This document shows positions 1-64,000 of a stretch of 64,000 nucleotides of DNA, one piece after another. The notes under the pieces are model-generated. The model was not told the origin of the DNA, did no database searches, and saw nothing but the letters and a program-made list of their open reading frames with translations. Made by a program: the position numbers and the translations under genes. The DNA lies in NCBI GenBank assembly GCA_003152075.1, contig PLZG01000098.1, positions 62,001 to 126,000 on the forward strand. Direction: 5' to 3'. Source of the DNA: a candidate division FCPU426 bacterium (GTDB lineage Bacteria > Oederibacteriota > Muellerivitia > Muellerivitales > Muellerivitaceae). Within the stretch, counting starts at the first letter, position 1, and each line of letters begins with the position of its first letter.

Positions 1-1
1 T

Positions 2-283
2 TTCTCCCCCGAGGAAAACGCCGGGATGGTGGGCTTGTGGCAGGCGAAGTTTCCTTTTAAGACATTGATCCCTCAATATTTCCTCTGGGCAGTCCGGGCT
101 GGGAAATCCAAGGACTGGGTTCAAAAGGAACTTGGCTATTCCTACCGCCACCGGGCCCGCTTGATGAACCCGATCTTAAAACCGAAAACCCGGGATGGAT
201 TCTGGCTCGCGCCCATGAAACCCCAAGTGAAGGAAGTTTATTCCGCCCGTTACCGCACCATCCTCTCCCGCAAAAAGCGATAA
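2..283 (+). CDS. C-terminal end of an unidentified protein (5' end outside window)
   Basis: The frame is open from the first bases of the window and ends at a TAA, giving about 93 residues of a C-terminus. An internal ATG at 26 is probably not the start, because the frame continues upstream without a stop and no ribosome binding site precedes it. The visible part is basic, with many Lys and Arg and several Trp and Tyr, and ends in SRKKR. No motif was recognised. It lies 130 bases before cobT on the same strand, but a dispersed repeat sits between them, so a shared operon is not established. Confidence 0.5.
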   Translation, partial: FSPEENAGMVGLWQAKFPFKTLIPQYFLWAVRAGKSKDWVQKELGYSYRHRARLMNPILKPKTRDGFWLAPMKPQVKEVYSARYRTILSRKKR

Positions 284-336
284 TATCCAAAGGTTTTCAC
301 CTCACAGCATAGTGTTTTAAGAAATTCTAATTTTCT

Positions 337-382
337 GTTTTATCTTTCCCCTGTGATCTCCGTGAACTCTGTGGTAAAAATT
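337..382 (-). repeat. Dispersed intergenic repeat of the ACCACAGAG/CACGAAG type
   Basis: Read on the minus strand this segment begins TTTACCACAGAGTTCACGG and continues with further CACAGAG-like words. Related short stretches occur at 26048-26078, 46113-46144 and 63819-63852, nearly all between genes. Such words are common intergenic repeats in many bacterial genomes; their function is unknown. Confidence 0.5.
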
Positions 383-413
383 CCTTGTCTTTATCAACCA
401 TAGAGGAAAAACC

Positions 414-1505
414 ATGAACCTGTCCAAGACCATCTCCTCCATTCCCTCGCTCGATAAAAAAGCCATGCAGAAAGCTGAAAAACGCCAGGCCCAACTCACC
501 AAGCCCGCAAAAAGTTTGGGCAGGCTGGAAGAGTTCGCTATCCAAGTAGCCGGCATCACAGGTGAGGAAATTCCCTCCATCGGAATAAAACGGGTCATCC
601 TCTGCGCGGGTGACCACGGCGTCACAGTAGAAGGTGTTTCGGCTTTCCCTTCGGCTGTCACCCCCATGATGGTTTTGAACTTCCTCAAGGGAGGCGCCGC
701 CATCAGCGCCTTGGCTCGCCAAGCGGGAGCTGAAGTACAGGTGATTGACGTTGGCGTCGCGTCGGACCTTCCCAAAAACAAAAAACTGATCTCGGCCAAA
801 ATTCGTAAGGGTACCCGGAACTTCAAGGTGGAATCGGCCATGACCACGGCCGAGTGCGAAAAAGCCATTGAGTTGGGAATCCAGCTGGCCGATAAGGCCA
901 AAAAAGACCAAGTGAAATGGGTGGTCTTGGGTGAAATGGGAATCGGCAACACCACTTCCGCCGCGGCCCTCATGGCCGCCCTTCTTCCTTGCGCGGTCGA
1001 GGACGTCACCGGCTTCGGAACGGGCATTGACCGTACCCAATGGCTGGTCAAGTGCCGGGTGATCCAGGAAGGCCTTCAACGCCACCAACCGGATTCCGCA
1101 AAGCCACTTCAAGCCCTTCAACATTTAGGTGGCTTGGAAATCGCGGCCCTAACCGGCGTGGTCTTGGGCTGCGCCAAGAACCGCATTCCGATAGTGGTGG
1201 ATGGCTTTATCACCTCGGCGGCTTTCCTGGTGGCTTACCGCCTGAATCCCCGCGTAAAGGATTTCGCCTTTTTCTCCCACCGTTCCGAGGAACCTGGCCA
1301 TACCAAGTTTTATGACATGATTGGCGCCCTGCCCATCCTGGACCTCAAAATGCGCCTCGGCGAGGGCTCAGGCGGGGCCTTGGCCTTAAATATCCTGGAA
1401 GCCGCCCTTCGAACCCACGCCGAAATGGCGACATTTGAGAGCGCCAAGGTGCCAACGAAAATCAAAAAGAAAAAACCTTCCTCAGTTAACATCGGGAAAA
1501 AATGA
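414..1505 (+). CDS. cobT: Nicotinate-nucleotide:dimethylbenzimidazole phosphoribosyltransferase CobT
   Basis: CobT transfers phosphoribose from nicotinate mononucleotide to a lower-ligand base such as 5,6-dimethylbenzimidazole, giving alpha-ribazole phosphate for the nucleotide loop of cobalamin. The 363-residue length fits the family. Family hallmarks include KPxxSLGRLE near residue 35, CAGDHGV near 65, GEMGIGNTTSAAA near 170 and the C-terminal RLGEGSGGALAL, which contains the catalytic glutamate. The last 20 residues are a Lys-rich tail not needed by the fold. The ATG follows a GAGGAAAAACC ribosome binding site. Its stop overlaps the cobS start by 4 bases (ATGA), so the two genes are probably translationally coupled. 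The base for this reaction could come from the BluB encoded nearby. Confidence 0.96.
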   Translation: MNLSKTISSIPSLDKKAMQKAEKRQAQLTKPAKSLGRLEEFAIQVAGITGEEIPSIGIKRVILCAGDHGVTVEGVSAFPSAVTPMMVLNFLKGGAAISALARQAGAEVQVIDVGVASDLPKNKKLISAKIRKGTRNFKVESAMTTAECEKAIELGIQLADKAKKDQVKWVVLGEMGIGNTTSAAALMAALLPCAVEDVTGFGTGIDRTQWLVKCRVIQEGLQRHQPDSAKPLQALQHLGGLEIAALTGVVLGCAKNRIPIVVDGFITSAAFLVAYRLNPRVKDFAFFSHRSEEPGHTKFYDMIGALPILDLKMRLGEGSGGALALNILEAALRTHAEMATFESAKVPTKIKKKKPSSVNIGKK

Positions 1506-2248
1506 AAGCCCTGTTGATAGCACTTTCCACCCTGACCCCTTTTCCCTCCTCACCGGAGAAATGGACTGAAAGGGAGTTAAAGCAATCGGTTGCCTTTTAT
1601 CCGCTTATAGGAGCCTTGATCGGCGGCTTGCTGGTACTCACGGCAAGAATCCACCTGGCCCACGACCTTAAGGCCCTGCTTCTCCTCCTCCTATGGGTCA
1701 TCACAACCGCCGCTTTTCATTTGGACGGCCTCAGTGACTGCCTGGATGGGTTCTTCGGGGGGAAAACACCCGAGGAACGTCGGCGAATCATGAAGGATCC
1801 TTCCATCGGGGCTTTCGGTGTTACCGGAATTGCCCTGACGCTTCTCTTCAAATATGTGCTTCTCTCACGGCTCCTCGCCGTGGAAGAAAACTGGAAATGG
1901 TTTCTTCTTATCCCCATGGCCGCCCGGTGGGCAGTGACCTTTTCTTGCGCCCTATTCAAGGCTCCCCAAGGCGATAAAGGATTGGGTTCCCAGGTGGTCG
2001 GGCTCTCCGCTCCCCTCTTTGCCGCTTCCACCGTTTTTGCCCTTGCCATTGGTATCGCGCTATTAAAGCTTCCAGCCCTGGAAGCCTATTTTCTGGCAGC
2101 GGTGATTGCTCTCATGGTGGGGTTTTTTTCCAAGTCCCGTATCGGCGGTTTAACTGGTGACGGCATGGGGGCGACGGTTGAGTTAACCGAAGTGGGCCTG
2201 CTCTTTTTTACCTGTTTATCCATCAGCAAGGGATTACTGCCATTTTAA
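1502..2248 (+). CDS. cobS: Adenosylcobinamide-GDP ribazoletransferase CobS
   Basis: This integral membrane enzyme joins adenosylcobinamide-GDP with alpha-ribazole (phosphate) in the last stage of cobalamin assembly. The protein is 248 residues, typical for the family, with several hydrophobic segments. It has the hallmark HLDGLSDCLDGFFGG near residue 75, whose acidic residues bind metal, followed by RRIMKDPSIGAFG. GDGMGATVELTEV near the C-terminus is the second conserved motif. It directly follows cobT with a 4-base overlap and precedes the CbiX-like gene. CobU and CbiB, which make the CobS substrate, are not in this window and may lie outside it. Confidence 0.95.
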   Translation: MKALLIALSTLTPFPSSPEKWTERELKQSVAFYPLIGALIGGLLVLTARIHLAHDLKALLLLLLWVITTAAFHLDGLSDCLDGFFGGKTPEERRRIMKDPSIGAFGVTGIALTLLFKYVLLSRLLAVEENWKWFLLIPMAARWAVTFSCALFKAPQGDKGLGSQVVGLSAPLFAASTVFALAIGIALLKLPALEAYFLAAVIALMVGFFSKSRIGGLTGDGMGATVELTEVGLLFFTCLSISKGLLPF

Positions 2249-2613
2249 AGTCAAACAAACCCGTCATTTTGATCGTTAGCCACGGCAGCCGGGATAAATC
2301 CGCCAATGCTGACTTTAAGCGGCTGGTGCAAGAATACCGAAAGAGACATCCCCTCTGGAAGATTTCCCACGCTTTCTTGGAGCTGGCCCGCCCTTCCATC
2401 CCGGAGGTCCTTGGATTACTCGCTTCCAGATCAAAAGAGATTTTTATTCTGCCGCTTTTTCTTTTCCAAGCTAAACACATCAAAAAACATATTCCTGGGA
2501 TATTAGGAGCCTTCCGAAAGAAACATCCTCAAGTTAAGGTTAGATTGGCAAAACCCCTTGGTTCGGATCCGCAATTGCTGGACATTTTGGACCGTCGCCT
2601 CAACCAAATTTAA
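2242..2613 (+). CDS. cbiX: Small CbiX-type sirohydrochlorin cobaltochelatase-like protein
   Basis: About 120 residues, the size of the single-domain CbiX(S) chelatases, which act as homodimers to insert cobalt (or, in relatives, iron or nickel) into sirohydrochlorin. The N-terminal IVSHGSRDKSAN motif carries the first metal-site histidine, and LPLFLFQAKHIKKHIPG supplies the second. No ATG fits. A TTG at 2269 would cut into the first beta strand (KPVILIVSHGS), so the start is more likely the in-frame ATT at 2242, overlapping the cobS stop. The start is therefore uncertain. No other early corrin-ring gene is in the window, so it could serve another metallation step. It converges on bluB. Confidence 0.75.
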   Translation: MLKSNKPVILIVSHGSRDKSANADFKRLVQEYRKRHPLWKISHAFLELARPSIPEVLGLLASRSKEIFILPLFLFQAKHIKKHIPGILGAFRKKHPQVKVRLAKPLGSDPQLLDILDRRLNQI

Positions 2614-2628
2614 ACTTCCCGAAGTCCC

Positions 2629-3327
2629 TTAAGAGTTGTCCGCTTGGCGCAGTCTTTCGGTCATTTCTTCGTCCGGCAACTTCCCCCAGCCGTTGAAGTA
2701 AACCGCTTCGGACAAGGGAACTCGGGGAAGCCAGCCGGTTGTTTGCAAAAGAGGCTTTTCGGGAAAATCTTCCACATAGCCCAGGCAAAGGTAAGCCACC
2801 GGCATGACATGGCTCGGCAGGTTCAAGAAACCGCTGAGTTTTTCGGGCTCCAGAATGCTCACCCAACCTACGCCCACGCCTTCGGCCCGGGCCGCCAGCC
2901 AAAGGTTCTGCACCGCGCCGCAGGTGCTGTAAATATCCGTGTCCTTCATGGTGTTGCGGCCGATGATTGAAGGGCCAAAGCGCGTTCGGTCGCAGGTGAC
3001 GCAGATATTTACCGCCGAATCCAAAATGCCTTCCAGCTTATAAGAAAGATACTTCTCCCGCCGTTCGCCCTCGAACCCTTCGGCGGCTTTAAACCTTTCC
3101 TCAGTTACATGACCGTGTATTTGGGAGCGTAGTTCCTTATCCTCGATCACAATAAAATTCCAAGGCTGGCAATAGCCCACCGACCCTGCCTGGTGGGCAG
3201 CCTTGAGGATATTCGCCAAAATCTCAGGCGCGAGGGGATCAGACTTGAAAGCCCGCATATCCCTGCGCCGGGCGATAGCCTCGTAAACCCCTTGCCGCCA
3301 TTCATCCGGAAACCGATGGTCTTTCAT
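2629..3327 (-). CDS. bluB: 5,6-dimethylbenzimidazole synthase BluB
   Basis: BluB is a flavin-destructase: it uses reduced FMN and O2 to form 5,6-dimethylbenzimidazole, the lower ligand of B12. The protein is 232 residues in the nitroreductase fold. The N-terminal RRRDMRAFKSDPL and the middle HQAGSVGYCQPWNFIVI bind FMN, and GVGVGWVSILEPEKL with AYLCLGYVEDFPEKP are typical BluB C-terminal motifs. The frame stays open upstream, but the ATG at 3327 is preceded by AAAGGGGCAG and starts at the usual place. It lies about 80 bases behind the BtuB-like gene on the same strand, so it is probably controlled by the same cobalamin riboswitch. Because BluB needs O2, the host meets oxygen at least sometimes. 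Confidence 0.92.
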   Translation of the reverse strand: MKDHRFPDEWRQGVYEAIARRRDMRAFKSDPLAPEILANILKAAHQAGSVGYCQPWNFIVIEDKELRSQIHGHVTEERFKAAEGFEGERREKYLSYKLEGILDSAVNICVTCDRTRFGPSIIGRNTMKDTDIYSTCGAVQNLWLAARAEGVGVGWVSILEPEKLSGFLNLPSHVMPVAYLCLGYVEDFPEKPLLQTTGWLPRVPLSEAVYFNGWGKLPDEEMTERLRQADNS

Positions 3328-3407
3328 GTTCTGCCCCTTTGGAAACATTTCTCTAACATCCAAAGGAATCCCCCTCTTTGAAGCCAGCGTCCCCACGCCA
3401 TTGCCCA

Positions 3408-5399
3408 CTAGTACGAAACTTTAATCCCTCCGTAAGCCGACAAGCCGGGCGTTCCATAGCCCCAAATTTCCTCATAGTATTGGTTGAAGAGATTGTCCAC
3501 GCGAGCAAAGATTTTTACCCGGTCATTCAAGCGATAGGAGGCCCGAAGATTTACCAAGAAATAACTATCAAGGGTCACAGGGGTGGCCGGAAAAGCGGAA
3601 AAGTTCATGTCCGGCTTCGGCCCCACGTAGGCTACCGTGGTGCCCAACTCCATGACGTCCCATTGGTAAAAAACGTCCAGACTCCCTTTGTGCTGAGGCC
3701 GCTGGATGAGTGGCAGGCCAGTCCGTGTATCCCTCGCGTTGGTATAGGTATAGTCGGCTCTTACTTCCAGGTTGTGAATTCCCCTGAAATCCGCGAAAGT
3801 TTCGACCCCGTCCGACTGGGCCTGACCAATATTGGCGTAATTGCCCGTGAAAAGTCCGGTGGATTGGAATTGGATCAAGTTGTTGAAATCCTCATGGAAA
3901 TAAGTTGCTCCCACTTTTAGGAAGTTTCCGCCAAGGGGCTGCTCAAAACCGACATCAAGGCCCGTGCTGTTTTCGGGTTGGAGACCCTTATTGCCGTAAG
4001 TGGGATCATCCAACTGAAAAAGGGTTGGCGCCAGAAAGCCGGTGCCATAATTAGCCTTTAACTTAGTTTCCAAGCCGGGAATAAAATAGGCCAGCCCTCC
4101 CTGGTAAGTAGTATGGGAGCCAAACTGACTATGCACATCCAAACGCCCTCCCTCGTTGATGAAGAACCTTTCCCCCAAGCCGGTTTGGCTTTCGGCATAT
4201 AAACTTCCCATGGCGGCATTAGCACTCGTGGGGGTCGCTAGAATCGTTGGATCGAAAGAATTGGAACTGACACCCCACTCCCCGTAACCCTGGAGGCCCA
4301 CAATGACAGTCTCTTCTTTGGCCAAGCGTAGGTTGTTCTGCCAGCTTAGTTGCCCGGTTTGGCCGTCAAAATTACCCCGGTAGTAGAAGGCGTTAAGTGC
4401 AGTTGCGCTAGGATCATCGGTATAAAGACGGTTGTTATCGGCAAAGGAAATCCCCAATACCTGCTCCCAGTCACCGTCTAGTAGTTTCAATTTCGACTGG
4501 CTTCCTACCAGAAACTGTTTTTGGTCGGCAAAATTATTCGGATCATCCATTCCGGGACCTGAACCATCATCCAAACTGGTGTGCGATTGGTTGTAACGGA
4601 GGATAAAATTTTCTTGGAAGTTGGAAGTAAGGGATGCCCCCAGCTTCAAGGAGGCCGTGGTGTTTTGATCGAGGTTATTGAGTGTGTTTCCCATGGCCTT
4701 ATCCGCCGAGGGAAACCCGGCCGTGTCGAAGCGGGAAAGAGCTAGTGAATAATTGCCCCCATTATCACCGCCCCCAGCTAAAATCCTCTCCAGGAAAGTA
4801 CCGTAAGCTCCCCCTTCAAAAAGCAATGAACCCCCGAAAGGACCTTGGCCATACTGGGTAATGATGTTCACCACTCCCGTCATGGCGTTGGAACCATAAA
4901 GGGTGCTTTGAGGCCCCCGAACCACTTCAATCTGCTTCACGTCATCCACTGAAAGCTGGTCTAGATAATCATAGGACCGGGCGGCGGAAAGGGGATCATT
5001 TAGAGGAATGCCGTCCATCATGACTAGCGTATGGGCGTCGTTGGAACCTCGTGTGTAGATCGAGGAAGTTTCCCCAGGTCCACCCGTTCGAACTATATCC
5101 AACCCTGGTACGGTTTTCAGGGCATCCAACAGTGTAGTTGATTGCTTTTGTTCCATCTCTTTGGCGGTAATAACCGTGAGTGAGCTGGTCACCTGGCTTG
5201 CCGGAGTATCTAACCGATTGGCGGTCACCACAATCTCTGGCAGGGCGAGAGAAGCCTGGGAATTAAGGGTATTGGCTGCGGATTCAACGGTGAGGGTACT
5301 GCCCGAGAGTTCCACTGGCGGCGGATCCGCCCAAAGCAAGGTAGGAATCACGGCGGAAATAAAGACGAAAACGCCAATAACATTACGGATTTTTTGCAT
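3408..5399 (-). CDS. btuB: TonB-dependent outer-membrane receptor, probably for cobalamin (BtuB-like)
   Basis: A 663-residue outer-membrane protein. It has a signal peptide (about residues 1-24, ending LLWA), a TonB box-like EIVVTANRL near residue 55, a plug domain with LDALKTVPGLDIV, IYTRGSNDAHTLVMMDGIPL and QIEVVRGPQSTLYGSNA, and then a 22-strand-type barrel. The last residue is aromatic (GGIKVSY), as is usual for outer-membrane export. The plug and barrel motifs match the BtuB/vitamin B12 receptor group. The cobalamin riboswitch directly upstream, and bluB, cobB and btuF alongside, support a corrinoid substrate. A hairpin covering the ribosome binding site suggests that translation is controlled. 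Confidence 0.9.
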   Translation of the reverse strand: MQKIRNVIGVFVFISAVIPTLLWADPPPVELSGSTLTVESAANTLNSQASLALPEIVVTANRLDTPASQVTSSLTVITAKEMEQKQSTTLLDALKTVPGLDIVRTGGPGETSSIYTRGSNDAHTLVMMDGIPLNDPLSAARSYDYLDQLSVDDVKQIEVVRGPQSTLYGSNAMTGVVNIITQYGQGPFGGSLLFEGGAYGTFLERILAGGGDNGGNYSLALSRFDTAGFPSADKAMGNTLNNLDQNTTASLKLGASLTSNFQENFILRYNQSHTSLDDGSGPGMDDPNNFADQKQFLVGSQSKLKLLDGDWEQVLGISFADNNRLYTDDPSATALNAFYYRGNFDGQTGQLSWQNNLRLAKEETVIVGLQGYGEWGVSSNSFDPTILATPTSANAAMGSLYAESQTGLGERFFINEGGRLDVHSQFGSHTTYQGGLAYFIPGLETKLKANYGTGFLAPTLFQLDDPTYGNKGLQPENSTGLDVGFEQPLGGNFLKVGATYFHEDFNNLIQFQSTGLFTGNYANIGQAQSDGVETFADFRGIHNLEVRADYTYTNARDTRTGLPLIQRPQHKGSLDVFYQWDVMELGTTVAYVGPKPDMNFSAFPATPVTLDSYFLVNLRASYRLNDRVKIFARVDNLFNQYYEEIWGYGTPGLSAYGGIKVSY

Positions 5400-5434
5400 T
5401 GCCCACTCCCCGAGGCCGACACTTTTCCGGGAGT
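5397..5434 (-). promoter_or_regulatory. Hairpin that can hide the btuB ribosome binding site
   Basis: On the minus strand ACTCCCG (5434-5428) can pair with CGGGGAGT (5412-5405) across a loop of about 15 bases. GGGGAG is the only good ribosome binding site for the btuB ATG, 6-7 bases away. A second hairpin, GCTTCTT/AAGAAGC (5493-5473), lies between this element and the riboswitch. Together they look like the riboswitch expression platform, probably acting on translation. The pairing is read by eye and no folding energy was computed. Confidence 0.5.
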
Positions 5435-5507
5435 AGAGGAGGAAAACCGTTTAAAAGAAAGGTTTTTTCTCCGCTTCTTATTCCCGAAGAAGCATCAGAA
5501 AATTTCT

Positions 5508-5680
5508 CAAGGCCGGTCTCCTGGCTCGGGGCATCCCAACCCTCGGACCTTCCCATCCGGTTAAGGACAGTGGCCCCAGGTAAAATTTCGCCCCTCACAG
5601 TGGCGGGTCCGCGCCGGATTCACACCGGCTTCCCAAACACCCTGAGTTATGCCGTCTTAAATACTCTTGTGTTTCCGACT
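5508..5680 (-). promoter_or_regulatory. Cobalamin (AdoCbl-class) riboswitch upstream of btuB
   Basis: On the minus strand the element has the conserved core GAAGCCGGTGTGAATCCGGC, then GACCCGCCACTGTGAGG, and ends with the B12 box AGCCAGGAGACCGGCC (5526-5511). These are the diagnostic conserved blocks of the cobalamin riboswitch in the right order. Its 5' edge overlaps the 3' end of the cobyrinate a,c-diamide synthase gene by about 20 bases. Binding of a cobalamin should lower expression of the btuB-like receptor and of bluB downstream. Confidence 0.95.
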
Positions 5681-7087
5681 TGTCAACGAAGAAGTTCCTG
5701 TCATTTCCGGCGGTGACAATTTTTTATAATTTAAACATTCACTAACAAAGGCGCGTGGAACGGACGGATTAGACCGGAAGTGAAGATGGATATAACTAGC
5801 CAGCAGGTTCGACACCTGGAACCCTTCCTTGAACTTCTTTTGGGTGCTTGTGACCGCCTGATAAACCCAAGGCCCTTGGTAACGGCTGGAGGTGATACGG
5901 GAATGGTGGAACTCATGGCCCCGTACCACTGTTCCCTTTGGTCCCAACAAGGTATCCAACATCGTTTTTGCCTCAACATAGCGGATGGTAAGGTGGTTGC
6001 GCTCCATGCAAACTTTCAAAGAAAGGGCCGAAACCATGGGGTAGCCTTTGCCGTCAAAGTCGGCAAGGCTTTCGGATAAATACATTAGCCCGCCGCACTC
6101 GGCGTAAACCGGCAACCCTTCTTTTACTTTCTGGAAAATCTCCCGCCGCAAACTTTGATTCGCGGCAAGTTCCTTGGGAAAGCTTTCTGGATAACCCCCG
6201 CCCAGGTAAAGGCCGTCTACCTTCGGCAGACGCTTATCCTTCAACGGGCTAAAAGCAATTAATCTGGCTCCAGCTTGTTCCAACATCTTCAAATTCTCGG
6301 CATAGTAAAAACAGAAGGCCGCATCCTTGGCCACACCGATTCGGACTTGCGGGGAAGACATAAGCGACAAGGAAACCTTCGTTGTCTTTGAAACCTTCTT
6401 AAATCCCAAAAGACGGCTGAGTTTGGTTAAATCGACGGTTTGTTCCGCCGCCACCACTAATGCGGCCTTCACTCTTTGGGCCTTGTCATTTTCTTCAAGG
6501 GTCTTCAGGCCCAAATGGCGTTCGGGAATAGCATAATTCCCCGAATATGGCAGGTATCCGACCACCTTTTTCCTCAGGGAGGATTTAAGGGATTTCATCA
6601 CCATCTCAAAATGACCCCGGCTGCCGGCCCGGTTGAGAAGAATGCCGGCGATCTTCACCCGGGGATCAAAATTCAATAGCCCCTCGATCACCGCGCCCGT
6701 CGTGACCGTCATGCCCCAAATATCCACGACCAACAGAACCGGCACGCCAAGGCGCCTGGCGATTTCCGCCGAGCTTCCTGACATCGTTCCGTTCTTGCCG
6801 TCGAAGAGGGCGCCCATGCCCTCCAGGACGGATACTTCGGCTTTTCGGGAATATTCCTGGAAGCTTTCTTCTACCCCTTTCCATCCCATCATCCAGAGGT
6901 CCAGGTTAATGGAATCGCGGCCTGTGGCCAAACAATGGTAGCCGCCGTCGATGAAATCCGGGCCGATTTTGAAAGGTTGAACCGCGAAGCCCCTTTGCTT
7001 TAAAAGCGCCATCAGGGTGAAGGATACGGTGGTCTTGCCCACACCGCTGTGGGTCCCGGCCACCAGAAAGGCGGGTTTTTTACTCAT
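5657..7087 (-). CDS. cbiA: Cobyrinate a,c-diamide synthase (CbiA/CobB)
   Basis: This ATP- and glutamine-dependent enzyme amidates the a and c side chains of cobyrinate (or hydrogenobyrinate). The 476 residues comprise an N-terminal dethiobiotin-synthetase-like ATPase domain with P-loop GTHSGVGKTTV near residue 11 and substrate motif FKIGPDFIDGGYH near 39. A C-terminal class I glutamine amidotransferase domain has the nucleophile Cys in YAECGGLMYL and the late His in ASYIHLHF. About 30 residues follow that His; they overlap the riboswitch sequence and look like a non-conserved tail. The start overlaps the end of btuF by 8 bases. CobQ, the next amidation enzyme, is encoded at 9182-10684. Confidence 0.94.
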   Translation of the reverse strand: MSKKPAFLVAGTHSGVGKTTVSFTLMALLKQRGFAVQPFKIGPDFIDGGYHCLATGRDSINLDLWMMGWKGVEESFQEYSRKAEVSVLEGMGALFDGKNGTMSGSSAEIARRLGVPVLLVVDIWGMTVTTGAVIEGLLNFDPRVKIAGILLNRAGSRGHFEMVMKSLKSSLRKKVVGYLPYSGNYAIPERHLGLKTLEENDKAQRVKAALVVAAEQTVDLTKLSRLLGFKKVSKTTKVSLSLMSSPQVRIGVAKDAAFCFYYAENLKMLEQAGARLIAFSPLKDKRLPKVDGLYLGGGYPESFPKELAANQSLRREIFQKVKEGLPVYAECGGLMYLSESLADFDGKGYPMVSALSLKVCMERNHLTIRYVEAKTMLDTLLGPKGTVVRGHEFHHSRITSSRYQGPWVYQAVTSTQKKFKEGFQVSNLLASYIHLHFRSNPSVPRAFVSECLNYKKLSPPEMTGTSSLTSRKHKSI

Positions 7088-8000
7088 GATCGGCGCGGAC
7101 CTTGGCGAAAGCGTTGGAAAGAAGGTTGGCTAAGTGGAACATCGTGGGACCCGGCACCATCAGGTCATCCCCTTGAAAAGCATAAATATGCCCCCGTTTC
7201 ACGGCCTTGAGCGAGGACAGTTGCTTCCAAGAATCCAAGTCGGCTTTTTCCTCCCCGGGTTTCGTCTGCGGGGGAAGCACCGTGATGATGACATCCGGAT
7301 CCCGGTGGACAATTTGTTCCTTGGAAACCAGCGGATATTCCACCGGGGAGTCCTCGAGTACGTTCCTACCGCCCGTCCATTGGATGAGTTCATCGATAAA
7401 ATTACGCGACCCGACCCCGTAAAGCTGCTGGAGTGTGCCCGGAGTATGGTCCACGATGAAAAGCACGGAGAGGGGCACTTGATGGGGTTTTAGGCCCCTC
7501 AGCCGGTTCAACTTCCCTTGCAGCCAGGCTTTTGCCTTTTGGGCCTCCCGCGGCCGGCCCAGCTTTTCGCCTATGGTGTCGTAAAGCCGCATCACATCCG
7601 CCACCGTGGCCCAGTTCAATACCAGTATTGGAAGATGGAGCTTTTCGAGCCGGTCACCTCCATTGCCGATGAATTTGGGAACCAACAGCAAGTCAGGCCT
7701 CAAGGAAATAATCTTTTCAATGTTAGGATTGACCCATCCGCCCACTTTTTCCTTTTGCTGGGCTTCCGGCGGGTACTTGCAAAAATTAGTCACCCCCACC
7801 AATTGGTTCTGGGCGCCGATGTCATAAATGATCTCGGTGAAGTTGGGGGAAAGGGAAATAATCCGGTGGGGAATAACGACGGTTGGTGTAATCGAGGGAC
7901 TTTGCGCCTCAACAATAGGCACCGTAAGTAAAAATACCGTAGCCAATCCACTGAACATTAAGTTTTTAAATTTATATTTCAAATTGAACAATGGCCCCAC
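7080..8000 (-). CDS. btuF: Periplasmic corrinoid-binding protein (BtuF-like)
   Basis: A substrate-binding protein of the helical-backbone (class III) type used by BtuCD-F and siderophore ABC transporters. It is 306 residues with a basic N-region and a hydrophobic signal segment (about residues 15-32, ending VEAQS). The mature part starts with HRIISLSPNFTEIIYDIG, the standard opening of the family, and ends with a typical C-terminal lobe. The start is a GTG at 8000; the ATG at 7958 would keep the hydrophobic segment but lose the basic region. It probably delivers corrinoids to BtuC (11240-12253) and BtuD (12250-13047). Gene overlap couples it to cobyrinate diamide synthase. Confidence 0.86.
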   Translation of the reverse strand: MGPLFNLKYKFKNLMFSGLATVFLLTVPIVEAQSPSITPTVVIPHRIISLSPNFTEIIYDIGAQNQLVGVTNFCKYPPEAQQKEKVGGWVNPNIEKIISLRPDLLLVPKFIGNGGDRLEKLHLPILVLNWATVADVMRLYDTIGEKLGRPREAQKAKAWLQGKLNRLRGLKPHQVPLSVLFIVDHTPGTLQQLYGVGSRNFIDELIQWTGGRNVLEDSPVEYPLVSKEQIVHRDPDVIITVLPPQTKPGEEKADLDSWKQLSSLKAVKRGHIYAFQGDDLMVPGPTMFHLANLLSNAFAKVRADHE

Positions 8001-8049
8001 CTTCAGCTTGTTCCTGTTTTTTTAGGAGGCTCAGTGTACAATCAGACTT

Positions 8050-8265
8050 ATGTCATTTCAAAGCAAACCCGAAAGCAAAATTTGTGGCCGGTGTGCCAAA
8101 GCTTTTGACTGCTTCTCCAACTCGGGAGGATGCTGGTGTGAAAGCCTTCCACCTTTACCTAAGGCGGTACCCGACTGCGACTGCCTCTGTCCGGAGTGCT
8201 TGAAAAAAGAAATTCAAAACCAGCCGCTTATTAACACCAATCAACGTGGCCAAGGGGTTTCATGA
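8050..8265 (+). CDS. Cysteine-rich CWC-type small protein
   Basis: A 71-residue soluble protein with eight cysteines arranged CGRCAKAFDC, GGCWCES and CDCLCPEC. This is the pattern of the 'cysteine-rich CWC' family, which probably binds zinc or another metal; its function is not established. The gene ends in an ATGA overlap with the downstream corrinoid-binding protein, so the two are almost certainly translated together. No strong ribosome binding site lies next to its ATG: an AGGAGG occurs about 20 bases upstream. The promoter must lie in the 50-base gap to the divergent btuF. Confidence 0.75.
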   Translation: MSFQSKPESKICGRCAKAFDCFSNSGGCWCESLPPLPKAVPDCDCLCPECLKKEIQNQPLINTNQRGQGVS

Positions 8266-9185
8266 ACAACCTGCGAATCGCTTCCTTTATCCCCTCGGCC
8301 ACCGAGATGATCTGCGCGCTGGGGCTTCAAGACAACCTGGTGGCCGTTTCCCACGAATGCAACTATCCGGCCGAGGTCAAGGGCAAGCCTGTAGTGGTGA
8401 GGAGCGCCGCGAATTATTCCGCCATGACCCTGGAGGAAATCGACAAAACCGTCAGCGAACGAGCTTCCCAAGGCAAAAGCCTTTACGTCTTGGATGAAGA
8501 GGCTCTGAAAGCCCTAGCCCCCACCCTGATCGTCAGCCAGGACCTTTGTAAGCTTTGCGCGGCTTCTGGCAACGAAGTAACCCAAGTTTTGAAATCCCTA
8601 TCCCCCAAACCCGAAATTCTTTGGCAGACGCCACACTCATTGGAAGACGTCTTCAACGATTTCCTGGCGTTAGGTGAGAAAACCGGAACCCAGGCCAAGG
8701 CCCAACAACTGGTGAAAGACGCCCGTCGACGGATTGAAAAAGTAAAAGCCGCCACGGCGGGGCGGCCCAAGGTCAGATCCTTTTTCATGGAATGGGTGGA
8801 CCCCATTTATTGCGGGGGCCATTGGATTCCGGAAATGACCGAATGGGCGGGTGGGAAGGACTCCATTGCCCGGCCAGGAGAGGATTCGGTGCGGACATCC
8901 TGGGAGGACGTGCTCACTTACAACCCCGATTTGATCGTGGTGGCCCCCTGCGGATATGACACGAAGGAATCCCTTAAGCAAGCCGAATTCCTCAAAACCC
9001 GTCCCGGATGGAAAGACCTAGCGGCCGTGAGGAACAACCAAGTTTGGGCGGCGGCGGCCAATTCCTATTTCGCCCGACCAGGCATGAGATTAGTCGGCGG
9101 CTTGGAAGTCTTGGCCCACCTATTCCACCCCGAAGCCTTCCCCTGGAAGGGCCCCGCCGACGCCTTCGCGAAAGTTCAACTCTAA
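8262..9185 (+). CDS. Corrinoid-binding protein, BtuF-like without a signal peptide
   Basis: A 307-residue protein of the class III binding-protein fold. It starts RIASFIPSATEMICALGL with no signal peptide, so it appears to be cytosolic. It contains VSHECNYPAEV and LIVSQDLCKLCAASG, motifs of the subgroup annotated as 'cobalamin-binding protein'. The Cys pair in the second motif is absent from classical BtuF proteins. It is co-translated with the CWC protein and its end overlaps the convergent cobQ end by 4 bases. A role in intracellular corrinoid handling is inferred from family and neighbours. It could instead be exported by another route. Confidence 0.8.
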   Translation: MNNLRIASFIPSATEMICALGLQDNLVAVSHECNYPAEVKGKPVVVRSAANYSAMTLEEIDKTVSERASQGKSLYVLDEEALKALAPTLIVSQDLCKLCAASGNEVTQVLKSLSPKPEILWQTPHSLEDVFNDFLALGEKTGTQAKAQQLVKDARRRIEKVKAATAGRPKVRSFFMEWVDPIYCGGHWIPEMTEWAGGKDSIARPGEDSVRTSWEDVLTYNPDLIVVAPCGYDTKESLKQAEFLKTRPGWKDLAAVRNNQVWAAAANSYFARPGMRLVGGLEVLAHLFHPEAFPWKGPADAFAKVQL

Positions 9186-10684
9186 CGAATCATTTGGTCC
9201 AGAAGAGCTTTATCTAAGTGTTGGCGAACCATATCGGCCAGACGGTCATACCCAACCTGCTTTGAATGGGCACTCGGTGAAATCTCCAGGCCTTTTTTCT
9301 TTCCCAGAGTCATAATTAAAGCTTGACGCAGGTAATCATTCTCAAAAAGCCCATGCAGAAGGGTTCCCGTCACGGCACCTTCCGTGACTCCTTCATTTTC
9401 TTGAACCGCTTGCCGGTTTCGGGAAGTAATTCGAAAGAGAGGTTTCGACGTTCCGGTATTTTTCACCCGGCCCATGTGGATTTCATAAGCCGTGATTTTT
9501 TGATCAACCGGCCCTTCGGATAAAAAATCGGAGTCTTCGATCGAGGCTTCCACTTGGGCCGTCACTTTTTCCTTCTCAAAACAAGTCGAAATGGGGAGAA
9601 GTCCAAGGCCCTTGACGGAAAGTTCCTCCGATTCGGCGTGGTGAGGATCCTCGATCCTTTCGCCTAGCATCTGGTAACCACCGCATATCCCTAAAACCGG
9701 CTGGTTAATTTTGGCCCGCTCTTGCAACAGCCGGTCAAAACCCCGCGCTCTCAGCCATTGGAGGTCCGCCACCGTGGCCTTGGTTCCTGGCAAAATCACC
9801 AGATCCATCCCTTTAGCTTCCTCGGGACGCTGAATATAGTGGACCTTTACTTCTTTCATTTTCTCCAAAGGCTGGAAATCGTCGAAATTGGAGATATGGG
9901 GAAATTGAATGACCCCGATGTTCACGGATTTTTCATCCAACGGGATAGAAGGCCGGCCTTCCAAAGCCACCGAATCCTCCTCGGCTACATTTAAATCCGG
10001 AAGATAGGGAAGGATTCCCAAAACGGGAACCCCTGTTTTTTGTTCCAATAGGTCGAGTCCCGGCTTTAAATTCTCCAAGTTTCCTCGGAACTTGTTGATG
10101 ACCATCACTTTTACGCGGGTACGGTCTTCCGATGACAACAGTTCCAAGGTGCCCACCAACGCGGCGAAAACCCCGCCCCGGTCAATATCACCCACCAGGA
10201 TGACGGGCGCGTCGGCCAGTTGGGCAGGGTACATGTTGGCCAAATCCCGGTCCTTCAGATTCAATTCCGCCGGGCTTCCAGCACCTTCGAGGATGACAAG
10301 TTCATACTGGTTTCTTAACCGTTCCAAAGCTTTCTCGATGATGGGTTTTAACCCGGGAGCATAAGCGCGATATTCCTCCCCTGTCATGGAGCCCACCACC
10401 TTCCCTTGAACCACGATCTGCATCCTGTGGTCCGGTTCACACTTAATGAGGATCGGATTCATGTCAACGGAGGGTTCCAGGCCGCAGGCCTCGGCCTGAA
10501 CGGCCTGCGCCCGGCCAATCTCCAAGCCATCGGAAGTGACAAAAGAATTCAAAGCCATGTTCCAGGCCTTGAAAGGGGCCACCTTGACGCCCTGTTGCTC
10601 GAAGTAACTGCAAAGAGCCGTTACCAGCAGGCTCTTGCCCACAAAAGAAGCCGTACCTTGAACCATGAGGGTCCGGGCTGTCAA
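9182..10684 (-). CDS. cobQ: Cobyric acid synthase (CobQ/CbiP)
   Basis: This enzyme amidates the b, d, e and g side chains of adenosylcobyrinate a,c-diamide using glutamine and ATP. The protein is 500 residues. The N-terminal ATPase domain has QGTASFVGKSLLVTALCSYF at about residue 9, VAPFKAWNMALNSFVT, and RAQAVQAEAC with MNPILIKCEPDH. The C-terminal amidotransferase domain has the nucleophile in VLGICGGYQMLG and a late HGLFEND motif. The likely start is a TTG forming a TTGA overlap with the cobO stop; an ATG six codons later is possible but would remove conserved residues. The chain btuD-btuC-cobO-cobQ runs as one unit. Confidence 0.95.
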   Translation of the reverse strand: MTARTLMVQGTASFVGKSLLVTALCSYFEQQGVKVAPFKAWNMALNSFVTSDGLEIGRAQAVQAEACGLEPSVDMNPILIKCEPDHRMQIVVQGKVVGSMTGEEYRAYAPGLKPIIEKALERLRNQYELVILEGAGSPAELNLKDRDLANMYPAQLADAPVILVGDIDRGGVFAALVGTLELLSSEDRTRVKVMVINKFRGNLENLKPGLDLLEQKTGVPVLGILPYLPDLNVAEEDSVALEGRPSIPLDEKSVNIGVIQFPHISNFDDFQPLEKMKEVKVHYIQRPEEAKGMDLVILPGTKATVADLQWLRARGFDRLLQERAKINQPVLGICGGYQMLGERIEDPHHAESEELSVKGLGLLPISTCFEKEKVTAQVEASIEDSDFLSEGPVDQKITAYEIHMGRVKNTGTSKPLFRITSRNRQAVQENEGVTEGAVTGTLLHGLFENDYLRQALIMTLGKKKGLEISPSAHSKQVGYDRLADMVRQHLDKALLDQMIR

Positions 10685-11229
10685 AAATCCACGCCCTGTT
10701 TGGCGGGAACACCCTGGTCAAAAGGATGCTTCACTTTTTTCATCTCGGTGACCAGGTCCGCCATATCGATGAGTTCCTTGGGCGCATCCCTTCCGGTTAA
10801 AACCACTGTCAAGTCCTTGGGGCGGTTTTGGAGGGTGGAAACAATATCCGTGAGCGGAAGAAAATCATGGTGGACCGTATATGTAATTTCATCCAGGACG
10901 AGGAGGAAATACTCGCCCGATTTGATCAACTCCTTGGCTTTTTCCCAGGCGGATTGGGCGGCTTTTTTATCAATATTTAAATCCTGGCTTTCCCACGTAA
11001 AACCCTCGCCCATGGTGGAAAAACTCAATTGGGGGAGGGTTGCCGCGAACTTCCGGTCCCCTGTGATCCATTTCCCCTTGATGAACTGGATGACTGCGGC
11101 TTTCTTATTCCATCCCAGGGTGCGGTAAACCATACCCAGAGCCGCCGAGGTTTTGCCCTTACCCTCACCCGTATAAATGATAAGCAGGCCTTTTTCTTTA
11201 ACTTCTTTTGGGGATATTGAAGCTTCCAT
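10681..11229 (-). CDS. cobO: Cob(I)yrinic acid a,c-diamide adenosyltransferase (CobO/BtuR)
   Basis: Transfers the adenosyl group of ATP to the Co(I) corrinoid, forming the upper ligand of coenzyme B12. It is 182 residues with a P-loop IYTGEGKGKTSAALGMVYR near residue 18, the conserved FIKGKW near 49 and VLDEITYTVH near 119. The C-terminal LTGRDAPKELIDMADLVTEM is typical of the CobA/CobO/BtuR family. The ATG follows AAGGAATC. It lies 10 bases behind btuC and overlaps cobQ. Corrinoids imported by BtuCD could thus be adenosylated at once. Confidence 0.95.
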   Translation of the reverse strand: MEASISPKEVKEKGLLIIYTGEGKGKTSAALGMVYRTLGWNKKAAVIQFIKGKWITGDRKFAATLPQLSFSTMGEGFTWESQDLNIDKKAAQSAWEKAKELIKSGEYFLLVLDEITYTVHHDFLPLTDIVSTLQNRPKDLTVVLTGRDAPKELIDMADLVTEMKKVKHPFDQGVPAKQGVDF

Positions 11230-11239
11230 TTTTGATTCC

Positions 11240-12253
11240 TTAACTCGTTAAATAAGTACGTCTTCGGAAGAGCAACCATAACAATACCGGTACGCCCAAG
11301 AGGGCCGTTAAAACCCCCACGGGAACCTCGGTGGGACCGAAAAAGGACCGGGCCACCGTGTCACAAAGCATGAGGAAGGCCGCTCCCCCCAAAATACTAC
11401 AAGGCAAAAGAAGCCGATGATCGTTGCCGATCCAAAGCCGGTAAATATGGGGAATGATTAATCCCACGAAGGCGATTGGGCCGGTCAGGGCCACCACCGC
11501 ACTGGTCATCAGCGATGCCACCAGGACGGAAACGAGGATCATTCGCGAAGTGGACACGCCCTTTACTTTTGCCAGTTCCTCCCCCGCCGAAAGCAGGTTT
11601 AATTCCCGGGCCAGAGCTAGAAGAATCAAAAATCCCAAACCTATCCCCAATCCCAATTTTCCAACCGTGGCGATCTCAACAACATCCAGGCTTCCGATCA
11701 TCCAATGGATCATGGCGTAAGCCTGGGTGAAATCAGCGATGTAATAAGCCAATAGTACGAGCGCGTTAAAAAAATAATTGATGGCTACCCCCGCCAAGAG
11801 AAGCGTAATGGCGGAATAGGACCGGATCAGGTTAGCCAATGAGTAAACGAGAAAAAGGGAAAGAAGAGCACCGAGAAACGAAAAAAGAGTGATAAAGGAA
11901 AAGCCTCCTATTGTGGTGGTGAGTCCGAGCAAGATCGCGATGACCGCCCCGAAGGAACTACCACCCGCCACCCCAAGGGTGAAGGGACAAGCCAGGGGAT
12001 TGCGAAGAACCGCTTGAAAGACAATCCCCGCGCAGGCCATGGCGGCACCCGCCAAGGCCGCCAAAAGATTACGGGGAAGACGCACTTCGAAGAAAATTTG
12101 AGCGTCCTGGTTTTCCGGGGAGGGCGTGAAAGATTGAAATACTTTGCCGTATGAAATGATCGTCGGACCCACGAAGGGACAACCAAATAAAACCACGAGG
12201 AAGAAAAGAAGGCTGAGCCATAACACGGCGATCTTTTGATTCGAACGATTCAT
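11240..12253 (-). CDS. btuC: Corrinoid ABC transporter permease (BtuC/FecCD family)
   Basis: A 337-residue inner-membrane permease with about ten hydrophobic segments. It carries the FecCD family hallmarks RLPRNLLAALAGAAMACAG near residue 60 and LTGPIAFVGLIIPHIYRLW near 260, with DTVARSFFGPTEVPVGVLTA near the C-terminus. The family imports B12, haem or iron-siderophore. The cob genes on both sides and the BtuF-like protein favour corrinoid. The start overlaps the btuD stop as ATGA. Confidence 0.9.
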   Translation of the reverse strand: MNRSNQKIAVLWLSLLFFLVVLFGCPFVGPTIISYGKVFQSFTPSPENQDAQIFFEVRLPRNLLAALAGAAMACAGIVFQAVLRNPLACPFTLGVAGGSSFGAVIAILLGLTTTIGGFSFITLFSFLGALLSLFLVYSLANLIRSYSAITLLLAGVAINYFFNALVLLAYYIADFTQAYAMIHWMIGSLDVVEIATVGKLGLGIGLGFLILLALARELNLLSAGEELAKVKGVSTSRMILVSVLVASLMTSAVVALTGPIAFVGLIIPHIYRLWIGNDHRLLLPCSILGGAAFLMLCDTVARSFFGPTEVPVGVLTALLGVPVLLWLLFRRRTYLTS

Positions 12254-13047
12254 CGCCGCCCAACTTTCCTTCGTTGAGGAACGAAAAAAGGAAATCCGCT
12301 CTTGTGATTCAACCGGTCAACTTCCACGTTGAGCGTGGATTTTATATTCCTTGGGGTTAAAACCTTCTTGGGCTCGCCTTCCGCCACAATCTTTCCGCTT
12401 TTCATGAGGATAAGACGATCAAGGAAACGTCCCGCCAGGTTTAACTCATGGGTGGCCACGATCACGGTCAAGGATTCTTCCCGGTGAAGCTTTTGAATTA
12501 TCTCAAAAAGAAGAATCTGGTGCGAAAGATCCAGGGATAGGGTCGGTTCGTCCAACAACAACACTTGGGGCGTCTGGGCCAAAGCGGAAGCCAGTAAGAC
12601 CCGTTGCTTTTCCCCACCCGAGAGCTCCTCATAGGATCGGTCCTTGAAATCCAAAGCGTCACAAAGATCGAGCGCCCGCTCGCAAATTTCCCTGTCTTTT
12701 TTTCCTAAGGATTCAAAGCGGCCCAGGTAAGGATGCCGTCCCATTTCCACAATCTCCCAAGCGCTCAAGGGGAATGTGAAGTGCATGGACTGGGGCACGT
12801 AAGCGATTTTTTTCGCGCGTTCGCGGTATCGAATTCCTTCCAAGGCCTGACGCTCAAATAAAACTTCCCCACTCACTGGCGAAAAAAGCCCCGCTAACAA
12901 TTTTAAGACAGTCGACTTTCCCGCGCCATTGGGCCCCAATAAGCCGATCAGGTTCCCTTTTTCAATGGAGAAGTTCAAGTTTTGAAGCTCGAAGTTGGAG
13001 AAGGAGGGATAACGAAACGAGAGATTTTTTATTTCAAAAAGAGCCAA
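12250..13047 (-). CDS. btuD: Corrinoid ABC transporter ATPase (BtuD-like)
   Basis: An ABC ATPase partner for BtuC. It has Walker A GLLGPNGAGKSTVLKLL, a Q-loop at VPQSMHFTFP, signature SGGEKQRVLLASALAQ, Walker B VLLLDEPTLSLD and the H-loop VATHELN, all as in the FepC/BtuD group. The frame is open to 13155, but the extra 36 residues do not resemble an ABC domain. The protein most likely begins at the TTG at 13047 (LALFEIKNLSFRYPSF), giving about 265 residues; the ribosome binding site there is weak, so the start is uncertain. It is first in the btuD-btuC-cobO-cobQ unit and diverges from dnaA. Confidence 0.9.
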   Translation of the reverse strand: MALFEIKNLSFRYPSFSNFELQNLNFSIEKGNLIGLLGPNGAGKSTVLKLLAGLFSPVSGEVLFERQALEGIRYRERAKKIAYVPQSMHFTFPLSAWEIVEMGRHPYLGRFESLGKKDREICERALDLCDALDFKDRSYEELSGGEKQRVLLASALAQTPQVLLLDEPTLSLDLSHQILLFEIIQKLHREESLTVIVATHELNLAGRFLDRLILMKSGKIVAEGEPKKVLTPRNIKSTLNVEVDRLNHKSGFPFFVPQRRKVGRR

Positions 13048-13771
13048 GAGGATCTCTTCAAACCAAGATGACGACACAGTTAGTTGAGGATTGAAGTTAA
13101 AAAATGTCAAGCCTTTCTTTGGTTCATCGAAAATATTTTTCACCCAGAGCGACAAAAAAAATTAATTCGAAATAAAAATCGCGCGATAAAATTTTTTATC
13201 AAGGGCAAAACGATTGAAACAAAAGAAATTTTTCACGGAAATTATTTAGGTTTTCACGAAAATTTTCTTGACTTAAATTAAAAAAGATTTAAAAGAGGTA
13301 AAGCAGTTTCATTTCTTGAATTTTTCCAACGACATTGAATTTTTTGACGAGAAAAGAACCAACACCGACCGCTCGGAAAATATTTTTGACTCACTAAAAG
13401 GAGCAAAGGATACAACCGGTTGTGGATTTGGTGGATATGTTGTGAACGGTTTGAATGGGATGCTGAAAAAGATAGACAGTTAAAAGGCTTTCACTAAGTC
13501 CCGGTCATAACCCGTTTACGCTTCATGAAGAAGTGGTTTGAAGAAAAGATTCTTTTCCTTTATTTAAAGGTGGTTTGAGAACGAGGCTGTGGCGGGGTTA
13601 TCCACAAACTGTACACAAGCTGTGGATAGAATGGGTTTAGGCCTCCCCCGAAAGCGCCAAAATCACTTAACGAAACCCTGGGGATAATCAGGGGATAGAT
13701 TTAAAAAGACATGCATTTACCCCGGCTTTCATGGGGTTTTTCGTTGTTTTTAGGAACTCGGAGGTTTGTGG
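13048..13771 (+). other. Probable replication origin, left part (upstream of dnaA)
   Basis: About 720 bases without a gene. The left half (13150-13340) is strongly A+T-rich. DnaA-box-like sites follow: TGTGGATTT at 13421-13429, an exact TTATCCACA at 13598-13606, TGTGGATAG at 13621-13629 and TGGGGATAA at 13679-13687. Exact and one-mismatch boxes clustered beside dnaA are the usual sign of a bacterial origin. The stretch also must hold the divergent promoters of dnaA and btuD; a weak sigma70-like pair is TTGACT at 13386 with GATACA 17 bases later. Confidence 0.7.
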
Positions 13772-15181
13772 ATGACTGCATCGGCAGATGTATGGGATCG
13801 TTGCTTAGAAAACCTTAAAAAAGACCTTAACCGCCAAAGCTTTGAGACCTGGTTCAAACCCACCAAAGCTTCTATTACGGAAAATAACACCCTTACCGTC
13901 CAAGTCCCGAACGAGTTCTTTCGAGATTGGATTAGGGACCATTATCAGCCCCAAATTCAAAAGGCCTTAAAGTCCGTTCATCCGGAGCAGTTGGAAATCC
14001 ACTTTGAGATCGAATTAAACCCCGCCATCCAGACCGAAATGACGGGAACTTTCCAATCCGTTACCAATCTTGATGGAAAGGCCGCGATTGAGGTTGTTGA
14101 AAAACCCCTTCTCACCATGCCTACCCCCTCTAAAACACCCGGGGATTCGGAATTTATCCTTAATTCCAAGTTTAACTTCGAAAGCTTCGTTGTCGGCAAC
14201 AGCAACCGCTTCGCTCACGCCGCTTGTCTAGCCGTAGCGGAATCACCCGCGCGTTCCTACAACCCCTTGTTTATATATGGAGGGGTCGGCTTAGGAAAAA
14301 CCCATTTGCTCCAGGCCATTGGTAATTTTGTCTTGGAACAAAATCCCAATATCCGGGTTCTGTATATATCCTCCGAAAAGTTCATGAATGATTTCATCCA
14401 ATCCATCCAATCAGGCCGCCAGCAGGACTTCCGCAATAAATACCGCACCGTGGATGTGCTTCTCATTGATGATATCCAATTTTGGGAGGGTAAGGAAGCC
14501 ACCCAAGAGGAGTTTTTCCACACTTTCAACGTGTTATACGAAGCTCAAAAGCAGATCGTGGCCACTTCGGACAGCCATCCCAAGGAAATTAAACTGGAAG
14601 AGCGCCTTAAGAACCGCTTTGAGATGGGGTTGATCACCGATATCCAGGAACCCGACATTGAAACTCGCATCGCCATCCTCCGCAAGAAAGCCGAAAGCGA
14701 GGGGATATTAGTGCCCAATGAAGTCACCGTTTTTATCGCCAACCATGCCAAGGCCAATATCCGCGAGTTGGAAGGTTCCATGCTCCGGGTTATCGCCTTT
14801 GCGTCCTTGACCCAGCAGGAAATTACCCTAGAGCTGGTCAAAGAGGTCCTAAAGGACTCCCTGCCTAATGATGAAAAACGAATTTCCGTGGACGCCATCC
14901 AACGGGTGGTGGCCGAACGCTACAATTGCAAGTTCTCTGACATGAAATCCAGGAAACGCACCAAGCAGGTGGCTTTTCCCCGGCAGATCGCCATGTTCTT
15001 GGCCCGGGAACTGACTTCCCATTCCTTGACGGAAATCGGCGCGGCTTTCGGAGGTAAGGATCACACCACGATTATCCATGCTTACGAGAAAATCGAGGAT
15101 CTTCTAACCACCGATATCACCCTTTTAGCCGAAGTCAACAGCCTTAAAAAGCAACTCACCGAAGGCAAGTACTCCCTATAA
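13772..15181 (+). CDS. dnaA: Chromosomal replication initiator DnaA
   Basis: DnaA binds its boxes at the origin, melts the DNA and loads the replicative helicase. The protein is about 469 residues. Domain I (1-80) has the WFKPTKAS region, domain II is a short linker, and the AAA+ domain begins at FNFESFVVGNSNRFAHAA. Walker A is YGGVGLGKTHLLQAIGN near 170 and Walker B is VLLIDDIQFWEGK. The DNA-binding domain has the signature GAAFGGKDHTTIIHAY near the C-terminus. The ATG at 13772 sits 7 bases after GGAGG; a TTG two codons earlier is less likely. DnaA-box clusters lie on both sides. Confidence 0.98.
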   Translation: MTASADVWDRCLENLKKDLNRQSFETWFKPTKASITENNTLTVQVPNEFFRDWIRDHYQPQIQKALKSVHPEQLEIHFEIELNPAIQTEMTGTFQSVTNLDGKAAIEVVEKPLLTMPTPSKTPGDSEFILNSKFNFESFVVGNSNRFAHAACLAVAESPARSYNPLFIYGGVGLGKTHLLQAIGNFVLEQNPNIRVLYISSEKFMNDFIQSIQSGRQQDFRNKYRTVDVLLIDDIQFWEGKEATQEEFFHTFNVLYEAQKQIVATSDSHPKEIKLEERLKNRFEMGLITDIQEPDIETRIAILRKKAESEGILVPNEVTVFIANHAKANIRELEGSMLRVIAFASLTQQEITLELVKEVLKDSLPNDEKRISVDAIQRVVAERYNCKFSDMKSRKRTKQVAFPRQIAMFLARELTSHSLTEIGAAFGGKDHTTIIHAYEKIEDLLTTDITLLAEVNSLKKQLTEGKYSL

Positions 15182-15599
15182 CTCCGCTTCGCCATCGAGC
15201 CTGAATTTATCAAGCCATCCTAAAAGCTATTTCCTCAATCCTAAAGACTTGGCGCCGCAACTATCACATTGAGGTTGTTTTTATCCACAAGGCACTATCA
15301 ACATATCCCAAAAATTGTGAGTAACTTTCGGTAAAAACCTTTTTTCCACAAAAGTTTTGGGATGAGGTTGTATAAAAAGGGAATAAGTCCCGTGATAAAC
15401 CAAAAGAGTTGCGGGCTTGTGGATTTGTCTTATAATACCCCCAGTTTATTCCCAAGCTTTAATATCGTTATTGCCAGGATACAAAGCGAAAATTCAACCT
15501 TTTGCACATATCCTCAAAGCCCACTACTACTTCTCTTATTAAATTTTAAAATCTTTTAAAGAAACAGTTGGTAGCCTCAATCGGTGAAGGAGATATTCC
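15182..15599 (+). other. Probable replication origin, right part (dnaA-dnaN intergenic region)
   Basis: A 418-base gap with an exact DnaA box TTATCCACA at 15281-15289, TTTTCCACA at 15342-15350 and TGTGGATTT at 15419-15427. An A+T-rich stretch near 15465-15560 follows that could melt. With the boxes upstream of dnaA this resembles the bipartite origins described in several bacteria, where dnaA lies between two box clusters. The dnaN promoter is in the same stretch. Confidence 0.65.
15409..15436 (+). promoter_or_regulatory. Candidate dnaN promoter with a DnaA box in its spacer
   Basis: A perfect TATAAT at 15431-15436 is preceded, 16 bases upstream, by TTGCGG at 15409-15414. The DnaA-box-like TGTGGATTT (15419-15427) lies in the spacer, so DnaA binding there would be expected to affect transcription of dnaN. 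This is inferred from sequence only. Confidence 0.45.
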
Positions 15600-16718
15600 A
15601 TGAAAGTAGTGTTAACAAGAGCTGATCTTCAAAAGGGAATTTCAACGGTTCAAAGCGCGGTCGCGGCTAAAAATACCATGCCAATATTGGCAAACGTATT
15701 GTTAGAAGCCCGGGAAAAGAAGTTGGAATTCGTGGCGACTGACCTGGATATGGGTATTCGTTGCAGTGTTCCGGCTGAGGTAGTCGAAAAAGGAAGTATT
15801 ACCATAAACGCTAAAAAATTAGCGGATATTGTTAGGGAATTACCCGATGCTTCAGTGGATTTGGAAATAGACGATAACCACAAAATGATACTTATTTGCC
15901 AAAAGTCAAATTTTAAGGTTCATGGACTTCCAAAAGATGATTTTCCGATCCTTCCAGATGTTAAAAAAGACAAGTTATTTAAAGTAAAGGGGTCCCTTCT
16001 CCAGGAAATGACCCGTAAGACCATTTTCGCCGTATCGACAGATGAAACCCGTTATGTGTTGAATGGGGTTTTTTTCCAGGTAGAAGCGGGGAAGTTGAGA
16101 ATGGTTGCCACGGACGGGCACCGATTGGCTTTCATCCAAAAAAAGCTTGAGGGAAAATCGGACGAAAAATGCAACGTTATTATTCCCACGAAAACCCTGA
16201 ATGAGCTCTCTAAAGTTATTTCGGATGTGGGCAAGGGCAAGGAAGACGAAGTCATTGTGGAAATCTACGCGACCGATAACCAAATTAAGTTTGTGGTGGG
16301 AGGGGTGGAAATCATCTCCCGTTTAATCGAGGGCCAGTTCCCGAATTATGAGCAAGTTATTCCCAAGGAATCGGATAAAAAGGTGGAAGCTTCGACCGCC
16401 GATTTAGCCTCGGCGACCCGGCGTGTGGCTATCTTGACCTCCGAAAAATCCAACTCCATCCGTTACCAAATCAAGCCGGGCAAGCTCTCGATTTCCTCCA
16501 AAACGCCTGATATGGGTGAGGCCAAGGAAGAGATGGACGTGAATTACAAAGGGGAAGAAATCAGCATTGCCTATAACGCTAAATACGTGTTGGACGTGCT
16601 GAAAAACGTGGGGACCGACTCGGTTAATATCGAGCTCACCCAACCCTTAAGTCCAGGCGTCCTGCGCCCCAAAGGCGATACCGATTATCTTTGCGTCATC
16701 ATGCCGATGAGGGTGTAA
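15600..16718 (+). CDS. dnaN: DNA polymerase III beta subunit (sliding clamp)
   Basis: Forms the dimeric ring that tethers DNA polymerases and repair enzymes to DNA. The 372 residues form three repeated clamp domains, opening with MKVVLTRADLQKGISTVQ and ending CVIMPMRV, the usual clamp C-terminus, which helps form the peptide-binding pocket. TDGHRLAF near residue 176 is the most conserved family motif. A GAAGGAG-type ribosome binding site precedes the ATG. The usual follow-on genes recF and gyrB are absent: a terminator comes next. The clamp is relevant to the nuclease at 49298-50347, which ends in a clamp-binding motif. Confidence 0.98.
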   Translation: MKVVLTRADLQKGISTVQSAVAAKNTMPILANVLLEAREKKLEFVATDLDMGIRCSVPAEVVEKGSITINAKKLADIVRELPDASVDLEIDDNHKMILICQKSNFKVHGLPKDDFPILPDVKKDKLFKVKGSLLQEMTRKTIFAVSTDETRYVLNGVFFQVEAGKLRMVATDGHRLAFIQKKLEGKSDEKCNVIIPTKTLNELSKVISDVGKGKEDEVIVEIYATDNQIKFVVGGVEIISRLIEGQFPNYEQVIPKESDKKVEASTADLASATRRVAILTSEKSNSIRYQIKPGKLSISSKTPDMGEAKEEMDVNYKGEEISIAYNAKYVLDVLKNVGTDSVNIELTQPLSPGVLRPKGDTDYLCVIMPMRV

Positions 16719-16727
16719 TCCAAAGGC

Positions 16728-16759
16728 AATTTTGAATTGTGAATTTTGAATTATAATTT
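16728..16759. repeat. A+T-rich AATTTTGAATT-type dispersed repeat
   Basis: Several overlapping copies of (A)ATTTTGAATT and its complement just after dnaN. Similar words fill 26889-27005 in the hydrogenase-related operon, where AATTCAAAATT and AAAATTCATAATT occur. Such words are common intergenic repeats with unknown role. Confidence 0.45.
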
Positions 16760-16769
16760 AAGGCAATAA

Positions 16770-16803
16770 AAAAGGCCCGGAACGTACCCGGGCCTTTTGT
16801 TTT
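16770..16803. terminator. Bidirectional intrinsic terminator between dnaN and a small reverse gene
   Basis: A perfect 11-bp stem AAAAGGCCCGG (16770-16780) / CCGGGCCTTTT (16788-16798) with a 7-base loop. It is followed by TTTTGTTTT on the plus strand and by TTTTTTATT on the minus strand. It fits ending dnaN and the convergent gene at 16822-17010. Confidence 0.88.
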
Positions 16804-16821
16804 GGCGGGATAAAACGAATC

Positions 16822-17010
16822 TTAGCTGTGGTATCCCGTCGGAACCTTGTTTCTGTCCAGGCTTCTCGCGGTAACAAGCGCCAGGTGAAAAATACAATCA
16901 GGGCAATAGTATAGGTGCCGTTCGATCATCCCTTTTTCCGGGTGTTTGAGCCTTCGCTCCCGGAAATCGGCTAATTTTTGGCGGACTTCCTCACAAAGTA
17001 TCTCTTCCAT
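16822..17010 (-). CDS. Small putative zinc-finger protein (anti-sigma-like HxxxCxxC)
   Basis: A 62-residue protein with one Cys near the N-terminus (EEILCEEV) and HLYYCPDC near residue 32. H-x3-C-x2-C is the core of the zinc-binding anti-sigma (ZAS/zf-HC2) fold, often preceded by a Cys or His as here. GAGAGG stands at the right distance before the ATG. No sigma factor gene is adjacent and there is no membrane segment, so an anti-sigma role is only suggested. It ends at the bidirectional terminator shared with dnaN. The 251 bases upstream to the next gene contain no recognisable feature beyond a likely promoter. Confidence 0.6.
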   Translation of the reverse strand: MEEILCEEVRQKLADFRERRLKHPEKGMIERHLYYCPDCIFHLALVTARSLDRNKVPTGYHS

Positions 17011-17261
17011 GATTCACCTCTCGCTTTTCCTTTTGGGGAAAAGCAGTTGACCCAACCTTTTATACTGCATGGTTCGTGCCACGGGTAGTTAAGTATTTGT
17101 AACAACCAATAAAGCTATTAAAGCGCCTTTTTTAAGGTTTCAGAACCAAAAAGGTTGATAAATCAAGGTTTTCCAAGAAATATAACGGGAAAGATAAACT
17201 TTTTAAGTTAAAGAGTGAACACGTTTTGTTCAAACCTTGTCAAACGAAGAAAACAACTCGA

Positions 17262-20111
17262 TTAGTGAATCACGATTACTTTGAGGATTTGTCGGTAGGT
17301 GACGCCACCATTGGCGTTTACGGTTTCCATTGCGGCTAGGTAAATCCCGCTGGCGAATCCCTGGACGTTCCAAACTACTTGGGGAGCGCTGGGATCACCC
17401 TGAAAACTTGTTACCAGTTCTCCCGTTACATTATATACCCGTCCCCTTATGGTCAGGTTTTGGCCCGAGTAGTTCTCAAAGGTGATTTGGTTATACCCCC
17501 GAGAAACTCTGGCTATGCTGGGCCGGGCGGTAATCCCAGCGGGGGAGTCGCTTGAACGCGATACGACCAGACCCCGTGTAATTTCCGTGGTTCCTCCCTG
17601 GCTGTTTATCCAACGCGTTGTTAAAAGATAGTGGCCGTTGCTCACAAGCATTCCCGAGTCGCTGGTTCCGTCCCAGGAAAGGGTCACCGGGATCCCCGTG
17701 GTTTGAACCACGATCTGAACTTTTCGGGGAAGGCCTTGGTTGGTTCCTCCTGGGATCAATTCGGTGGAACTTAAAACCACATCTGTCAATCCGGTGGTGG
17801 AAGAATCGTCCACTAAAGCATAAAGATGTTTCACAATCTCCCCAGCTTCGTTGTAGACGTTCACTGAGACGCGGGCCAGGTTGCGGCTCACCATGGCTTG
17901 TTGTGTGACGGTCGTTACCACCCCGAAAGCGTCAATGCTGTCCATCTTGATGTTGTAAACGCCGTTCGAGACAGGATTCCCGTTGATATCACTGCCGTCC
18001 CAGGTTCTCAGGAGGTTCCCATCGTGATAGATGCTGATCATGTTGTTGGGTCCGTTCAGGCTGGTGATCGGGCCGCCTTTTAAGTCGATGCTGTTGATTC
18101 CGTTGGAATATTGTTTCAAGAGAAGTTGTTTGATCAGTTCCCCCGCCTCGTTATAAACGCCCACCCGGATCGTGTAATTTCCCGTCACCTTAACCGTCAC
18201 GCTGGATGCCAGGGGGTTCGCGAGTCCCAAGCAGTTTAAGAGGGCCCCATTGACGATCTCGGTTCCGCCCGCCACGAGAGGATTAACCTGGGTGCTATAA
18301 GAAAGGGAATAAGCGCCGGGGGAAAGCGGAGAAGGCAAGGTCCAACCGATCAAGGAAAGGGCGGCGTTAAAGGTCGCGCTGCCAGCCCCCACCGCGCCCA
18401 GGCTCACGAAGCTCACATTGGCGGGCAGGGTATCGGTCACTATCACCCCCGTGACTATGTTTCCCAAAACCGTGACCCCAATGGTGTAATTCAGTATGTC
18501 CCCCGATTGGGCCGTGGTCTTAGAAACTTGCTTGCCCATTTGAATAGCCCAGGTCGGCGTTGGAGTGACTGTAGGGGTATTCGTCGGAGTATTTGTGGGC
18601 GTAATGGTCGGGCTATTGGTGGGGGTATTGGTTGGGGTGATCGTGGGGCTGTTGGTGGGGCTGTTGCTGGGTGTCACGGTGGGGGAATTGGTGGGTGTAT
18701 TGGTGAAAGTCGCCGTCGGGGTAACGGTGGGGCTATTCGTTGGGGTACTTGTCGGAGTGATGGTCGGAGTGTTGGTCGGTGTGCTGCTGGGGGTAATTGT
18801 TGGGCTGTTAGTGGGCGTTGGGCTCGGCGTTTGGGTGGGACTTTCCGTGGGGGTTGGGCTCGGTGTTTTAGTCGGAGTCAAAGTGGGTGAGTTGGTAGGG
18901 GTCTGGGTCGGTGTGGGGGTCGGACTATTTAAAGGGGTGTTCGTCGCGGTGTTGGTGGGGGTAGGGGTAAATAAGCAAGCCAAGGAGATTTTGCGGATAT
19001 AGCCCAAGTCATAATCGGCAACGAGCATGCTACCTTGCTTGTCGAAGATAACCGCTTCCGGATGCGAAAACTTGGCGGAAAGCACGGGGCCGTCCAAATA
19101 ACCGGCAACACCGGTGGTGATGCCCGCTGATACCGTTACGGTGCCCGCGAAAGTACTCATGAGACCGGTGGTTCCATCCACCTTTCGTATGACGTTGTTA
19201 AAATCATCGGTGACATAAACATTATTTCCGCACCCCACCATAATTCCGTCTGGCTCCTGGCTGAAGGTGGCCAAGGTTGCGGGTCCGCCATCACCTGTAA
19301 AGCCGATGCTTCCAGTCCCCGCGAAGGTGGTGATGATGCCGGTGGTCATGTTGATCTTCCTCACCACGTGATTGTCCGAGTCGGTCACGTAAAGGTTCCC
19401 GTTGGAATCAAAGTCCATGCCCTGGGGCTCGGCCATCTTGGCCAGGGTGGCGGGTCCCCCATCGCCCGAGTAACCCATGACGCCCGTCCCGGCGATGGTG
19501 GTGATGACGCCCGTGGTCATGTTCACTTTTCGGATAGCGCCATTAATCGAATCGGCGATCAAAAGATTTCCGCCGGAATCAAACTTGAGCCTTAAGGGAC
19601 TGTTCAAGGTGCCCAGGGTGGCAGGTCCCCCGTCGCCGGAAAATCCTGCCACCCCGGTTCCAACGACGGTGGTAATGATGCCGGTCAGGTGGTCCACTTT
19701 CCGTATCACGTTGTTGTAGTAATCGGCGATGTACATGTTGTCCTGGGCGTCAAAAGCGAGCCCCGAGGGATAGTTGAAGGTAGCCAGGGTGGCGGGGCCG
19801 CCGTCGCCCGTGTAGCCGGGGTTGAAGGTTCCGTCACCGGCCACGGTGGTGATGATGCCGGTGGTCATGTCCACTTTGCGGACCAGGAGATAGCCTGGAT
19901 CGGCGATATAGAGGTTTCCTTGGGAATCCAAAGCGATATCATCCGGCCCCCCGAGAGAGGACAGGATGGCGGGCCCGCCGTTGCCCATAAAACTAATAGG
20001 ACCGCCGCCGGCGATTGTCGTGACGACCTGGGCTTGGGTGGCGGAGGCTAAGAAGGCCGCCGCGAGGCCAGAGGCCGCGAACCAAAAGGAGTTTTTTTTA
20101 AAAAGGCGCAT
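17262..20111 (-). CDS. Secreted protein: NHL beta-propeller, Thr/Pro-rich linker, DUF11-like and FlgD-like Ig repeats
   Basis: A 949-residue exported protein. A signal peptide covers about residues 1-28 (SATQAQ). Residues 30-380 hold about six NHL-type repeats with the recurring pattern [23 protein letters not shown] and D-GNLY-AD, probably one six-bladed propeller. Residues 385-530 are almost only Thr, Pro, Ser and Asn (TPTNTPT-like units), a flexible and possibly glycosylated linker. A DUF11-like domain follows ([10 protein letters not shown] and [10 protein letters not shown]). Three FlgD-like Ig modules close the protein (VYNEAGE with WDG-D-NG--VSNGVY), the last resembling a C-terminal sorting-type module. 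Ligand and function are unknown. The linker DNA is low-complexity and degenerate between units. Confidence 0.8.
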
Positions 20112-20254
20112 GATTTTCTTCCGGACTTCTTCATTCCATCAATCTATAGACGTTAATTTACCCTTTTAGTTCAAAGCTGTTTATGCCGAACATCACCGTT
20201 TTGACAAGAAAAGGCCGCCTTTAAAGTCCCCCATAAAAGGCTTACAATTCCCAC

Positions 20255-23200
20255 ATGATTTCGAAGATTTTGCCTCCCAAGACGCCTACCCTCACCCAAC
20301 TGCTTTCCCACCTGAAATCCCGGGAGGACCTGAGGGATCGGATCAAGCATGTGGAAATGATCGCCGCCACGCCGGCCCGCTTCCACGGTTACCCCAAAAC
20401 CCTTTCACCCGAACTCATCAAGTTGCTGGAGAAGTCCGGCTACGAGGCTCTTTGGACCCACCAGGCCCACGCGGTAGAGGCGCTCCACCGGGGGTCCCAT
20501 GTGGCGGTGACCACGCCCACCGCCTCGGGCAAGACCCTTTGCTTCAATCTGCCGGTTATGCAATCCATCCTGGAAGACCCAAAAGCCCGCGCCCTATACC
20601 TTTATCCCATGAAGGCCCTGGCCCAGGACCAGTTGAAGACCTTGCAGGAATGGATGGGCCGCCTCAAGGCTTCCAAGCTGCCCATGTTCAGCGCCGAGAT
20701 TTACGACGGCGACACGGCTACGGGGGTGAGGGCCAAGATCAAGAAAAGCCCGCCCAACATCATCCTCTCCAACCCGGATATGTTGCACATGGGAATCCTG
20801 GCCTATCACGACGGCTGGGCGGAGTTCTTCAAGAACTTGAAATACCTGGTCGTGGATGAGGCCCACAGTTACCGGGGCATCTTTGGTTCCCACGTGGCTC
20901 ACGTGATCCGGCGCTTGCGACGGATTTGCAAATTTTATGGGGCGAACCCCCAGTTCATCACCTGCTCCGCCACTCTGGGAAACCCCGAGGAATTCCTGAC
21001 CCAGCTCACCGGGTTGAACTTCGAAATCATCTCGGAAACGGGCGCGCCCCAAAACGCGAAGACCTTCGTTCTCTGGAACCCGGATACCACCTCGCCCTAC
21101 ACCGAGGCGGTGACGTTATTAATTGAGCTGCTCAAGGCCGGGATGAAAACCATCGTCTTCACCAAGGCCCGCAAGATCACGGAGCTCATCAGCATGTGGG
21201 TCACCCAAGCCCGGCCCGAATGGGCCTCGCAGATCAAGAGCTACCGCGCCGGGTACCTGCCAGAGGAACGGCGGGAAATCGAGGCCAAATTATTCAAGGA
21301 CGAGCTCAAGGCCGTCATTTCCACTTCCGCCCTGGAAGTGGGCATCGACGTGGGCGGGTTGGACGCCTGTATCCTGGTGGGTTATCCGGGCACTATGATC
21401 TCCACCTGGCAGCGATCGGGCCGGGTCGGCCGGGGGGAAACCCCCTCAGTGGTCTTTCTCGTGGCCATGGCCGACGCCATGGACCAATATTGGATGAAGC
21501 ATCCCCATAAGTTCTTCACTATGAAGCCCGAATCGCTCATGGTGGGGTTCGAGAACGAAAACATCGCCAAGTCCCACCTGCGCTGCGCGGCCTCGGAAAT
21601 ACCCTTAACCAAGGAAGACAAGGTCTTTTACGGCAAGCTCATGGATGACTTGCTGCCCGAAATGATCAAGGACGGGGCCGTGCTGGAATCGGCCAGCGGG
21701 GAAAAATGGCTGGTGACGGACAAGAACCCCCAGCGGGGCATCAACATCCGCGACATGGGGGAAGGCTACCAAATCATCACCCAGGAAACAGGGGAGTTGA
21801 TCGGAACCATCGACGGTATGAGGGCCTTCCGGGACTGCCACCCCGGCGCGGTTTACCTGCACCAGGGCACCCAGTACGTGGTGAAGGAACTTCAATGGGA
21901 AACCCATAAGATTATGGTTTCCGACGAGCCGGTGGATTACTACACCCAGGTCATCTACGAGGAAGAAACGGAAATCCTGGAGGAGATGAAGCGCCGGCCC
22001 TTGGGGCCTTCGAGTGCCCAGTTGGCCATCCGCTGGGGCAAGGTCAAGATCACGCAGAAGTTCTTTAATTACGAGATCCACCGCATTGTGGACCGCTCGC
22101 TGGTGTCCACCGTACCCCTAACTCTTCCGCCCCAAACCTTTGAGACCCGTGCCCTTTGGATGGTATTGCCGGACTGGCTCCAGCGAAACATGACGGATAG
22201 GAAAATCCATTTCATGGGCGGCCTCCACGCGGCGGAACACGGCACCATTGCCATGATGCCTCTGCACGTGGTCTGCGATAGGTGGGACTTAGGCGGTATC
22301 TCCACGCCCGCTCATCCCCAAGTGCCACAACCGGTGATTTTTATTTATGATGGCTATCCGGGCGGGGTGGGCCTGTCCGAACGGGCCTATGAAACCATGG
22401 AGGAACTTTTGACCACGACCTACGAGATGGTTCGGGATTGCGAATGCGAGGAAGGCTGTCCTTCCTGCGTGCAAAGCCCCAAATGCGGAAGCGGAAACCA
22501 TCCCTTGGATAAAAGGGGAGCCCTACTCATCCTGGGCTACATCTTGGGCCGTGAGGATTTTAAAGCTGTTCGTTCTGATGTAGGGGCGCGATTTATCGCG
22601 CCCGGGGGCGTTATGAATGTCACCCTTACAACGGACGCCAAATTCAAACCCGATCCCAACCAATTAGCATTTTCTCCCCCCTCCGATTTAAATGTGGAAG
22701 TGGTCGGTAAGCCCAGCCCGGTTGCCACGCCCGGTCCCAAGCTTATCTTCGAGCCGCCGCCTTCTAAAACGGGGCCGGTGGTTTTCGACATTGAAACCCA
22801 ATTCCTGGCCAACGAAATCCAGGGGGGATGGAACAACCTGCCCGGCATGAAGCTCTCCTGCGCCGTTGTTTACGACGTGGACCAAGCCAAGTACTACACC
22901 TACGTGGAAGAAAACGTGCAGGACCTGGTTGCCCACTTGAAGGCCTCAACCCTGGTCATTGGTTTCAACTCCCTACGATTTGATTATGGGGTGCTTCAGG
23001 GCTACACCTCATACAAGCTTCAAACCTTGCCGACCCTGGATTTGATGGCGGACCTTCAAAAGAAGCTGGGACACCGCTTATCCCTGGCCCACCTGGCCCA
23101 ACACACCTTAGGAGGAGCTGAGAAATCCGCCGATGGGCTTTTGGCGGTGCAATGGTGGCGGGAAGGGAAGTACCAGCAGGTCATTGATTATTGTCAGATG

Positions 23201-23308
23201 GACGTGAAGCTGACCCACGATCTTTGGAAGTTCGGCAAGGACAATAAACATGTTTTGTTTGCACACAAGCAATCAGGAGAAATTCTGAAGTGCCCGGTGA
23301 GCTGGTGA
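20255..23308 (+). CDS. Helicase-exonuclease fusion: MrfA/YprA-like helicase joined to MrfB/YprB-like nuclease
   Basis: A 1017-residue fusion. Residues 1-760 are a superfamily 2 helicase of the YprA/Hrq1 group: Walker A TPTASGKT (87-94), DEAH box (201-204), motif VI QRSGRVGRGE and the C-terminal zinc-type Cys cluster CECEEGCPSCVQSPKCG (about 729-745). Residues 840-1017 are an RNase H-fold 3'-5' exonuclease: FDIET (D845, E847), IGFNSLRFDYGVL and YCQMD (Y979, D983). In Bacillus subtilis these are two separate neighbouring proteins, MrfA and MrfB, which repair mitomycin C damage without UvrABC. Here they form one chain. The linker (about 760-840) is Pro-rich and contains a dispersed repeat at DNA level. 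A DNA-repair role is inferred from family. The ATG has only a weak ribosome binding site. Confidence 0.85.
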   Translation: MISKILPPKTPTLTQLLSHLKSREDLRDRIKHVEMIAATPARFHGYPKTLSPELIKLLEKSGYEALWTHQAHAVEALHRGSHVAVTTPTASGKTLCFNLPVMQSILEDPKARALYLYPMKALAQDQLKTLQEWMGRLKASKLPMFSAEIYDGDTATGVRAKIKKSPPNIILSNPDMLHMGILAYHDGWAEFFKNLKYLVVDEAHSYRGIFGSHVAHVIRRLRRICKFYGANPQFITCSATLGNPEEFLTQLTGLNFEIISETGAPQNAKTFVLWNPDTTSPYTEAVTLLIELLKAGMKTIVFTKARKITELISMWVTQARPEWASQIKSYRAGYLPEERREIEAKLFKDELKAVISTSALEVGIDVGGLDACILVGYPGTMISTWQRSGRVGRGETPSVVFLVAMADAMDQYWMKHPHKFFTMKPESLMVGFENENIAKSHLRCAASEIPLTKEDKVFYGKLMDDLLPEMIKDGAVLESASGEKWLVTDKNPQRGINIRDMGEGYQIITQETGELIGTIDGMRAFRDCHPGAVYLHQGTQYVVKELQWETHKIMVSDEPVDYYTQVIYEEETEILEEMKRRPLGPSSAQLAIRWGKVKITQKFFNYEIHRIVDRSLVSTVPLTLPPQTFETRALWMVLPDWLQRNMTDRKIHFMGGLHAAEHGTIAMMPLHVVCDRWDLGGISTPAHPQVPQPVIFIYDGYPGGVGLSERAYETMEELLTTTYEMVRDCECEEGCPSCVQSPKCGSGNHPLDKRGALLILGYILGREDFKAVRSDVGARFIAPGGVMNVTLTTDAKFKPDPNQLAFSPPSDLNVEVVGKPSPVATPGPKLIFEPPPSKTGPVVFDIETQFLANEIQGGWNNLPGMKLSCAVVYDVDQAKYYTYVEENVQDLVAHLKASTLVIGFNSLRFDYGVLQGYTSYKLQTLPTLDLMADLQKKLGHRLSLAHLAQHTLGGAEKSADGLLAVQWWREGKYQQVIDYCQMDVKLTHDLWKFGKDNKHVLFAHKQSGEILKCPVSW
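22579..22610. repeat. TGTAGGGGC-type dispersed palindromic repeat inside a coding sequence
   Basis: The segment starts TGTAGGGGCGCGATTTATCG and holds the palindrome GGGCGCGAT-TT-ATCGCGCCC. A related element stands between genes at 60210-60284. Here it is in frame and encodes VGARFIAPGG in the linker between the helicase and exonuclease domains, where an insertion would be tolerated. Confidence 0.6.
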
Positions 23309-23384
23309 GAGTTCAACGGAACTGCCAAAACCGATTATCAGTTGAATCAAAATTATTAGTAAGTGAAAGAAATGGGGTCTTCGT

Positions 23385-24059
23385 ATGAATAAAGCTGTTT
23401 TTGAAAATGGTAATGTTAGATCAAATTGTCCTGATTGCGGTGGTGCAATAACAACTTTCGAATTTAAAAGAGCAGATGGTGGAGAATATGGAACCGTTGA
23501 AAGAACTGAAAGCGCAGGCACAAGAAGTGGTGCAACCATTCGGGCATTATATACTTTGATGAAGTGTGCTGGTTGTGGACGTGCAGGTCTAGCAAAGCTT
23601 AAATCTACTCGCAATTATTTGGATTCGCAATTGGAATGGTTTTTTCCTGCTTCGAGTGGGCCTTCAAATCTCCCGAGTGATGTTCCAGAAGGAATTAAAG
23701 AAGAGTTCAAAGAAGCTTCCACTTGCATGGCATTTGGTGCTTATAGAGCAGCCTCCGCCTTATATCGTTCTTGTATCGAAAAAGTTCTGAAAGGAAGTGG
23801 TTATACTTCTGGAGATATGAAAAGTAAAATCGATCTCGCAGCTAAAGATGGTGTTATCACTGAGTCAAGAAGATTAAGAGCTCACGAGGAAATCAGAGTT
23901 CTTGGTAATGACGTTCTCCACGATGAATGGAGGAAAGTTTTAGAGGAGGAGGCAATTTCAGCACAAGAATATTCCCTCAGAATCATTGAGGATTTTTACG
24001 ACCACCGCGAATCGGTTCTTAAGGTGTTAAAGGAAAAAGGAAAGCTACTTAGCCAATAA
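23385..24059 (+). CDS. DUF4145-family protein with an N-terminal zinc ribbon
   Basis: A 224-residue soluble protein. The N-terminus has two CxxC knuckles (CPDCGG near 15 and CAGCGRAG near 61), likely one zinc ribbon. The C-terminal half has the DUF4145 pattern: a helical region AFGAYRAASALYRSCIEKVL, then LRAHEEIRVLGNDVLHDE, equivalent to the IRxLGNxxxH motif of the family. DUF4145 is often found in or near restriction and other defence genes, but its activity is not established. The gene is visibly richer in A+T than its neighbours, which suggests recent acquisition. No partner gene of a defence system is adjacent. Confidence 0.75.
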   Translation: MNKAVFENGNVRSNCPDCGGAITTFEFKRADGGEYGTVERTESAGTRSGATIRALYTLMKCAGCGRAGLAKLKSTRNYLDSQLEWFFPASSGPSNLPSDVPEGIKEEFKEASTCMAFGAYRAASALYRSCIEKVLKGSGYTSGDMKSKIDLAAKDGVITESRRLRAHEEIRVLGNDVLHDEWRKVLEEEAISAQEYSLRIIEDFYDHRESVLKVLKEKGKLLSQ

Positions 24060-24116
24060 TTTTTTGAAACAAGAATTTGCCCATGTTTTTTTGAAAAGAT
24101 CATTTATACTTTGTCC

Positions 24117-24527
24117 ATGAATAAAACCCCCCAAAAAAACAGCGTCACCATCGAAATGGCGATCATGTCCTTCGAGACGGATTACCAGGGCATTGTCAAC
24201 AATACCGAATTCATCCGTTTCCTGGAGCGGGTACGCTACGCCCTCTCGAAAAAACTCGGCTTCTCCTTTAAGCAGGTTCGTAACGCCAAGCTTTGGACCG
24301 TCATGGCCCATGTGGAGATCAACTACTACTCCCCTGGCCGGTTTGAGGACATCATGTTGGGAACGGGATGGGTGGAGAAGGTGGGGAACAGCTCGGTTAC
24401 CATAGGTTATGACTTCCGCTTGAAGGGTTCCAAACGGCTTATCGCTGACGCCAAGCAGGTTATGGTCTTCGTGAATACGGATCTCAAGCCCACCCCCATT
24501 CCCGCACATCTGCGGAAAAGATTGTGA
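24117..24527 (+). CDS. Acyl-CoA thioesterase, hot-dog fold (4HBT/YbgC-like)
   Basis: A 136-residue single hot-dog domain protein. The motif SFETDYQGIVNNTEFIRFLE near residue 20 corresponds to the YbgC/4-hydroxybenzoyl-CoA thioesterase signature, in which the Asp is catalytic. It would hydrolyse an acyl-CoA or acyl-ACP; the substrate is not predictable. A TTG two codons before the ATG is a possible alternative start. It stands alone, between an A+T-rich gene and the HD-GYP gene. Confidence 0.82.
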   Translation: MNKTPQKNSVTIEMAIMSFETDYQGIVNNTEFIRFLERVRYALSKKLGFSFKQVRNAKLWTVMAHVEINYYSPGRFEDIMLGTGWVEKVGNSSVTIGYDFRLKGSKRLIADAKQVMVFVNTDLKPTPIPAHLRKRL

Positions 24528-24632
24528 CGATTACCGCTTAGAAATAGGGGGACTAGCACCTAACCCCTTGTAATGTCCGGTTTTCGGCGTTATTTTAGCC
24601 GCCTACCCAAACTTCAATCGTTGAGGAAGCCC

Positions 24633-25838
24633 ATGCCAGCCAAGTTGAGCACCAAGGACCTTCAAGGTCAGATGATGTCCTTAAACCGAATCGGTATCGC
24701 CCTTACCAAAGAACAGGATTTAAACCAACTTTTAGCCCTTATCCTTACCGAAAGCCGTCTATTCACCAATGCCGAAGCGGGAAGCCTTTACGTCCGCGAA
24801 GGCCAGCAATTACGCTTTTCCGTCAGCCAGAATGACGTGCTGGATGCCCGCAAAAAAGCTGAGTTAAAAGCGCAGAAAAAACAACTCGAGGTTGTGCCTT
24901 CCACTTTCACGGGTTTTTACGTCTCCCTCGATAAAAGCTCCCTTGCTGGCTACGTAGGCGTGACGGCAAAGGTTCTGAACCTACTGGACGTCTACAAAGT
25001 TCCCGCGGGCAAGGAATACAAGTTCAATCGCTCCTTCGACGAGAAAAACAACTACCGCACCAAGAGCATGCTCATCGTGCCCATGAAGGACGCCTCGGGC
25101 AATGTGGTGGGAGTCATCCAGCTCATCAACGCCCACAAGGGCAAGAACATTGTGCCCTTCGACAAACATTACGAGAATTTAGTGCTTTCCCTGGCCAGCC
25201 AGGCCGCCATCGCTATCAGAAACGCCATGCTGACCCAGGAATTGAAGGAAGCCTACCTCGATACCATCTTCCGCTTGTCTGTCGCCGCCGAGTACAAGGA
25301 CGATGACACGGCTTCGCACATTCACCGCATGAGCCGCTACTCCGCCATCTTGGCCGAGGGGCTGGGCCTCTCAGCCGCTGAGGTGGAAAGCATCCGCTAC
25401 GCCTCACCGATGCACGACATCGGCAAGCTGGGCGTGCCCGATTCCATCCTCATGAAACCGGGCAAGCTGACTCCCGCTGAGTTCAAGGAAATGCAAAACC
25501 ACACGGTCTTCGGCGCGAAGATCCTGGAAAACGCCAAGGCTGAGTTGTTGAAGGTTTCGGAAATTATCGCCATGACCCACCACGAAAAATGGGACGGCTC
25601 AGGTTACCCGCGGGGCTTGAAGGGCGAAAGCATCCCACTCTCCGGCCGTGTCGTGGCCCTGGCCGACGTCTTCGACGCCCTCACCAGCAAGCGCTGTTAC
25701 AAGCCCGCCTTTTCGTTGGAAGATTCCATGAAGATCATCAAGGAAGGCTCGGGCCGACATTTCGACGCCAAAGTGGTGCAAGCCTTCTCCGACAACCTCG
25801 AGAAGATCCTTGCCGTCAAGGCCCAGTTCAGCAACTAA
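24633..25838 (+). CDS. GAF domain and HD-GYP domain protein, probable cyclic-di-GMP phosphodiesterase
   Basis: About 401 residues. The N-terminal half is a GAF sensor domain (AEAGSLYVREGQQLRFSV, then SMLIVPMKDASGNVVGVIQL). The C-terminal half is an HD-GYP domain with the metal-binding HDIGKLGVPD and HHEKWDGSGYPRGLKGE; the GYP motif is intact, so c-di-GMP hydrolysis is plausible. It has no membrane segment, so the GAF domain likely senses a cytosolic ligand. The frame is open from an ATG at 24573, but the ATG at 24633 has GAGGA at the right distance and starts before the first conserved helix. Confidence 0.88.
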   Translation: MPAKLSTKDLQGQMMSLNRIGIALTKEQDLNQLLALILTESRLFTNAEAGSLYVREGQQLRFSVSQNDVLDARKKAELKAQKKQLEVVPSTFTGFYVSLDKSSLAGYVGVTAKVLNLLDVYKVPAGKEYKFNRSFDEKNNYRTKSMLIVPMKDASGNVVGVIQLINAHKGKNIVPFDKHYENLVLSLASQAAIAIRNAMLTQELKEAYLDTIFRLSVAAEYKDDDTASHIHRMSRYSAILAEGLGLSAAEVESIRYASPMHDIGKLGVPDSILMKPGKLTPAEFKEMQNHTVFGAKILENAKAELLKVSEIIAMTHHEKWDGSGYPRGLKGESIPLSGRVVALADVFDALTSKRCYKPAFSLEDSMKIIKEGSGRHFDAKVVQAFSDNLEKILAVKAQFSN

Positions 25839-25857
25839 TCCTAATTAAACCTAATCT

Positions 25858-26078
25858 CTCACCACGAAGTTAAAACCCATAACCGCTGAAAAAATATTTT
25901 CAAAGTTGTCATGCTGAGGCACTCGCCGTCTAAGAATCCATGTTTTCCAAGAAAAACAAAGATCCTTCGCTGTGCTCAGGATGACAGATTGAGCATCGAA
26001 GTGGTGTTTTTCCAAGACTAAAACCTTTTTCGGAATTTTCCGGTTGTACTTCGTGACCTTCGTGCACTTCGTGGTGAG
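25858..26078. repeat. Composite inverted-repeat element between convergent genes
   Basis: The segment is bounded by a perfect 12-bp inverted repeat, CTCACCACGAAG (25858-25869) and CTTCGTGGTGAG (26067-26078). Nested inside is an 80-bp element (25907-25986) with ends TGTCATGCTGAG and CTCAGGATGACA. The right arm also has extra CTTCGTG words. No open frame or transposase is present. It fills the gap between the HD-GYP gene and the end of the hydrogenase-related operon. Confidence 0.6.
25907..25986 (-). repeat. TGTCATCCTGAG-type dispersed repeat, copy 1
   Basis: An 80-bp unit with imperfect inverted ends (TGTCATGCTGAG / CTCAGGATGACA). On the minus strand it reads like the copy at 37333-37413: both share CTGTCATCCTGAG, AGCGAAGGATCTTTGTTT, AAACATGGATTCTT and a GCCTCAG-ATGACAAC end. 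The two copies are in opposite orientation. Confidence 0.75.
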
Positions 26079-26088
26079 AAAGTTCTTT

Positions 26089-26877
26089 TTATTTTTGGGT
26101 GGGTTTTTTCTTGGCTTCCAACTTGCCCAGCAGACTTAAAAGCCCGTCCAGGATGGTCAGGGGATGGGGCGGACAACCGGGAATATAAAGGTCCACGGGT
26201 ATTACCGATTCGGCACCCCCCAGCTGCTGGGGATTGTGGAGAAAGGGCCCGCCGGCTATGGCGCAAGCCCCCACCGCGATGACGATTTTCGGTGGGGCGA
26301 CTGCCGCGTAGGCTTTTTCCAGGGCTAATTCCATGTTTTGGGTGACACAACCCGTTACCAGAAGCCCATCCGCATGGCGGGGGGAAGCCACCATCTGGAT
26401 TCCAAACCGTCCCAAGTCCCAACCCACCGTTCCCAGGACATTCACGTCGGATTCGCAGGCGTTACAGCCGCCCGCGCTGACCTGCTTGAGTTTGAGCGAG
26501 CGCCCGAAAAGACGAAGCAACTTCTCATCCAGGGCCTTGGCCAGGTTCAATTCCGTATCTGGTCCCACCACCAGGTCCTTCCTTGAGTTCACGGCCAAAC
26601 GGTAATCGCCGCTGTAGGAAATCGCATCCTCGGGACAGGCTTCCAGGCAATCGGTGCAAAAGATGCAACGACCCAGGTCGATTTTGGGCGCGCCACCCGT
26701 AAAAGTAATGGCGTCTGTGGGACAGGCTTCCGCGCACTTCCGGCACTCGGGGGGGCATTTGGAGGCGTCTAGGATGGGCCGACCCCGGAATCTTTCGGGT
26801 AAGGGGGGCGGGGGACCTTTTGGATAATCCATGGTCCGGTGCCCTTGCTGGAGCCTGGCTCTCAGGATGTTAAACAT
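26089..26877 (-). CDS. Hydrogenase-related complex: fused ferredoxin and NuoB/HyfI-like small subunit
   Basis: A 262-residue fusion. The N-terminal part (about 30-90) is a two-[4Fe-4S] ferredoxin of the HyfH/NuoI type with C41, C45, C48, C52 and C71, C74, C77, C81. The rest is a NuoB/HycG-like small subunit with GGCNACESD (C138, C141), GACAIAGG (C205) and PGCPPHP (C235), the four ligands of the cluster nearest the active site. It would pass electrons between a soluble donor and the large subunit. The start is the ATG at 26877 behind GAGGTGC; the opening MFNILRARLQQGHRT is typical of HyfH. It is last in the operon, 130 bases behind the large-subunit gene, with a hairpin in the gap. Confidence 0.85.
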   Translation of the reverse strand: MFNILRARLQQGHRTMDYPKGPPPPLPERFRGRPILDASKCPPECRKCAEACPTDAITFTGGAPKIDLGRCIFCTDCLEACPEDAISYSGDYRLAVNSRKDLVVGPDTELNLAKALDEKLLRLFGRSLKLKQVSAGGCNACESDVNVLGTVGWDLGRFGIQMVASPRHADGLLVTGCVTQNMELALEKAYAAVAPPKIVIAVGACAIAGGPFLHNPQQLGGAESVIPVDLYIPGCPPHPLTILDGLLSLLGKLEAKKKPTQK

Positions 26878-26888
26878 AACGCACCTCA

Positions 26889-27005
26889 AAAATCAAATTT
26901 TTAATTCTTAATTTTAAATTATGAATTAATGTTAATTTTCGATTGGATCGACCAATCGAAAAGGTTCCGAAATTCAAAATTAAACATTCAAAATTCATAA
27001 TTGCC
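26889..27005. repeat. A+T-rich repeat with a perfect hairpin inside the hydrogenase-related operon
   Basis: The gap is built of AATTCAAAATT/TTAATTCTTAATT-like words. It contains a perfect 11-bp hairpin, TTTTCGATTGG (26936-26946), loop ATCGA, CCAATCGAAAA (26952-26962). Every other gap among the seven complex genes is under 10 bases, so this stands out. It might be an mRNA-processing or stabilising element, or simply an inserted repeat. Confidence 0.55.
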
Positions 27006-27007
27006 TT

Positions 27008-28525
27008 TCATAAGTCGTGTCCGCAATAAGAAAGGTTGAAACTTTTGTTGCAAAGGGGAAAATCCGAAATAGCCTGGTTCCGGAGGGCCAAGGCCAGGGC
27101 GCTCCAATTATGGAAGGAGGGATCCGTGATCTTGTAACGGATGAAATTCCCCTTCTTCCCCGTGATGGCGACGTGGCAAACCTCGCCTCTCCAACCCTCG
27201 GTCAAGGAAACCACGAGGTGCCCCGGCCGGAGGGAACCCCCCGCTTTTTCTTTTTCCGGGGACGGCAGGGTGTTTAACCTTTCCCGTATGAATTTAATGG
27301 AGCGTTTGATCTCAAGCCACCGGACAAAAGCCCTGGAATGGACATCACCACCGTGAACGGTGGAGACAGGGACCACCGAGAAACGATAGGGTCCAAAAGG
27401 GTGGTTAAAACGGACGTCCCTTTCCAATCCACAAGCCCGGGCCGTAGGACCCACCCAACCCAGTTCCAGCGCCTGTTCCTGGTGGACCGTACCCGTGTCG
27501 TCGAACCGTTCCACCACGGAAGCCGATTCCCACAAAAGGCCCACCGCGTTGGCGACGTCTTTTTCCGCCTCATCCAATTTTTTCAACAAGTCCGTTGCTT
27601 GGGAAGCCTCTAATTGAAAACGATTCCCCCCTACCTTGAGCAGGCTCCTCCCGAACCGGCTTCCGCATAAAACGGCGGTCATATTCAGGAAGTCCCCGCG
27701 AAGCCTTCCGCAATAGGCCGAGGTCGGAAGGAATCCAACGTCCCCCGCCAAGGCTCCCAAGTCCCCCGTATGATTGGCCAAGCGTTCCAACTCAAGGGCA
27801 ATGGCCCGGACCGCCCAATCGTGGGCATTCACCTTCGTTCCCGTCAGGCTTTCCAGGCTTTGGCAATAAGCCCAAGTGTGGGCGATGGTCGTATCGCCCG
27901 CCGCCGCCTCGATTTGGTAAAAAGAACCCTTGTGGGGCCCGTTGAGGAGGGCTTCCTCCACACCCCGGTGCTGGTAACCAAGGGAAATTTCCAGGTGAAA
28001 TACGTCCTCCCCATGGCATTGGAAGCGGAAATGGCCGGGTTCAATGACGCCCGCGTGAATGGGCCCCACCGCCACCTCGTGAACCTCGTCGCCCTTGACC
28101 TGGTAAAAGTCCATCAAACCGATCGGCGGTATCTCCTTGGGATTTTTTGTCTTGATGACCGTCCCGGTGAATCGGACGGGCTTGAGCCAGGGATGGCCCT
28201 CGGGCTTCAAGCCGAACTGTTCGGCGATCTCCCTCTCGAAAAGGTGAAGTTGGGGACAATCCGGCGTTAAGGATGGGAAAGTCCCGCCCTTGACTTTGGT
28301 TTTGGAAACCAGAAGGCGGTTGTTGAGGTCATCCGCGAAAACGGCCACCAGGTCGATTCCGCTTCCTTTCTCAGGGACCATCCCGAAGAAAGAAGCGATC
28401 CTCCAACCCAGGGAAACACCTTGGATCAGCGAGAACTTGAAGTCATCAAAGCCCGGGGAGGGGATAGCCTCATTCCTCACGGAAGAGCCGTTGGTCAGGG
28501 AAATTAGGTTGTCGATATTCATCAT
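27008..28525 (-). CDS. Hydrogenase-related complex: large subunit (NuoC-NuoD/HyfG-like) without NiFe ligands
   Basis: About 505 residues: a NuoC-like domain (LFEREIAEQFGLKPEGHPWL near residue 95) fused to a NuoD/HyfG-like catalytic domain (HLEISLGYQHRGVEEALLNG). In [NiFe]-hydrogenases the L1 motif is RxCGxCxxAH. Here the equivalent is AAAGDTTIAH (207-216), with both Cys replaced. The C-terminal L2 motif, normally DPCxxC, is replaced by NLSYCGHDL. With no ligands for nickel and iron this cannot be a classical hydrogenase; it fits the energy-converting hydrogenase-related (Ehr) group. The frame is open to 28699, but ATG 28525 overlaps the previous stop and follows GGAGGAG. The catalytic substrate is unknown. 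Confidence 0.87.
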   Translation of the reverse strand: MMNIDNLISLTNGSSVRNEAIPSPGFDDFKFSLIQGVSLGWRIASFFGMVPEKGSGIDLVAVFADDLNNRLLVSKTKVKGGTFPSLTPDCPQLHLFEREIAEQFGLKPEGHPWLKPVRFTGTVIKTKNPKEIPPIGLMDFYQVKGDEVHEVAVGPIHAGVIEPGHFRFQCHGEDVFHLEISLGYQHRGVEEALLNGPHKGSFYQIEAAAGDTTIAHTWAYCQSLESLTGTKVNAHDWAVRAIALELERLANHTGDLGALAGDVGFLPTSAYCGRLRGDFLNMTAVLCGSRFGRSLLKVGGNRFQLEASQATDLLKKLDEAEKDVANAVGLLWESASVVERFDDTGTVHQEQALELGWVGPTARACGLERDVRFNHPFGPYRFSVVPVSTVHGGDVHSRAFVRWLEIKRSIKFIRERLNTLPSPEKEKAGGSLRPGHLVVSLTEGWRGEVCHVAITGKKGNFIRYKITDPSFHNWSALALALRNQAISDFPLCNKSFNLSYCGHDL

Positions 28526-29958
28526 GGGGCACTCCTCCAATAATCCACCGCGTCCTGGATTAATTTCATCAAGGGATCGGGAATATATACACCCATCAGC
28601 AAAACCATTCCCAACAGGATCAAGGGTGGAAAGGTTAGGAAAAAGCTGTCGCGGAAATGCGCGCTTTTGGACGCGGCGGCCGACGGCTCGCCCAGGCAAA
28701 CGGCCAAAACCGTGCTTCCCATTCCCATAAAGACCACCATGAGGAGGAACAGGAACGTCCCGCCGATTAAATATTGATGACTCTCGAAGGAGGCCCGCAG
28801 GATCGTGAATTCACTCACGAAGGGCCCAAAGGGCGGGGAACCCGTGATGGCGATAAATCCGATCAGGAATAAATACCCCGATACGGGAAGCCGCCGGATC
28901 GCCCCCGAAACTTCATCCGTCGATTTGCTGTTATAGGCGCGGTGGATGTTCCCGGAGGAAAGGAACAAGATTCCTTTGGACAGGGCGTTGTTGATGAGAT
29001 GGAGGAAGGACCCAAAAATCCCGATCCCGCCCAAACTCACGCCCAAAACCAGGATACCCATGTGTTCCACGCTCGAGTAGGCCAGCATCCGCTTGAAATC
29101 TTTCTGCCTAGCCATGAAGACGGCCCCGAAAGCGATGGAGAGGAGCCCCAACCCCAGCAAAGCCCGGTCCGCGAAGGCCCCTTCGCCCGCGGCGTGGAGG
29201 ATCTTCGTGACCCGAAGGACCGCCAGGAAGGCGCAGCTGGTGATTCCCCCCGCCATCAAGGCCCCCACCAAGCCCGGTGATTCCCCATAGGCGTCCGGTT
29301 TCCAAGTATGGAGGGGGGCCAGCCCCATTTTGGTTCCGTATCCGACCAAAAGGGCGGCAAAGGCGGCGTGAAGCCACGGTTTGGAGAGGGACCCCGCCGA
29401 CCTTGCCAAATCATCCATCATCAGGGTGGGAGGCACCCCCCCCACCAGGGAGGAATAGCCCAAAAAGAACGAACCCAAAAGGGCCAGCGCGATCCCTACC
29501 GAACAGACCAGGAGGAACTTCCAAGCGGCCTCAATGGAGCGGTTGTTGTGGTTGAAATAAATCAAGGGGGCGCTCACCAGGGAAGTCGCCTCGATGGCCA
29601 CCCACATGAGCCCCAATTGCCGGGACAGGGCGACCAGCGATAAAAGCGCCAAGAGAAAAAGAAGGCAACTGCATAAAACACGGTTGGACCTTTCCAGCCT
29701 AGTCAGTAAGTAAGCCGGGGCGTAAAGGAAGCAGACAAAAAACAAAACACTGACGACCAGCAATACTAATTTGCCGAGGGGATCCAGGTAAAGCCAGCCC
29801 TGCGCGGCCGACAAATCATTCTGACCCAAAACATTCAATACGCAAAGGAGCTGGGCGAGGGAAAAAACCGGGAGAAGGAGGGGCCGGAACCGGTTTGAGG
29901 GGAAAAAGTAGGCCGCCGCGCCGCCTAAAAGTGGGATAAGAAAAATAGGATAAAGCAT
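28522..29958 (-). CDS. Hydrogenase-related complex: HyfF/NuoN-like antiporter subunit
   Basis: A 478-residue polytopic membrane protein with about 13-14 hydrophobic segments, of the NuoL/M/N-MrpD superfamily. It keeps the glutamate of the fifth helix (MWVAIEATSLVSAPLIYFN) and the lysine of the seventh (YGTKMGLAPLHTWKPDAYGE), both needed for proton translocation in complex I. MLAYSSVEHMGIL is the typical helix 8-9 motif. The HyfF subtype is indicated by gene order and by HTWKPDAYGESP. The stop overlaps the large-subunit start. It is one of three ion-pump subunits in this cluster. Confidence 0.87.
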   Translation of the reverse strand: MLYPIFLIPLLGGAAAYFFPSNRFRPLLLPVFSLAQLLCVLNVLGQNDLSAAQGWLYLDPLGKLVLLVVSVLFFVCFLYAPAYLLTRLERSNRVLCSCLLFLLALLSLVALSRQLGLMWVAIEATSLVSAPLIYFNHNNRSIEAAWKFLLVCSVGIALALLGSFFLGYSSLVGGVPPTLMMDDLARSAGSLSKPWLHAAFAALLVGYGTKMGLAPLHTWKPDAYGESPGLVGALMAGGITSCAFLAVLRVTKILHAAGEGAFADRALLGLGLLSIAFGAVFMARQKDFKRMLAYSSVEHMGILVLGVSLGGIGIFGSFLHLINNALSKGILFLSSGNIHRAYNSKSTDEVSGAIRRLPVSGYLFLIGFIAITGSPPFGPFVSEFTILRASFESHQYLIGGTFLFLLMVVFMGMGSTVLAVCLGEPSAAASKSAHFRDSFFLTFPPLILLGMVLLMGVYIPDPLMKLIQDAVDYWRSAP

Positions 29959-29962
29959 TCGG

Positions 29963-30604
29963 TTATTCCTTTAAGGAAGTCAATTTATTCGAGTCCAACG
30001 ATGAAAAGGCCTTCTGGATGTGGTTCAAGATGATGCCGAGGACGAAAATACAAACGAAGAGATCCAGCAAAACCCCGATTTCCACCATGAACGGCATCGT
30101 TTTCAAGAGAAGCAAACCAAAAATGAATATTCCGTTTTCGAGGATGAGGAATCCAACAACTTGGGTAATGGCTTTGTGGCGGGTGATGAGCATGATAAAA
30201 CCGGTCACGATCGTGGAAAAAGCTCCCGGCAAGATGAGGTATTCCTTTTGCATCGGGGCCAGGGGAAGGTGGTTCGAGAAGACGATCCCCAGGATCGTTC
30301 CCAGGGCGCCCAAAAACATGGAGGGGATGAAACCCAGGAGGGGTTCCACTTCGCGGCGGATTTTCACGTCGCGCATGGCCCTCAAGAGCAGGTAGGGGAT
30401 CAAAACCCCTTTGATGGCCATTGTTGCCAGCGAAAGAAGTGGCACATGGATTTCCCCCGTGCCTTCCATCAGCAGGGGCATCATTCCCAGTAATATTCCC
30501 TGGATCGCCGACAGACGGATGACAATCCCGATCTGGCTCGAGCCCAGGGCGAAGAAATTCAATAACACCACCACGACGATTAAAGAGTTGACCGCTCCGT
30601 CCAT
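29963..30604 (-). CDS. Hydrogenase-related complex: HyfE-like membrane subunit
   Basis: A 213-residue protein with about six or seven hydrophobic helices, of the HyfE/MrpC-NuoK-like type. FLILENGIFIFGLLLLKTMPFMVEIGVLLDL is shared by HyfE and contains acidic residues within the membrane, like NuoK. It ends HIQKAFSSLDSNKLTSLKE, similar to HyfE C-termini. GAGGTAAG precedes the ATG. It lies 4 bases from both neighbours in the operon, consistent with stoichiometric production. Confidence 0.82.
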   Translation of the reverse strand: MDGAVNSLIVVVVLLNFFALGSSQIGIVIRLSAIQGILLGMMPLLMEGTGEIHVPLLSLATMAIKGVLIPYLLLRAMRDVKIRREVEPLLGFIPSMFLGALGTILGIVFSNHLPLAPMQKEYLILPGAFSTIVTGFIMLITRHKAITQVVGFLILENGIFIFGLLLLKTMPFMVEIGVLLDLFVCIFVLGIILNHIQKAFSSLDSNKLTSLKE

Positions 30605-30608
30605 TTTC

Positions 30609-31520
30609 TTACCTCACCAAAAGGATGAAACCAAAGGCTGACAAAAGACAAGCTGAAACCAATAGGTTTGGGATGAACTTCAGCCGAAGCCGCGCCATGA
30701 AGGACTCGATCAAGCCGATCAACACCGCCAAAAACCCCATCTCCAGGATGAAAATGGGCCAATCCGCCATGCCCGACGAGTCCCAAGGGAGGGCGACATC
30801 CATTACTAAGGCGCCCATCAGCAGCAATTTCATCGAGGACCCGTGGAGGATCAACCCCAGGGCCGGACCGCTGTGGTCCAAAACCATGACCTCATGGATC
30901 ATCGTCAATTCCAGGTGGGTGTTGGGATCGTCGAAGGGGATACGGCTGTTCTCCGCCAAGAGCACGATGAACCAGGCCACGGTGATCAGGATCAAGGACG
31001 CGATTTTTTCCGGCCCCACCTTGAAGTTTTCCCCCAAGACCATATCCGAGAGGCTGTAGGTCTGGGACAGCCGGACCAGGGCCATGAAGCCGAAAAACAA
31101 GGCGGGTTCGGCGAAGGAGGAGAAGGAAACTTCCCGGGCGGCCCCCATCCCCTCGAAGGAAGACCCCGTATCCAGGGCGGCGGAAGCCATGAAAAACCTG
31201 GCCAAGGCCAGCAGGTACACCATGAAAATCATGTCGCCTTGGAAGGCCAAGACCGCTTTATGGTGCCCCAGGGGAACGATCAGGGAAGCGGTGAAAATCG
31301 AAATCCAACCCACCAGGGGCCCGGCCCGGAACACCCAGGTTGTGGTGCGGCTGAAAACCATCCCCTTCCTGAAAAGCTTCATCAAGTCGAAGTAAGCCTG
31401 AAGAAGGGGCGGCCCCACCCTCCCGCCGATGAAAGCCTTGGTCTTGTTGATGACGCCCAAAAGCAGTGGCGACAGGAACAGGACTAAGAATAGGTGAATC
31501 GCCGAATTAAGGACTACCAT
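30609..31520 (-). CDS. Hydrogenase-related complex: HyfD/NuoH-like membrane subunit
   Basis: A 303-residue membrane protein of the NuoH/HycD family, the subunit that links the peripheral arm to the proton-pumping membrane arm. Visible motifs are GRVGPPLLQAYFDLMKLF near residue 34 and ENSRIPFDDPNTHLELTMIH near 190, the latter holding the acidic residues proposed to trigger coupling. About eight hydrophobic segments are seen. GGGGGTAAG precedes the ATG. Its presence makes the complex membrane-bound and complex I-like. Confidence 0.9.
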   Translation of the reverse strand: MVVLNSAIHLFLVLFLSPLLLGVINKTKAFIGGRVGPPLLQAYFDLMKLFRKGMVFSRTTTWVFRAGPLVGWISIFTASLIVPLGHHKAVLAFQGDMIFMVYLLALARFFMASAALDTGSSFEGMGAAREVSFSSFAEPALFFGFMALVRLSQTYSLSDMVLGENFKVGPEKIASLILITVAWFIVLLAENSRIPFDDPNTHLELTMIHEVMVLDHSGPALGLILHGSSMKLLLMGALVMDVALPWDSSGMADWPIFILEMGFLAVLIGLIESFMARLRLKFIPNLLVSACLLSAFGFILLVR

Positions 31521-31526
31521 TTTTTC

Positions 31527-33509
31527 TTACCCCCAAAGAATGAAAAAAAGAAAAGCGAGAAAAATGTAAAAAACATAGGCTTGCGAATAACCGGTTTGAA
31601 GGTACCTGGACCATTTAAAAACCCACCGGATTCCCTTGAGCAGGGGCATGATCCCCCGGTCCAAAACGGTTTCGGGGACGTGGCTATGGAAGGAAATGAT
31701 CGCTGGGAAAAGTCCCCTTAACCGGACCAGGCTCTTTTCCGGAACCAAAACCCATTTGAAAAAATCCACCAATATTTGGGCGTAGGAAGAAGCGCTGTAT
31801 TGCATGGAAGGAGCGGGCTGGATGTAGCCGCAATCCCAGGTGAGGACGGGGGCGGGGATTTTCATTTCTTTTGGACGGCGGTTCATCCCTATTTTTCCAA
31901 CGAGGAAAAGCATCAAAAGGAAAAACCCCACACCGGTGAAAAGGGGAAAGGGAACCAGATCCAAAATTGACCGGCTTTGGGACGGCAAGAGGGGTTCCAG
32001 GGACCTGGAGGCCGATTCCAAGAGAGGGGCCACCGCCTGGGGAAATAAGCCGATCCCAAAACAGAGGATTCCAAGGAAAAGAACCGGGAGCAAAATCGCC
32101 GCTCCCCCTTCCTTTGCCGCCGCGGCCTGGGGCGTGCGGGGATTCCCCAGGAAAACGGCCCCAAAAACTTTCGTGAAGCAAGCCAAGGCCAACCCTCCTG
32201 TCATCGCCAGGGCCGGCACCGCCAGGATCAGGCTCCAGTGGTCCATAGATCCCGGAACACCCAAGGTTTTAAAAAACCCGAGAAAGATTAAAAACTCGCT
32301 GACGAAGCCATTCAAAGGCGGAAGGCCGCAAATCGCCACGGCGCCCACCAGGAACAGCAGCGCGGTCCGGGGCATCTTCTTTCCCAGGCCGCCCATTTCA
32401 TCTATCTCCCGGGTGTGGATGGAATGGACCACCGACCCCGCCGCGAAGAAAAGCATGGACTTGAACAAGCTATGGTTCCACACGTGAAGTAAGGCTCCCG
32501 CCATTCCCAGCAGGATCCATTCGGACTTCCCTTCCGCCTTGCCCAAGAGGGCCAGCCCTAGCCCCAAGAAGATGATCCCGATATTTTCGACGCTGTGGTA
32601 AGCCAAAAGCCTTTTCAAGTCATGCTGGCCGATAGCAAAGACGACCCCCAGGACGGAGGAAAGGATTCCCATCCCGATCAAGAGGGAACCCCACCAAGCC
32701 GGCGGGGTTGGAAAAAGCCAGCACATCCTCACCAGGCCGTAGACCCCGACTTTCAGCAGGACGCCTGAGAGCACCGCCGAAACATGGCTGGGGGCGTTCG
32801 CGTGGGCCGAGGGAAGCCAGACATGGAGTGGAAATAAGCCCGCCTTCAACCCGAAAGCCACTAGGGCCAAGAGGAAAAGAACGTTGGCGCCTTGGGAGGA
32901 TATTTCCCCCGCCTGAAAGGGAAGGAACTCGAAGGAATTTTTCGCGTAATAAAGAAGGGAGAAAAAAGCGAAAAGGAAAAGGATCGAAAAATGAGTGGCG
33001 ACGAAATAAACCCAGCTGGCTTGGCGCGATTCCTCCTTTTCATCTTCCGTGGCGACCAGAAAAAACGCTGAAATCGCCATAATTTCCCAAGAAAAGAGAA
33101 AGAACAGGGAATTGTGGGCCGTCACCACCAAAGCCATTGAGGCGGTTAAAAGACCGTAAAAAAGCCTCAACTTCCGTCCGTTCCCGGCATGGTGGGTTTG
33201 GCTCCAATATTCCAGCCCATAAAGGGACCCCATGACGCAGATGAGGAAAATACTGGTCAGGAAAACGGCGGCAAGGGGATCGATCAAAAAAGAAACCTTT
33301 CCGCCGCAAACCCCGATCGGCAGGGCCCACTCATCACCGACACCCAGGCTGAAGGATTGAAAAGCCACTGCCAGGCCGGCCAGGGAGCCTGCGCAAAAAA
33401 AGAGGATGGAAATGATTTGCCCCACCATCGAGCGGCGGTTGAAAAAAAGGCCGGGGACGCCGCTGAAGGCGGTCAACGCGACCGCGGCCATGAACAAGGA
33501 ATGGTTCAT
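31527..33509 (-). CDS. Hydrogenase-related complex: HyfB/NuoL-like antiporter subunit, copy 1
   Basis: About 660 residues with roughly 14-16 membrane helices. It keeps the key glutamate (LFSWEIMAISAFFLVATEDE) and lysine (FGLKAGLFPLHVWLPSAHA) of ion-pumping NuoL/M/N proteins and has LLAYHSVENIGIIFLGLG. The C-terminal extension with TWDCGYIQPAPSMQYSASSY is typical of HyfB. The start is the ATG at 33509, in an ATGA overlap with the upstream paralogue. It is clearly related along its whole length to the next gene, so this is a tandem duplication. Confidence 0.88.
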   Translation of the reverse strand: MNHSLFMAAVALTAFSGVPGLFFNRRSMVGQIISILFFCAGSLAGLAVAFQSFSLGVGDEWALPIGVCGGKVSFLIDPLAAVFLTSIFLICVMGSLYGLEYWSQTHHAGNGRKLRLFYGLLTASMALVVTAHNSLFFLFSWEIMAISAFFLVATEDEKEESRQASWVYFVATHFSILFLFAFFSLLYYAKNSFEFLPFQAGEISSQGANVLFLLALVAFGLKAGLFPLHVWLPSAHANAPSHVSAVLSGVLLKVGVYGLVRMCWLFPTPPAWWGSLLIGMGILSSVLGVVFAIGQHDLKRLLAYHSVENIGIIFLGLGLALLGKAEGKSEWILLGMAGALLHVWNHSLFKSMLFFAAGSVVHSIHTREIDEMGGLGKKMPRTALLFLVGAVAICGLPPLNGFVSEFLIFLGFFKTLGVPGSMDHWSLILAVPALAMTGGLALACFTKVFGAVFLGNPRTPQAAAAKEGGAAILLPVLFLGILCFGIGLFPQAVAPLLESASRSLEPLLPSQSRSILDLVPFPLFTGVGFFLLMLFLVGKIGMNRRPKEMKIPAPVLTWDCGYIQPAPSMQYSASSYAQILVDFFKWVLVPEKSLVRLRGLFPAIISFHSHVPETVLDRGIMPLLKGIRWVFKWSRYLQTGYSQAYVFYIFLAFLFFILWG

Positions 33510-35512
33510 CGCAGGCTCCAGCTTCCCCAACAGAGGACGGCGATAAAGGCGGCCAGGATGTAAAGGAGGTAAAGCGAGGTCCGGCCCTGTTGCAGTTTCA
33601 AAAGCACCGATACCTTGTCGCCCCAGGCCCGGATAGAAGGGACCAACAGGCCGCCTAGGATCCGGTCATAGGTGATGGTGGAAAAACCGGATTTACGCGG
33701 GAAAACTCCACTCAGTCCGGGCCAATGAAACCTGGAGGGAATGATCCAATGGTAGGTCTTGGAGAGGATTTCCCCGAAAGAAGAGGCCGTGTATTGAAAG
33801 CGCGGGGAAAGGGGATTGATATAACCACAACTCCAAGTCTCCAAGGGGACGGGTTGTGCCGATTCGGAGGTTTTTTTCCTGAAAAGAATCCAACCCACTC
33901 CCACGGCTAGGATAATAAAAAGGGAAAGATTCAACGCGGCGACCGTATCCAGGGGAACGAGACCGTTCAACGGGGCATGAAAGGGCGGAAGTTCCGTTTC
34001 CCAGGATTCCATGGCTTTATCCACGATAAAAATAATCCGCCCCGGAAGAAAACTCAAACCCAGACAACCCGCCAATAACAAGGCCAGGGACGCCGTCATA
34101 TAGCTTTTCTTTTCCTTACCGTGCGGGAGCGGGGAAAACCTCGGTGACCCCAAGAAAATAATCCCAAAGGCCCTCACGAAACAAACTACCCCCAGGGAAC
34201 CGATCAGGGCCAATCCTCCCATCGCCAAGGCACCCAACAAGGCAAGTAGTAGGGACCCGCTGGAGGAGAGGTGGAAAAACCCCTGGTAAAGGATCCATTC
34301 GCCGATGAACCCGTTCAAGGGGGGCAGGCCGCAGGCCGCGCAAGCCGCGAGGAAAAAGGCCCCTCCGGTTAGCGGAAGAAGGGGGATCAATCCTCCCAGC
34401 CAGTCCATCCGGCGGGTATGCGTGGCGTGTAAGATCGAACCGGAACAATAGAAGAGCGTGGTCTTGAACAAGGTGTGGTTCAAGACGTGGAAGAGCGCCG
34501 CCATCATGCCCAATCGCACGAGAACGGAGTTCGCCGAGGAGCGGCCTATCAGGGCTAGGCCCAGACCCATGAAGATGATCCCGATATTTTCGATACTGCT
34601 GTAGGCCAGCATGCGTTTCAGGTCGCTTTCACCGATCGCTAGGATAATTCCCAATACTCCGGAGGCGGTTCCCATAACCAAGACCAGTATGCCCCACCAG
34701 GCTGGCGGCTGGGAGAGGAAACCCAGGATTCGGATGATGCCATATATCCCCATATTCAACATGACGCCGGACATCATTCCCGAAACATGGCTGGGGGCGC
34801 TGGAATGGGCTTTGGGAAGCCAAAAGTGGAATGGCACGATGCCTGCCTTGAATCCGAATCCCAGGAGGGCCAATAAAAATAAGGCGGTCGAAGGCAATTC
34901 CTCCGAAGGCTTCAAGGGCAAGAGCGGCCAGTCAAAGGTTCCCCGAATGCCCTGCAGGACCATGAATAGGACGATCAGCGCCGCCATGCCGAAATGGGTT
35001 GAAACCCAGTAGACCCAACCGGCCTGCCGCACGCTTTTTTCCTCATCCTCCACCACGATCAGGAAATAAGCCGCCACCGCCATCATTTCCCAACCCAACA
35101 GGAAAAAAATACTGTTTCGGGCCAGCAGTAACAACCCCATCCCGCAGGGGAGAAGCCCATAAAAAAGTCTCAGGTAATTCCCGCTTCCGGGTTTTTCGGA
35201 TTGGTTCCAGTACTCTAGGCCAAAGAACGATCCGACGGCTGAGACGAGAAAAACCGGAATCAGGAAGAAAACCGACAGCCCGTCGAGCCCCAAGGCGATG
35301 GACCCGCCGGGAACCTTCCAGGGAATCTCCAGGACGGCCGTGTTTCCAGTGGAAAACCAAAGGGCCAATCCCGCCATTCCGCACAGCGAAGAGAGGATAT
35401 TCAGGCCGGAGGAAATCCATTGTCCGGTATTGGAATGACGGTTGAAAAGGAAGCCGGGAAATCCGCTCAGGCCGATGCCGGCGATTCCCCAGCAGACCAA
35501 AAGCAAACTCAT
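33506..35512 (-). CDS. Hydrogenase-related complex: HyfB/NuoL-like antiporter subunit, copy 2
   Basis: About 668 residues, paralogous to the downstream gene: both share FFN/LFNR-S near the start, LEYW-Q, RLFYGLL, the pump residues (LLGWEMMAVAAYFLIVVEDE; FGFKAGIVPFHFWLPKAH), MLAYSSIENIGIIFMGLGLAL and the C-terminal TWSCGYINPLSPRFQYTASSF. It is the first structural gene of the complex. The start is the ATG at 35512 (or TTG one codon earlier), behind AAAGGA. Two HyfB-like subunits plus HyfF give three putative ion channels, as many as in respiratory complex I (NuoL, M, N). Confidence 0.88.
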   Translation of the reverse strand: MSLLLVCWGIAGIGLSGFPGFLFNRHSNTGQWISSGLNILSSLCGMAGLALWFSTGNTAVLEIPWKVPGGSIALGLDGLSVFFLIPVFLVSAVGSFFGLEYWNQSEKPGSGNYLRLFYGLLPCGMGLLLLARNSIFFLLGWEMMAVAAYFLIVVEDEEKSVRQAGWVYWVSTHFGMAALIVLFMVLQGIRGTFDWPLLPLKPSEELPSTALFLLALLGFGFKAGIVPFHFWLPKAHSSAPSHVSGMMSGVMLNMGIYGIIRILGFLSQPPAWWGILVLVMGTASGVLGIILAIGESDLKRMLAYSSIENIGIIFMGLGLALIGRSSANSVLVRLGMMAALFHVLNHTLFKTTLFYCSGSILHATHTRRMDWLGGLIPLLPLTGGAFFLAACAACGLPPLNGFIGEWILYQGFFHLSSSGSLLLALLGALAMGGLALIGSLGVVCFVRAFGIIFLGSPRFSPLPHGKEKKSYMTASLALLLAGCLGLSFLPGRIIFIVDKAMESWETELPPFHAPLNGLVPLDTVAALNLSLFIILAVGVGWILFRKKTSESAQPVPLETWSCGYINPLSPRFQYTASSFGEILSKTYHWIIPSRFHWPGLSGVFPRKSGFSTITYDRILGGLLVPSIRAWGDKVSVLLKLQQGRTSLYLLYILAAFIAVLCWGSWSLR

Positions 35513-35585
35513 CAAAATGGTTTTCCTTTCCCAAACCTACAAGCCTTGTCCAACTATTGAAAAGAACCCAAGGTCACTGAGGCCG

Positions 35586-36245
35586 TTACTTTTTCAAATA
35601 ATCTTTCTCCAGGAACTTCAACCGGTCCATAATTTTCGATTTTGGCGCTTGGGAAAGAACCAAGCGGGAAAACTCCTTGTCCCTCAACACGGATACCAGC
35701 CTTTCTAAAAAATGCAGGTGCATCCGGATACTGGGAGAAAGAATGACGAAGAGGACGAAAACCGGGGTTCCCCCGGGCTCGCCGAAATTGACCGGGTTCT
35801 TTAAATAACAAAGGGCGACCATCGGTTTTGCCACCTGTAAAAGGATCGGGTGCCTGGCATGGGGAACGGCGATGCCGTTTCCCAATTCGGTGGAGCCTTC
35901 TTTTTCCCGGGAGAGGATCATCTGGCAAATGAGTTTCCGGTCCTCGGCCGAGGGGATCTTCAACAAATTGACGATATTCTTGAATAGGCCGGGCTTGTCC
36001 TCGCCCTGGATGTTTTCGTAAATTCCGCCCGCTTCCAAAGCTTCCCTCAATGAAGGAAGATTGACCCCATTTTGGACCAGGAATGGAACCCTGTTTTCCT
36101 GGGCCCAGTCGACCAGCTTCAAGCGGTTAAAGTGATACCGGCCGTTGAACTTGGTGGTGGGTAGATCCTTTTTCTGGATCCAGTCATAAATGGTATCGAC
36201 CGGAACCTGCAAAAATTCAGAGGCTTCTTTTAGCGTCCACTGCAT
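35586..36245 (-). CDS. Regulator: excisionase-type helix-turn-helix fused to a PTS EIIA (fructose/Ntr type) domain
   Basis: About 219 residues. Residues 1-55 are a MerR/excisionase-like DNA-binding domain (LKEASEFLQVPVDTIYDWIQ, then GRYHFNRLKLVDW). Residues 75-215 are a PTS EIIA type-2 domain with the phosphorylation-site histidine in GNGIAVPHARHP. Such proteins are not sugar carriers; phosphorylation by HPr-like proteins would tune DNA binding or partner binding. GGAGGAA precedes the two ATGs, and the second (36245) is better spaced. It lies between the ArsR gene and the complex genes with short gaps, so it probably controls them. The regulatory role is inference. Confidence 0.78.
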   Translation of the reverse strand: MQWTLKEASEFLQVPVDTIYDWIQKKDLPTTKFNGRYHFNRLKLVDWAQENRVPFLVQNGVNLPSLREALEAGGIYENIQGEDKPGLFKNIVNLLKIPSAEDRKLICQMILSREKEGSTELGNGIAVPHARHPILLQVAKPMVALCYLKNPVNFGEPGGTPVFVLFVILSPSIRMHLHFLERLVSVLRDKEFSRLVLSQAPKSKIMDRLKFLEKDYLKK

Positions 36246-36305
36246 CATTTCCTCCCGGACAAAATTCCCTCAACCGCGCGGAAAACCGGTTTCACCAGTT
36301 GGTTT

Positions 36306-36638
36306 TCATTCTTTGGCGAGGTGATCCAAGACTTCCTGGCTTTCCTTAAGTTTTTTTTTTAGAAAAAGGGAAACGGGCTTCAAAACGTCATAAATACCCT
36401 TATCCCGCACCGAATAAAACACTGTTACCTTGTGCTGGCGGGAGTTCAAAATGCCGGCTTGCTTAAGGACCGCCAGGTGCTTGGAAAGGCTGGACTGCTC
36501 CATTTCTAGGGCTTTCCCTATCTCATTAACGGATTTCTCGCCCTTTTTAAGATGCTCGATGATCTTGAGGCGCCCGGAATGGGCCAGGGCCTTCAGGAAA
36601 TCCGCTTTGATCTTAAAGACGAAGGATGGGTCGATCAT
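36306..36638 (-). CDS. ArsR-family winged-helix transcriptional regulator
   Basis: A 110-residue ArsR/SmtB-type repressor: ADFLKALAHSGRLKIIEHL near residue 12, the recognition helix EMEQSSLSKHLAVLKQAGIL near 46, then the wing RQHKVTVFYSV. The classical metal-binding ELCVCDL motif is absent and there is no Cys at all, so it does not sense metals through thiols. It is the first gene of the unit that continues into the EIIA regulator and the hydrogenase-related complex. An inverted repeat just upstream is a likely operator. Confidence 0.85.
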   Translation of the reverse strand: MIDPSFVFKIKADFLKALAHSGRLKIIEHLKKGEKSVNEIGKALEMEQSSLSKHLAVLKQAGILNSRQHKVTVFYSVRDKGIYDVLKPVSLFLKKKLKESQEVLDHLAKE

Positions 36639-36646
36639 GGCGCCTC

Positions 36647-36676
36647 AATATGAATATATTCCAATTCATTCATATA
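36647..36676 (-). promoter_or_regulatory. Candidate ArsR operator
   Basis: An inverted repeat AATATGAAT (36647-36655) and ATTCATATA (36668-36676), eight of nine positions matching, lies 9 bases before the ATG of the ArsR gene. A+T-rich ATATGAAT-type palindromes over the promoter are usual for this family. It would allow autorepression and control of the whole operon. Confidence 0.55.
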
Positions 36677-36736
36677 TTAGAAACCCTGGTTCCCCTTTGT
36701 CAATGGAGCGGAACATAGGGAAGGCAATTGCCGGGG

Positions 36737-37324
36737 TTATTCCTGGATCATCCCGAAGCGCTTGTTTTGGGCGGTCATCTTTACGAAATAATTCAACCTC
36801 GTTTTGCGGGTTTCCTTGATGCGGGTGCCTGTAATCCAACCCACACGGATGCGCTTATAGGGAAGGGGAAACTTCTGGAAGTTCTTCCAAGCGGTGCCAT
36901 TATTTTTTAGGGCTTTTTCCACATAAGCGGGAACCTTGAAGGTTTCCGTATGGTGGATCTTTCCCCGGTGGACCTTTGCGCCCTTGCCTAAGGTTCCATG
37001 CAGGGCTTCCAGGCCCGCATTGGTCATGCGCTTTTCCTTGATCATCCGAATGGCCCGATGCTTGTTCATCTCCGAGGTGGGGGAACCCTTTCGGCGGGGG
37101 GAATAACGCTGGCAGAACTTGTCCTTGTCGATGGCCTTCACCGTGCTGTCGATCCAACCGAAGCAGAGGGCCTCGTCCACGGCGTCGTTATAGGAAATGC
37201 GGGGCTTGCCGCTGTCCTTCTTGTAATAAATAAGCCAAATTTCCCTGGTCGTCTTGTGGTTCTTTCTCAGCCAGGAGCGCCAGTGGTGAACTTTATGGAC
37301 GTAAAGGGTCTTGGTGATTTTCAT
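36737..37324 (-). CDS. YdeI/OmpD-associated family protein
   Basis: A 195-residue basic soluble protein. It matches the YdeI family: WLRKNHKTTREIWLIYYKKDSGKP near the N-terminus, YNDAVDEALCFGWIDSTVK near 45 and RYSPRRKGSPTSEMN near 70. The C-terminus carries the DUF1905/YdhG-like helical part (GTAWKNFQKFPLPYKRIRVGWI, KTRLNYFVKMTAQNKRF). The biochemical role is not established; E. coli YdeI has been linked to stress and antimicrobial tolerance. It stands alone downstream of a dispersed repeat. Confidence 0.8.
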   Translation of the reverse strand: MKITKTLYVHKVHHWRSWLRKNHKTTREIWLIYYKKDSGKPRISYNDAVDEALCFGWIDSTVKAIDKDKFCQRYSPRRKGSPTSEMNKHRAIRMIKEKRMTNAGLEALHGTLGKGAKVHRGKIHHTETFKVPAYVEKALKNNGTAWKNFQKFPLPYKRIRVGWITGTRIKETRKTRLNYFVKMTAQNKRFGMIQE

Positions 37325-37332
37325 TGTTGATC

Positions 37333-37413
37333 TGTCATCCTGAGCGAAGCGAAGGATCTTTGTTTAGAGTCTTGAAACATGGATTCTTCGGCAAAAAGCG
37401 CCTCAGAATGACA
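37333..37413 (+). repeat. TGTCATCCTGAG-type dispersed repeat, copy 2
   Basis: An 81-bp unit with inverted ends TGTCATCCTGAG (37333-37344) and CTCAGAATGACA (37402-37413). It is similar along its length to the reverse complement of 25907-25986, differing mostly in the middle. It lies between the start of the YdeI gene and the end of the carbonic anhydrase gene. Confidence 0.78.
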
Positions 37414-37433
37414 ACGTTCAAAACAATTAGACG

Positions 37434-38093
37434 TTAACTTTTAAGTTTGGCCAGGATTTTAGGGCCTTCGACGTTATCGATGATCCGGAAAGCTTTTTCC
37501 TCAGGGGTCACGTAATAGACATCGGTGTTCTGGATATCGAACCAGAGGCCATGCATTTCCAGCTTCCCGCTTTTCACCAGTTCGGCTACCCGGGGATAGC
37601 TTTTCAAATGCTCCAACTGTAAAAGGACGTTTTGTTTTGAGACCTCGTTGATCTCCTCGGCCCCGCCTAGCTTTTTTCCGCCAGCGCGGACCCTTTTCAA
37701 GGCCTCGTCCCCATGGCGCAGCCATTGTTTGAGATAGGGCATTTCCAGTTTGTCCCGGCCTTGGCAGAGGGCGGTCATGGCGCCACAATCCGAATGGCCG
37801 CAGACGACAATGTGGGCAACCTTGAGCTTTTCCAGGGCGAACTCGATGGCCGCAACCTCCGACTCGTCCGAGGAGGAATCGTGGGAGGGGTTCACGATAT
37901 TGCCAGCATTGCGGATGACGAAGAGGTCGCCCGGGTCGGTGGAGGCGAAGACGTTGACGGCCACGCGGGAATCGGAGCAGGCGATGAACAGGCAGTCCGG
38001 GTTCTGACCCAAAGCCAGCTGGGCAAAGGTTTCCTTCACCTTGTCCCGGCGGTTCTGGTGGAAGTCGATGATGCCTTTGATGAGTTTTTTCAT
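37434..38093 (-). CDS. can: Beta-class carbonic anhydrase
   Basis: Interconverts CO2 and bicarbonate. It is 219 residues, with zinc ligands in IACSDSRV (Cys and the Asp-Arg dyad) and VVCGHSDCGAM (His and Cys) and the conserved NAGNIV between them. The GHSDCGAM form and the C-terminal GLWFDIQNTDVYYVTPE fit the bacterial plant-type (Can/CynT) clade. It has no signal peptide and is likely cytosolic. It is a single-gene unit flanked by a repeat and an A+T-rich gene. Confidence 0.95.
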   Translation of the reverse strand: MKKLIKGIIDFHQNRRDKVKETFAQLALGQNPDCLFIACSDSRVAVNVFASTDPGDLFVIRNAGNIVNPSHDSSSDESEVAAIEFALEKLKVAHIVVCGHSDCGAMTALCQGRDKLEMPYLKQWLRHGDEALKRVRAGGKKLGGAEEINEVSKQNVLLQLEHLKSYPRVAELVKSGKLEMHGLWFDIQNTDVYYVTPEEKAFRIIDNVEGPKILAKLKS

Positions 38094-38169
38094 TTTATTT
38101 CCTGGGGTTCATTTTAACTGTTCGACTTCCCAATTTCGTACGATTTGCGAACGACTAAATTCGAAATCG

Positions 38170-38790
38170 CTAGGTGATATTGCTAAACGAAAAAATAATA
38201 TCATCCCCATTTTGCAGAACATAGGACACCAATTCACCATTTTTTCCTTTTTGAAAAAACTGAATTTCTGTCGAATTCATTGCAATCGATTTAGAGGGGT
38301 TATAAGTTAAAAGTGGGGAATCTTTAAAGTCATCCGTGCCCATCATTATTTTCAATTCCCTTGGCAACGTCAGACCATTTTTAACACTCCAATAATTGAT
38401 CGCATTGATCGCTTCAATAGCAAAATCAAACTCCCTTCCATCCTCATAAATCACTCTAATGATTGTTCTTAAAAATTTATACTTATTGCCATTTCTTTCA
38501 AAAGCGGAAACTAATGAAAAACGATTTTCTCTTTTTTTGTCCCGGAGTTCATGATGTTTAACCATGTCGGCTATATCCCACATGACCTTAGTTGACGGAC
38601 ACACGGTATTGAGTTCATCTCTAATTGGTTTTTCAAAATCCCATTGATGATTTATTGTAATGGCTAAACTTCCAGCCATTCTCGTGCCATCGTTTAAGCC
38701 GGGCTCATAAGCAAAGGGTTTCGACAACAAAGCATTTAATTCGTCCCAGGGTTTAACAACATCGTTAAGAAATTGAATTTGTTTATTCAT
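38170..38790 (-). CDS. Hypothetical protein in an A+T-rich segment
   Basis: A 206-residue soluble protein with no recognised family. It has no signal peptide, no Cys-rich motif and no obvious catalytic motif; the only Cys lies in NTVCPSTK. It contains alternating hydrophobic strands, for example FLRTIIRVIYEDGREFDFAIEAI. The DNA is much richer in A+T than the neighbours, like the DUF4145 gene at 23385, which suggests acquisition from elsewhere. The start ATG lacks a strong ribosome binding site. It lies in the same direction as the genes on both sides. Confidence 0.55.
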   Translation of the reverse strand: MNKQIQFLNDVVKPWDELNALLSKPFAYEPGLNDGTRMAGSLAITINHQWDFEKPIRDELNTVCPSTKVMWDIADMVKHHELRDKKRENRFSLVSAFERNGNKYKFLRTIIRVIYEDGREFDFAIEAINAINYWSVKNGLTLPRELKIMMGTDDFKDSPLLTYNPSKSIAMNSTEIQFFQKGKNGELVSYVLQNGDDIIFSFSNIT

Positions 38791-38842
38791 TGAATAATTT
38801 CATTGCTCCCCGGATTGAACTCGAACTGCCGAGTCATTGTCT

Positions 38843-40741
38843 TCATTTCACCCTGAATTCCAAGTCCTTCACCAACATCTTGCCCGAGCCCTGGTTGCCG
38901 GGGACGTAGAACTGGACATCGCTTAAGGCCTGCATATCCAGTATCTGGTTCCCATGTTGGTTGCCCCAGGAGGTGCGGCGTTCCAGGTCGGATAAATCCA
39001 CTCGGTAACTTTCCCATTTGCCGGTTCCGGTGTAGGGGGGGAAGGAATAGGATTCGCCGTCGGCGCCATTCACCCCGTCGTATTTCTCCATTCCGGGTGC
39101 AACTGCACCCGATTCACTCATATAAACCATGAAATTCAGGCCCTTGGGAACAAAGGCCTTAAAGTCGAAGAAGTTATAGCCCCTTAAATCCATAACCCAA
39201 CCTGAAGTGAATGGCCCAATGTTAGAAGGAACGGAAGCCCCGCATCCCCAGCCAGTGCCGGATTCAAAGTTCAGCTCAATCACTCCTGAAGTGGTGTTGG
39301 CAACCGCCCTGCCAGCGCTGGCGTTATCCCCCCAGGTGTCCACATGGGCCGTTTGGTCAATTCGGAGATAGTTCTTAACGGAAGCGACTGTCACCCCGGC
39401 GTCTGCTTTACGGTAGGTGGCTTCGGCAGGCGCCTTAAATTCCTGGGGCAATGTAGCCGATGCCTTCTCATGTAACCCGTTAGCGGCCAAGTTGAGTTTT
39501 GTGTGTTCTTGGGTAATCAAGGTGTATTCCTTATCTTGTGTATCCACCAGCCCATAGTTCTGATCCTCGCCGTCAAAGCGGCCCTTGGGGGACTCGTCGG
39601 CCCATTCGTACCAATGGAGCCCGACGATATAGGGAAGGTTCAAAAGCTGGCGGGCGAAGCGGTCCAGGTGTTCCACCCGGTCTTTCTGGGAGGGAACCGT
39701 CACATCGGCGCCATGGGTATTGGGGTCGCCGCTTTGGTTTTCCAGGGAGCTGTAGGAATATTCGCTAATCAAGATGGGCTTCTTGGTCTTCGAGTAGAAG
39801 TTATCCAGCAAAGCCTGGTCAGCGTTGCCGGACTTGGCGTAGGTATTGACCGAGACCACGTCGCAATATTTTCCGCAGGCTTCAACCACTTCCCAGGGGT
39901 TTTCCCCGGCGAAGCGAACGCCTAAGATCAAATGATTGGGGTCAACCTCCCGCAAGGCCTTGGTCGTTACGGCGAAATAACGGTCGGCCACCGCCCCGGC
40001 CCAGGCATTGGCATCCGCCTTTTGCTTACGGGTCTTGGCGACCAGGGTGACAGGCCCGGCGAAATCCTCAAATGTATTCAGCTTGGTTCCCCAGACTTTG
40101 TTGAACCCATCCACATCCTTGTTATACCGGTCCTCAAAAAATTTCTTGAGGGCTTCCTTGTTGGGGTCGTCCATGGAATCGGCGGCGTATTTTTCCAGCA
40201 GGGTTTTCTGGCCGGCGTCACGCCAGCCGTATTCGCCCCACCAGGGCATTTCGTTATCCAGGAAGTAGCCGATCAAATCCGGGTCATCCCTGAATTTGGC
40301 GGCTTTCTTGGCGTTTTCCATTACCGTCGTTTCGAAGCTTTGCGTAAATACCGAATCCAATACCCTGTCCCAAGGGTTGCCTCGGCCAACGTAAAGCATG
40401 ACGGTATAAGGAAACTTTTTTCCAAAAAGATCCTCGTCGGCCCAACAGCCGATACTGTTGAACTTCCACTTCTTTAACCGGGCGAAGACGTTTTTGACCC
40501 AAGCCTGCTTGTTCCCGCCATATTGGTTTTTAACCGGGTTGTAATAGAGATCGTTGGGGGCCCGGTAGGACTGGTCCCCAATGCCATCGACGCCCATGGA
40601 CAAAAATTGTTTTCCGGCGGGCGAAACGAACCAAATCTTGCCGTCTTTCTGGGTAACGGTAAAGAAAGAAGGGGATTGAGCTAGCGATGGAGAAGTTATC
40701 CACAAAAGGGAAAAAGCGAAGAGAAGTAAAAACTTTTTCAA
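38843..40741 (-). CDS. Secreted glycoside hydrolase, GH50 (beta-agarase)-like
   Basis: About 632 residues with a signal peptide (KKFLLLFAFSLLWITSPSLAQ). The domain resembles GH50/clan GH-A agarases: the proton donor Glu is likely in IGYFLDNEMPWWGEYGW and the nucleophile Glu in KPILISEYSYSS. GLHWYEWADESPKGRFDGED matches the conserved region after it. A C-terminal carbohydrate-binding-like beta domain follows (about 470-632). The start is a TTG 5 bases after GGAGG. Upstream in-frame ATGs would place 40 odd residues before the signal peptide. The substrate is likely a polysaccharide; agar specificity is not proven. Confidence 0.7.
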   Translation of the reverse strand: MKKFLLLFAFSLLWITSPSLAQSPSFFTVTQKDGKIWFVSPAGKQFLSMGVDGIGDQSYRAPNDLYYNPVKNQYGGNKQAWVKNVFARLKKWKFNSIGCWADEDLFGKKFPYTVMLYVGRGNPWDRVLDSVFTQSFETTVMENAKKAAKFRDDPDLIGYFLDNEMPWWGEYGWRDAGQKTLLEKYAADSMDDPNKEALKKFFEDRYNKDVDGFNKVWGTKLNTFEDFAGPVTLVAKTRKQKADANAWAGAVADRYFAVTTKALREVDPNHLILGVRFAGENPWEVVEACGKYCDVVSVNTYAKSGNADQALLDNFYSKTKKPILISEYSYSSLENQSGDPNTHGADVTVPSQKDRVEHLDRFARQLLNLPYIVGLHWYEWADESPKGRFDGEDQNYGLVDTQDKEYTLITQEHTKLNLAANGLHEKASATLPQEFKAPAEATYRKADAGVTVASVKNYLRIDQTAHVDTWGDNASAGRAVANTTSGVIELNFESGTGWGCGASVPSNIGPFTSGWVMDLRGYNFFDFKAFVPKGLNFMVYMSESGAVAPGMEKYDGVNGADGESYSFPPYTGTGKWESYRVDLSDLERRTSWGNQHGNQILDMQALSDVQFYVPGNQGSGKMLVKDLEFRVK

Positions 40742-40914
40742 GATTACCTCCAAATTAAAGGGCAGCCCTATGAGTATAACCACCCGGTGAAAAGAGGGAA
40801 AGACGCCTCGGAATGATTGACGGCCCCAACAGGCGGATAGATAATGACGCTTCTTCCGGGCCATCCCACTGCTGCGGGTTTGTTAAGGCGCCGGAAATCT
40901 CAAGGAGAATAACC

Positions 40915-41601
40915 ATGATGAAGAAATTTTTAGCTGTCGCTGGAATGTTGTCGTTGTTCGTCGTTCCCGTCTTCGCCGCCGATGATGCCGCTCCGGCTGC
41001 CGCGGCACCCGCCGCTGCTCCTCCGGCCGCGGACTCAGCCGCCCTGGCCGCCGCCGAAGCCCCGGCTACCGCCCCAGTGGCCAAGAAAGCCAAACCTGCC
41101 GGTATCGCTGGTGACGAAGAAGGCGTAAAGAAGGCGTTCGAGGAAGTTTCCGCAGCTTGGGTAACGGGCGACGCAAAGGCAGTAGCATCCTGCTTCACAA
41201 TGGATTCCTCCCTCATTAATCCGATGGGAGATGAAGGCCATGGCCGCAAGGAAGTTCAAAAGGTTATCGAAGGCGAGTTTGCTGGTCCCATGAAGGGAAC
41301 CCAGCAGGCCTTCAGTGATTTCACCATCCGCTTCTATCCCCAACCCAATATCGCGTTGGTGGATTGCACCGGCACGGTAACCGGCATGAAGAAGCCCGAT
41401 GGCACTGACGCCGATCCTATGAAAGTCCATGTCTTCAGTATTCTGGTGAACCGCTCCGGGAAGAAGTGGCAGGCTTTGGCTATCCGGGCATTTGCCTATT
41501 TAACCCCTCCCGGCGCTGCCGCGGCTGACGCTTCGGCCGCTCCCGCGGAACCCGCCATGCCGGCGGACAAAGCTGAACCCAAGAAGTCCGATAAGAAGTA
41601 A
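40915..41601 (+). CDS. Exported protein with Ala/Pro-rich flanks and a SnoaL/DUF4440-like domain
   Basis: About 228 residues. A signal peptide (MMKKFLAVAGMLSLFVVPVFAA) is followed by an Ala/Pro-rich segment, a compact domain of about 120 residues and an Ala/Pro/Lys tail. The domain has GVKKAFEEVSAAWVTGDAKAVASCF and HGRKEVQKVIEGEF, the pattern of NTF2-like SnoaL/DUF4440 proteins. Their activities vary, and no catalytic residue can be assigned here. AAGGAGAATAACC precedes two ATGs. A strong terminator follows. It probably acts in the periplasm. Confidence 0.75.
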   Translation: MMKKFLAVAGMLSLFVVPVFAADDAAPAAAAPAAAPPAADSAALAAAEAPATAPVAKKAKPAGIAGDEEGVKKAFEEVSAAWVTGDAKAVASCFTMDSSLINPMGDEGHGRKEVQKVIEGEFAGPMKGTQQAFSDFTIRFYPQPNIALVDCTGTVTGMKKPDGTDADPMKVHVFSILVNRSGKKWQALAIRAFAYLTPPGAAAADASAAPAEPAMPADKAEPKKSDKK

Positions 41602-41629
41602 AACCGCCAAAAGGTTATTGGAAGTTCAA

Positions 41630-41660
41630 AGCCCTGTGGCATTCGCCACGGGGCTTTTTT
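41630..41660 (+). terminator. Intrinsic terminator
   Basis: AGCCCTGTGGC (41630-41640), loop ATTC, GCCACGGGGCT (41645-41655): an 11-bp stem with one G-U pair, followed by a run of T. It ends the SnoaL-like gene. Confidence 0.9.
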
Positions 41661-41735
41661 ATTTCACCCTAGTCACTTGACCCGCCCGAAGGCTGGGTTT
41701 GTAATGGCGAGTAATCCTTAGCTTGTGGAGTCCTC

Positions 41736-42863
41736 TTGAAGAACCAGAAAATCATCATTATCGGCGGGGGCATCATCGGCCTTTCCATCGCCGAACAGCT
41801 TTTAAGGCGGGGGCATAAGCCGGTCGTCCTGGACAAAGGCCCCTTCGCCAAGGAAGCCTCCTGGGCCGGGGCCGGATACCTGGACCTTCGAGACGCCGCC
41901 CACATGGGAGGGGATTTCCTCAAGCTATGCCGTTTATCCTATGATCTCTTTCCCCACTGGGTCGAGCGGATGAAGCAAGACAGCGGAATCGACCCCGAAT
42001 ACCTTTTATGTGGAAGCCTGGGGTTGGTTTTCAACGGCGAGGAAGAAAATGTCATCAAGCATATCGAATCCATCACTTCCTTCAACGGGCTGCAAAGCGA
42101 ATGGCTGACCCCTCAAGCGATCCGGAGAAAAGAAGGCCACCTTTCGGACAAGCTCAAAGCCGCCTGGTACCTTCCCCAAACCTGCCAGGTGCGGTCACCA
42201 CGGCTGGCCCAGGCCTTGTTGAGGGTGCTGGAAAAGGGAAAGGCAACCCTTCACGAGAATGAGGAAGTCCGAGGTTTCATCAGGCAGGGAGATAAGATAC
42301 TGGGCGTGAAGACATCCTCCGGTGAAATTGAGGGCGATCAGGTTCTATTGGCGGGCGGGGCCTGGACTGGGGGCCTTTTGGACATCCTGGGCATCCCCTT
42401 GCCAATGAAGCCCATCCGGGGGCAGGTGGTATTGTTCAAAGCCGAGCCGGGGCTTTTGAGGCACGTTCTTTTTTCCTCGACCGCTTACCTGGTGCCCCGC
42501 TTGGACGGCCGTATTTACGTGGGAAGCACCCAGGAGGAAGTTGGGTTCGACAAGTCCACCACGAAAGAAGCCATTGAAAAGCTTACCCAAGGCGCTTACC
42601 GGGCCCTGCCGATTTTGGAAAAGGCCGAGGTGGAAGCCACTTGGTCGGGGTTACGGCCCAAAGGTGTGGATGAGTTGCCTTCTTTGGGAAAAATCCCAGG
42701 GTTGGAAAACCTTTGGATCGCCTCAGGGCATTTCACACACGGTATTCTTCTTTCAGCCGGGACCGGCCATTTGATGGCCCAGGCGCTTTTGGGGGAAAAA
42801 CCCGATTTGGACCTGGGTTCTTTCGCGCCGGACCGCAAACCCGTCCAACCACATTTAGTTTAG
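41736..42863 (+). CDS. thiO: FAD-dependent amino-acid oxidase, glycine oxidase (ThiO)-like
   Basis: A 375-residue flavoprotein of the DadA/ThiO group. The N-terminal IIIIGGGIIGLSIAEQLLRRG is the dinucleotide-binding motif, followed by EASWAGAGYLDLR near residue 45. PIRGQVVLFKAEPG and the C-terminal WIASGHFTHGILLSAGTGHL are typical of glycine oxidases, which make the imine used for the thiazole of thiamine. No other thiamine gene and no TPP riboswitch is near, so the substrate stays open. The start is a TTG behind GTGGAG. It precedes hldD and purC on the same strand. Confidence 0.82.
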   Translation: MKNQKIIIIGGGIIGLSIAEQLLRRGHKPVVLDKGPFAKEASWAGAGYLDLRDAAHMGGDFLKLCRLSYDLFPHWVERMKQDSGIDPEYLLCGSLGLVFNGEEENVIKHIESITSFNGLQSEWLTPQAIRRKEGHLSDKLKAAWYLPQTCQVRSPRLAQALLRVLEKGKATLHENEEVRGFIRQGDKILGVKTSSGEIEGDQVLLAGGAWTGGLLDILGIPLPMKPIRGQVVLFKAEPGLLRHVLFSSTAYLVPRLDGRIYVGSTQEEVGFDKSTTKEAIEKLTQGAYRALPILEKAEVEATWSGLRPKGVDELPSLGKIPGLENLWIASGHFTHGILLSAGTGHLMAQALLGEKPDLDLGSFAPDRKPVQPHLV

Positions 42864-42930
42864 AACTCTCCACGGGCCGTCTAACGGGATATAATGCCCA
42901 CCGAATAAAATTGAATTTTGAGGAGAGACG

Positions 42931-43890
42931 GTGAGTTTACTTGTTACCGGCGCTTATGGATTCATCGCCAGCCGCTTGGTCCAAACCCTTCTAGACAAGG
43001 GCCAAAAGGACCTGATCCTGGTGGACGATCCGCAATACCGGTCCAACCGGGATTGCGTGAAAGGTTTGGAATCCCTTCCTTTCATCGACCGGGATAAACT
43101 CTTTGACCATCTCGACAAGCTCGGGGCAGGTGAACTTCCCAACGCGATCATTCACCTGGGGGCCTGCACTGACACGGGCAATCACGACGAAATTTATATG
43201 TGGAAGATGAACACCGATTACACCAAGAAACTTTGGCAATGGTGCGCCGAAAAAAAAGTTCCACTTCTTTACGCCTCCAGTGGCGCCACCTATGGCCGGG
43301 GCGAGGAAGGTTACTCGGACGCCCACCAAGACATTCCCAAGTACAAACCCCTCAATGTTTACGGCAAAAGCAAACACGAGTTCGACCTTTGGGCCTTGCA
43401 ACAGAAAACCACACCGCCCCATTGGTGGGGCCTGAAATTCTTCAATGTCTATGGCCCCGATGAGAATCACAAGGGCCGCATGGCCTCGCCGGTTTTCCAC
43501 GGCTTTCACGAGATAAATAAAACCGGAAAGCAAACCTTGTTCCGTTCCCATAAAGAGGGAATCGCCGACGGTGAGCAGAAAAGGGATTTTGTTTTCGTGG
43601 ACGACATCGTGAAGCTCTGCCTTTTCTGCGTCGACAAGAATCCGCCCTCAGGCATTTATAACTGCGGCACGGGCCAGGCCCGGACTTTCCTGGATGTTTC
43701 CAAAGCCCTTTTTAAAGCGGTGGGTAAGGAACAAAAGATTGAGTGGGTGGATACGCCCGAGAAATTCCGGGCCGGTTACCAATATTTCACCCAGGCGGAC
43801 ATGGGAAAAATGAAAAAGGCGGGGTACAATGAGCCCTTCATTCCCATCGAAGAAGGCGTGGCCCGCTACGTGAAGTGGCTCAAAAAATAG
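42931..43890 (+). CDS. hldD: ADP-L-glycero-D-manno-heptose 6-epimerase
   Basis: Converts ADP-D-glycero-beta-D-manno-heptose to the L-glycero form, the last step in making inner-core lipopolysaccharide heptose. It is 319 residues in the short-chain dehydrogenase epimerase fold: [15 protein letters not shown] (NADP site), [11 protein letters not shown], the catalytic [10 protein letters not shown] region with YGKSKHEFD, and [18 protein letters not shown]. Most HldD proteins read GxxGFIGSN where this has GAYGFIASR, a small variation. A GTG start follows GAGGAGAGAC. Its presence supports a lipopolysaccharide-bearing outer membrane. purC follows 13 bases later. Confidence 0.9.
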
Positions 43891-43903
43891 AGGAGAGACG
43901 AAT

Positions 43904-44824
43904 ATGGCCGTCACCGAATCCCCAATCGTGCTTCAAACTAACATTCCCGGTGTTCCAGCGCCAAAGCGTGGCAAAGTCCGGGACATTTATGATCTCGGAG
44001 ACAAGCTCCTCATCGTGGTCACCGATCGCATCTCGGCTTTCGATGTCATCATGCCCAACGGCATTCCAGATAAGGGAGTGGTTCTTAATCAAATTTCCCT
44101 CTACTGGTTTAAACAGGTGGAAAGCGTCATCCCCAACCACATCATTTCCACTGATATCTCCACCCTGCCGGAAGCTTTCCAAAAGGCCAAGGATCAGTTG
44201 GTCAACCGCTCCGTGATCGTGAAAAAGGCCAATCCCCTTCCCGCCGAGTGCATCGTTCGCGGCTACCTGACCGGCTCGGGCTTGAAGGAATACCAGAAGA
44301 CGGGAAAGGTTTGCGGAATCGAGCTACCAAAGGGTTTGGTCGAATCCTCCCGCATCGCCGAGCCCATTTTTACGCCCTCCACCAAAGCGGAGGAGGGCCA
44401 TGACCTCAACATCTCCTTTGAGGAGATGAAAGAGATCCTGAAGGATGACGCCCTGGCTGAGAAAGTGAAAAACACCAGCCTGGCTATCTATAAGAAGGGC
44501 CGGGATTTGGCCGACGCTAAGGGAATCATCATTGCCGACACCAAATTCGAGTTTGGCTTGTTTAATGGAGGCCTCATTCTTATCGATGAGGTCATGACAC
44601 CTGATTCCTCGCGTTTTTGGCCAAAATATGACTATAAAGAAGGGGTTTCCCAGAAGAGCTTCGACAAGCAATTCCTGCGGGATTACTTGGAAACCTTGAA
44701 GGATTGGAACAAGACGCCGCCGGGCCCCGCTTTGCCCCAGGAAATCGTGATGAAAACCCGTGAAAAATACGTGGAAGCCTTCGAGCGTTTGACGGGAAAG
44801 AAATTCGGGGATTTCCGATTTTAA
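43904..44824 (+). CDS. purC: Phosphoribosylaminoimidazole-succinocarboxamide (SAICAR) synthase
   Basis: Joins CAIR with aspartate in purine biosynthesis, using ATP. It is 306 residues, the longer (yeast-type) form. Motifs: [21 protein letters not shown] near residue 20, [32 protein letters not shown] and [12 protein letters not shown] near 205, and [21 protein letters not shown] precedes the ATG. It shares a direction and short spacing with hldD and ends at a terminator, so hldD-purC may be one transcript although the pathways differ. Confidence 0.96.
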
Positions 44825-44833
44825 CAGAATGAG

Positions 44834-44866
44834 GAAAAAGTCTTAAAATCAGACTTTTTCTTATTT
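44834..44866 (+). terminator. Intrinsic terminator after purC
   Basis: A perfect 10-bp stem GAAAAAGTCT (44834-44843) / AGACTTTTTC (44851-44860) with a 7-base loop, followed by TTATTT. Confidence 0.8.
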
Positions 44867-45003
44867 AAGGGAACGAATCATACAAAAGTATTAATTTTTC
44901 TGATTCGTTCAAGCCCCTGGCTGTTACAGAGCGAAAATATTTTTTATCGCCCTGAAGACTCTTCCCGGTACAATAAGCGGCGAACTTTTTTCAGGAGGAT
45001 CAA

Positions 45004-45534
45004 TTGAACTCACCGCATGAGCCTTTCAACTTTCTTCTTTTCATGAGCAATATTAAGCAGCTTCTCTGGTCCTATCCCTGGCCCTGGTGGTCGGCTGGAA
45101 TCGGCATCGGTCTAACAGCCCTGGCTTTGGCTTGGTTCACGGGTCGGCGCCTGGGCGTCACCGGCGGTTTTGAGGATGCCTGCGCGGTCATTACCAAAGA
45201 CGATTCTTCCTACAATGTTTCTCCTTCCCGTTGGAAACTCTGGTTCATCCTCGGCCTACCCTTAGGGGGCTTTATCGCAAACTCGGGGCACTGGGGCTGG
45301 ACATGGCTTTATGGCCGTTTGGATTTCATCACCTTCGGTAACTTGTTCTTCAAGGCCATTTGGCTTTTAGTGGGAGGATTTCTCATCGGGTTCGGCGCCC
45401 GTTGGGCGGGGGGATGTCCCAGCGGCAACAGCATCATGGGTATCAGCCTGGGAAGCAAAATGTCCATTCTGGCTACGGTGGGTTTCCTAGTGGCGGGGAT
45501 TTTAGTCACCAATATTTTATTTAAGGTTTTTTAA
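45004..45534 (+). CDS. YeeE/YedE-family transporter, first half protein
   Basis: A 176-residue membrane protein with about four to five hydrophobic segments, of the YeeE/YedE (DUF395, sulfur-transport) family. GARWAGGCPSGNSIMGISLGS near residue 135 carries the conserved cysteine proposed to interact with thiosulfate in YeeE. The start is a TTG with an ideal AGGAGG 4 bases upstream. The next gene encodes a second protein of the same family and overlaps by one base (TAATG). Together they would make the unit that is a single chain in other bacteria. Confidence 0.78.
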   Translation: MNSPHEPFNFLLFMSNIKQLLWSYPWPWWSAGIGIGLTALALAWFTGRRLGVTGGFEDACAVITKDDSSYNVSPSRWKLWFILGLPLGGFIANSGHWGWTWLYGRLDFITFGNLFFKAIWLLVGGFLIGFGARWAGGCPSGNSIMGISLGSKMSILATVGFLVAGILVTNILFKVF

Positions 45535-46058
45535 TGGCACTCAAATCAACCAAGAAAAAGACCTTCAAAAAGACTTTACGAATTAAAACTATAAAACCAA
45601 AGGGGGCGAAAGCGATGAAACGAATCACTTCAAACGAAAGCACTATCCCCTACTTGGGTTTCGGGGCGCTTTTTGGATATTTTCTTTCCAAGGCCCGCGC
45701 TACCGACTATGACACCATCGTCGACATGTTCCAGTGCAAGGAATTCCAGCTTTATGGCGTGATTATGACCGCCATCGCGGTCATTGCCTTGGGATTTTTC
45801 TTGATGAAGCGCTATGGCATTACCACCTACTCCGGGCAACCCCTGGATATGAAACCCCTGGATTGGGACCCGAACCGGCTCATTGGCGCTTTTATTTTGG
45901 GAACGGGGTGGGCCATCGCGGGAACCTGCCCGGGTACCTCGCTGGCGCAAATCGGCGAGGGCAAGTTAGTGGCCTTTTTCACGGTCTCGGGGATTTTACT
46001 GGGGGTTTGGGGTTACCGAAAATTCAAGTCCGACTCTTCCCAAGAACCAGTTTGCTGA
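45534..46058 (+). CDS. YeeE/YedE-family transporter, second half protein
   Basis: A 174-residue membrane protein with about four helices. GTGWAIAGTCPGTSLAQIGEGK near residue 125 has the second conserved Cys motif of the YeeE/YedE family. The first 28 residues are very basic (Lys-rich) and may not be part of the protein: the ATG at 45615 (MKRITSNEST) is behind GGGGGCGAAAGCG and is an alternative start. It is translationally linked to the previous gene and probably pairs with it for import of thiosulfate or a similar sulfur compound. Confidence 0.76.
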   Translation: MALKSTKKKTFKKTLRIKTIKPKGAKAMKRITSNESTIPYLGFGALFGYFLSKARATDYDTIVDMFQCKEFQLYGVIMTAIAVIALGFFLMKRYGITTYSGQPLDMKPLDWDPNRLIGAFILGTGWAIAGTCPGTSLAQIGEGKLVAFFTVSGILLGVWGYRKFKSDSSQEPVC

Positions 46059-46870
46059 ACGGCGAAAAAAAACTGCTGACACAACCCATCAGCCTTCGGC
46101 TGAGGGCAGTAAAAACCGCGAGACACAAAGCCACAAAGATAACCTTAAAAATAATTTTTTCCGTTTTTTTTATTTTTAATTCTTCATTATTGGTTTTTGG
46201 CGAGGAATGGAAGTCCCCCGATTCGGACACATCCCTTGGCCATTTTCCCACCAAGTTCGCCGCCGACTTATCCCATCTCTTTACACAGGATAACTTCTCA
46301 ATTCTCTGTGTTGGCACCATGGCCACCGCTTTCGATTGGGGAGGCTTTGATCCCCAAAACCAGCTGGCTTCCAGACTGGTTCAATTAAACGCCCAACCCC
46401 TATTTGATTTCGGGAATTTTTACGGCGAGGGATGGGTGGAGGGCGGGGGCGCCTTGGGAAGCTGGGCGCTGGGGGCCCTGACGAATGATCTTAAACTCCA
46501 GCAGTTCGGCCGGGACGCCACAGAGACATTGATCATGTCCACGGTATTAGTCACCGGTGTTAAATACGCGGTGAACCGCACCAGGCCCGACGGGGGAAGC
46601 CTCTCCTTTCCCTCGGGCCATTCCATTACGGCCTTTTGTATCGCGCCGGTGGTGCAGAAATATTGGGGATGGGAAGCGGGCATACCGGCCTACCTTTTGG
46701 CCACGGTCACCACCTTCGCCCGGGTGGAGGGTTACCACCATTACCTGTCTGACACGATTGCGGGCGCCACTTTGGGGATTATCCTGGGAAACGCGGTGGT
46801 TTACAGCCCGAAGGATGTCTCGGTTTCGGTGGGGTTGGACCAGGTGGATCTTAAGTTAACTTTTAACTGA
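46052..46870 (+). CDS. PAP2-family phosphatase
   Basis: A phosphatidic-acid-phosphatase-type (PAP2) protein. The three family motifs are visible: KYAVNRTRPDGG, FPSGHSITAF and RVEGYHHYLSDTIAG. A hydrophobic N-terminal segment ending VFGEEW looks like a signal peptide, so the protein probably faces the periplasm or lies in the envelope. The start is unclear. The in-frame TTG at 46052, overlapping the previous stop, is the best candidate but lacks a good ribosome binding site, and the segment after it (46113-46144) resembles a dispersed repeat. The substrate could be undecaprenyl pyrophosphate or a phospholipid. It converges on the M3 peptidase gene. Confidence 0.78.
   Translation: MLNGEKKLLTQPISLRLRAVKTARHKATKITLKIIFSVFFIFNSSLLVFGEEWKSPDSDTSLGHFPTKFAADLSHLFTQDNFSILCVGTMATAFDWGGFDPQNQLASRLVQLNAQPLFDFGNFYGEGWVEGGGALGSWALGALTNDLKLQQFGRDATETLIMSTVLVTGVKYAVNRTRPDGGSLSFPSGHSITAFCIAPVVQKYWGWEAGIPAYLLATVTTFARVEGYHHYLSDTIAGATLGIILGNAVVYSPKDVSVSVGLDQVDLKLTFN
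46113..46144 (+). repeat. ACCACAGAG/CACAAAG-type repeat at the start of the PAP2 frame
   Basis: The words ACCGCGAGACACAAAGCCACAAAG resemble the dispersed repeats at 337-382 and 63819-63852 but are more degenerate. It lies where the PAP2 N-terminus is uncertain, which suggests that the true start may be downstream or that the repeat was captured into the frame. Confidence 0.35.
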
Positions 46871-48599
46871 CCTTCTCGAGCCGCTCCAACTCTTTTTCCA
46901 CTTCCGCCATCAAGGGTTCAATCATCTTTAGGCTAAAGTCGAAACGGATACCGGCAGATTTGAATATTTCCGGCAGGGTCTGAGTGCCGCCCACCGAGAG
47001 TCCCTGCTTATAGAGGCGAACCCCTTCTTTTTTGTCCTGGCGGAAATTTTTCCATACCTGCAAGGCACCCAATTGGGCAATACCGTATTCAATGTAGTAA
47101 AAAGGGATCTCAAAAATATGCAGTTGGCGGTGCCAAAGATGGGATTGGATTTCTTCCAAGTTGGTCCAATCCTCAATGCCCCCGAATCGTTTGCGTAGTT
47201 CAAGCCAATAGGCGGTTCGTTCTTCCTGTCGGTGATTTGGATGGGTATAAATCCAATGCTGGAAAGCGTCCACGGTGGCGATCCACGGCAAAAGAATAAT
47301 GACATCCTCCAAGTGACGGATAACGGAGCGGGCCGCTTCCTTTGGATTGGGATAAATTTCACTTAGAAAAGGGTCGGCCATGAGTTCCATACTCATAGAA
47401 GCCACTTCGCAAAACTCAATGGGCGCGTGTCGGTAAGGACTGAAGGAAATATTCCGGGAGGCGAAATTGTGCATTGCGTGTCCCCCCTCGTGCAGTATGG
47501 TCCGCACGTCGTGATCCATGCCCACCGCGTTCATGAAAATGAAGGGGAGACGGACTTCGGCCAGGTCGCTTTGATAGCCGCCCGGGGCCTTTCCCTTGCC
47601 ACTGTCCAGATCCAATAGGCCCAAGTCCTTCATGGTCTTGAAGTTCCGGCCAAATTCAGGGTCCACTTGCCCCAGGATTTTCTCACAGCCCGCCACAAGG
47701 CCTTTGGAATTCTCGAAAGGTTTCAAGGGTGGCCGGCCATCCGGGTCCACCAAAAGATCCCAGGGCCTTAAAGTTTGGAGTCCCATCCTTTTCGCCCTTC
47801 TTTGTTGAATCTTCACCACCAGGGGTTTGACGGTTTTTTCAGCGCTTTCATGGAAAGCCTCGCAATCCTGGGGGCCGTAGTCGAAACGTTCCCGGCGGCG
47901 GAACATGTAGTCACGGTAGTTGTCGAAGCCGGCGTTCTTCGCCACCTGGACACGAAGCTTCAACATTTGATCAAACAAATCCTCAAAGGCTTTTTTCTCC
48001 TGCAGGCGACGCTCGGCGGTCAGGCTCCAGGCTTCCTCCCTCACCTTCCGGTCGGTGGATTCCAGGTACCGTCCCATCTGCTGGAGGGTTTTTTCCTGGC
48101 CATCGTAGTGGACGGTTAAGGAGCCGCTCAATTTCTGGTATTGTTGGGACAGCTTGCTTAATTCTGTTTCCAAGGGAATGTTTTCCTTGCGGTAAAGCCC
48201 CAGCTCGTTTTGGGCGGAACGGTTAAAGAGGGAGAAATCCTTTTCGGGAAGGGAAGAGCGAAAAGGACAGTCCCAGTATTTTTTCAAGATGGCGAAAAAG
48301 TGGGATTTGGACGGTTCTTCTATTTGTTCCAAGAACTCCAGGTATTTCTTCTCAATCTCCGGGTCATCGGTCTTGCAGGTCATGCGGATATAACGCAGGG
48401 AGCCTTCCTCGTTGAGGGCGTCCTGGAATTCCCCCAGATCCCTCAACCACTTTTCCAAGTCGGCTTTCGAGGCGAAGGGACGGTTTTGAAGTTCTTGAAT
48501 GATGGATTCCACCGAAGGCCAATGGCCAAGTTGGAGGTCGGCGGGGATGTATTGCCGGGGGAATTCATGGGGCAGGGTTTGGGGGTCTAAGAGGGCCAT
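46863..48599 (-). CDS. M3-family metallopeptidase, oligoendopeptidase F-like
   Basis: A 578-residue zinc peptidase. The metal site is TILHEGGHAMHNFASRN (HExxH) near residue 390, followed downstream by the third ligand in EFCEVASMSMELM. The N-terminal helical part is typical of PepF proteins, which cut short peptides in the cytosol. No signal peptide is seen. The ATG at 48599 follows AAGGAAG; a TTG two codons earlier is less likely. It overlaps the end of the convergent PAP2 gene by a few bases. Confidence 0.92.
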   Translation of the reverse strand: MALLDPQTLPHEFPRQYIPADLQLGHWPSVESIIQELQNRPFASKADLEKWLRDLGEFQDALNEEGSLRYIRMTCKTDDPEIEKKYLEFLEQIEEPSKSHFFAILKKYWDCPFRSSLPEKDFSLFNRSAQNELGLYRKENIPLETELSKLSQQYQKLSGSLTVHYDGQEKTLQQMGRYLESTDRKVREEAWSLTAERRLQEKKAFEDLFDQMLKLRVQVAKNAGFDNYRDYMFRRRERFDYGPQDCEAFHESAEKTVKPLVVKIQQRRAKRMGLQTLRPWDLLVDPDGRPPLKPFENSKGLVAGCEKILGQVDPEFGRNFKTMKDLGLLDLDSGKGKAPGGYQSDLAEVRLPFIFMNAVGMDHDVRTILHEGGHAMHNFASRNISFSPYRHAPIEFCEVASMSMELMADPFLSEIYPNPKEAARSVIRHLEDVIILLPWIATVDAFQHWIYTHPNHRQEERTAYWLELRKRFGGIEDWTNLEEIQSHLWHRQLHIFEIPFYYIEYGIAQLGALQVWKNFRQDKKEGVRLYKQGLSVGGTQTLPEIFKSAGIRFDFSLKMIEPLMAEVEKELERLEKVS

Positions 48600-48693
48600 G
48601 GACAACTTCCTTTCGTAGGGTCGCTCACTTTAGCAGAAGCCATCCTGGAAAAAAAGCTGGTATGATTATCCCACTTCAAACCGGGTGACCCCT

Positions 48694-49164
48694 ATGCGAT
48701 GGATGACCAACTTACTTCTTATCACTGTCCTTTCCGGCTGCAGTTTCAGCGACCGAGGAATGGCCAAACTGCAGGTGGTGGAGGACCTGAAGCTGGGAAC
48801 TTCCATTGAGGACGTCAAGCAACAGTGGTTCCTTTATTCCACCAAGCCCCTGCAGGTGGACCAGGCTGTCAGCAGCGAGTCGGCCATCGTCTATCGCGGG
48901 ATCAGCCGGGATCCGGGTGTGACGGGCTTTTACCTTTTCTTCAACTCCAAGAAGAAAAACCTGGAACAGGTGGAGTGGCGTTATCACTCCAGCATGACCG
49001 AGGCCAAGGAAAAGGAATTGTTGGATTATTGGGCGAAGAAACTTTGGGAGCCTTCCTACCACCAGCGTTGGGACGGAAAAGTTTATGTTTGGAGCGACCG
49101 CAAGGCGAGGTTGGAACTTTACCTGGCCGACGGCATCTGCCACCTGATCCACCGGCTTAATTAA
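48694..49164 (+). CDS. Small predicted lipoprotein of unknown function
   Basis: About 156 residues. MRWMTNLLLITVLSGCSFSD is a lipoprotein signal peptide with lipobox LSGC. The mature part has a mixed beta pattern (SAIVYRGISRDPGVTGFYLFF, LEQVEWRYHSSM) but no recognised family. A GTG three codons upstream is an alternative start. It faces the divergent peptidase gene and stands alone. Confidence 0.65.
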   Translation: MRWMTNLLLITVLSGCSFSDRGMAKLQVVEDLKLGTSIEDVKQQWFLYSTKPLQVDQAVSSESAIVYRGISRDPGVTGFYLFFNSKKKNLEQVEWRYHSSMTEAKEKELLDYWAKKLWEPSYHQRWDGKVYVWSDRKARLELYLADGICHLIHRLN

Positions 49165-49297
49165 AATCCTTTTGAAGCGCCGGATCAATATTCACTAAGT
49201 CAGACGTTCAAAAAGGGAGCGAGGTCCGGGGAAAGGGAAAAGCCAGAACCCCGCTGAAAGTTTCGACTTTTGATTAAGCCCCCGTTATAATTGCCCC

Positions 49298-50347
49298 ATG
49301 CCGATTTACTCTTACTCCCGCGTAAATACTTACTTTACTTGCCCCGCCCAGTTCCAATTCCGCTACATCGAAAAGCGCCCCTCGCCCGTGGCGGAAGGCG
49401 TCGAGTTGTTCCTCGGCTCCCGTTTCCATGAGACCATGGAATTCCTGTACCACCAAATCCCCAAGCGAGTTCCCACCGTCAATGAGTTAATGGAATTCTT
49501 TAAAAACCATTGGGAAAACCATTGGAAACAAGCCCTTCAAAAACAAAAGGACAGGAATTTCAACGAGACCCTGAGGATAGTTAATCAGTCCCAAGCCATT
49601 GAGGATTACTACCAAAAGGGCCAGCTTTTTGTGGAAAACTACTTTCATCAATACCACCCTTTTGACCAGGATGAAACCGTGGGAATCGAACAGAGGGTGA
49701 CCTTCGACTTGGACGCCAAGGGCCAATATAAAATGCAGGGTTTTATCGATCGATTGGGCCGGGATGACGAGGGCACCTTATGGATTCACGACTATAAAAC
49801 CAGTTCCCGCAAGTTGAGCGAGGAGGACGTGAAAAATGAGGACCAATTGGCTCTTTACCAAATTGGGTTGGCCCAAAGTCCCCAATTTGGGACCAAGGAA
49901 AAAATAAAACTTATCTGGCATTTCGTGGCTTTTGAGAAGGATCAAGTGGTCAGCGAAAGGAATCCGAAGGAATTAGGCTGGCTGAAGGAAAAATACATCT
50001 CCAAAATCGAGACCATCGAGAAAGCAAAGAGTTATTCCACCAAGCCCGGTATTCTTTGCCAATGGTGCGAATATTTAAGCGTTTGTTCCGACGGAAAGGG
50101 TTGGGTAGCAAATAAGAAGAAGAAATCGGACGCAAAAGCGACAATTGAACCTTTTCCAACCCCTGTCGCTATTAAATCATTAAGCCCATCTTCGGTGTCC
50201 CCTGCCTTCGCGGAAAAACCAGTTACGGAAGCGGCCATAGTTTCCGCTTCCCCTAAAGTTGAAGAGGCCGTAAACCCAAAAAGAAGGAAATCCCCTTTTA
50301 GATATGTTTCGCCCGACCAACTGTCCCTTTTTACAATAGGTCGATAA
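49298..50347 (+). CDS. RecB-family PD-(D/E)XK nuclease with iron-sulfur cysteines and a C-terminal clamp-binding motif
   Basis: A 349-residue stand-alone nuclease. The core has FHE (H44, E45), GFID (D151), IHDYKT (D165, K167) and QLALYQIG (Q183), the active-site order of the RecB/AddB/Cas4 group. C15 together with C254, C257 and C263 matches the [4Fe-4S] staple of AddB-like nucleases. After residue 270 comes a Lys-, Pro- and Ser-rich linker of about 65 residues, and the protein ends SPDQLSLFTIGR. QLSLF is the consensus bacterial sliding-clamp-binding peptide. It is monocistronic, not next to a CRISPR array or AddA. A role in repair at replication forks is inferred. Confidence 0.82.
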   Translation: MPIYSYSRVNTYFTCPAQFQFRYIEKRPSPVAEGVELFLGSRFHETMEFLYHQIPKRVPTVNELMEFFKNHWENHWKQALQKQKDRNFNETLRIVNQSQAIEDYYQKGQLFVENYFHQYHPFDQDETVGIEQRVTFDLDAKGQYKMQGFIDRLGRDDEGTLWIHDYKTSSRKLSEEDVKNEDQLALYQIGLAQSPQFGTKEKIKLIWHFVAFEKDQVVSERNPKELGWLKEKYISKIETIEKAKSYSTKPGILCQWCEYLSVCSDGKGWVANKKKKSDAKATIEPFPTPVAIKSLSPSSVSPAFAEKPVTEAAIVSASPKVEEAVNPKRRKSPFRYVSPDQLSLFTIGR

Positions 50348-50575
50348 GACAACAAAAATTATTCCATATGTCCTACCTTTATGTAGTTATTTAAATTTTT
50401 AAGCCAATAAAACAACAAAATTTTTATTTATTATCAAATTGATATGTGGAAATCCAATTGTCCATGGAATTATGTTTTTTAAAGGATTAACCTGGTTAAA
50501 TTGAGAAAATGAATTACTAATAAAGTCCAAAAACCGTTTTAAGGTTAAGACACTAGCTGAAACGCAAAGGGCCGC
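50348..50575 (+). other. A+T-rich upstream region of the Phc-like operon
   Basis: 228 bases without a gene and clearly A+T-rich (runs such as AATTTTTATTTATTATC). It probably holds the promoter of the following three-gene unit. No clear -35/-10 pair or palindrome could be picked out by eye. Confidence 0.4.
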
Positions 50576-51994
50576 ATGTCCATTTCGACAGGTAAAGACA
50601 CATTCATCGTTTGCCGCAACAGCCAGGGAACCGAAGTTCGGGCTACTTTGTTGCGCCTCACCCGCTATGTGGTTGTTTTCGAGGTTTACAACCCCTATAG
50701 CATCCTTCAGTTATCCGAAGTCCTTCTTGATTTTAAAATCGTGATGAATGATCGGATGATTTACTCGGGCCGGGCCGTGGTCAGCAACCTCGTCAATACG
50801 GGCATCATGCTCATGTGCGAGGCTACACTGGAAGACGGTTGGCTGGATTTGGATTTGTTTTCTTCCTATGTCCCCAAGAAATTACACGAGGAATTTCTGG
50901 GATTCCTGGCTGAATGGGAAAAGAATTACCAGGTTGGCTCGGAATTCAAAGTCATTGTGGCGGACATGCAGAATCTTTTCATGGATCTGAGGCGGTGGTT
51001 GGAACAGGTTGAATTGGGAATCCGCTCTGAACCGGCCAAGAACCGGGTGGAAGTGGAGAAGGAAATCATTCAAGAGCTGGAAAAACCCATCCTTCCCAGC
51101 TTGGCACCGCTTTTTGAAAAGTTGGAGAAAACGGCAAAGGATATCGGGGAAGACCTGCAATCCCTCCACCGTTCCTATTTAAGGCGTCAACTTCATCCCC
51201 TTGTTCTTTGCTCCCCTTTTGTTTACCGGGTCTTTCAAAAGCCGCTCGGATACGCCGGGGATTATGAGATGGTCAACATGATCCTGCAGGACCCTCACCA
51301 AGGCAGCACCCTTTTCGCGAAGATTTTAAACCACTTTTTCCTCAACATCGCCCCTTGCCAGGCCCACCGGAACCGAATCAAATATCTGGTGGATAATATC
51401 CGACGGGAAACCCAACGAATGATGCGTTCTGGAAAGAAGGCAAAAGTTTTCAACTTGGGTTGTGGCCCGGCGCAAGAAGTGCAGAATTTTCTGGCCCAGG
51501 ACGATCTTTGCGAGAAAACCGAAATGACTCTCGTTGATTTTAATGATGAGACATTGACCTACACAGGAAAGCTTTTGGATGATATTCGAAGGCAATTTGG
51601 GCGGAACACCGCCATTCAAATGGTCAAAAAATCGGTCAACCAAATTTTAAAGGATTCTTTCAAAACGTCCGATGGGGTTGAGGGACCCAAGTACGACTTG
51701 ATCTATTGCGCGGGATTGTTTGATTACCTTTCCGACCGTATCTGCAAGCGATTGATGGATATTTTTTATTCGATGCTGGCCCCGGGGGGCTTTCTCATCG
51801 CCACCAACGTGGATTCCTCCAATCCCAACCGCTATGCCATGGAATACCTGGGGGAATGGCACTTGGTTTACCGGAACAAAGAACAACTGGCGGCCTTGAA
51901 GCCGGACATGGCGAAAGAAGGGGAATTTTCAGTGACGGCCGAGTCCACGGGCGTCAATATTTTCATTGAAGTCAGGAAGCCGGAAAATGCTTAA
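50576..51994 (+). CDS. PilZ-like plus SAM-dependent methyltransferase (PhcB-like)
   Basis: A 472-residue two-part protein. Residues 1-110 resemble a PilZ-type beta domain (ATLLRLTRYVVVFEVYNPYS; MIYSGRAVVSNLVNTGI), although the classical RxxxR motif is not evident. After a helical linker, FQKPLGYAGDYEMVN near residue 224 and the class I methyltransferase domain follow, with KVFNLGCGPAQEV near 291 and YDLIYCAGLFDYL. The GYAGDYEMVN form is that of proteins annotated as PhcB-like, 3-hydroxypalmitic acid methyl ester biosynthesis. The next two genes are kinase genes, as in the phc operon. The stop overlaps the hybrid-kinase start by 8 bases. The product it makes is not known. Confidence 0.75.
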   Translation: MSISTGKDTFIVCRNSQGTEVRATLLRLTRYVVVFEVYNPYSILQLSEVLLDFKIVMNDRMIYSGRAVVSNLVNTGIMLMCEATLEDGWLDLDLFSSYVPKKLHEEFLGFLAEWEKNYQVGSEFKVIVADMQNLFMDLRRWLEQVELGIRSEPAKNRVEVEKEIIQELEKPILPSLAPLFEKLEKTAKDIGEDLQSLHRSYLRRQLHPLVLCSPFVYRVFQKPLGYAGDYEMVNMILQDPHQGSTLFAKILNHFFLNIAPCQAHRNRIKYLVDNIRRETQRMMRSGKKAKVFNLGCGPAQEVQNFLAQDDLCEKTEMTLVDFNDETLTYTGKLLDDIRRQFGRNTAIQMVKKSVNQILKDSFKTSDGVEGPKYDLIYCAGLFDYLSDRICKRLMDIFYSMLAPGGFLIATNVDSSNPNRYAMEYLGEWHLVYRNKEQLAALKPDMAKEGEFSVTAESTGVNIFIEVRKPENA

Positions 51995-54665
51995 AAACAT
52001 CGTTTGGCTATTCCATGTTTTCAAGGAAAAGGTTTTTGAAAGCCCGGAGGCCCGTCAGGCTTTCTCGGACTTTGACCTACATTTGCGTATCCGCCGGTTG
52101 AAAATCGGAAGCCTCATGATAGTGTTTTTCGAGCCCCTCGGGTACAACCTGGACCACACCATGTATCCCGCCCAGGCCGGATTTTTCTTCCAGTTGCGTT
52201 TGGTTTGCTCCCTCCTAGCAGTCTTGGTCCTGGGAATCTCCTTTCTCCCACTGGTTAAGAAAATCCACCAGCCCTTGGGAATCCTCCTTCCCCTTCTGCC
52301 AAATTTTTTCACCGCTTGGATGATTTACGCCACTCAAGGGGGTATTTCCCCCTATTACGCCGGCATCATGCAGGTCCTCATGGCGGTAGCACTGGTCATG
52401 CCATGGACCGCCTGGGAGACGGCCCTCGTCTCCGCCCTTTCCACCGTTTTTTACGTTGAAGCATGCCGGTTGAACGGACCCCTGGGCACGGGAAGCGTTT
52501 TTTCTAATAACATGTCCTTCCTGTTGTATACGGAAGTGATCATCGTCATCGGGTCCTATCTCACGAATAATTGGCGAATCCGCCAGTTCGTCTTGAGCTA
52601 TGAGTTGGATCAAAACCGGAAACTATTGGAGGAGTCCAACCGAAAACTGGTGGAGATGGACCAGGTGAAGAGCCGCTTCTTCGCCAACATCAGCCATGAA
52701 CTCCGGACACCCCTGACGCTCCTCATCGCCCCTTTGGAGACCCTTCAAAGCGAGAAGGGGCATTTATTCGACTCGGAAATGAAAAGCACCTTCAAATCCA
52801 TGCAGGACAACGCCATGCGCCTCTTGAAGCTCATCAACGACCTGCTGGACCTGGTTAAGCTGGAGTCGGGCCGGATGGAGGTCCACAAGGAAACCCTGAA
52901 AATCGGGGAATTCATTCGGGGGCTGACGCTCTCGGTCCAGGGCGCGGCGCGCGATAATAAAGTCCACCTCACCTCCCATGTGGGGGAAGGCCTGGACAGG
53001 GTTATGGTAGACCGGGATAAGTTGGAAAAAATCATCCTCAACCTACTGTTTAACTCGGTGAAATTTACACCCGCTGGCGGAAAGGTGGAACTTTCGGTCC
53101 GGGAAGAGGGAAATTGGTTCGTTCTTCAAGTGGCGGACACCGGCATGGGTATATCGGAACAAAACCTGCAGCACATCTTTGACCGTTTTTGGCAGGCGGA
53201 CTCTTCCGCCCAGCGCAAGTACCAGGGAACAGGCATTGGCCTGTCCTTGGTAAAGGAGTTGGCGGAGGCCCAGGGGGGCACAGTCAGCGTGGAAAGTCAT
53301 CTGGGAAAAGGCACCACCATGACGGTGAGAATTCCCATGGAAAAAACCGAGGAACTTCTGCTTCCATTGCCCGCCTTAGTCACCGGGGAGAATTCCGGCC
53401 CAAGCCAGGCTCCGCCGAACCAATGGCTTGAAAAGCTTTACCGGCGGGCGGAATTATTTCCCGCCATGACTTCCCTAGGCTCCACCCTGCGGCCCGACGA
53501 ATATGGAAGAGGAAAGAGGCCCAAACTCCTGGTGGCCGATGATGAGCCCGATATGCTGAGGTTCTTGAAATCCCAGTTGGAAAAGCATTATGAGGTGATC
53601 GAGGCGGTGGATGGCAACCAGGCGGTGGAAAAGGCCAAGCAGTTCCTGCCTGATTTAATGCTGCTCGACATGATGATGCCGGAGAAAGACGGCATCACGG
53701 CATGCCTCGAGTTGAAAAATATAACGTCCACCCAGGCCATTCCTATCATTCTTTTGACCGCCCGGGCGGATGACGAGACCAAGTTTTCCGCCTTGAACGC
53801 GGGGGCGAATGATTTCTTGACAAAACCCTTTTCTACCACCGAATTGCACGTGAGGGTGAAAAACCTCGTGGAATCGCACCGCTTCCAGTTGGACCTGGCC
53901 CGCCAAAAAAATGCACTAGAATCGACACTCGAGCAGTTGAAGGATACGGAGGGCCAACTGGTTCAAAATGAAAAGATGGCTTCCCTTGGGCGCCTCAGCG
54001 CGGGTATCATCCACGAAATCAACAATCCGCTTAATTACACCGCCACCGCCCTTCATCTTTTGAAATCAAAAAGGGACAAATTTCCCGAAGAGGAACGGGC
54101 CAAGTACTCCGAGATTGTCTCGGACATCGAGGAAGGCGTGGACCGAGTCCAGCGGATCGTTTCGGACTTGCGGACATTTACCCACCCCAAAATTGCCACC
54201 GAAGTGGATTGGATTGAGTTGGAGGATGTGGTGTCGACGGCGCTCCGCTTTTTAGGCCACGAATTGAAAGACACAGTGAGGATGGAAGTCCTTATTCCCA
54301 AGGATCAACAAGTTTTGGCGGACCGAAACAAGCTGATCCACGTTTTCGTCAATTTAATCCAGAATTCAGCTGACGCATTGAGAGAAAAAAAGTTTACTGA
54401 AGAAGAACCGATGTTATCGGTCAAAAGCCGGCAAAAGGAAGATAAGGTTCTGGTCAGCGTCTGGGATAACGGGGGGGGTATCGACCCCCAGAACCTGGAT
54501 AAGGTTTTCGACCCTTTTTTCACGACCAAGGAGGTCGGTCAAGGCATGGGGCTGGGACTCAGTATTTGTTACCGGATGATGAAGGAGCAGGGGGGAAACA
54601 TCTTGGTCAATAGTGAGAAAGGCAAGTTTACGGAATTTATTTTGGAGATACCGGTTAAAAAATAG
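51987..54665 (+). CDS. Membrane hybrid histidine kinase: TM sensor, kinase, receiver, second kinase (PhcS/PhcR-like)
   Basis: A 892-residue protein. Residues 40-200 hold about six membrane helices with short loops and no large periplasmic domain, suggesting a membrane-soluble signal. Then comes kinase module 1 (NISHELRTPLTLL, H237; GTGIGLSLVKELAEAQGG), a receiver domain (LLVADDEPDML; LLLDMMMPEKDG, D561; LTKPF) and kinase module 2 (SAGIIHEINNPLNY, H676; GMGLGLSICYRMMKEQGG). In Ralstonia, PhcS is a membrane kinase and PhcR a receiver-kinase; this chain looks like the two joined. The ATG at 51987 overlaps the methyltransferase stop. Confidence 0.85.
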   Translation: MLKNIVWLFHVFKEKVFESPEARQAFSDFDLHLRIRRLKIGSLMIVFFEPLGYNLDHTMYPAQAGFFFQLRLVCSLLAVLVLGISFLPLVKKIHQPLGILLPLLPNFFTAWMIYATQGGISPYYAGIMQVLMAVALVMPWTAWETALVSALSTVFYVEACRLNGPLGTGSVFSNNMSFLLYTEVIIVIGSYLTNNWRIRQFVLSYELDQNRKLLEESNRKLVEMDQVKSRFFANISHELRTPLTLLIAPLETLQSEKGHLFDSEMKSTFKSMQDNAMRLLKLINDLLDLVKLESGRMEVHKETLKIGEFIRGLTLSVQGAARDNKVHLTSHVGEGLDRVMVDRDKLEKIILNLLFNSVKFTPAGGKVELSVREEGNWFVLQVADTGMGISEQNLQHIFDRFWQADSSAQRKYQGTGIGLSLVKELAEAQGGTVSVESHLGKGTTMTVRIPMEKTEELLLPLPALVTGENSGPSQAPPNQWLEKLYRRAELFPAMTSLGSTLRPDEYGRGKRPKLLVADDEPDMLRFLKSQLEKHYEVIEAVDGNQAVEKAKQFLPDLMLLDMMMPEKDGITACLELKNITSTQAIPIILLTARADDETKFSALNAGANDFLTKPFSTTELHVRVKNLVESHRFQLDLARQKNALESTLEQLKDTEGQLVQNEKMASLGRLSAGIIHEINNPLNYTATALHLLKSKRDKFPEEERAKYSEIVSDIEEGVDRVQRIVSDLRTFTHPKIATEVDWIELEDVVSTALRFLGHELKDTVRMEVLIPKDQQVLADRNKLIHVFVNLIQNSADALREKKFTEEEPMLSVKSRQKEDKVLVSVWDNGGGIDPQNLDKVFDPFFTTKEVGQGMGLGLSICYRMMKEQGGNILVNSEKGKFTEFILEIPVKK

Positions 54666-54690
54666 GGAAGAGACTCGAAGGAGAGAAATC

Positions 54691-55953
54691 ATGGATAGTT
54701 TTTACGATTACAAGAAATTTTACGTGCTTTACGTGGATGACGAGGAAAAGTCCCTCAAGTATTTTCGGGAAATATTTGGGGAGAAGTTCTCTATCCTAAC
54801 CGCTCCAAACGCCGAAGAGGGATTCCGGATCTTGAGGGAAAACCAAGAACGCACCGCCATCCTGATGACGGACCAGCGGATGCCGGGCGAAAAAGGCATT
54901 CAATTGCTGGAGAAAGCCCGCCAATTAAGGCCCCGAATCCTGCGCATCCTGGTGACCGCCTATTCGGACCTGGAGACCGCGATCGAATCGGTCAATACGG
55001 GCGCCATTTATAAGTACGTCACCAAACCCTGGGACATTCCCCAGTTGGAAATCACCTTGAAAAGGGGCATCGAGTTTTTCATTGTCCAAAACGAGAGGGA
55101 CCAGCTCCTGCGGGAAAAAATGTCCACCCTTTATAACGTCATGCTGACCGATCGTATTTTAAGCCTGGGAATCCTGGCCACCGGTTTGAGCCACCATATC
55201 CGCAATTCCATGGTGGCGGTGAAAACTTTTCTTGACCTAGCCCCCAAAAAGCTGGAAGAGGAAAACCTCAATCTGGAACAGCTCCGGAACCCGGATTTTT
55301 GGAAGGAATATTACAAGAAAGTCCAAAGCCAGATGGACAAGGTCGCCCATCTTTTAAGCGACCTCTGGGAATCCTCCGAACGGCCGGTTCCCGATTTCCC
55401 CGACAAGGTGAAGCTCCAGCAAGTGGCGGCGGAGGCCATGGGTCAATTGAAGGTAGAAATGGAAAAGAAGGGAATTGAGGTGGAAAACCAGATTCCGCCC
55501 GACCTTCCCGAGCTGAAGGTTGATTCCAGGAAATTCAAAAGGCTTTTTGAACTGCTTCTCAAGGATGAGACGGCGGCCCTGAGCCAGGGCGGGAAAATAA
55601 AATTCACGGCCCAGGCCATCGGCCCCAAGGAAAACCCGCTGGAAATCCAAGTGGAAATGGAGGACAACGGGCCCGCGGTTTCCCAAGACGCCCTCCAATC
55701 CATCTTTGACCCCTTTTTCGTCCGCAGCGGCAATCCCCAGGAATTCGGTATTTACTTGATGACCTGTTTTTTCATTATTTACCACCATGGGGGCCGGATC
55801 GCCGCCCGCCGGGAGGAAGGCCGCGGCAATATTTTCACCATGACCTTTCCCCTCAATTCCCCGGCGAAAGTCCCGTCGGTGGAAGAAAAGGATTTCATCA
55901 GCAAGATCCTCATCAATGAAACGATGTGGGAAAAACTAATTTCCGGAAGTTAA
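54691..55953 (+). CDS. Response regulator with a C-terminal kinase-like domain (PhcR/PhcQ-like)
   Basis: About 420 residues. The receiver domain opens YKKFYVLYVDDEEKSLKYF; the phosphorylated Asp is D61 in MTDQRMPG, and YVTKPWDI is the conserved Lys loop. A coiled linker leads to a degenerate HisKA-like helix GLSHHIRNSMVAVKTF (H168) and an ATPase domain with EDNGPAVSQDALQSIFDPFF. The G2 box (GxGLGL) is replaced by EFGIYLMTCFFIIYHHGG, so catalytic activity is doubtful. The ATG at 54691 follows AAGGAGAG; the frame runs further upstream. There is no DNA-binding domain, so output must go through protein contacts. Confidence 0.82.
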   Translation: MDSFYDYKKFYVLYVDDEEKSLKYFREIFGEKFSILTAPNAEEGFRILRENQERTAILMTDQRMPGEKGIQLLEKARQLRPRILRILVTAYSDLETAIESVNTGAIYKYVTKPWDIPQLEITLKRGIEFFIVQNERDQLLREKMSTLYNVMLTDRILSLGILATGLSHHIRNSMVAVKTFLDLAPKKLEEENLNLEQLRNPDFWKEYYKKVQSQMDKVAHLLSDLWESSERPVPDFPDKVKLQQVAAEAMGQLKVEMEKKGIEVENQIPPDLPELKVDSRKFKRLFELLLKDETAALSQGGKIKFTAQAIGPKENPLEIQVEMEDNGPAVSQDALQSIFDPFFVRSGNPQEFGIYLMTCFFIIYHHGGRIAARREEGRGNIFTMTFPLNSPAKVPSVEEKDFISKILINETMWEKLISGS

Positions 55954-55994
55954 TTTCGGGAACAAACCGAATTTAAAAAAAAAGGAAGACCGGT

Positions 55995-57125
55995 ATGAAT
56001 TTTCTTGCTTATTACTTTATCGCTTCGGCCATTTATTTCGCCATGGTGTGGTGGGATAACGCCCGGCTATGTTTTCAAGCCTTTCCTACGGCGGATCGGA
56101 AACGTAAAAAATGGCCCTTGGTTTCAGTCTGCATCCCGGCCCGAAACGAAGAAACCCGTATTGGGCCCTGTTTGGATAGTTTTGTGAAGCAAGATTATCC
56201 AAATTACGAAGTAATCATATTGGATGACCAATCCACGGACGGGACGTGGAAAGTTCTGCAACGATACGCCAAAAAGAACAAGAACTTCAAGCTGATGAAA
56301 GGCCAGACCATGCCCTCCGGTTGGAAGGGCAAATCCTGGGCCTGCCACCAGCTTTCCGCCAAGGCCAAGGGCGCCTATCTTCTTTTTATCGACGCCGACA
56401 CTTGGCTCACCCACGATGCCATCAAGCGGACCATTCAGGGGGCCGAAGAGAAGGGTTCGGACATGGTTTCCGGCATGACCGGCCAAGTGGCCAAGACATG
56501 GATGGAATACCTTATCGTCCCTGTCATGTGTTACGATCTCATTTCCTTCTTTCCAAAACGGTTCGTGCTCATGAAGAGGAGCCCCCTGTCCCAACTGGTT
56601 TGGGCCAATGGCCAGTTCATCTTCTTCAAGCGCAAGACCTACGACACCATCGGCGGGCATGCGGCGGTCAAGGATCGGATCGATGAGGATATGACCTTCG
56701 GCAAGATCGTGGTGGGCCGGGGCTACCAGCTTTCGCTTTTCAATGTCAGCGTCATTTCCACCTGCCGGATGTACACTTCAGCCAAGGATGTTTGGGATGG
56801 GTTCTCCAAGATCATGTTCCAATCCTTCAATTATTCCTATATCCAGGCCTTCATCGGGTACATGGCCGTCCTAGCCGTCACAGTCCTTCCTTTCGTATTG
56901 CCGTTCTTCGTTCCGCCGGATACGCTCCTTTTCAAGGCTTCGGTTCTCCTGTCGGCCGTGCAGGTCATCATCCGGTTGGAACAGGCCCGCCGGTTCAACT
57001 TTCCTGTTTTTTCCAGCTTCCTTCACCCGATCGCCAATTTCATTTTTATCCTGATCGGGTTCAATTCCATGAGGTGGTATTTCATCGGCAAGAGTTATTG
57101 GAAGGGTCGGACTGTCGAGGTCTAG
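55995..57125 (+). CDS. Family 2 glycosyltransferase with membrane helices
   Basis: A 376-residue membrane glycosyltransferase. A hydrophobic N-terminus is followed by the GT-A domain: VSVCIPARNEETRIGPCLDS, IILDDQSTDGTW, FIDADTWLTHDAI (DxD) and DRIDEDMTFGK (ED motif). Three or four C-terminal helices follow. The arrangement resembles CrtQ-like and hopanoid/carotenoid-type glycosyltransferases, but no such pathway gene is near, so the acceptor is unknown. AAAAAAAGGAAG precedes the ATG. It lies 41 bases after the regulator gene and could be the fourth gene of that operon. Confidence 0.82.
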   Translation: MNFLAYYFIASAIYFAMVWWDNARLCFQAFPTADRKRKKWPLVSVCIPARNEETRIGPCLDSFVKQDYPNYEVIILDDQSTDGTWKVLQRYAKKNKNFKLMKGQTMPSGWKGKSWACHQLSAKAKGAYLLFIDADTWLTHDAIKRTIQGAEEKGSDMVSGMTGQVAKTWMEYLIVPVMCYDLISFFPKRFVLMKRSPLSQLVWANGQFIFFKRKTYDTIGGHAAVKDRIDEDMTFGKIVVGRGYQLSLFNVSVISTCRMYTSAKDVWDGFSKIMFQSFNYSYIQAFIGYMAVLAVTVLPFVLPFFVPPDTLLFKASVLLSAVQVIIRLEQARRFNFPVFSSFLHPIANFIFILIGFNSMRWYFIGKSYWKGRTVEV

Positions 57126-57141
57126 GCGAAAAGAGCCCCCT

Positions 57142-57179
57142 GAAATAAAAACGCCGGGGAGACCAAAGTCCCCCCGGCG
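57142..57179 (-). terminator. Intrinsic terminator for the HEAT-repeat gene
   Basis: A 12-bp stem with one mismatch, CGCCGGGG-A-GAC (57152-57163) / GTC-C-CCCCGGCG (57168-57179). On the minus strand it is followed by TTTTTATTTC, so it fits the end of the reverse gene at 57261. On the plus strand there is no T run. Confidence 0.75.
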
Positions 57180-57212
57180 GTAACACTTGGGTGCGGATAT
57201 TTCTTTTTATCA

Positions 57213-57249
57213 CACCCCTCACCCTACCCTCTCCCGCAAAGGGCGAGGG
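57213..57249. repeat. CCCTCACCCTACCCTCTCCC-type intergenic repeat
   Basis: A single copy of the widely distributed pyrimidine-rich repeat, with the inverted pair CCCTC..CCGC/GGGCGAGGG. It lies between a convergent gene pair. The same word is common in unrelated genomes; no function is known. Confidence 0.45.
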
Positions 57250-57260
57250 TTATTGAAATT

Positions 57261-59363
57261 TTAAGAGAGATGCCCTGATCTCTCGTGGATGATCCTCTCC
57301 AAAGCCTCCTGCAGGGCCGGGTTTTTCTCCTCCATTAAAGACTCCACGAAATGCCAAGCCTCAGGTTGGTTGATCCGGGTAATGGCTTGGATGGCTTCCA
57401 GGCGGACCGCCAAGGAGAAGTTCTTTCCCCGCAAAAGCGTTTTTTTTCGTGCGATGTCCTGAAGAAAGGGAAGATTTTCGGGTTGGGCCAGATCCCCCAG
57501 GGCCTGGCAAACGGAGACCAAATAAACCTCGTTATTGGGGAAGCGGGCCTCCCGGATTTTCGCCGCCTTCAACAAAACGGGTATGCCGGGGGCGAAATGA
57601 ATTTTGCCGATAACACGGGCCGCTAAACTGGCAATTTCCTCCGAGTCGTCAAACAAAGCCAATCGCAAGGCCGGCCCTCCCGCCGCGTCCCCCATTTCCT
57701 CGATCATCCCAATGAGGTTCAATTTCAACTCACGGCTGCCCTTGGCCACCCAGGAACAAAGCTGGAGGGAGAGCCCCGTGTCGACGCCACAAACCCGCAA
57801 AATGGGAATCATGACCTCTACTTCCTTCTCATTCTGTGCCTCGGCCAGAGCTTCGGTTAGGACGGACCGCGTGGGTTCCTTCATTTCGGCGAACAGCTGT
57901 AGATAACCGGGTTTCTCCGTTGAGGGGGCCGCTAAAAAGTTCTCCAACAGGACCGGTGCCGCCATTTCACCTAAGAGGGGGAAATGATTCAATTGCCCAG
58001 CCCTATGCGCACAGCGCACGAGGCGACGAATAAGTTCCGGTGTGGATCGTTCGAAAAGCCAATGCCTCGCGATTTTTGTCCTCTCGGGGAAGGATGAAAC
58101 ATCCTCATCAGCGTGAAAATGAAGGGTCGACAAGAGGGTCAAAACGGGCTGTTCCTTTTCCATCTCCATGGCGGGTTCCAGAAGATCCCAGGCCAGCAGA
58201 AGGGCGGTTTGGTAGACGCCGGGAGTGGATTCTGTGGCCAATAAGGCGTTCAATTTATCGAGAACTTTTTCCAATAGTTTTGGATTTCTGATCCAGGGTC
58301 TGGCATCCATCAAGTGGGTTAACCCCAACTCTCTCTCTAATCTGTCCCCCGAAAGGCTATCAGCGAGGAAAGTCACGGTTTTTTCGACCAGATCGTGCTT
58401 GCCGGTAGCCCCCCAATTCGCCAGGCAGTCGCTTATCAGACCCTCGGTGGCAGGATCGAAAAGCACGGCTGACCAATCGTTTTTCACCGCGACTTCAATC
58501 AAGGGATACATGGCCACCACCACTTGGCTTTCCATGAGTTCCCCTGGGGGCGATTTAAACCACTGATAAATACTTTTAAACTCGGGCGAGGTTTTTTCCA
58601 TGCGGTCCAGCAACCGGGTGAAAAGTTGATCGAAAGATCTGGTCAAGCCAGCCATTTCGGGCCCGGCGCCAATGTTCTTTTTTTGCAATTGGGAATATTG
58701 CCAGGCCTCGGCCATGAAACTCAGCATAGCCTCGTTGGTTTTGGAGGAAGCCTTGATCTCAAGCCCTGATTCCTTGAGGATGGGATTCAAGACCTCCGAA
58801 CCTTGATCCATTGCTGAATAGGAAGGGATAGGGTTTGGAGATGTGGAAAGGGGGGTCAAGGGTGGCAAATCTTCGGAAGCTGGATTAAGAATTTCCACCG
58901 GAGAAGCCGCCAGGATCGTCTCGCTGGCGTTGATTTCGACCGAGTCTTGGCCGGACAGGGGATGGATGTGGGAGGGTCCTGTTTTTTCAGATTCTTCCGC
59001 GGCTTTGGCAAAGGGCAGGGTTAAACTCCGAAGCCATTGGGTTAATTCGGCTTGGGTCAAGCCATGGGTTATTTGAACCCCACCCATGTTTTTATCATTC
59101 AGAAGATTTTGAAGCTCAGTGAAATCGGAAAGGTCTTTGTCGTTGAGGAATAGTTTTCCATGGGGAAGATGGAAAACCAGGGGGTCCACCGCTTGTAGGA
59201 GGCGCTGGAAATCCTTGTGAAGTTTTTGTACCGCCTGAACAACGAAGGTACTGTCGGCGGAATAAAAGGAAACGTAACTGAGGGCGGCCCGAAAATCGCG
59301 GGTCATTTGGATTAGATAGGATTGTTGGGACTCGGGAACGGGACCCACTTGAAACTTTTGCAT
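57261..59363 (-). CDS. Large HEAT-repeat protein of unknown function
   Basis: A 700-residue soluble protein. The N-terminal 110 residues (YVSFYSADSTFVVQAVQKLHK; FHLPHGKLFLNDKDL) resemble a helical domain found at the start of some HEAT-repeat and HD-type proteins. Residues 110-200 are low-complexity. From about 330 to the end, HEAT/PBS-type helical repeats are seen, such as GPALRLALFDDSEEIASLAARVIGKI and VRLEAIQAITRINQPEAWHFVESL. Such proteins are scaffolds; a partner cannot be named. GGAGGAGAAC precedes the ATG. It is a single gene ending at a terminator. Confidence 0.7.
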   Translation of the reverse strand: MQKFQVGPVPESQQSYLIQMTRDFRAALSYVSFYSADSTFVVQAVQKLHKDFQRLLQAVDPLVFHLPHGKLFLNDKDLSDFTELQNLLNDKNMGGVQITHGLTQAELTQWLRSLTLPFAKAAEESEKTGPSHIHPLSGQDSVEINASETILAASPVEILNPASEDLPPLTPLSTSPNPIPSYSAMDQGSEVLNPILKESGLEIKASSKTNEAMLSFMAEAWQYSQLQKKNIGAGPEMAGLTRSFDQLFTRLLDRMEKTSPEFKSIYQWFKSPPGELMESQVVVAMYPLIEVAVKNDWSAVLFDPATEGLISDCLANWGATGKHDLVEKTVTFLADSLSGDRLERELGLTHLMDARPWIRNPKLLEKVLDKLNALLATESTPGVYQTALLLAWDLLEPAMEMEKEQPVLTLLSTLHFHADEDVSSFPERTKIARHWLFERSTPELIRRLVRCAHRAGQLNHFPLLGEMAAPVLLENFLAAPSTEKPGYLQLFAEMKEPTRSVLTEALAEAQNEKEVEVMIPILRVCGVDTGLSLQLCSWVAKGSRELKLNLIGMIEEMGDAAGGPALRLALFDDSEEIASLAARVIGKIHFAPGIPVLLKAAKIREARFPNNEVYLVSVCQALGDLAQPENLPFLQDIARKKTLLRGKNFSLAVRLEAIQAITRINQPEAWHFVESLMEEKNPALQEALERIIHERSGHLS

Positions 59364-59735
59364 GTTCTCCTCCAGGAGTTGGATTTGAACCGTATTTCAA
59401 GCGGTAGTTAGATTGTAAAAACGTTACTTCTTAATTCAAAGTTAGCATTGGGAGAGGGCGGGAAACAGGCTAAATCAATTGATAATGGGCCGGACGTTTT
59501 CCCCCTTTCTCGCTTGAAAGCCTTGAGGAGATGGAAAAAGGCCCAAATCCCTAAGAAAAAATGAGAAATTTCAACAGGGAATCGGGAACAAAAAGCGGGG
59601 TGAGGAGTCTAATAGAAAGGGGATATTCCTGGATTATTCGAAAGAGTCTTTAGTAAAATTAAGGTAACCCTTGATTCGCCGTTAAAAGGGTATGAAAATA
59701 CAGGCGAATCAATTCAAGTCACGAGGAGTAAAGAG
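59364..59735. other. Intergenic region between divergent genes
   Basis: 372 bases separating the start of the HEAT-repeat gene from that of the LysM lipoprotein. It must hold both promoters. TTGATT near 59670 upstream of an A+T-rich stretch is the only promoter-like word seen. No RNA gene, repeat or open frame was recognised. Confidence 0.4.
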
Positions 59736-60155
59736 ATGGTCCAACGCAAACTAACACTCATCCTGTCTTTATCGATGGCGAGCCTTTTGGCCTTTGGCTG
59801 TAGCAGCAATAAGCGCATCGAAAGCACGGAAGTACCCAAGCAAGCCCCCGTCGAGGAAAAAGCGGCTCCCACGCCGGTTCCCTCGGGAAAATACACGGTG
59901 GTTGAGCATGACACCCTTTGGGGTATCGCCGGCAAGTCGGCCATTTACAGCGATAATTTCCAATGGCCGCTGATCTTCAAAGCCAATCGCGATTCCATCA
60001 AGGATCCGGATTTGATTTATCCCCGCCAGAATTTCAGTATTGGGAAGGGATATTCCACCGAGGAAGTTTCCCACGCTCGTGACTTGGCCATGAAGACGCC
60101 TAAGTACGTGCCCCATAGCAAGCCTCGTGAGACATTGCCCTTGGATTACTTTTGA
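59736..60155 (+). CDS. LysM-domain lipoprotein
   Basis: A 139-residue lipoprotein. The signal peptide ends with lipobox-like LAFGC near residue 22. A Pro/Glu-rich spacer leads to one LysM domain (GKYTVVEHDTLWGIAG, then NFQWPLIFKANRDSIKDPDLIYPRQ), which binds peptidoglycan glycan strands. It would anchor in a membrane and touch the cell wall, perhaps as an envelope spacer. GAGGAG precedes the ATG. A strong terminator follows. Confidence 0.87.
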   Translation: MVQRKLTLILSLSMASLLAFGCSSNKRIESTEVPKQAPVEEKAAPTPVPSGKYTVVEHDTLWGIAGKSAIYSDNFQWPLIFKANRDSIKDPDLIYPRQNFSIGKGYSTEEVSHARDLAMKTPKYVPHSKPRETLPLDYF

Positions 60156-60169
60156 TTTAGAAGGTTTTC

Positions 60170-60204
60170 AAGCCCGCCCCTTTTTGGGAGTGGGCTTTTT
60201 TTTT
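60170..60204 (+). terminator. Intrinsic terminator after the LysM gene
   Basis: The stem AGCCCGCCCC (60171-60180) / GGAGTGGGCT (60187-60196) has one mismatch and one G-U pair and is followed by nine T. Confidence 0.85.
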
Positions 60205-60209
60205 GATGT

Positions 60210-60284
60210 TGTAGGGGCGGGATATATCCCGTCCGGCCTTTATTTATAAATTTTCACATCGGGCCGATGAATCGAGCCCCTACA
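60210..60284. repeat. TGTAGGGGC-type element with inverted ends
   Basis: A 75-bp element bounded by TGTAGGGGC (60210-60218) and GCCCCTACA (60276-60284), a perfect 9-bp inverted repeat. Its left arm forms the palindrome GGGCGGGATATATCCCGTCC. It has no coding capacity. The left arm is related to the in-gene copy at 22579-22610. Confidence 0.65.
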
Positions 60285-60313
60285 GTAATCATTAAGATCA
60301 TACGAGGATAAAG

Positions 60314-60529
60314 ATGAGCGATAGCTTTAAAGAGAAGTTACAGAAGGACGCCCTGGAGGCCACGGTGAAGGCCATGCAGGAAAAAATCGACACCCTGGTT
60401 TGCCCCATCCATCAGCAAAACCCGCACCTCAAGTTTTCCGAGGATTCGGGACCGGGCAAGCAAAAGATGTCTTTCGATTGCTGTTGCGATACTCTGTCGA
60501 AGATGCTTCAAGACGCCTTGAAAAGTTAA
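60314..60529 (+). CDS. Small Cys-containing hypothetical protein
   Basis: A 71-residue acidic-to-neutral protein. The N-terminal half is helical (KEKLQKDALEATVKAMQEKI). Then come CPIHQQNPHL (C30, H33) and FDCCCDTLSKML (C56-C58), which could bind a metal or cofactor. No family was recognised. GAGGATAAAG stands before the ATG. It converges on the RraB-like gene with a 2-base gap. Confidence 0.55.
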   Translation: MSDSFKEKLQKDALEATVKAMQEKIDTLVCPIHQQNPHLKFSEDSGPGKQKMSFDCCCDTLSKMLQDALKS

Positions 60530-60531
60530 TC

Positions 60532-60843
60532 CTACTTCTCCACCTGGGTTCCCCATCCGTCGCATTTCCCGCCATAAGGCTTGGCCAAATCATTGAATTT
60601 ATTTTTGTAGGCCAAAATGGTCCCCAATTCCGGAACCATTTCTTTGAGAGACAAGCAAAGCCACCGGTTTCCCGATGGGTCTGCTAGGAGATGGATGCGA
60701 AATCCCTCCTGAGTTATAGCGTGGGAAGCTTCCTGGGCCGATTTTTCGATGGGGAAATAAACGTAGAACTCAATCTCGTGGGGAATGCTTAGGTCCGCGC
60801 CCCGTTCTTTCAAATGCTCCAATATTTCCTGATCGTGATCCAT
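60532..60843 (-). CDS. RraB-like (ribonuclease E inhibitor B/DUF695) protein
   Basis: A 103-residue acidic protein with the RraB-type fold pattern: EILEHLKERGADLSIPHEIE near the N-terminus, YVYFPIEKSAQEASHAITQEG and a C-terminal YGGKCDGWGTQVEK. In E. coli, RraB inhibits RNase E. Here the family match is certain only at superfamily level, and the target is unknown. The frame is open upstream into the glucuronidase gene, but ATG 60843 begins the conserved part. It lies 4 bases after the glucuronidase stop. Confidence 0.78.
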   Translation of the reverse strand: MDHDQEILEHLKERGADLSIPHEIEFYVYFPIEKSAQEASHAITQEGFRIHLLADPSGNRWLCLSLKEMVPELGTILAYKNKFNDLAKPYGGKCDGWGTQVEK

Positions 60844-60847
60844 GGGG

Positions 60848-62962
60848 CTATTCTGTGGGAAAGGGCATGTGGCTGAAGGTTTGGAAGTATTTGAGGCAAA
60901 GAGTTTTCCATTCTTTGGCATCGTGAACTTGCAATTTTAATTTTTGGTCGACTTGTTGATAACGTTCATCGTCAACCTTACCTCTCAATTCATTCCACTG
61001 ATCCCGCATGTTTATTACCTTCTCGAAACCAATGCCGTAATGATGATAAAGTTCCAACCAAAAGTTAAGGCCTGATTTCATCTTGTAATCCCAGGGCACA
61101 TGGTGGAACCAAAGGAGAAGCTCCTCCGGGCAGGTGGCGATATTATTGAAGCGGTCATTCAAGGGGGGATAATACTGGTCCACGTTTTTACTTCCCTTAC
61201 GGGTGCGGTCGAATCCCAGGCCCTTTTCATCGGCACGAACGTAATACGCGGCGGACCAGTCCTCTCGGCGGGGGTCTACCATTCCAGGGTCGGGGGCGTA
61301 ATGCAGGTCTTTTTCAAACACGCCATTCAGCCCCAAGGGACAGGTATAGTTCACAAAGGCTTCCCGGGAAGTCATCATCATGGAAACAACTGTCGAAACC
61401 GTTCTGGGATCGTTGCCCCAGGTTTGGCGGGTCCATTCCCCGGCTAAGTCCTTGGCGGAGGACTCCGGGTTCCAGGCGAACCGCCCAAAGGCATACCAGT
61501 TGGCCTGGGCAAAAGGATGGCCGCACCAATTCCGGTCGCTGCCCGTGTTGGCAACCCCCGAAATGCCCGTCAAGGAATAGGGAAAGATACCCCCTTCCAC
61601 AACCTTGGCTACTGTGGAACCGGGGCCCTTGGAGAAAGTATCGCTTTTAAAAAATTCCTCCCACATGGGTCCTAAGTAAACCAAATGGGTGGAATGACCC
61701 AAGTACTCTTGAGTTATCTGGAGTTCGGCCAGAAGAGGTGTTTTTTTCATGGCGCCGAATAAAGGGGCAAAGGGTTCGCGGGGTTGGAAGTCGAGTGCCC
61801 CGTTTTTGGATTGGACCAGCACGTTTTTGTCGAACTTCCCGTCCAGGGGAACAAATTCCTTATAAGCCCGGTTGATACGGTCGGGGTCCACGTCCTGGTT
61901 GTAGACGAAGGAACGCCACATGACGATGCCCCCGTGGGGGGCGAGGGCGCCGGCCAAGAGGTTCGCGCCTTGGGCGTGGGTTCGGCCATAGTCCTGGGGA
62001 CCGCTCTGGTTTTCGCTGTTGGCCTTCACCAGGAACCCGCCGAAATCGGGAATGATCCGGTATATCTCGTCGGCTTTATCTTTCCACCATTGGATCACTT
62101 TGGGATCGAGAGGATCGGAAGTTGGGAGTTTATCAATTTTCTTGGGAGCGGCGAAGTTGGCGGAAAGATAGACCTTGATTCCATGGGGCCGGAAGACCGA
62201 AGCGATGGCCGCGATTTTAAGCAGGTATTCCTTGGTCAGGAATAGGGGGTTGGAGTTTACATTATTCAACACGGCCCCGTTGATACCGATGGAAGCGTTA
62301 GCCCTGGCGTAATCCTTGAGACGGGGATCCACATGGCCCGGTAGTTCGTTCCACTTCCAGAGGGATTTACCGGCATAGCCTCGCTCAATGGTTCCATCCA
62401 GGTTATCCCAATGATCAAGGAGCCTGAGCTTTACCCGGGGCTGGTCAGTGATATGGATGTTCTCCAGGGATTGATGGGTTTGTATGAGCCTTAAAAAATG
62501 AAAGCTCCCGTAAAGCGCCCCGATCGGCGAGGCTGATGCAATGACAATTGTTTGGTGCCCCTGAAGGCTCGAGGAGCAAATCAAGTAGCCCTCGGGACCC
62601 AAAGCTTCTAATTCCTTGGACCAATCCAGGGAAGCGATGAGGGGGGAAGTAGAGGGGGTTCCCACAACGATCGTTCCGTTCTCTCCCGGAGTTTTCGCCA
62701 AGGAAACCTCACGGTCTAAAAGGCCCCCGAGCGCCTTTTTCAACTCCTCCTGGAGAACTTTTTCCGTCTCCGAGGTTCCTTCAACCAATATGGCGGAAAC
62801 ATTCTGCCGGTAGGAAGTCAGTAAAACAGGATCATCCACCTTGTCATAGCGAAGCCAAAGGCGGTAGCCGTCCTCGGCCTGGACTGTCGCGCAGGATAGG
62901 AGAAATCCTAAAGCCAGGAAGGGCTTAAGGTGTTTTAAAAAAGCCACGGGGGAAAAGGTCAA
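60848..62962 (-). CDS. Alpha-glucuronidase, GH67 family
   Basis: About 704 residues. GH67 enzymes remove 4-O-methyl-glucuronic acid from xylo-oligosaccharides. Family motifs: LLDHWDNLDGTIERGYAG near residue 175, the acid-bearing LVKANSENQSGP, RSFVYNQDVDPDRI and LLAELQITQEYLGH with the probable base. The N-terminus FLALGFLLSCATVQAED is a signal peptide and contains LLSC, so it could be a lipoprotein. Most GH67 enzymes are cytosolic, so export is unusual. The start is uncertain: a TTG overlapping the ispH stop (62962) is assumed; ATG 63004 and GTG 62947 are alternatives. No xylanase gene is nearby. Confidence 0.87.
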   Translation of the reverse strand: MTFSPVAFLKHLKPFLALGFLLSCATVQAEDGYRLWLRYDKVDDPVLLTSYRQNVSAILVEGTSETEKVLQEELKKALGGLLDREVSLAKTPGENGTIVVGTPSTSPLIASLDWSKELEALGPEGYLICSSSLQGHQTIVIASASPIGALYGSFHFLRLIQTHQSLENIHITDQPRVKLRLLDHWDNLDGTIERGYAGKSLWKWNELPGHVDPRLKDYARANASIGINGAVLNNVNSNPLFLTKEYLLKIAAIASVFRPHGIKVYLSANFAAPKKIDKLPTSDPLDPKVIQWWKDKADEIYRIIPDFGGFLVKANSENQSGPQDYGRTHAQGANLLAGALAPHGGIVMWRSFVYNQDVDPDRINRAYKEFVPLDGKFDKNVLVQSKNGALDFQPREPFAPLFGAMKKTPLLAELQITQEYLGHSTHLVYLGPMWEEFFKSDTFSKGPGSTVAKVVEGGIFPYSLTGISGVANTGSDRNWCGHPFAQANWYAFGRFAWNPESSAKDLAGEWTRQTWGNDPRTVSTVVSMMMTSREAFVNYTCPLGLNGVFEKDLHYAPDPGMVDPRREDWSAAYYVRADEKGLGFDRTRKGSKNVDQYYPPLNDRFNNIATCPEELLLWFHHVPWDYKMKSGLNFWLELYHHYGIGFEKVINMRDQWNELRGKVDDERYQQVDQKLKLQVHDAKEWKTLCLKYFQTFSHMPFPTE

Positions 62963-63801
62963 GCGGGAATAAGGGAATCGTAGGACCGAATGGCGGAAAT
63001 GCATTCCTCAATCAAGTAGTCGGGGGTGGAAGCGCCGGCGGTAATACCCACCTTATTCTTTCCCTCAAACCATTTGGAATCCAATTCCTGAGCCGTTTCA
63101 ACGTGATAGGTGGCGTTGGGAAGGTTGACTTCGCAAGTTTCGGCCAGTTTATGGGTGTTGGAGGAATTGCGTCCGCCGATGACGATCATGATATCCACTT
63201 GCTTCGAGAGGGCAGCGGCGGCGGATTGGCGGTCCTTGGTGGGTTTGCAAATGGTATTGACCGGAATGACTTCAGAACAACGGGCCTTCAAAAGGGCCAC
63301 GAACTTGTCGAATTTCTCCATCAAAAGAGTGCTTTGGCAGACCACCCCGATTTTAGAGCCCTCCGGAACGTTAACAATATCCTCTTCGTGGTAAATGATG
63401 ATGGGGTTTTTCATCCGGCTGGCGATGCCCTTGACCTCTACATGTTTAGGGTCGCCGACAATGACGATCTGCAGGCCCTGGCTTTCCAGTTTCTTGCCTT
63501 CGTTGTAGATCTTCGTGACGAGTGGGCAGGTGGTATCAATGATTTCAAGGCCCTTATCCTTCATTTGATCCAGAACTTTAATGTCGAGCCCATGGGCGGT
63601 GATGACCACCCGGTTGTCCTCGACCTCTTCCAGCGAATGGACGATTTTCTTGTTCAAGGAAGCCAGACGGGCGACTTCCTGGGGGTTGTGGATCAGGGAA
63701 CCGAAGATGAAGGCACGGTCCATGGTTTCGGCCTTTTGGATGGCCTTCTTCACGCCGAAGCAGAACCCGGCGGCGTTGGCAATTTGGATTTCTCTCGGCA
63801 T
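62959..63801 (-). CDS. ispH: 4-hydroxy-3-methylbut-2-enyl diphosphate reductase (IspH/LytB)
   Basis: The last enzyme of the methylerythritol phosphate pathway, producing IPP and DMAPP with a [4Fe-4S] cluster. It is 280 residues. The three cluster cysteines are in ANAAGFCFGVKKAI (near 13), IDTTCPLV (near 95) and NTICKPTKDRQ (near 192), with the acid-base Glu in the last region's neighbourhood. VITAHG and GGRNSSNTHKL are also typical. The ATG at 63801 follows GAGG. It probably heads a unit with the glucuronidase and RraB-like genes. Confidence 0.97.
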   Translation of the reverse strand: MPREIQIANAAGFCFGVKKAIQKAETMDRAFIFGSLIHNPQEVARLASLNKKIVHSLEEVEDNRVVITAHGLDIKVLDQMKDKGLEIIDTTCPLVTKIYNEGKKLESQGLQIVIVGDPKHVEVKGIASRMKNPIIIYHEEDIVNVPEGSKIGVVCQSTLLMEKFDKFVALLKARCSEVIPVNTICKPTKDRQSAAAALSKQVDIMIVIGGRNSSNTHKLAETCEVNLPNATYHVETAQELDSKWFEGKNKVGITAGASTPDYLIEECISAIRSYDSLIPA

Positions 63802-63818
63802 AAACACCTCGAAACAAG

Positions 63819-63852
63819 TTAACCACAGAGTACACGAAGGACACAGAGCAAA
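63819..63852 (+). repeat. ACCACAGAG-type dispersed repeat
   Basis: TTAACCACAGAGTACACGAA followed by GGACACAGAG in the gap upstream of ispH. It belongs to the family at 337-382 and is the least degenerate copy here. Confidence 0.55.
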
Positions 63853-63931
63853 GCGAACGGCACAATGAGAAAATGATTATATATAATGATCAAAATTTAA
63901 TTAACCCCTCTTGTTTTCAAAGGACCCTTTC

Positions 63932-64000
63932 GTGAGTTTTTCCCTCTATTTAGGCCCCTACCAGCCGTTTCTTGAGAACGAGCTGCTGGCTTCCTTCCAA
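63932..64000 (+). CDS. Start of a further gene (3' end outside window)
   Basis: A GTG preceded by AAAGGA opens a frame that stays open to the last base (23 codons, VSFSLYLGPYQPFLENELLA and on). LYLGPYQPFLE is reminiscent of the N-terminus of AddB/RecB-type nuclease subunits, but 23 residues do not allow identification. It diverges from ispH. Confidence 0.45.
   Translation, partial: MSFSLYLGPYQPFLENELLASFQ

Follow-up and report, generated by a model that had tools for sequence, protein, structure and literature searches.

What can a membrane complex built like a group 4 hydrogenase do once the ligands of its metal site are gone? The question is raised by seven contiguous minus-strand genes at positions 26089–35512 of the window, by which we mean the whole 64,000-nucleotide stretch analyzed, from a candidate division FCPU426 bacterium. 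An earlier note had described a complete hydrogenase-related membrane complex here, and open reading frames together with Pfam and NCBIfam searches agree: the seven genes make up a full Ehr (energy-converting hydrogenase-related) complex, comprising a group 4 hydrogenase-like gene set with antiporter-like subunits. As the note had also recognized, it belongs to a published class, named in Geobacter (GSU0739–0745; PMC7894505), whose reaction is not established. Ehr is widespread in bacteria (576 confirmed stretches), and the comparison of residues and genomes argues against hydrogen and quinone, the two default answers to what it converts.

In order of transcription, the locus encodes two HyfB-like antiporter-type pump subunits, B2 (33506–35512; PF00361, E = 2e-51; hydrogenase 4 subunit B model, E = 6e-160) and B1 (31527–33509; PF00361, E = 6e-57; same model, E = 7e-166), a NuoH/HyfC-like membrane anchor (30609–31520; PF00146, E = 2e-35, and alignment), a HyfE-like membrane subunit (29963–30604; NF008556, E = 7e-21), a HyfF-like antiporter-type pump subunit (28522–29958; PF00361, E = 1e-46, and hydrogenase 4 subunit F models), the large subunit EhrL, in which 30-kDa and 49-kDa domains are fused as in HycE (27008–28525; PF00346, E = 2e-34, and PF00329), and the NuoB/HycG-like small subunit EhrS (26089–26877; PF01058, E = 4e-27, and Fer4), fused to an N-terminal two-cluster ferredoxin domain resembling HycF/HyfH. 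Pfam or NCBIfam backs all seven assignments, the HyfE-like gene through NCBIfam alone, and likely start positions are 26877 (S), 28525 (L), 33509 (B1) and 35512 (B2). The subunits originally listed were recovered except for one label: the gene at 30609–31520, read as HyfD, is HyfC/HycD-like, since HyfD of Escherichia coli is an antiporter-like subunit. Most of the genes overlap or almost touch, which is what a single operon would show. A comparison of gene order with other genomes, as the note had suggested, found the same order in ~90 loci from many phyla, a recurrence that places the cluster far beyond chance. Also as claimed, EhrS keeps its iron–sulfur ligands (CGGCNAC, further cysteines and PGCPP), and alignment with the E. 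coli Hyf/Hyc subunits showed that the Glu and Lys residues of the pump subunits are preserved.

The metal site itself is lost. EhrL carries AAAGDTTIAH (27878–27907, minus strand) in place of RxCGxCxxxH, the first pair of Ni ligands, and close to its C terminus NLSYCGHDL (27011–27037, minus strand) in place of DPCxxC, the second pair; both motifs read exactly as the note had given them, and alignment with E. coli HycE confirmed the loss of all four NiFe cysteines. A CxxC pair elsewhere in the subunit would have spoken against this reading, and the EhrL of the window contains none; a few relatives have one that is unrelated to the Ni ligands. Across 95 EhrL sequences aligned to HycE and numbered accordingly, the C241 column holds Ala, Ser, Val or Thr (Cys in two) and the C244 column Thr, Ser, Ala or Val, while C531 is replaced by Ser and C534 by Gly in 93 of 93 each. 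EhrL stops where HycE has R537, the point at which the maturation protease cuts, and has no C-terminal extension beyond it. HypD was not found in the bacterium's own genome (99.97% complete), whose other two 49-kDa proteins are NuoD-like and likewise devoid of Ni ligands. EhrL therefore has neither of the two CxxC pairs of a group 4 [NiFe] hydrogenase and, given the missing ligands, its substrate is probably not H+/H2. The C-terminal motif NKSF[ND][LF]SY.G.D[LR] is almost invariant among EhrL sequences, which indicates strong selection on the vacated site and not decay.

Placement inside the hydrogenases or complex I would also have contradicted the earlier note. In a tree drawn from its midpoint, with MbsL, archaeal MBX and archaeal Ehr left out, EhrL formed a single clade (support 100/100), sister to E. 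coli HycE and HyfG (96/88) and apart from complex I and from the NiFe hydrogenases sampled. HycE of formate hydrogenlyase was likewise the closest solved structure to a model of EhrL, in which the core was good (pLDDT 82) and the pocket loops (147–196, 497–505 and 512–518) poor, so that pocket geometry is unreadable from it. Ehr shares its proximal cluster motif and proton relay with formate hydrogenlyase and hydrogenase 4 of E. coli (group 4a), but differs from HycE in the absent Ni ligands and extension and in a canopy Asp that is usually Asn, and from formate hydrogenlyase in the fusion of the ferredoxin subunit to the small subunit. Within the clade, the EhrL of the window groups with Geobacter-type Ehr and shares 58% identity with its counterpart in Geobacter argillaceus. 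The complex of Geobacter sulfurreducens (GSU0739–0745; PMC7894505) has the same seven-gene plan and also lacks the Ni ligands. Unlike in the window, the second HyfB gene of Geobacter relatives may lie apart or be divergent, and in G. argillaceus L and S are separated by an IclR-type gene. More distant forms were seen as well: one Verrucomicrobiota locus (L065, 4444–19889) holds a pair of different, directly adjoining Ehr clusters, the second from a divergent subfamily with the end NKSFNLSYSGNDR, and L121, L122 and L123, from the phylum of the window, carry a divergent Ehr-like subfamily whose small subunit reads as shorter (~177 aa) and free of ferredoxin motifs.

Around the vacated site, much of the proton path persists. 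Five residues assigned to proton transfer in formate hydrogenlyase (PMC9474812) are retained almost throughout EhrL: canopy R478 in 93/93, H284 in 94/95, E437 and R395 in 93/94 each and loop residue E193 in 92/95. Canopy Asp529, called strictly conserved in the same study, is Asn in 86 of 93 EhrL sequences, that of the window included; Asn also occupies this column in the NuoD encoded on contig C111 of the same genome and is hence not unique to Ehr. The residues N-K-S-F preceding it are new and invariant in EhrL. From the retained relay and these invariant residues, we argue for proton-coupled chemistry at the vacated site. The proposal that an unknown redox step would be coupled to ion pumping fits the kept relay and pump residues.

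Our preferred reading, to which we give a probability of roughly 55%, is that Ehr is a ferredoxin-linked, proton-coupled, ion-pumping oxidoreductase whose substrate, small, polar and not a quinone, would occupy the vacated pocket; its expression is probably controlled by an HTH–EIIA protein and, in the window's subclade, also by an ArsR-type regulator (both described below). Low-potential electrons would enter most likely from ferredoxin, pass the fused ferredoxin domain with its two [4Fe–4S] clusters and then the single proximal [4Fe–4S] cluster, and reach the substrate together with protons where the NiFe center used to be; the three antiporter-like subunits would couple this step to ion translocation. 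Run in reverse, the complex could yield reduced ferredoxin. Ferredoxin is suggested as the donor by the fused domain and by POR/KOR in 23 of 23 Ehr-bearing genomes; these enzymes are common in anaerobes, and their presence is weakly compatible with such a donor.

A different occupant of the former NiFe site would be menaquinone, with Ehr working as a ferredoxin:menaquinone oxidoreductase, a minimal complex I, or in reverse from quinol. The overall plan is indeed that of complex I minus its NADH module, both families lack the four cysteines, and they share the fold, the canopy Asn/Arg and most of the relay residues. However, the residues expected of a quinone site are gone. The Tyr of complex I has a quinone-binding role; its column is Gly, and that of the quinone His in the β1–β2 loop is Ile, in 95 of 95 EhrL sequences. 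The small subunit has no tandem cysteines as in cluster N2 of NuoB and instead keeps the proximal motif CGGCNxC of HycG (CGGCNAC in the window). Neither these residues nor the tree groups Ehr with complex I.

Host genomes point the same way. Many hosts have a menaquinone pathway, including the bacterium studied here, which has MqnA-type genes as well as two loci for complex I, so that quinone is available to it. Among 23 Ehr-bearing genomes, MqnA/D (PF02621) was found in nine and MenD above the cut-off in two more, leaving 12 with neither, although missing markers in metagenome-assembled genomes may reflect incompleteness or salvage. Eight of the 12 also lack a high-scoring NuoD (Treponema G045, Lentisphaerae G046–G049, Verrucomicrobia G051, Spirochaetales G057 and Planctomycetes G062), and in G046, G048, G049, G051 and G062 one Ehr-like protein is the sole match to the 49-kDa family. 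For G060, G061 and G063, the absence of markers is weak evidence because NuoD is present; G050 is intermediate. The invariant pocket residues are identical in Ehr from marker-positive and marker-negative genomes, and quinone genes were noted as missing in Ehr-containing Riflemargulisbacteria (PMC6349859). UbiA (PF01040) proved useless as a quinone marker, matching 14 of 14 control genomes, Thermotoga among them. With the quinone His and Tyr lost and Ehr present in marker-less genomes, quinone is unlikely as a universal substrate, and we consider the menaquinone reading as a whole unlikely.

Distinctly less probable is a formate-linked role, proposed for Riflemargulisbacteria and Saganbacteria (PMC6349859), in which EhrS would be the docking site for a formate dehydrogenase that supplies the pump with electrons. 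It accords with proteomics of G. sulfurreducens, where all Ehr subunits were more abundant on formate (PMC7894505), and with the kinship of Ehr to formate hydrogenlyase subunits, but across the ~90 loci no redox partner gene recurred, formate dehydrogenase included, and the proposal names a donor while leaving the acceptor open.

Still further down, we regard as very improbable a sulfur chemistry like that of MBS/MBX from Pyrococcus furiosus, in which the proximal [4Fe–4S] cluster would itself reduce polysulfide. MBS sets a precedent as another ion-pumping, NiFe-less member of the superfamily with ferredoxin as donor (PMC7684303). In its details, Ehr is the opposite: MBS keeps two of the four cysteines, has a three-Cys proximal cluster and possesses no proton relay (PMC7684303), whereas Ehr has lost every Ni cysteine and retained the relay, and its hydrogenase-type CGGCNxC spacing, in contrast to the shortened three-Cys motif, predicts four-Cys coordination.

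Two genes that the earlier note did not mention, encoding the HTH–EIIA and ArsR-type proteins, lie directly upstream of the operon, outside 26089–35512. The first (35586–36245, minus strand) is a fusion of HTH_17 (PF12728, E = 3e-10) with a PTS EIIA type 2 domain (PF00359, E = 8e-24). Upstream flank reached 0.8 kb or more at 63 loci, and in 41 of these such a gene lies within the Ehr cluster or at most 1.6 kb from it. The 41 loci come from Planctomycetota, Verrucomicrobiota, Myxococcota, Thermodesulfobacteriota, Omnitrophota, Spirochaetota, Bacteroidota, Fibrobacterota and other phyla. It may precede the first HyfB gene, separate the two HyfB genes or HyfB from HyfC, follow S, or be divergent, as in Geobacter relatives; this varying position argues for a functional linkage. 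In the phylum of the window, full-length fusions occur in eight of 45 genomes, all eight Ehr-positive (8/16 genomes with main-clade Ehr versus 0/29 others; Fisher P = 6e-5 with no correction for relatedness), and each of the nine copies adjoins a HyfB-like gene at an Ehr cluster. The EIIA type 2 assignment is strengthened by the phospho-acceptor His: H130 and a second His, H177, are invariant in 24 of 24 fusions. The bacterium's own genome encodes EI and HPr but lacks EIIC of PF02378, the one EIIC family searched, so that its PTS may serve regulation alone. The HTH–EIIA protein probably controls expression of the complex, and its phosphorylation via EI/HPr would report the PEP/pyruvate state.

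This pairing and the lost quinone residues narrow the roles open to Ehr. Among open-licence papers, we found no report of the pairing or of the repeat described below, and an earlier mention elsewhere is possible; hydrogenase, helix–turn–helix and complex I are all absent from a 2026 review of PTS-Ntr. The other repeated neighbors considered as partners were antisense artefacts, SulP transporters (in few loci) and ArsR, none of them a redox partner, and a beta carbonic anhydrase gene close to the window's operon (37434–38093; PF00484) has no homologue at other Ehr loci. The least probable explanation, a redox-gated ion antiporter whose Fe–S clusters merely sense ferredoxin without catalysis in the pocket, would suit the lack of a linked partner enzyme across the ~90 loci and the link to an EIIA-type protein, from a family known for control of ion transport, but the near-invariant NKSF[ND][LF]SY.G.D[LR] motif and proton relay argue for chemistry at the site.

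Upstream regions of the HTH–EIIA genes share a direct repeat, TGTCC-N5-TGTCC. Counting both strands, the 1.42 Mb of locus sequence contain 14 such sites, of which 11 lie 33–87 bp upstream of an HTH–EIIA start (L039, L042, L049, L051, L052, L058, L059, L082, L090, L097 and L113). A spacing of 5 was seen in 11 of 46 HTH–EIIA upstream regions and no other spacing between 0 and 15 in more than one; a relaxed form was present in 17 of the 46, where shuffles averaged 0.18. These counts are no independent test, since the repeat came from k-mer enrichment in the same set. The single spacing and position are striking. We propose TGTCC-N5-TGTCC as a candidate operator of the HTH–EIIA regulator; a direct repeat of 10 bp suits an excisionase-type HTH. 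Inverted repeats upstream of HTH–EIIA genes were almost never above shuffles.

The TGTCC repeat is missing from the window and from L125, its nearest relative; both instead carry an ArsR gene with an inverted repeat. The window's gene (36306–36638, minus strand) encodes a cysteine-free regulator, ArsR-type as judged from its sequence, with homologues in the related Ehr loci L084, L116, L125 and L126; unlike in the window, no ArsR gene was found at Geobacter-type loci. The inverted repeat, ATATGAAT-N12-ATTCATAT (36648–36675, minus strand), is a probable ArsR operator, and similar repeats lie upstream of arsR in the same four loci. Overlapping it is a promoter-like TTGACA-N18-TAATAT (36674–36703, minus strand), assigned by consensus match alone; such sites are no commoner than in shuffles. 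ArsR probably adds a layer of control in the window's subclade. A candidate regulator and an operator-like site make the function of Ehr testable. A bolder reading, less likely than the preferred one, is that Ehr is a distinct kind of enzyme within the complex I superfamily, neither hydrogenase nor quinone nor polysulfide reductase, that would carry out proton-coupled conversion of an unrecognized small polar substrate where the NiFe center used to be, in respirers and quinone-less fermenters alike, under a dedicated EIIA-type DNA-binding regulator with tandem TGTCC sites.

Further features were noted at and around these loci. SulP-type anion transporter genes with 50–59% identity lie in or beside the Ehr/HTH–EIIA cluster in L079 (30–1766), L092 (2360–4213) and L117 (16269–17885). 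Elsewhere in the window, a cobalamin riboswitch was detected at 5494–5659, and by eye the region 414–13155 resembles cobamide synthesis and uptake genes. Also by eye, adjacent DnaA- and DnaN-like genes at 13766–16718 may mark a replication origin region, a large, secreted-looking protein with TPTxTPT repeats is encoded at 17262–20111, and two small membrane proteins at 45004–46058 are similar to YeeE/YedE-type sulfur transporters.
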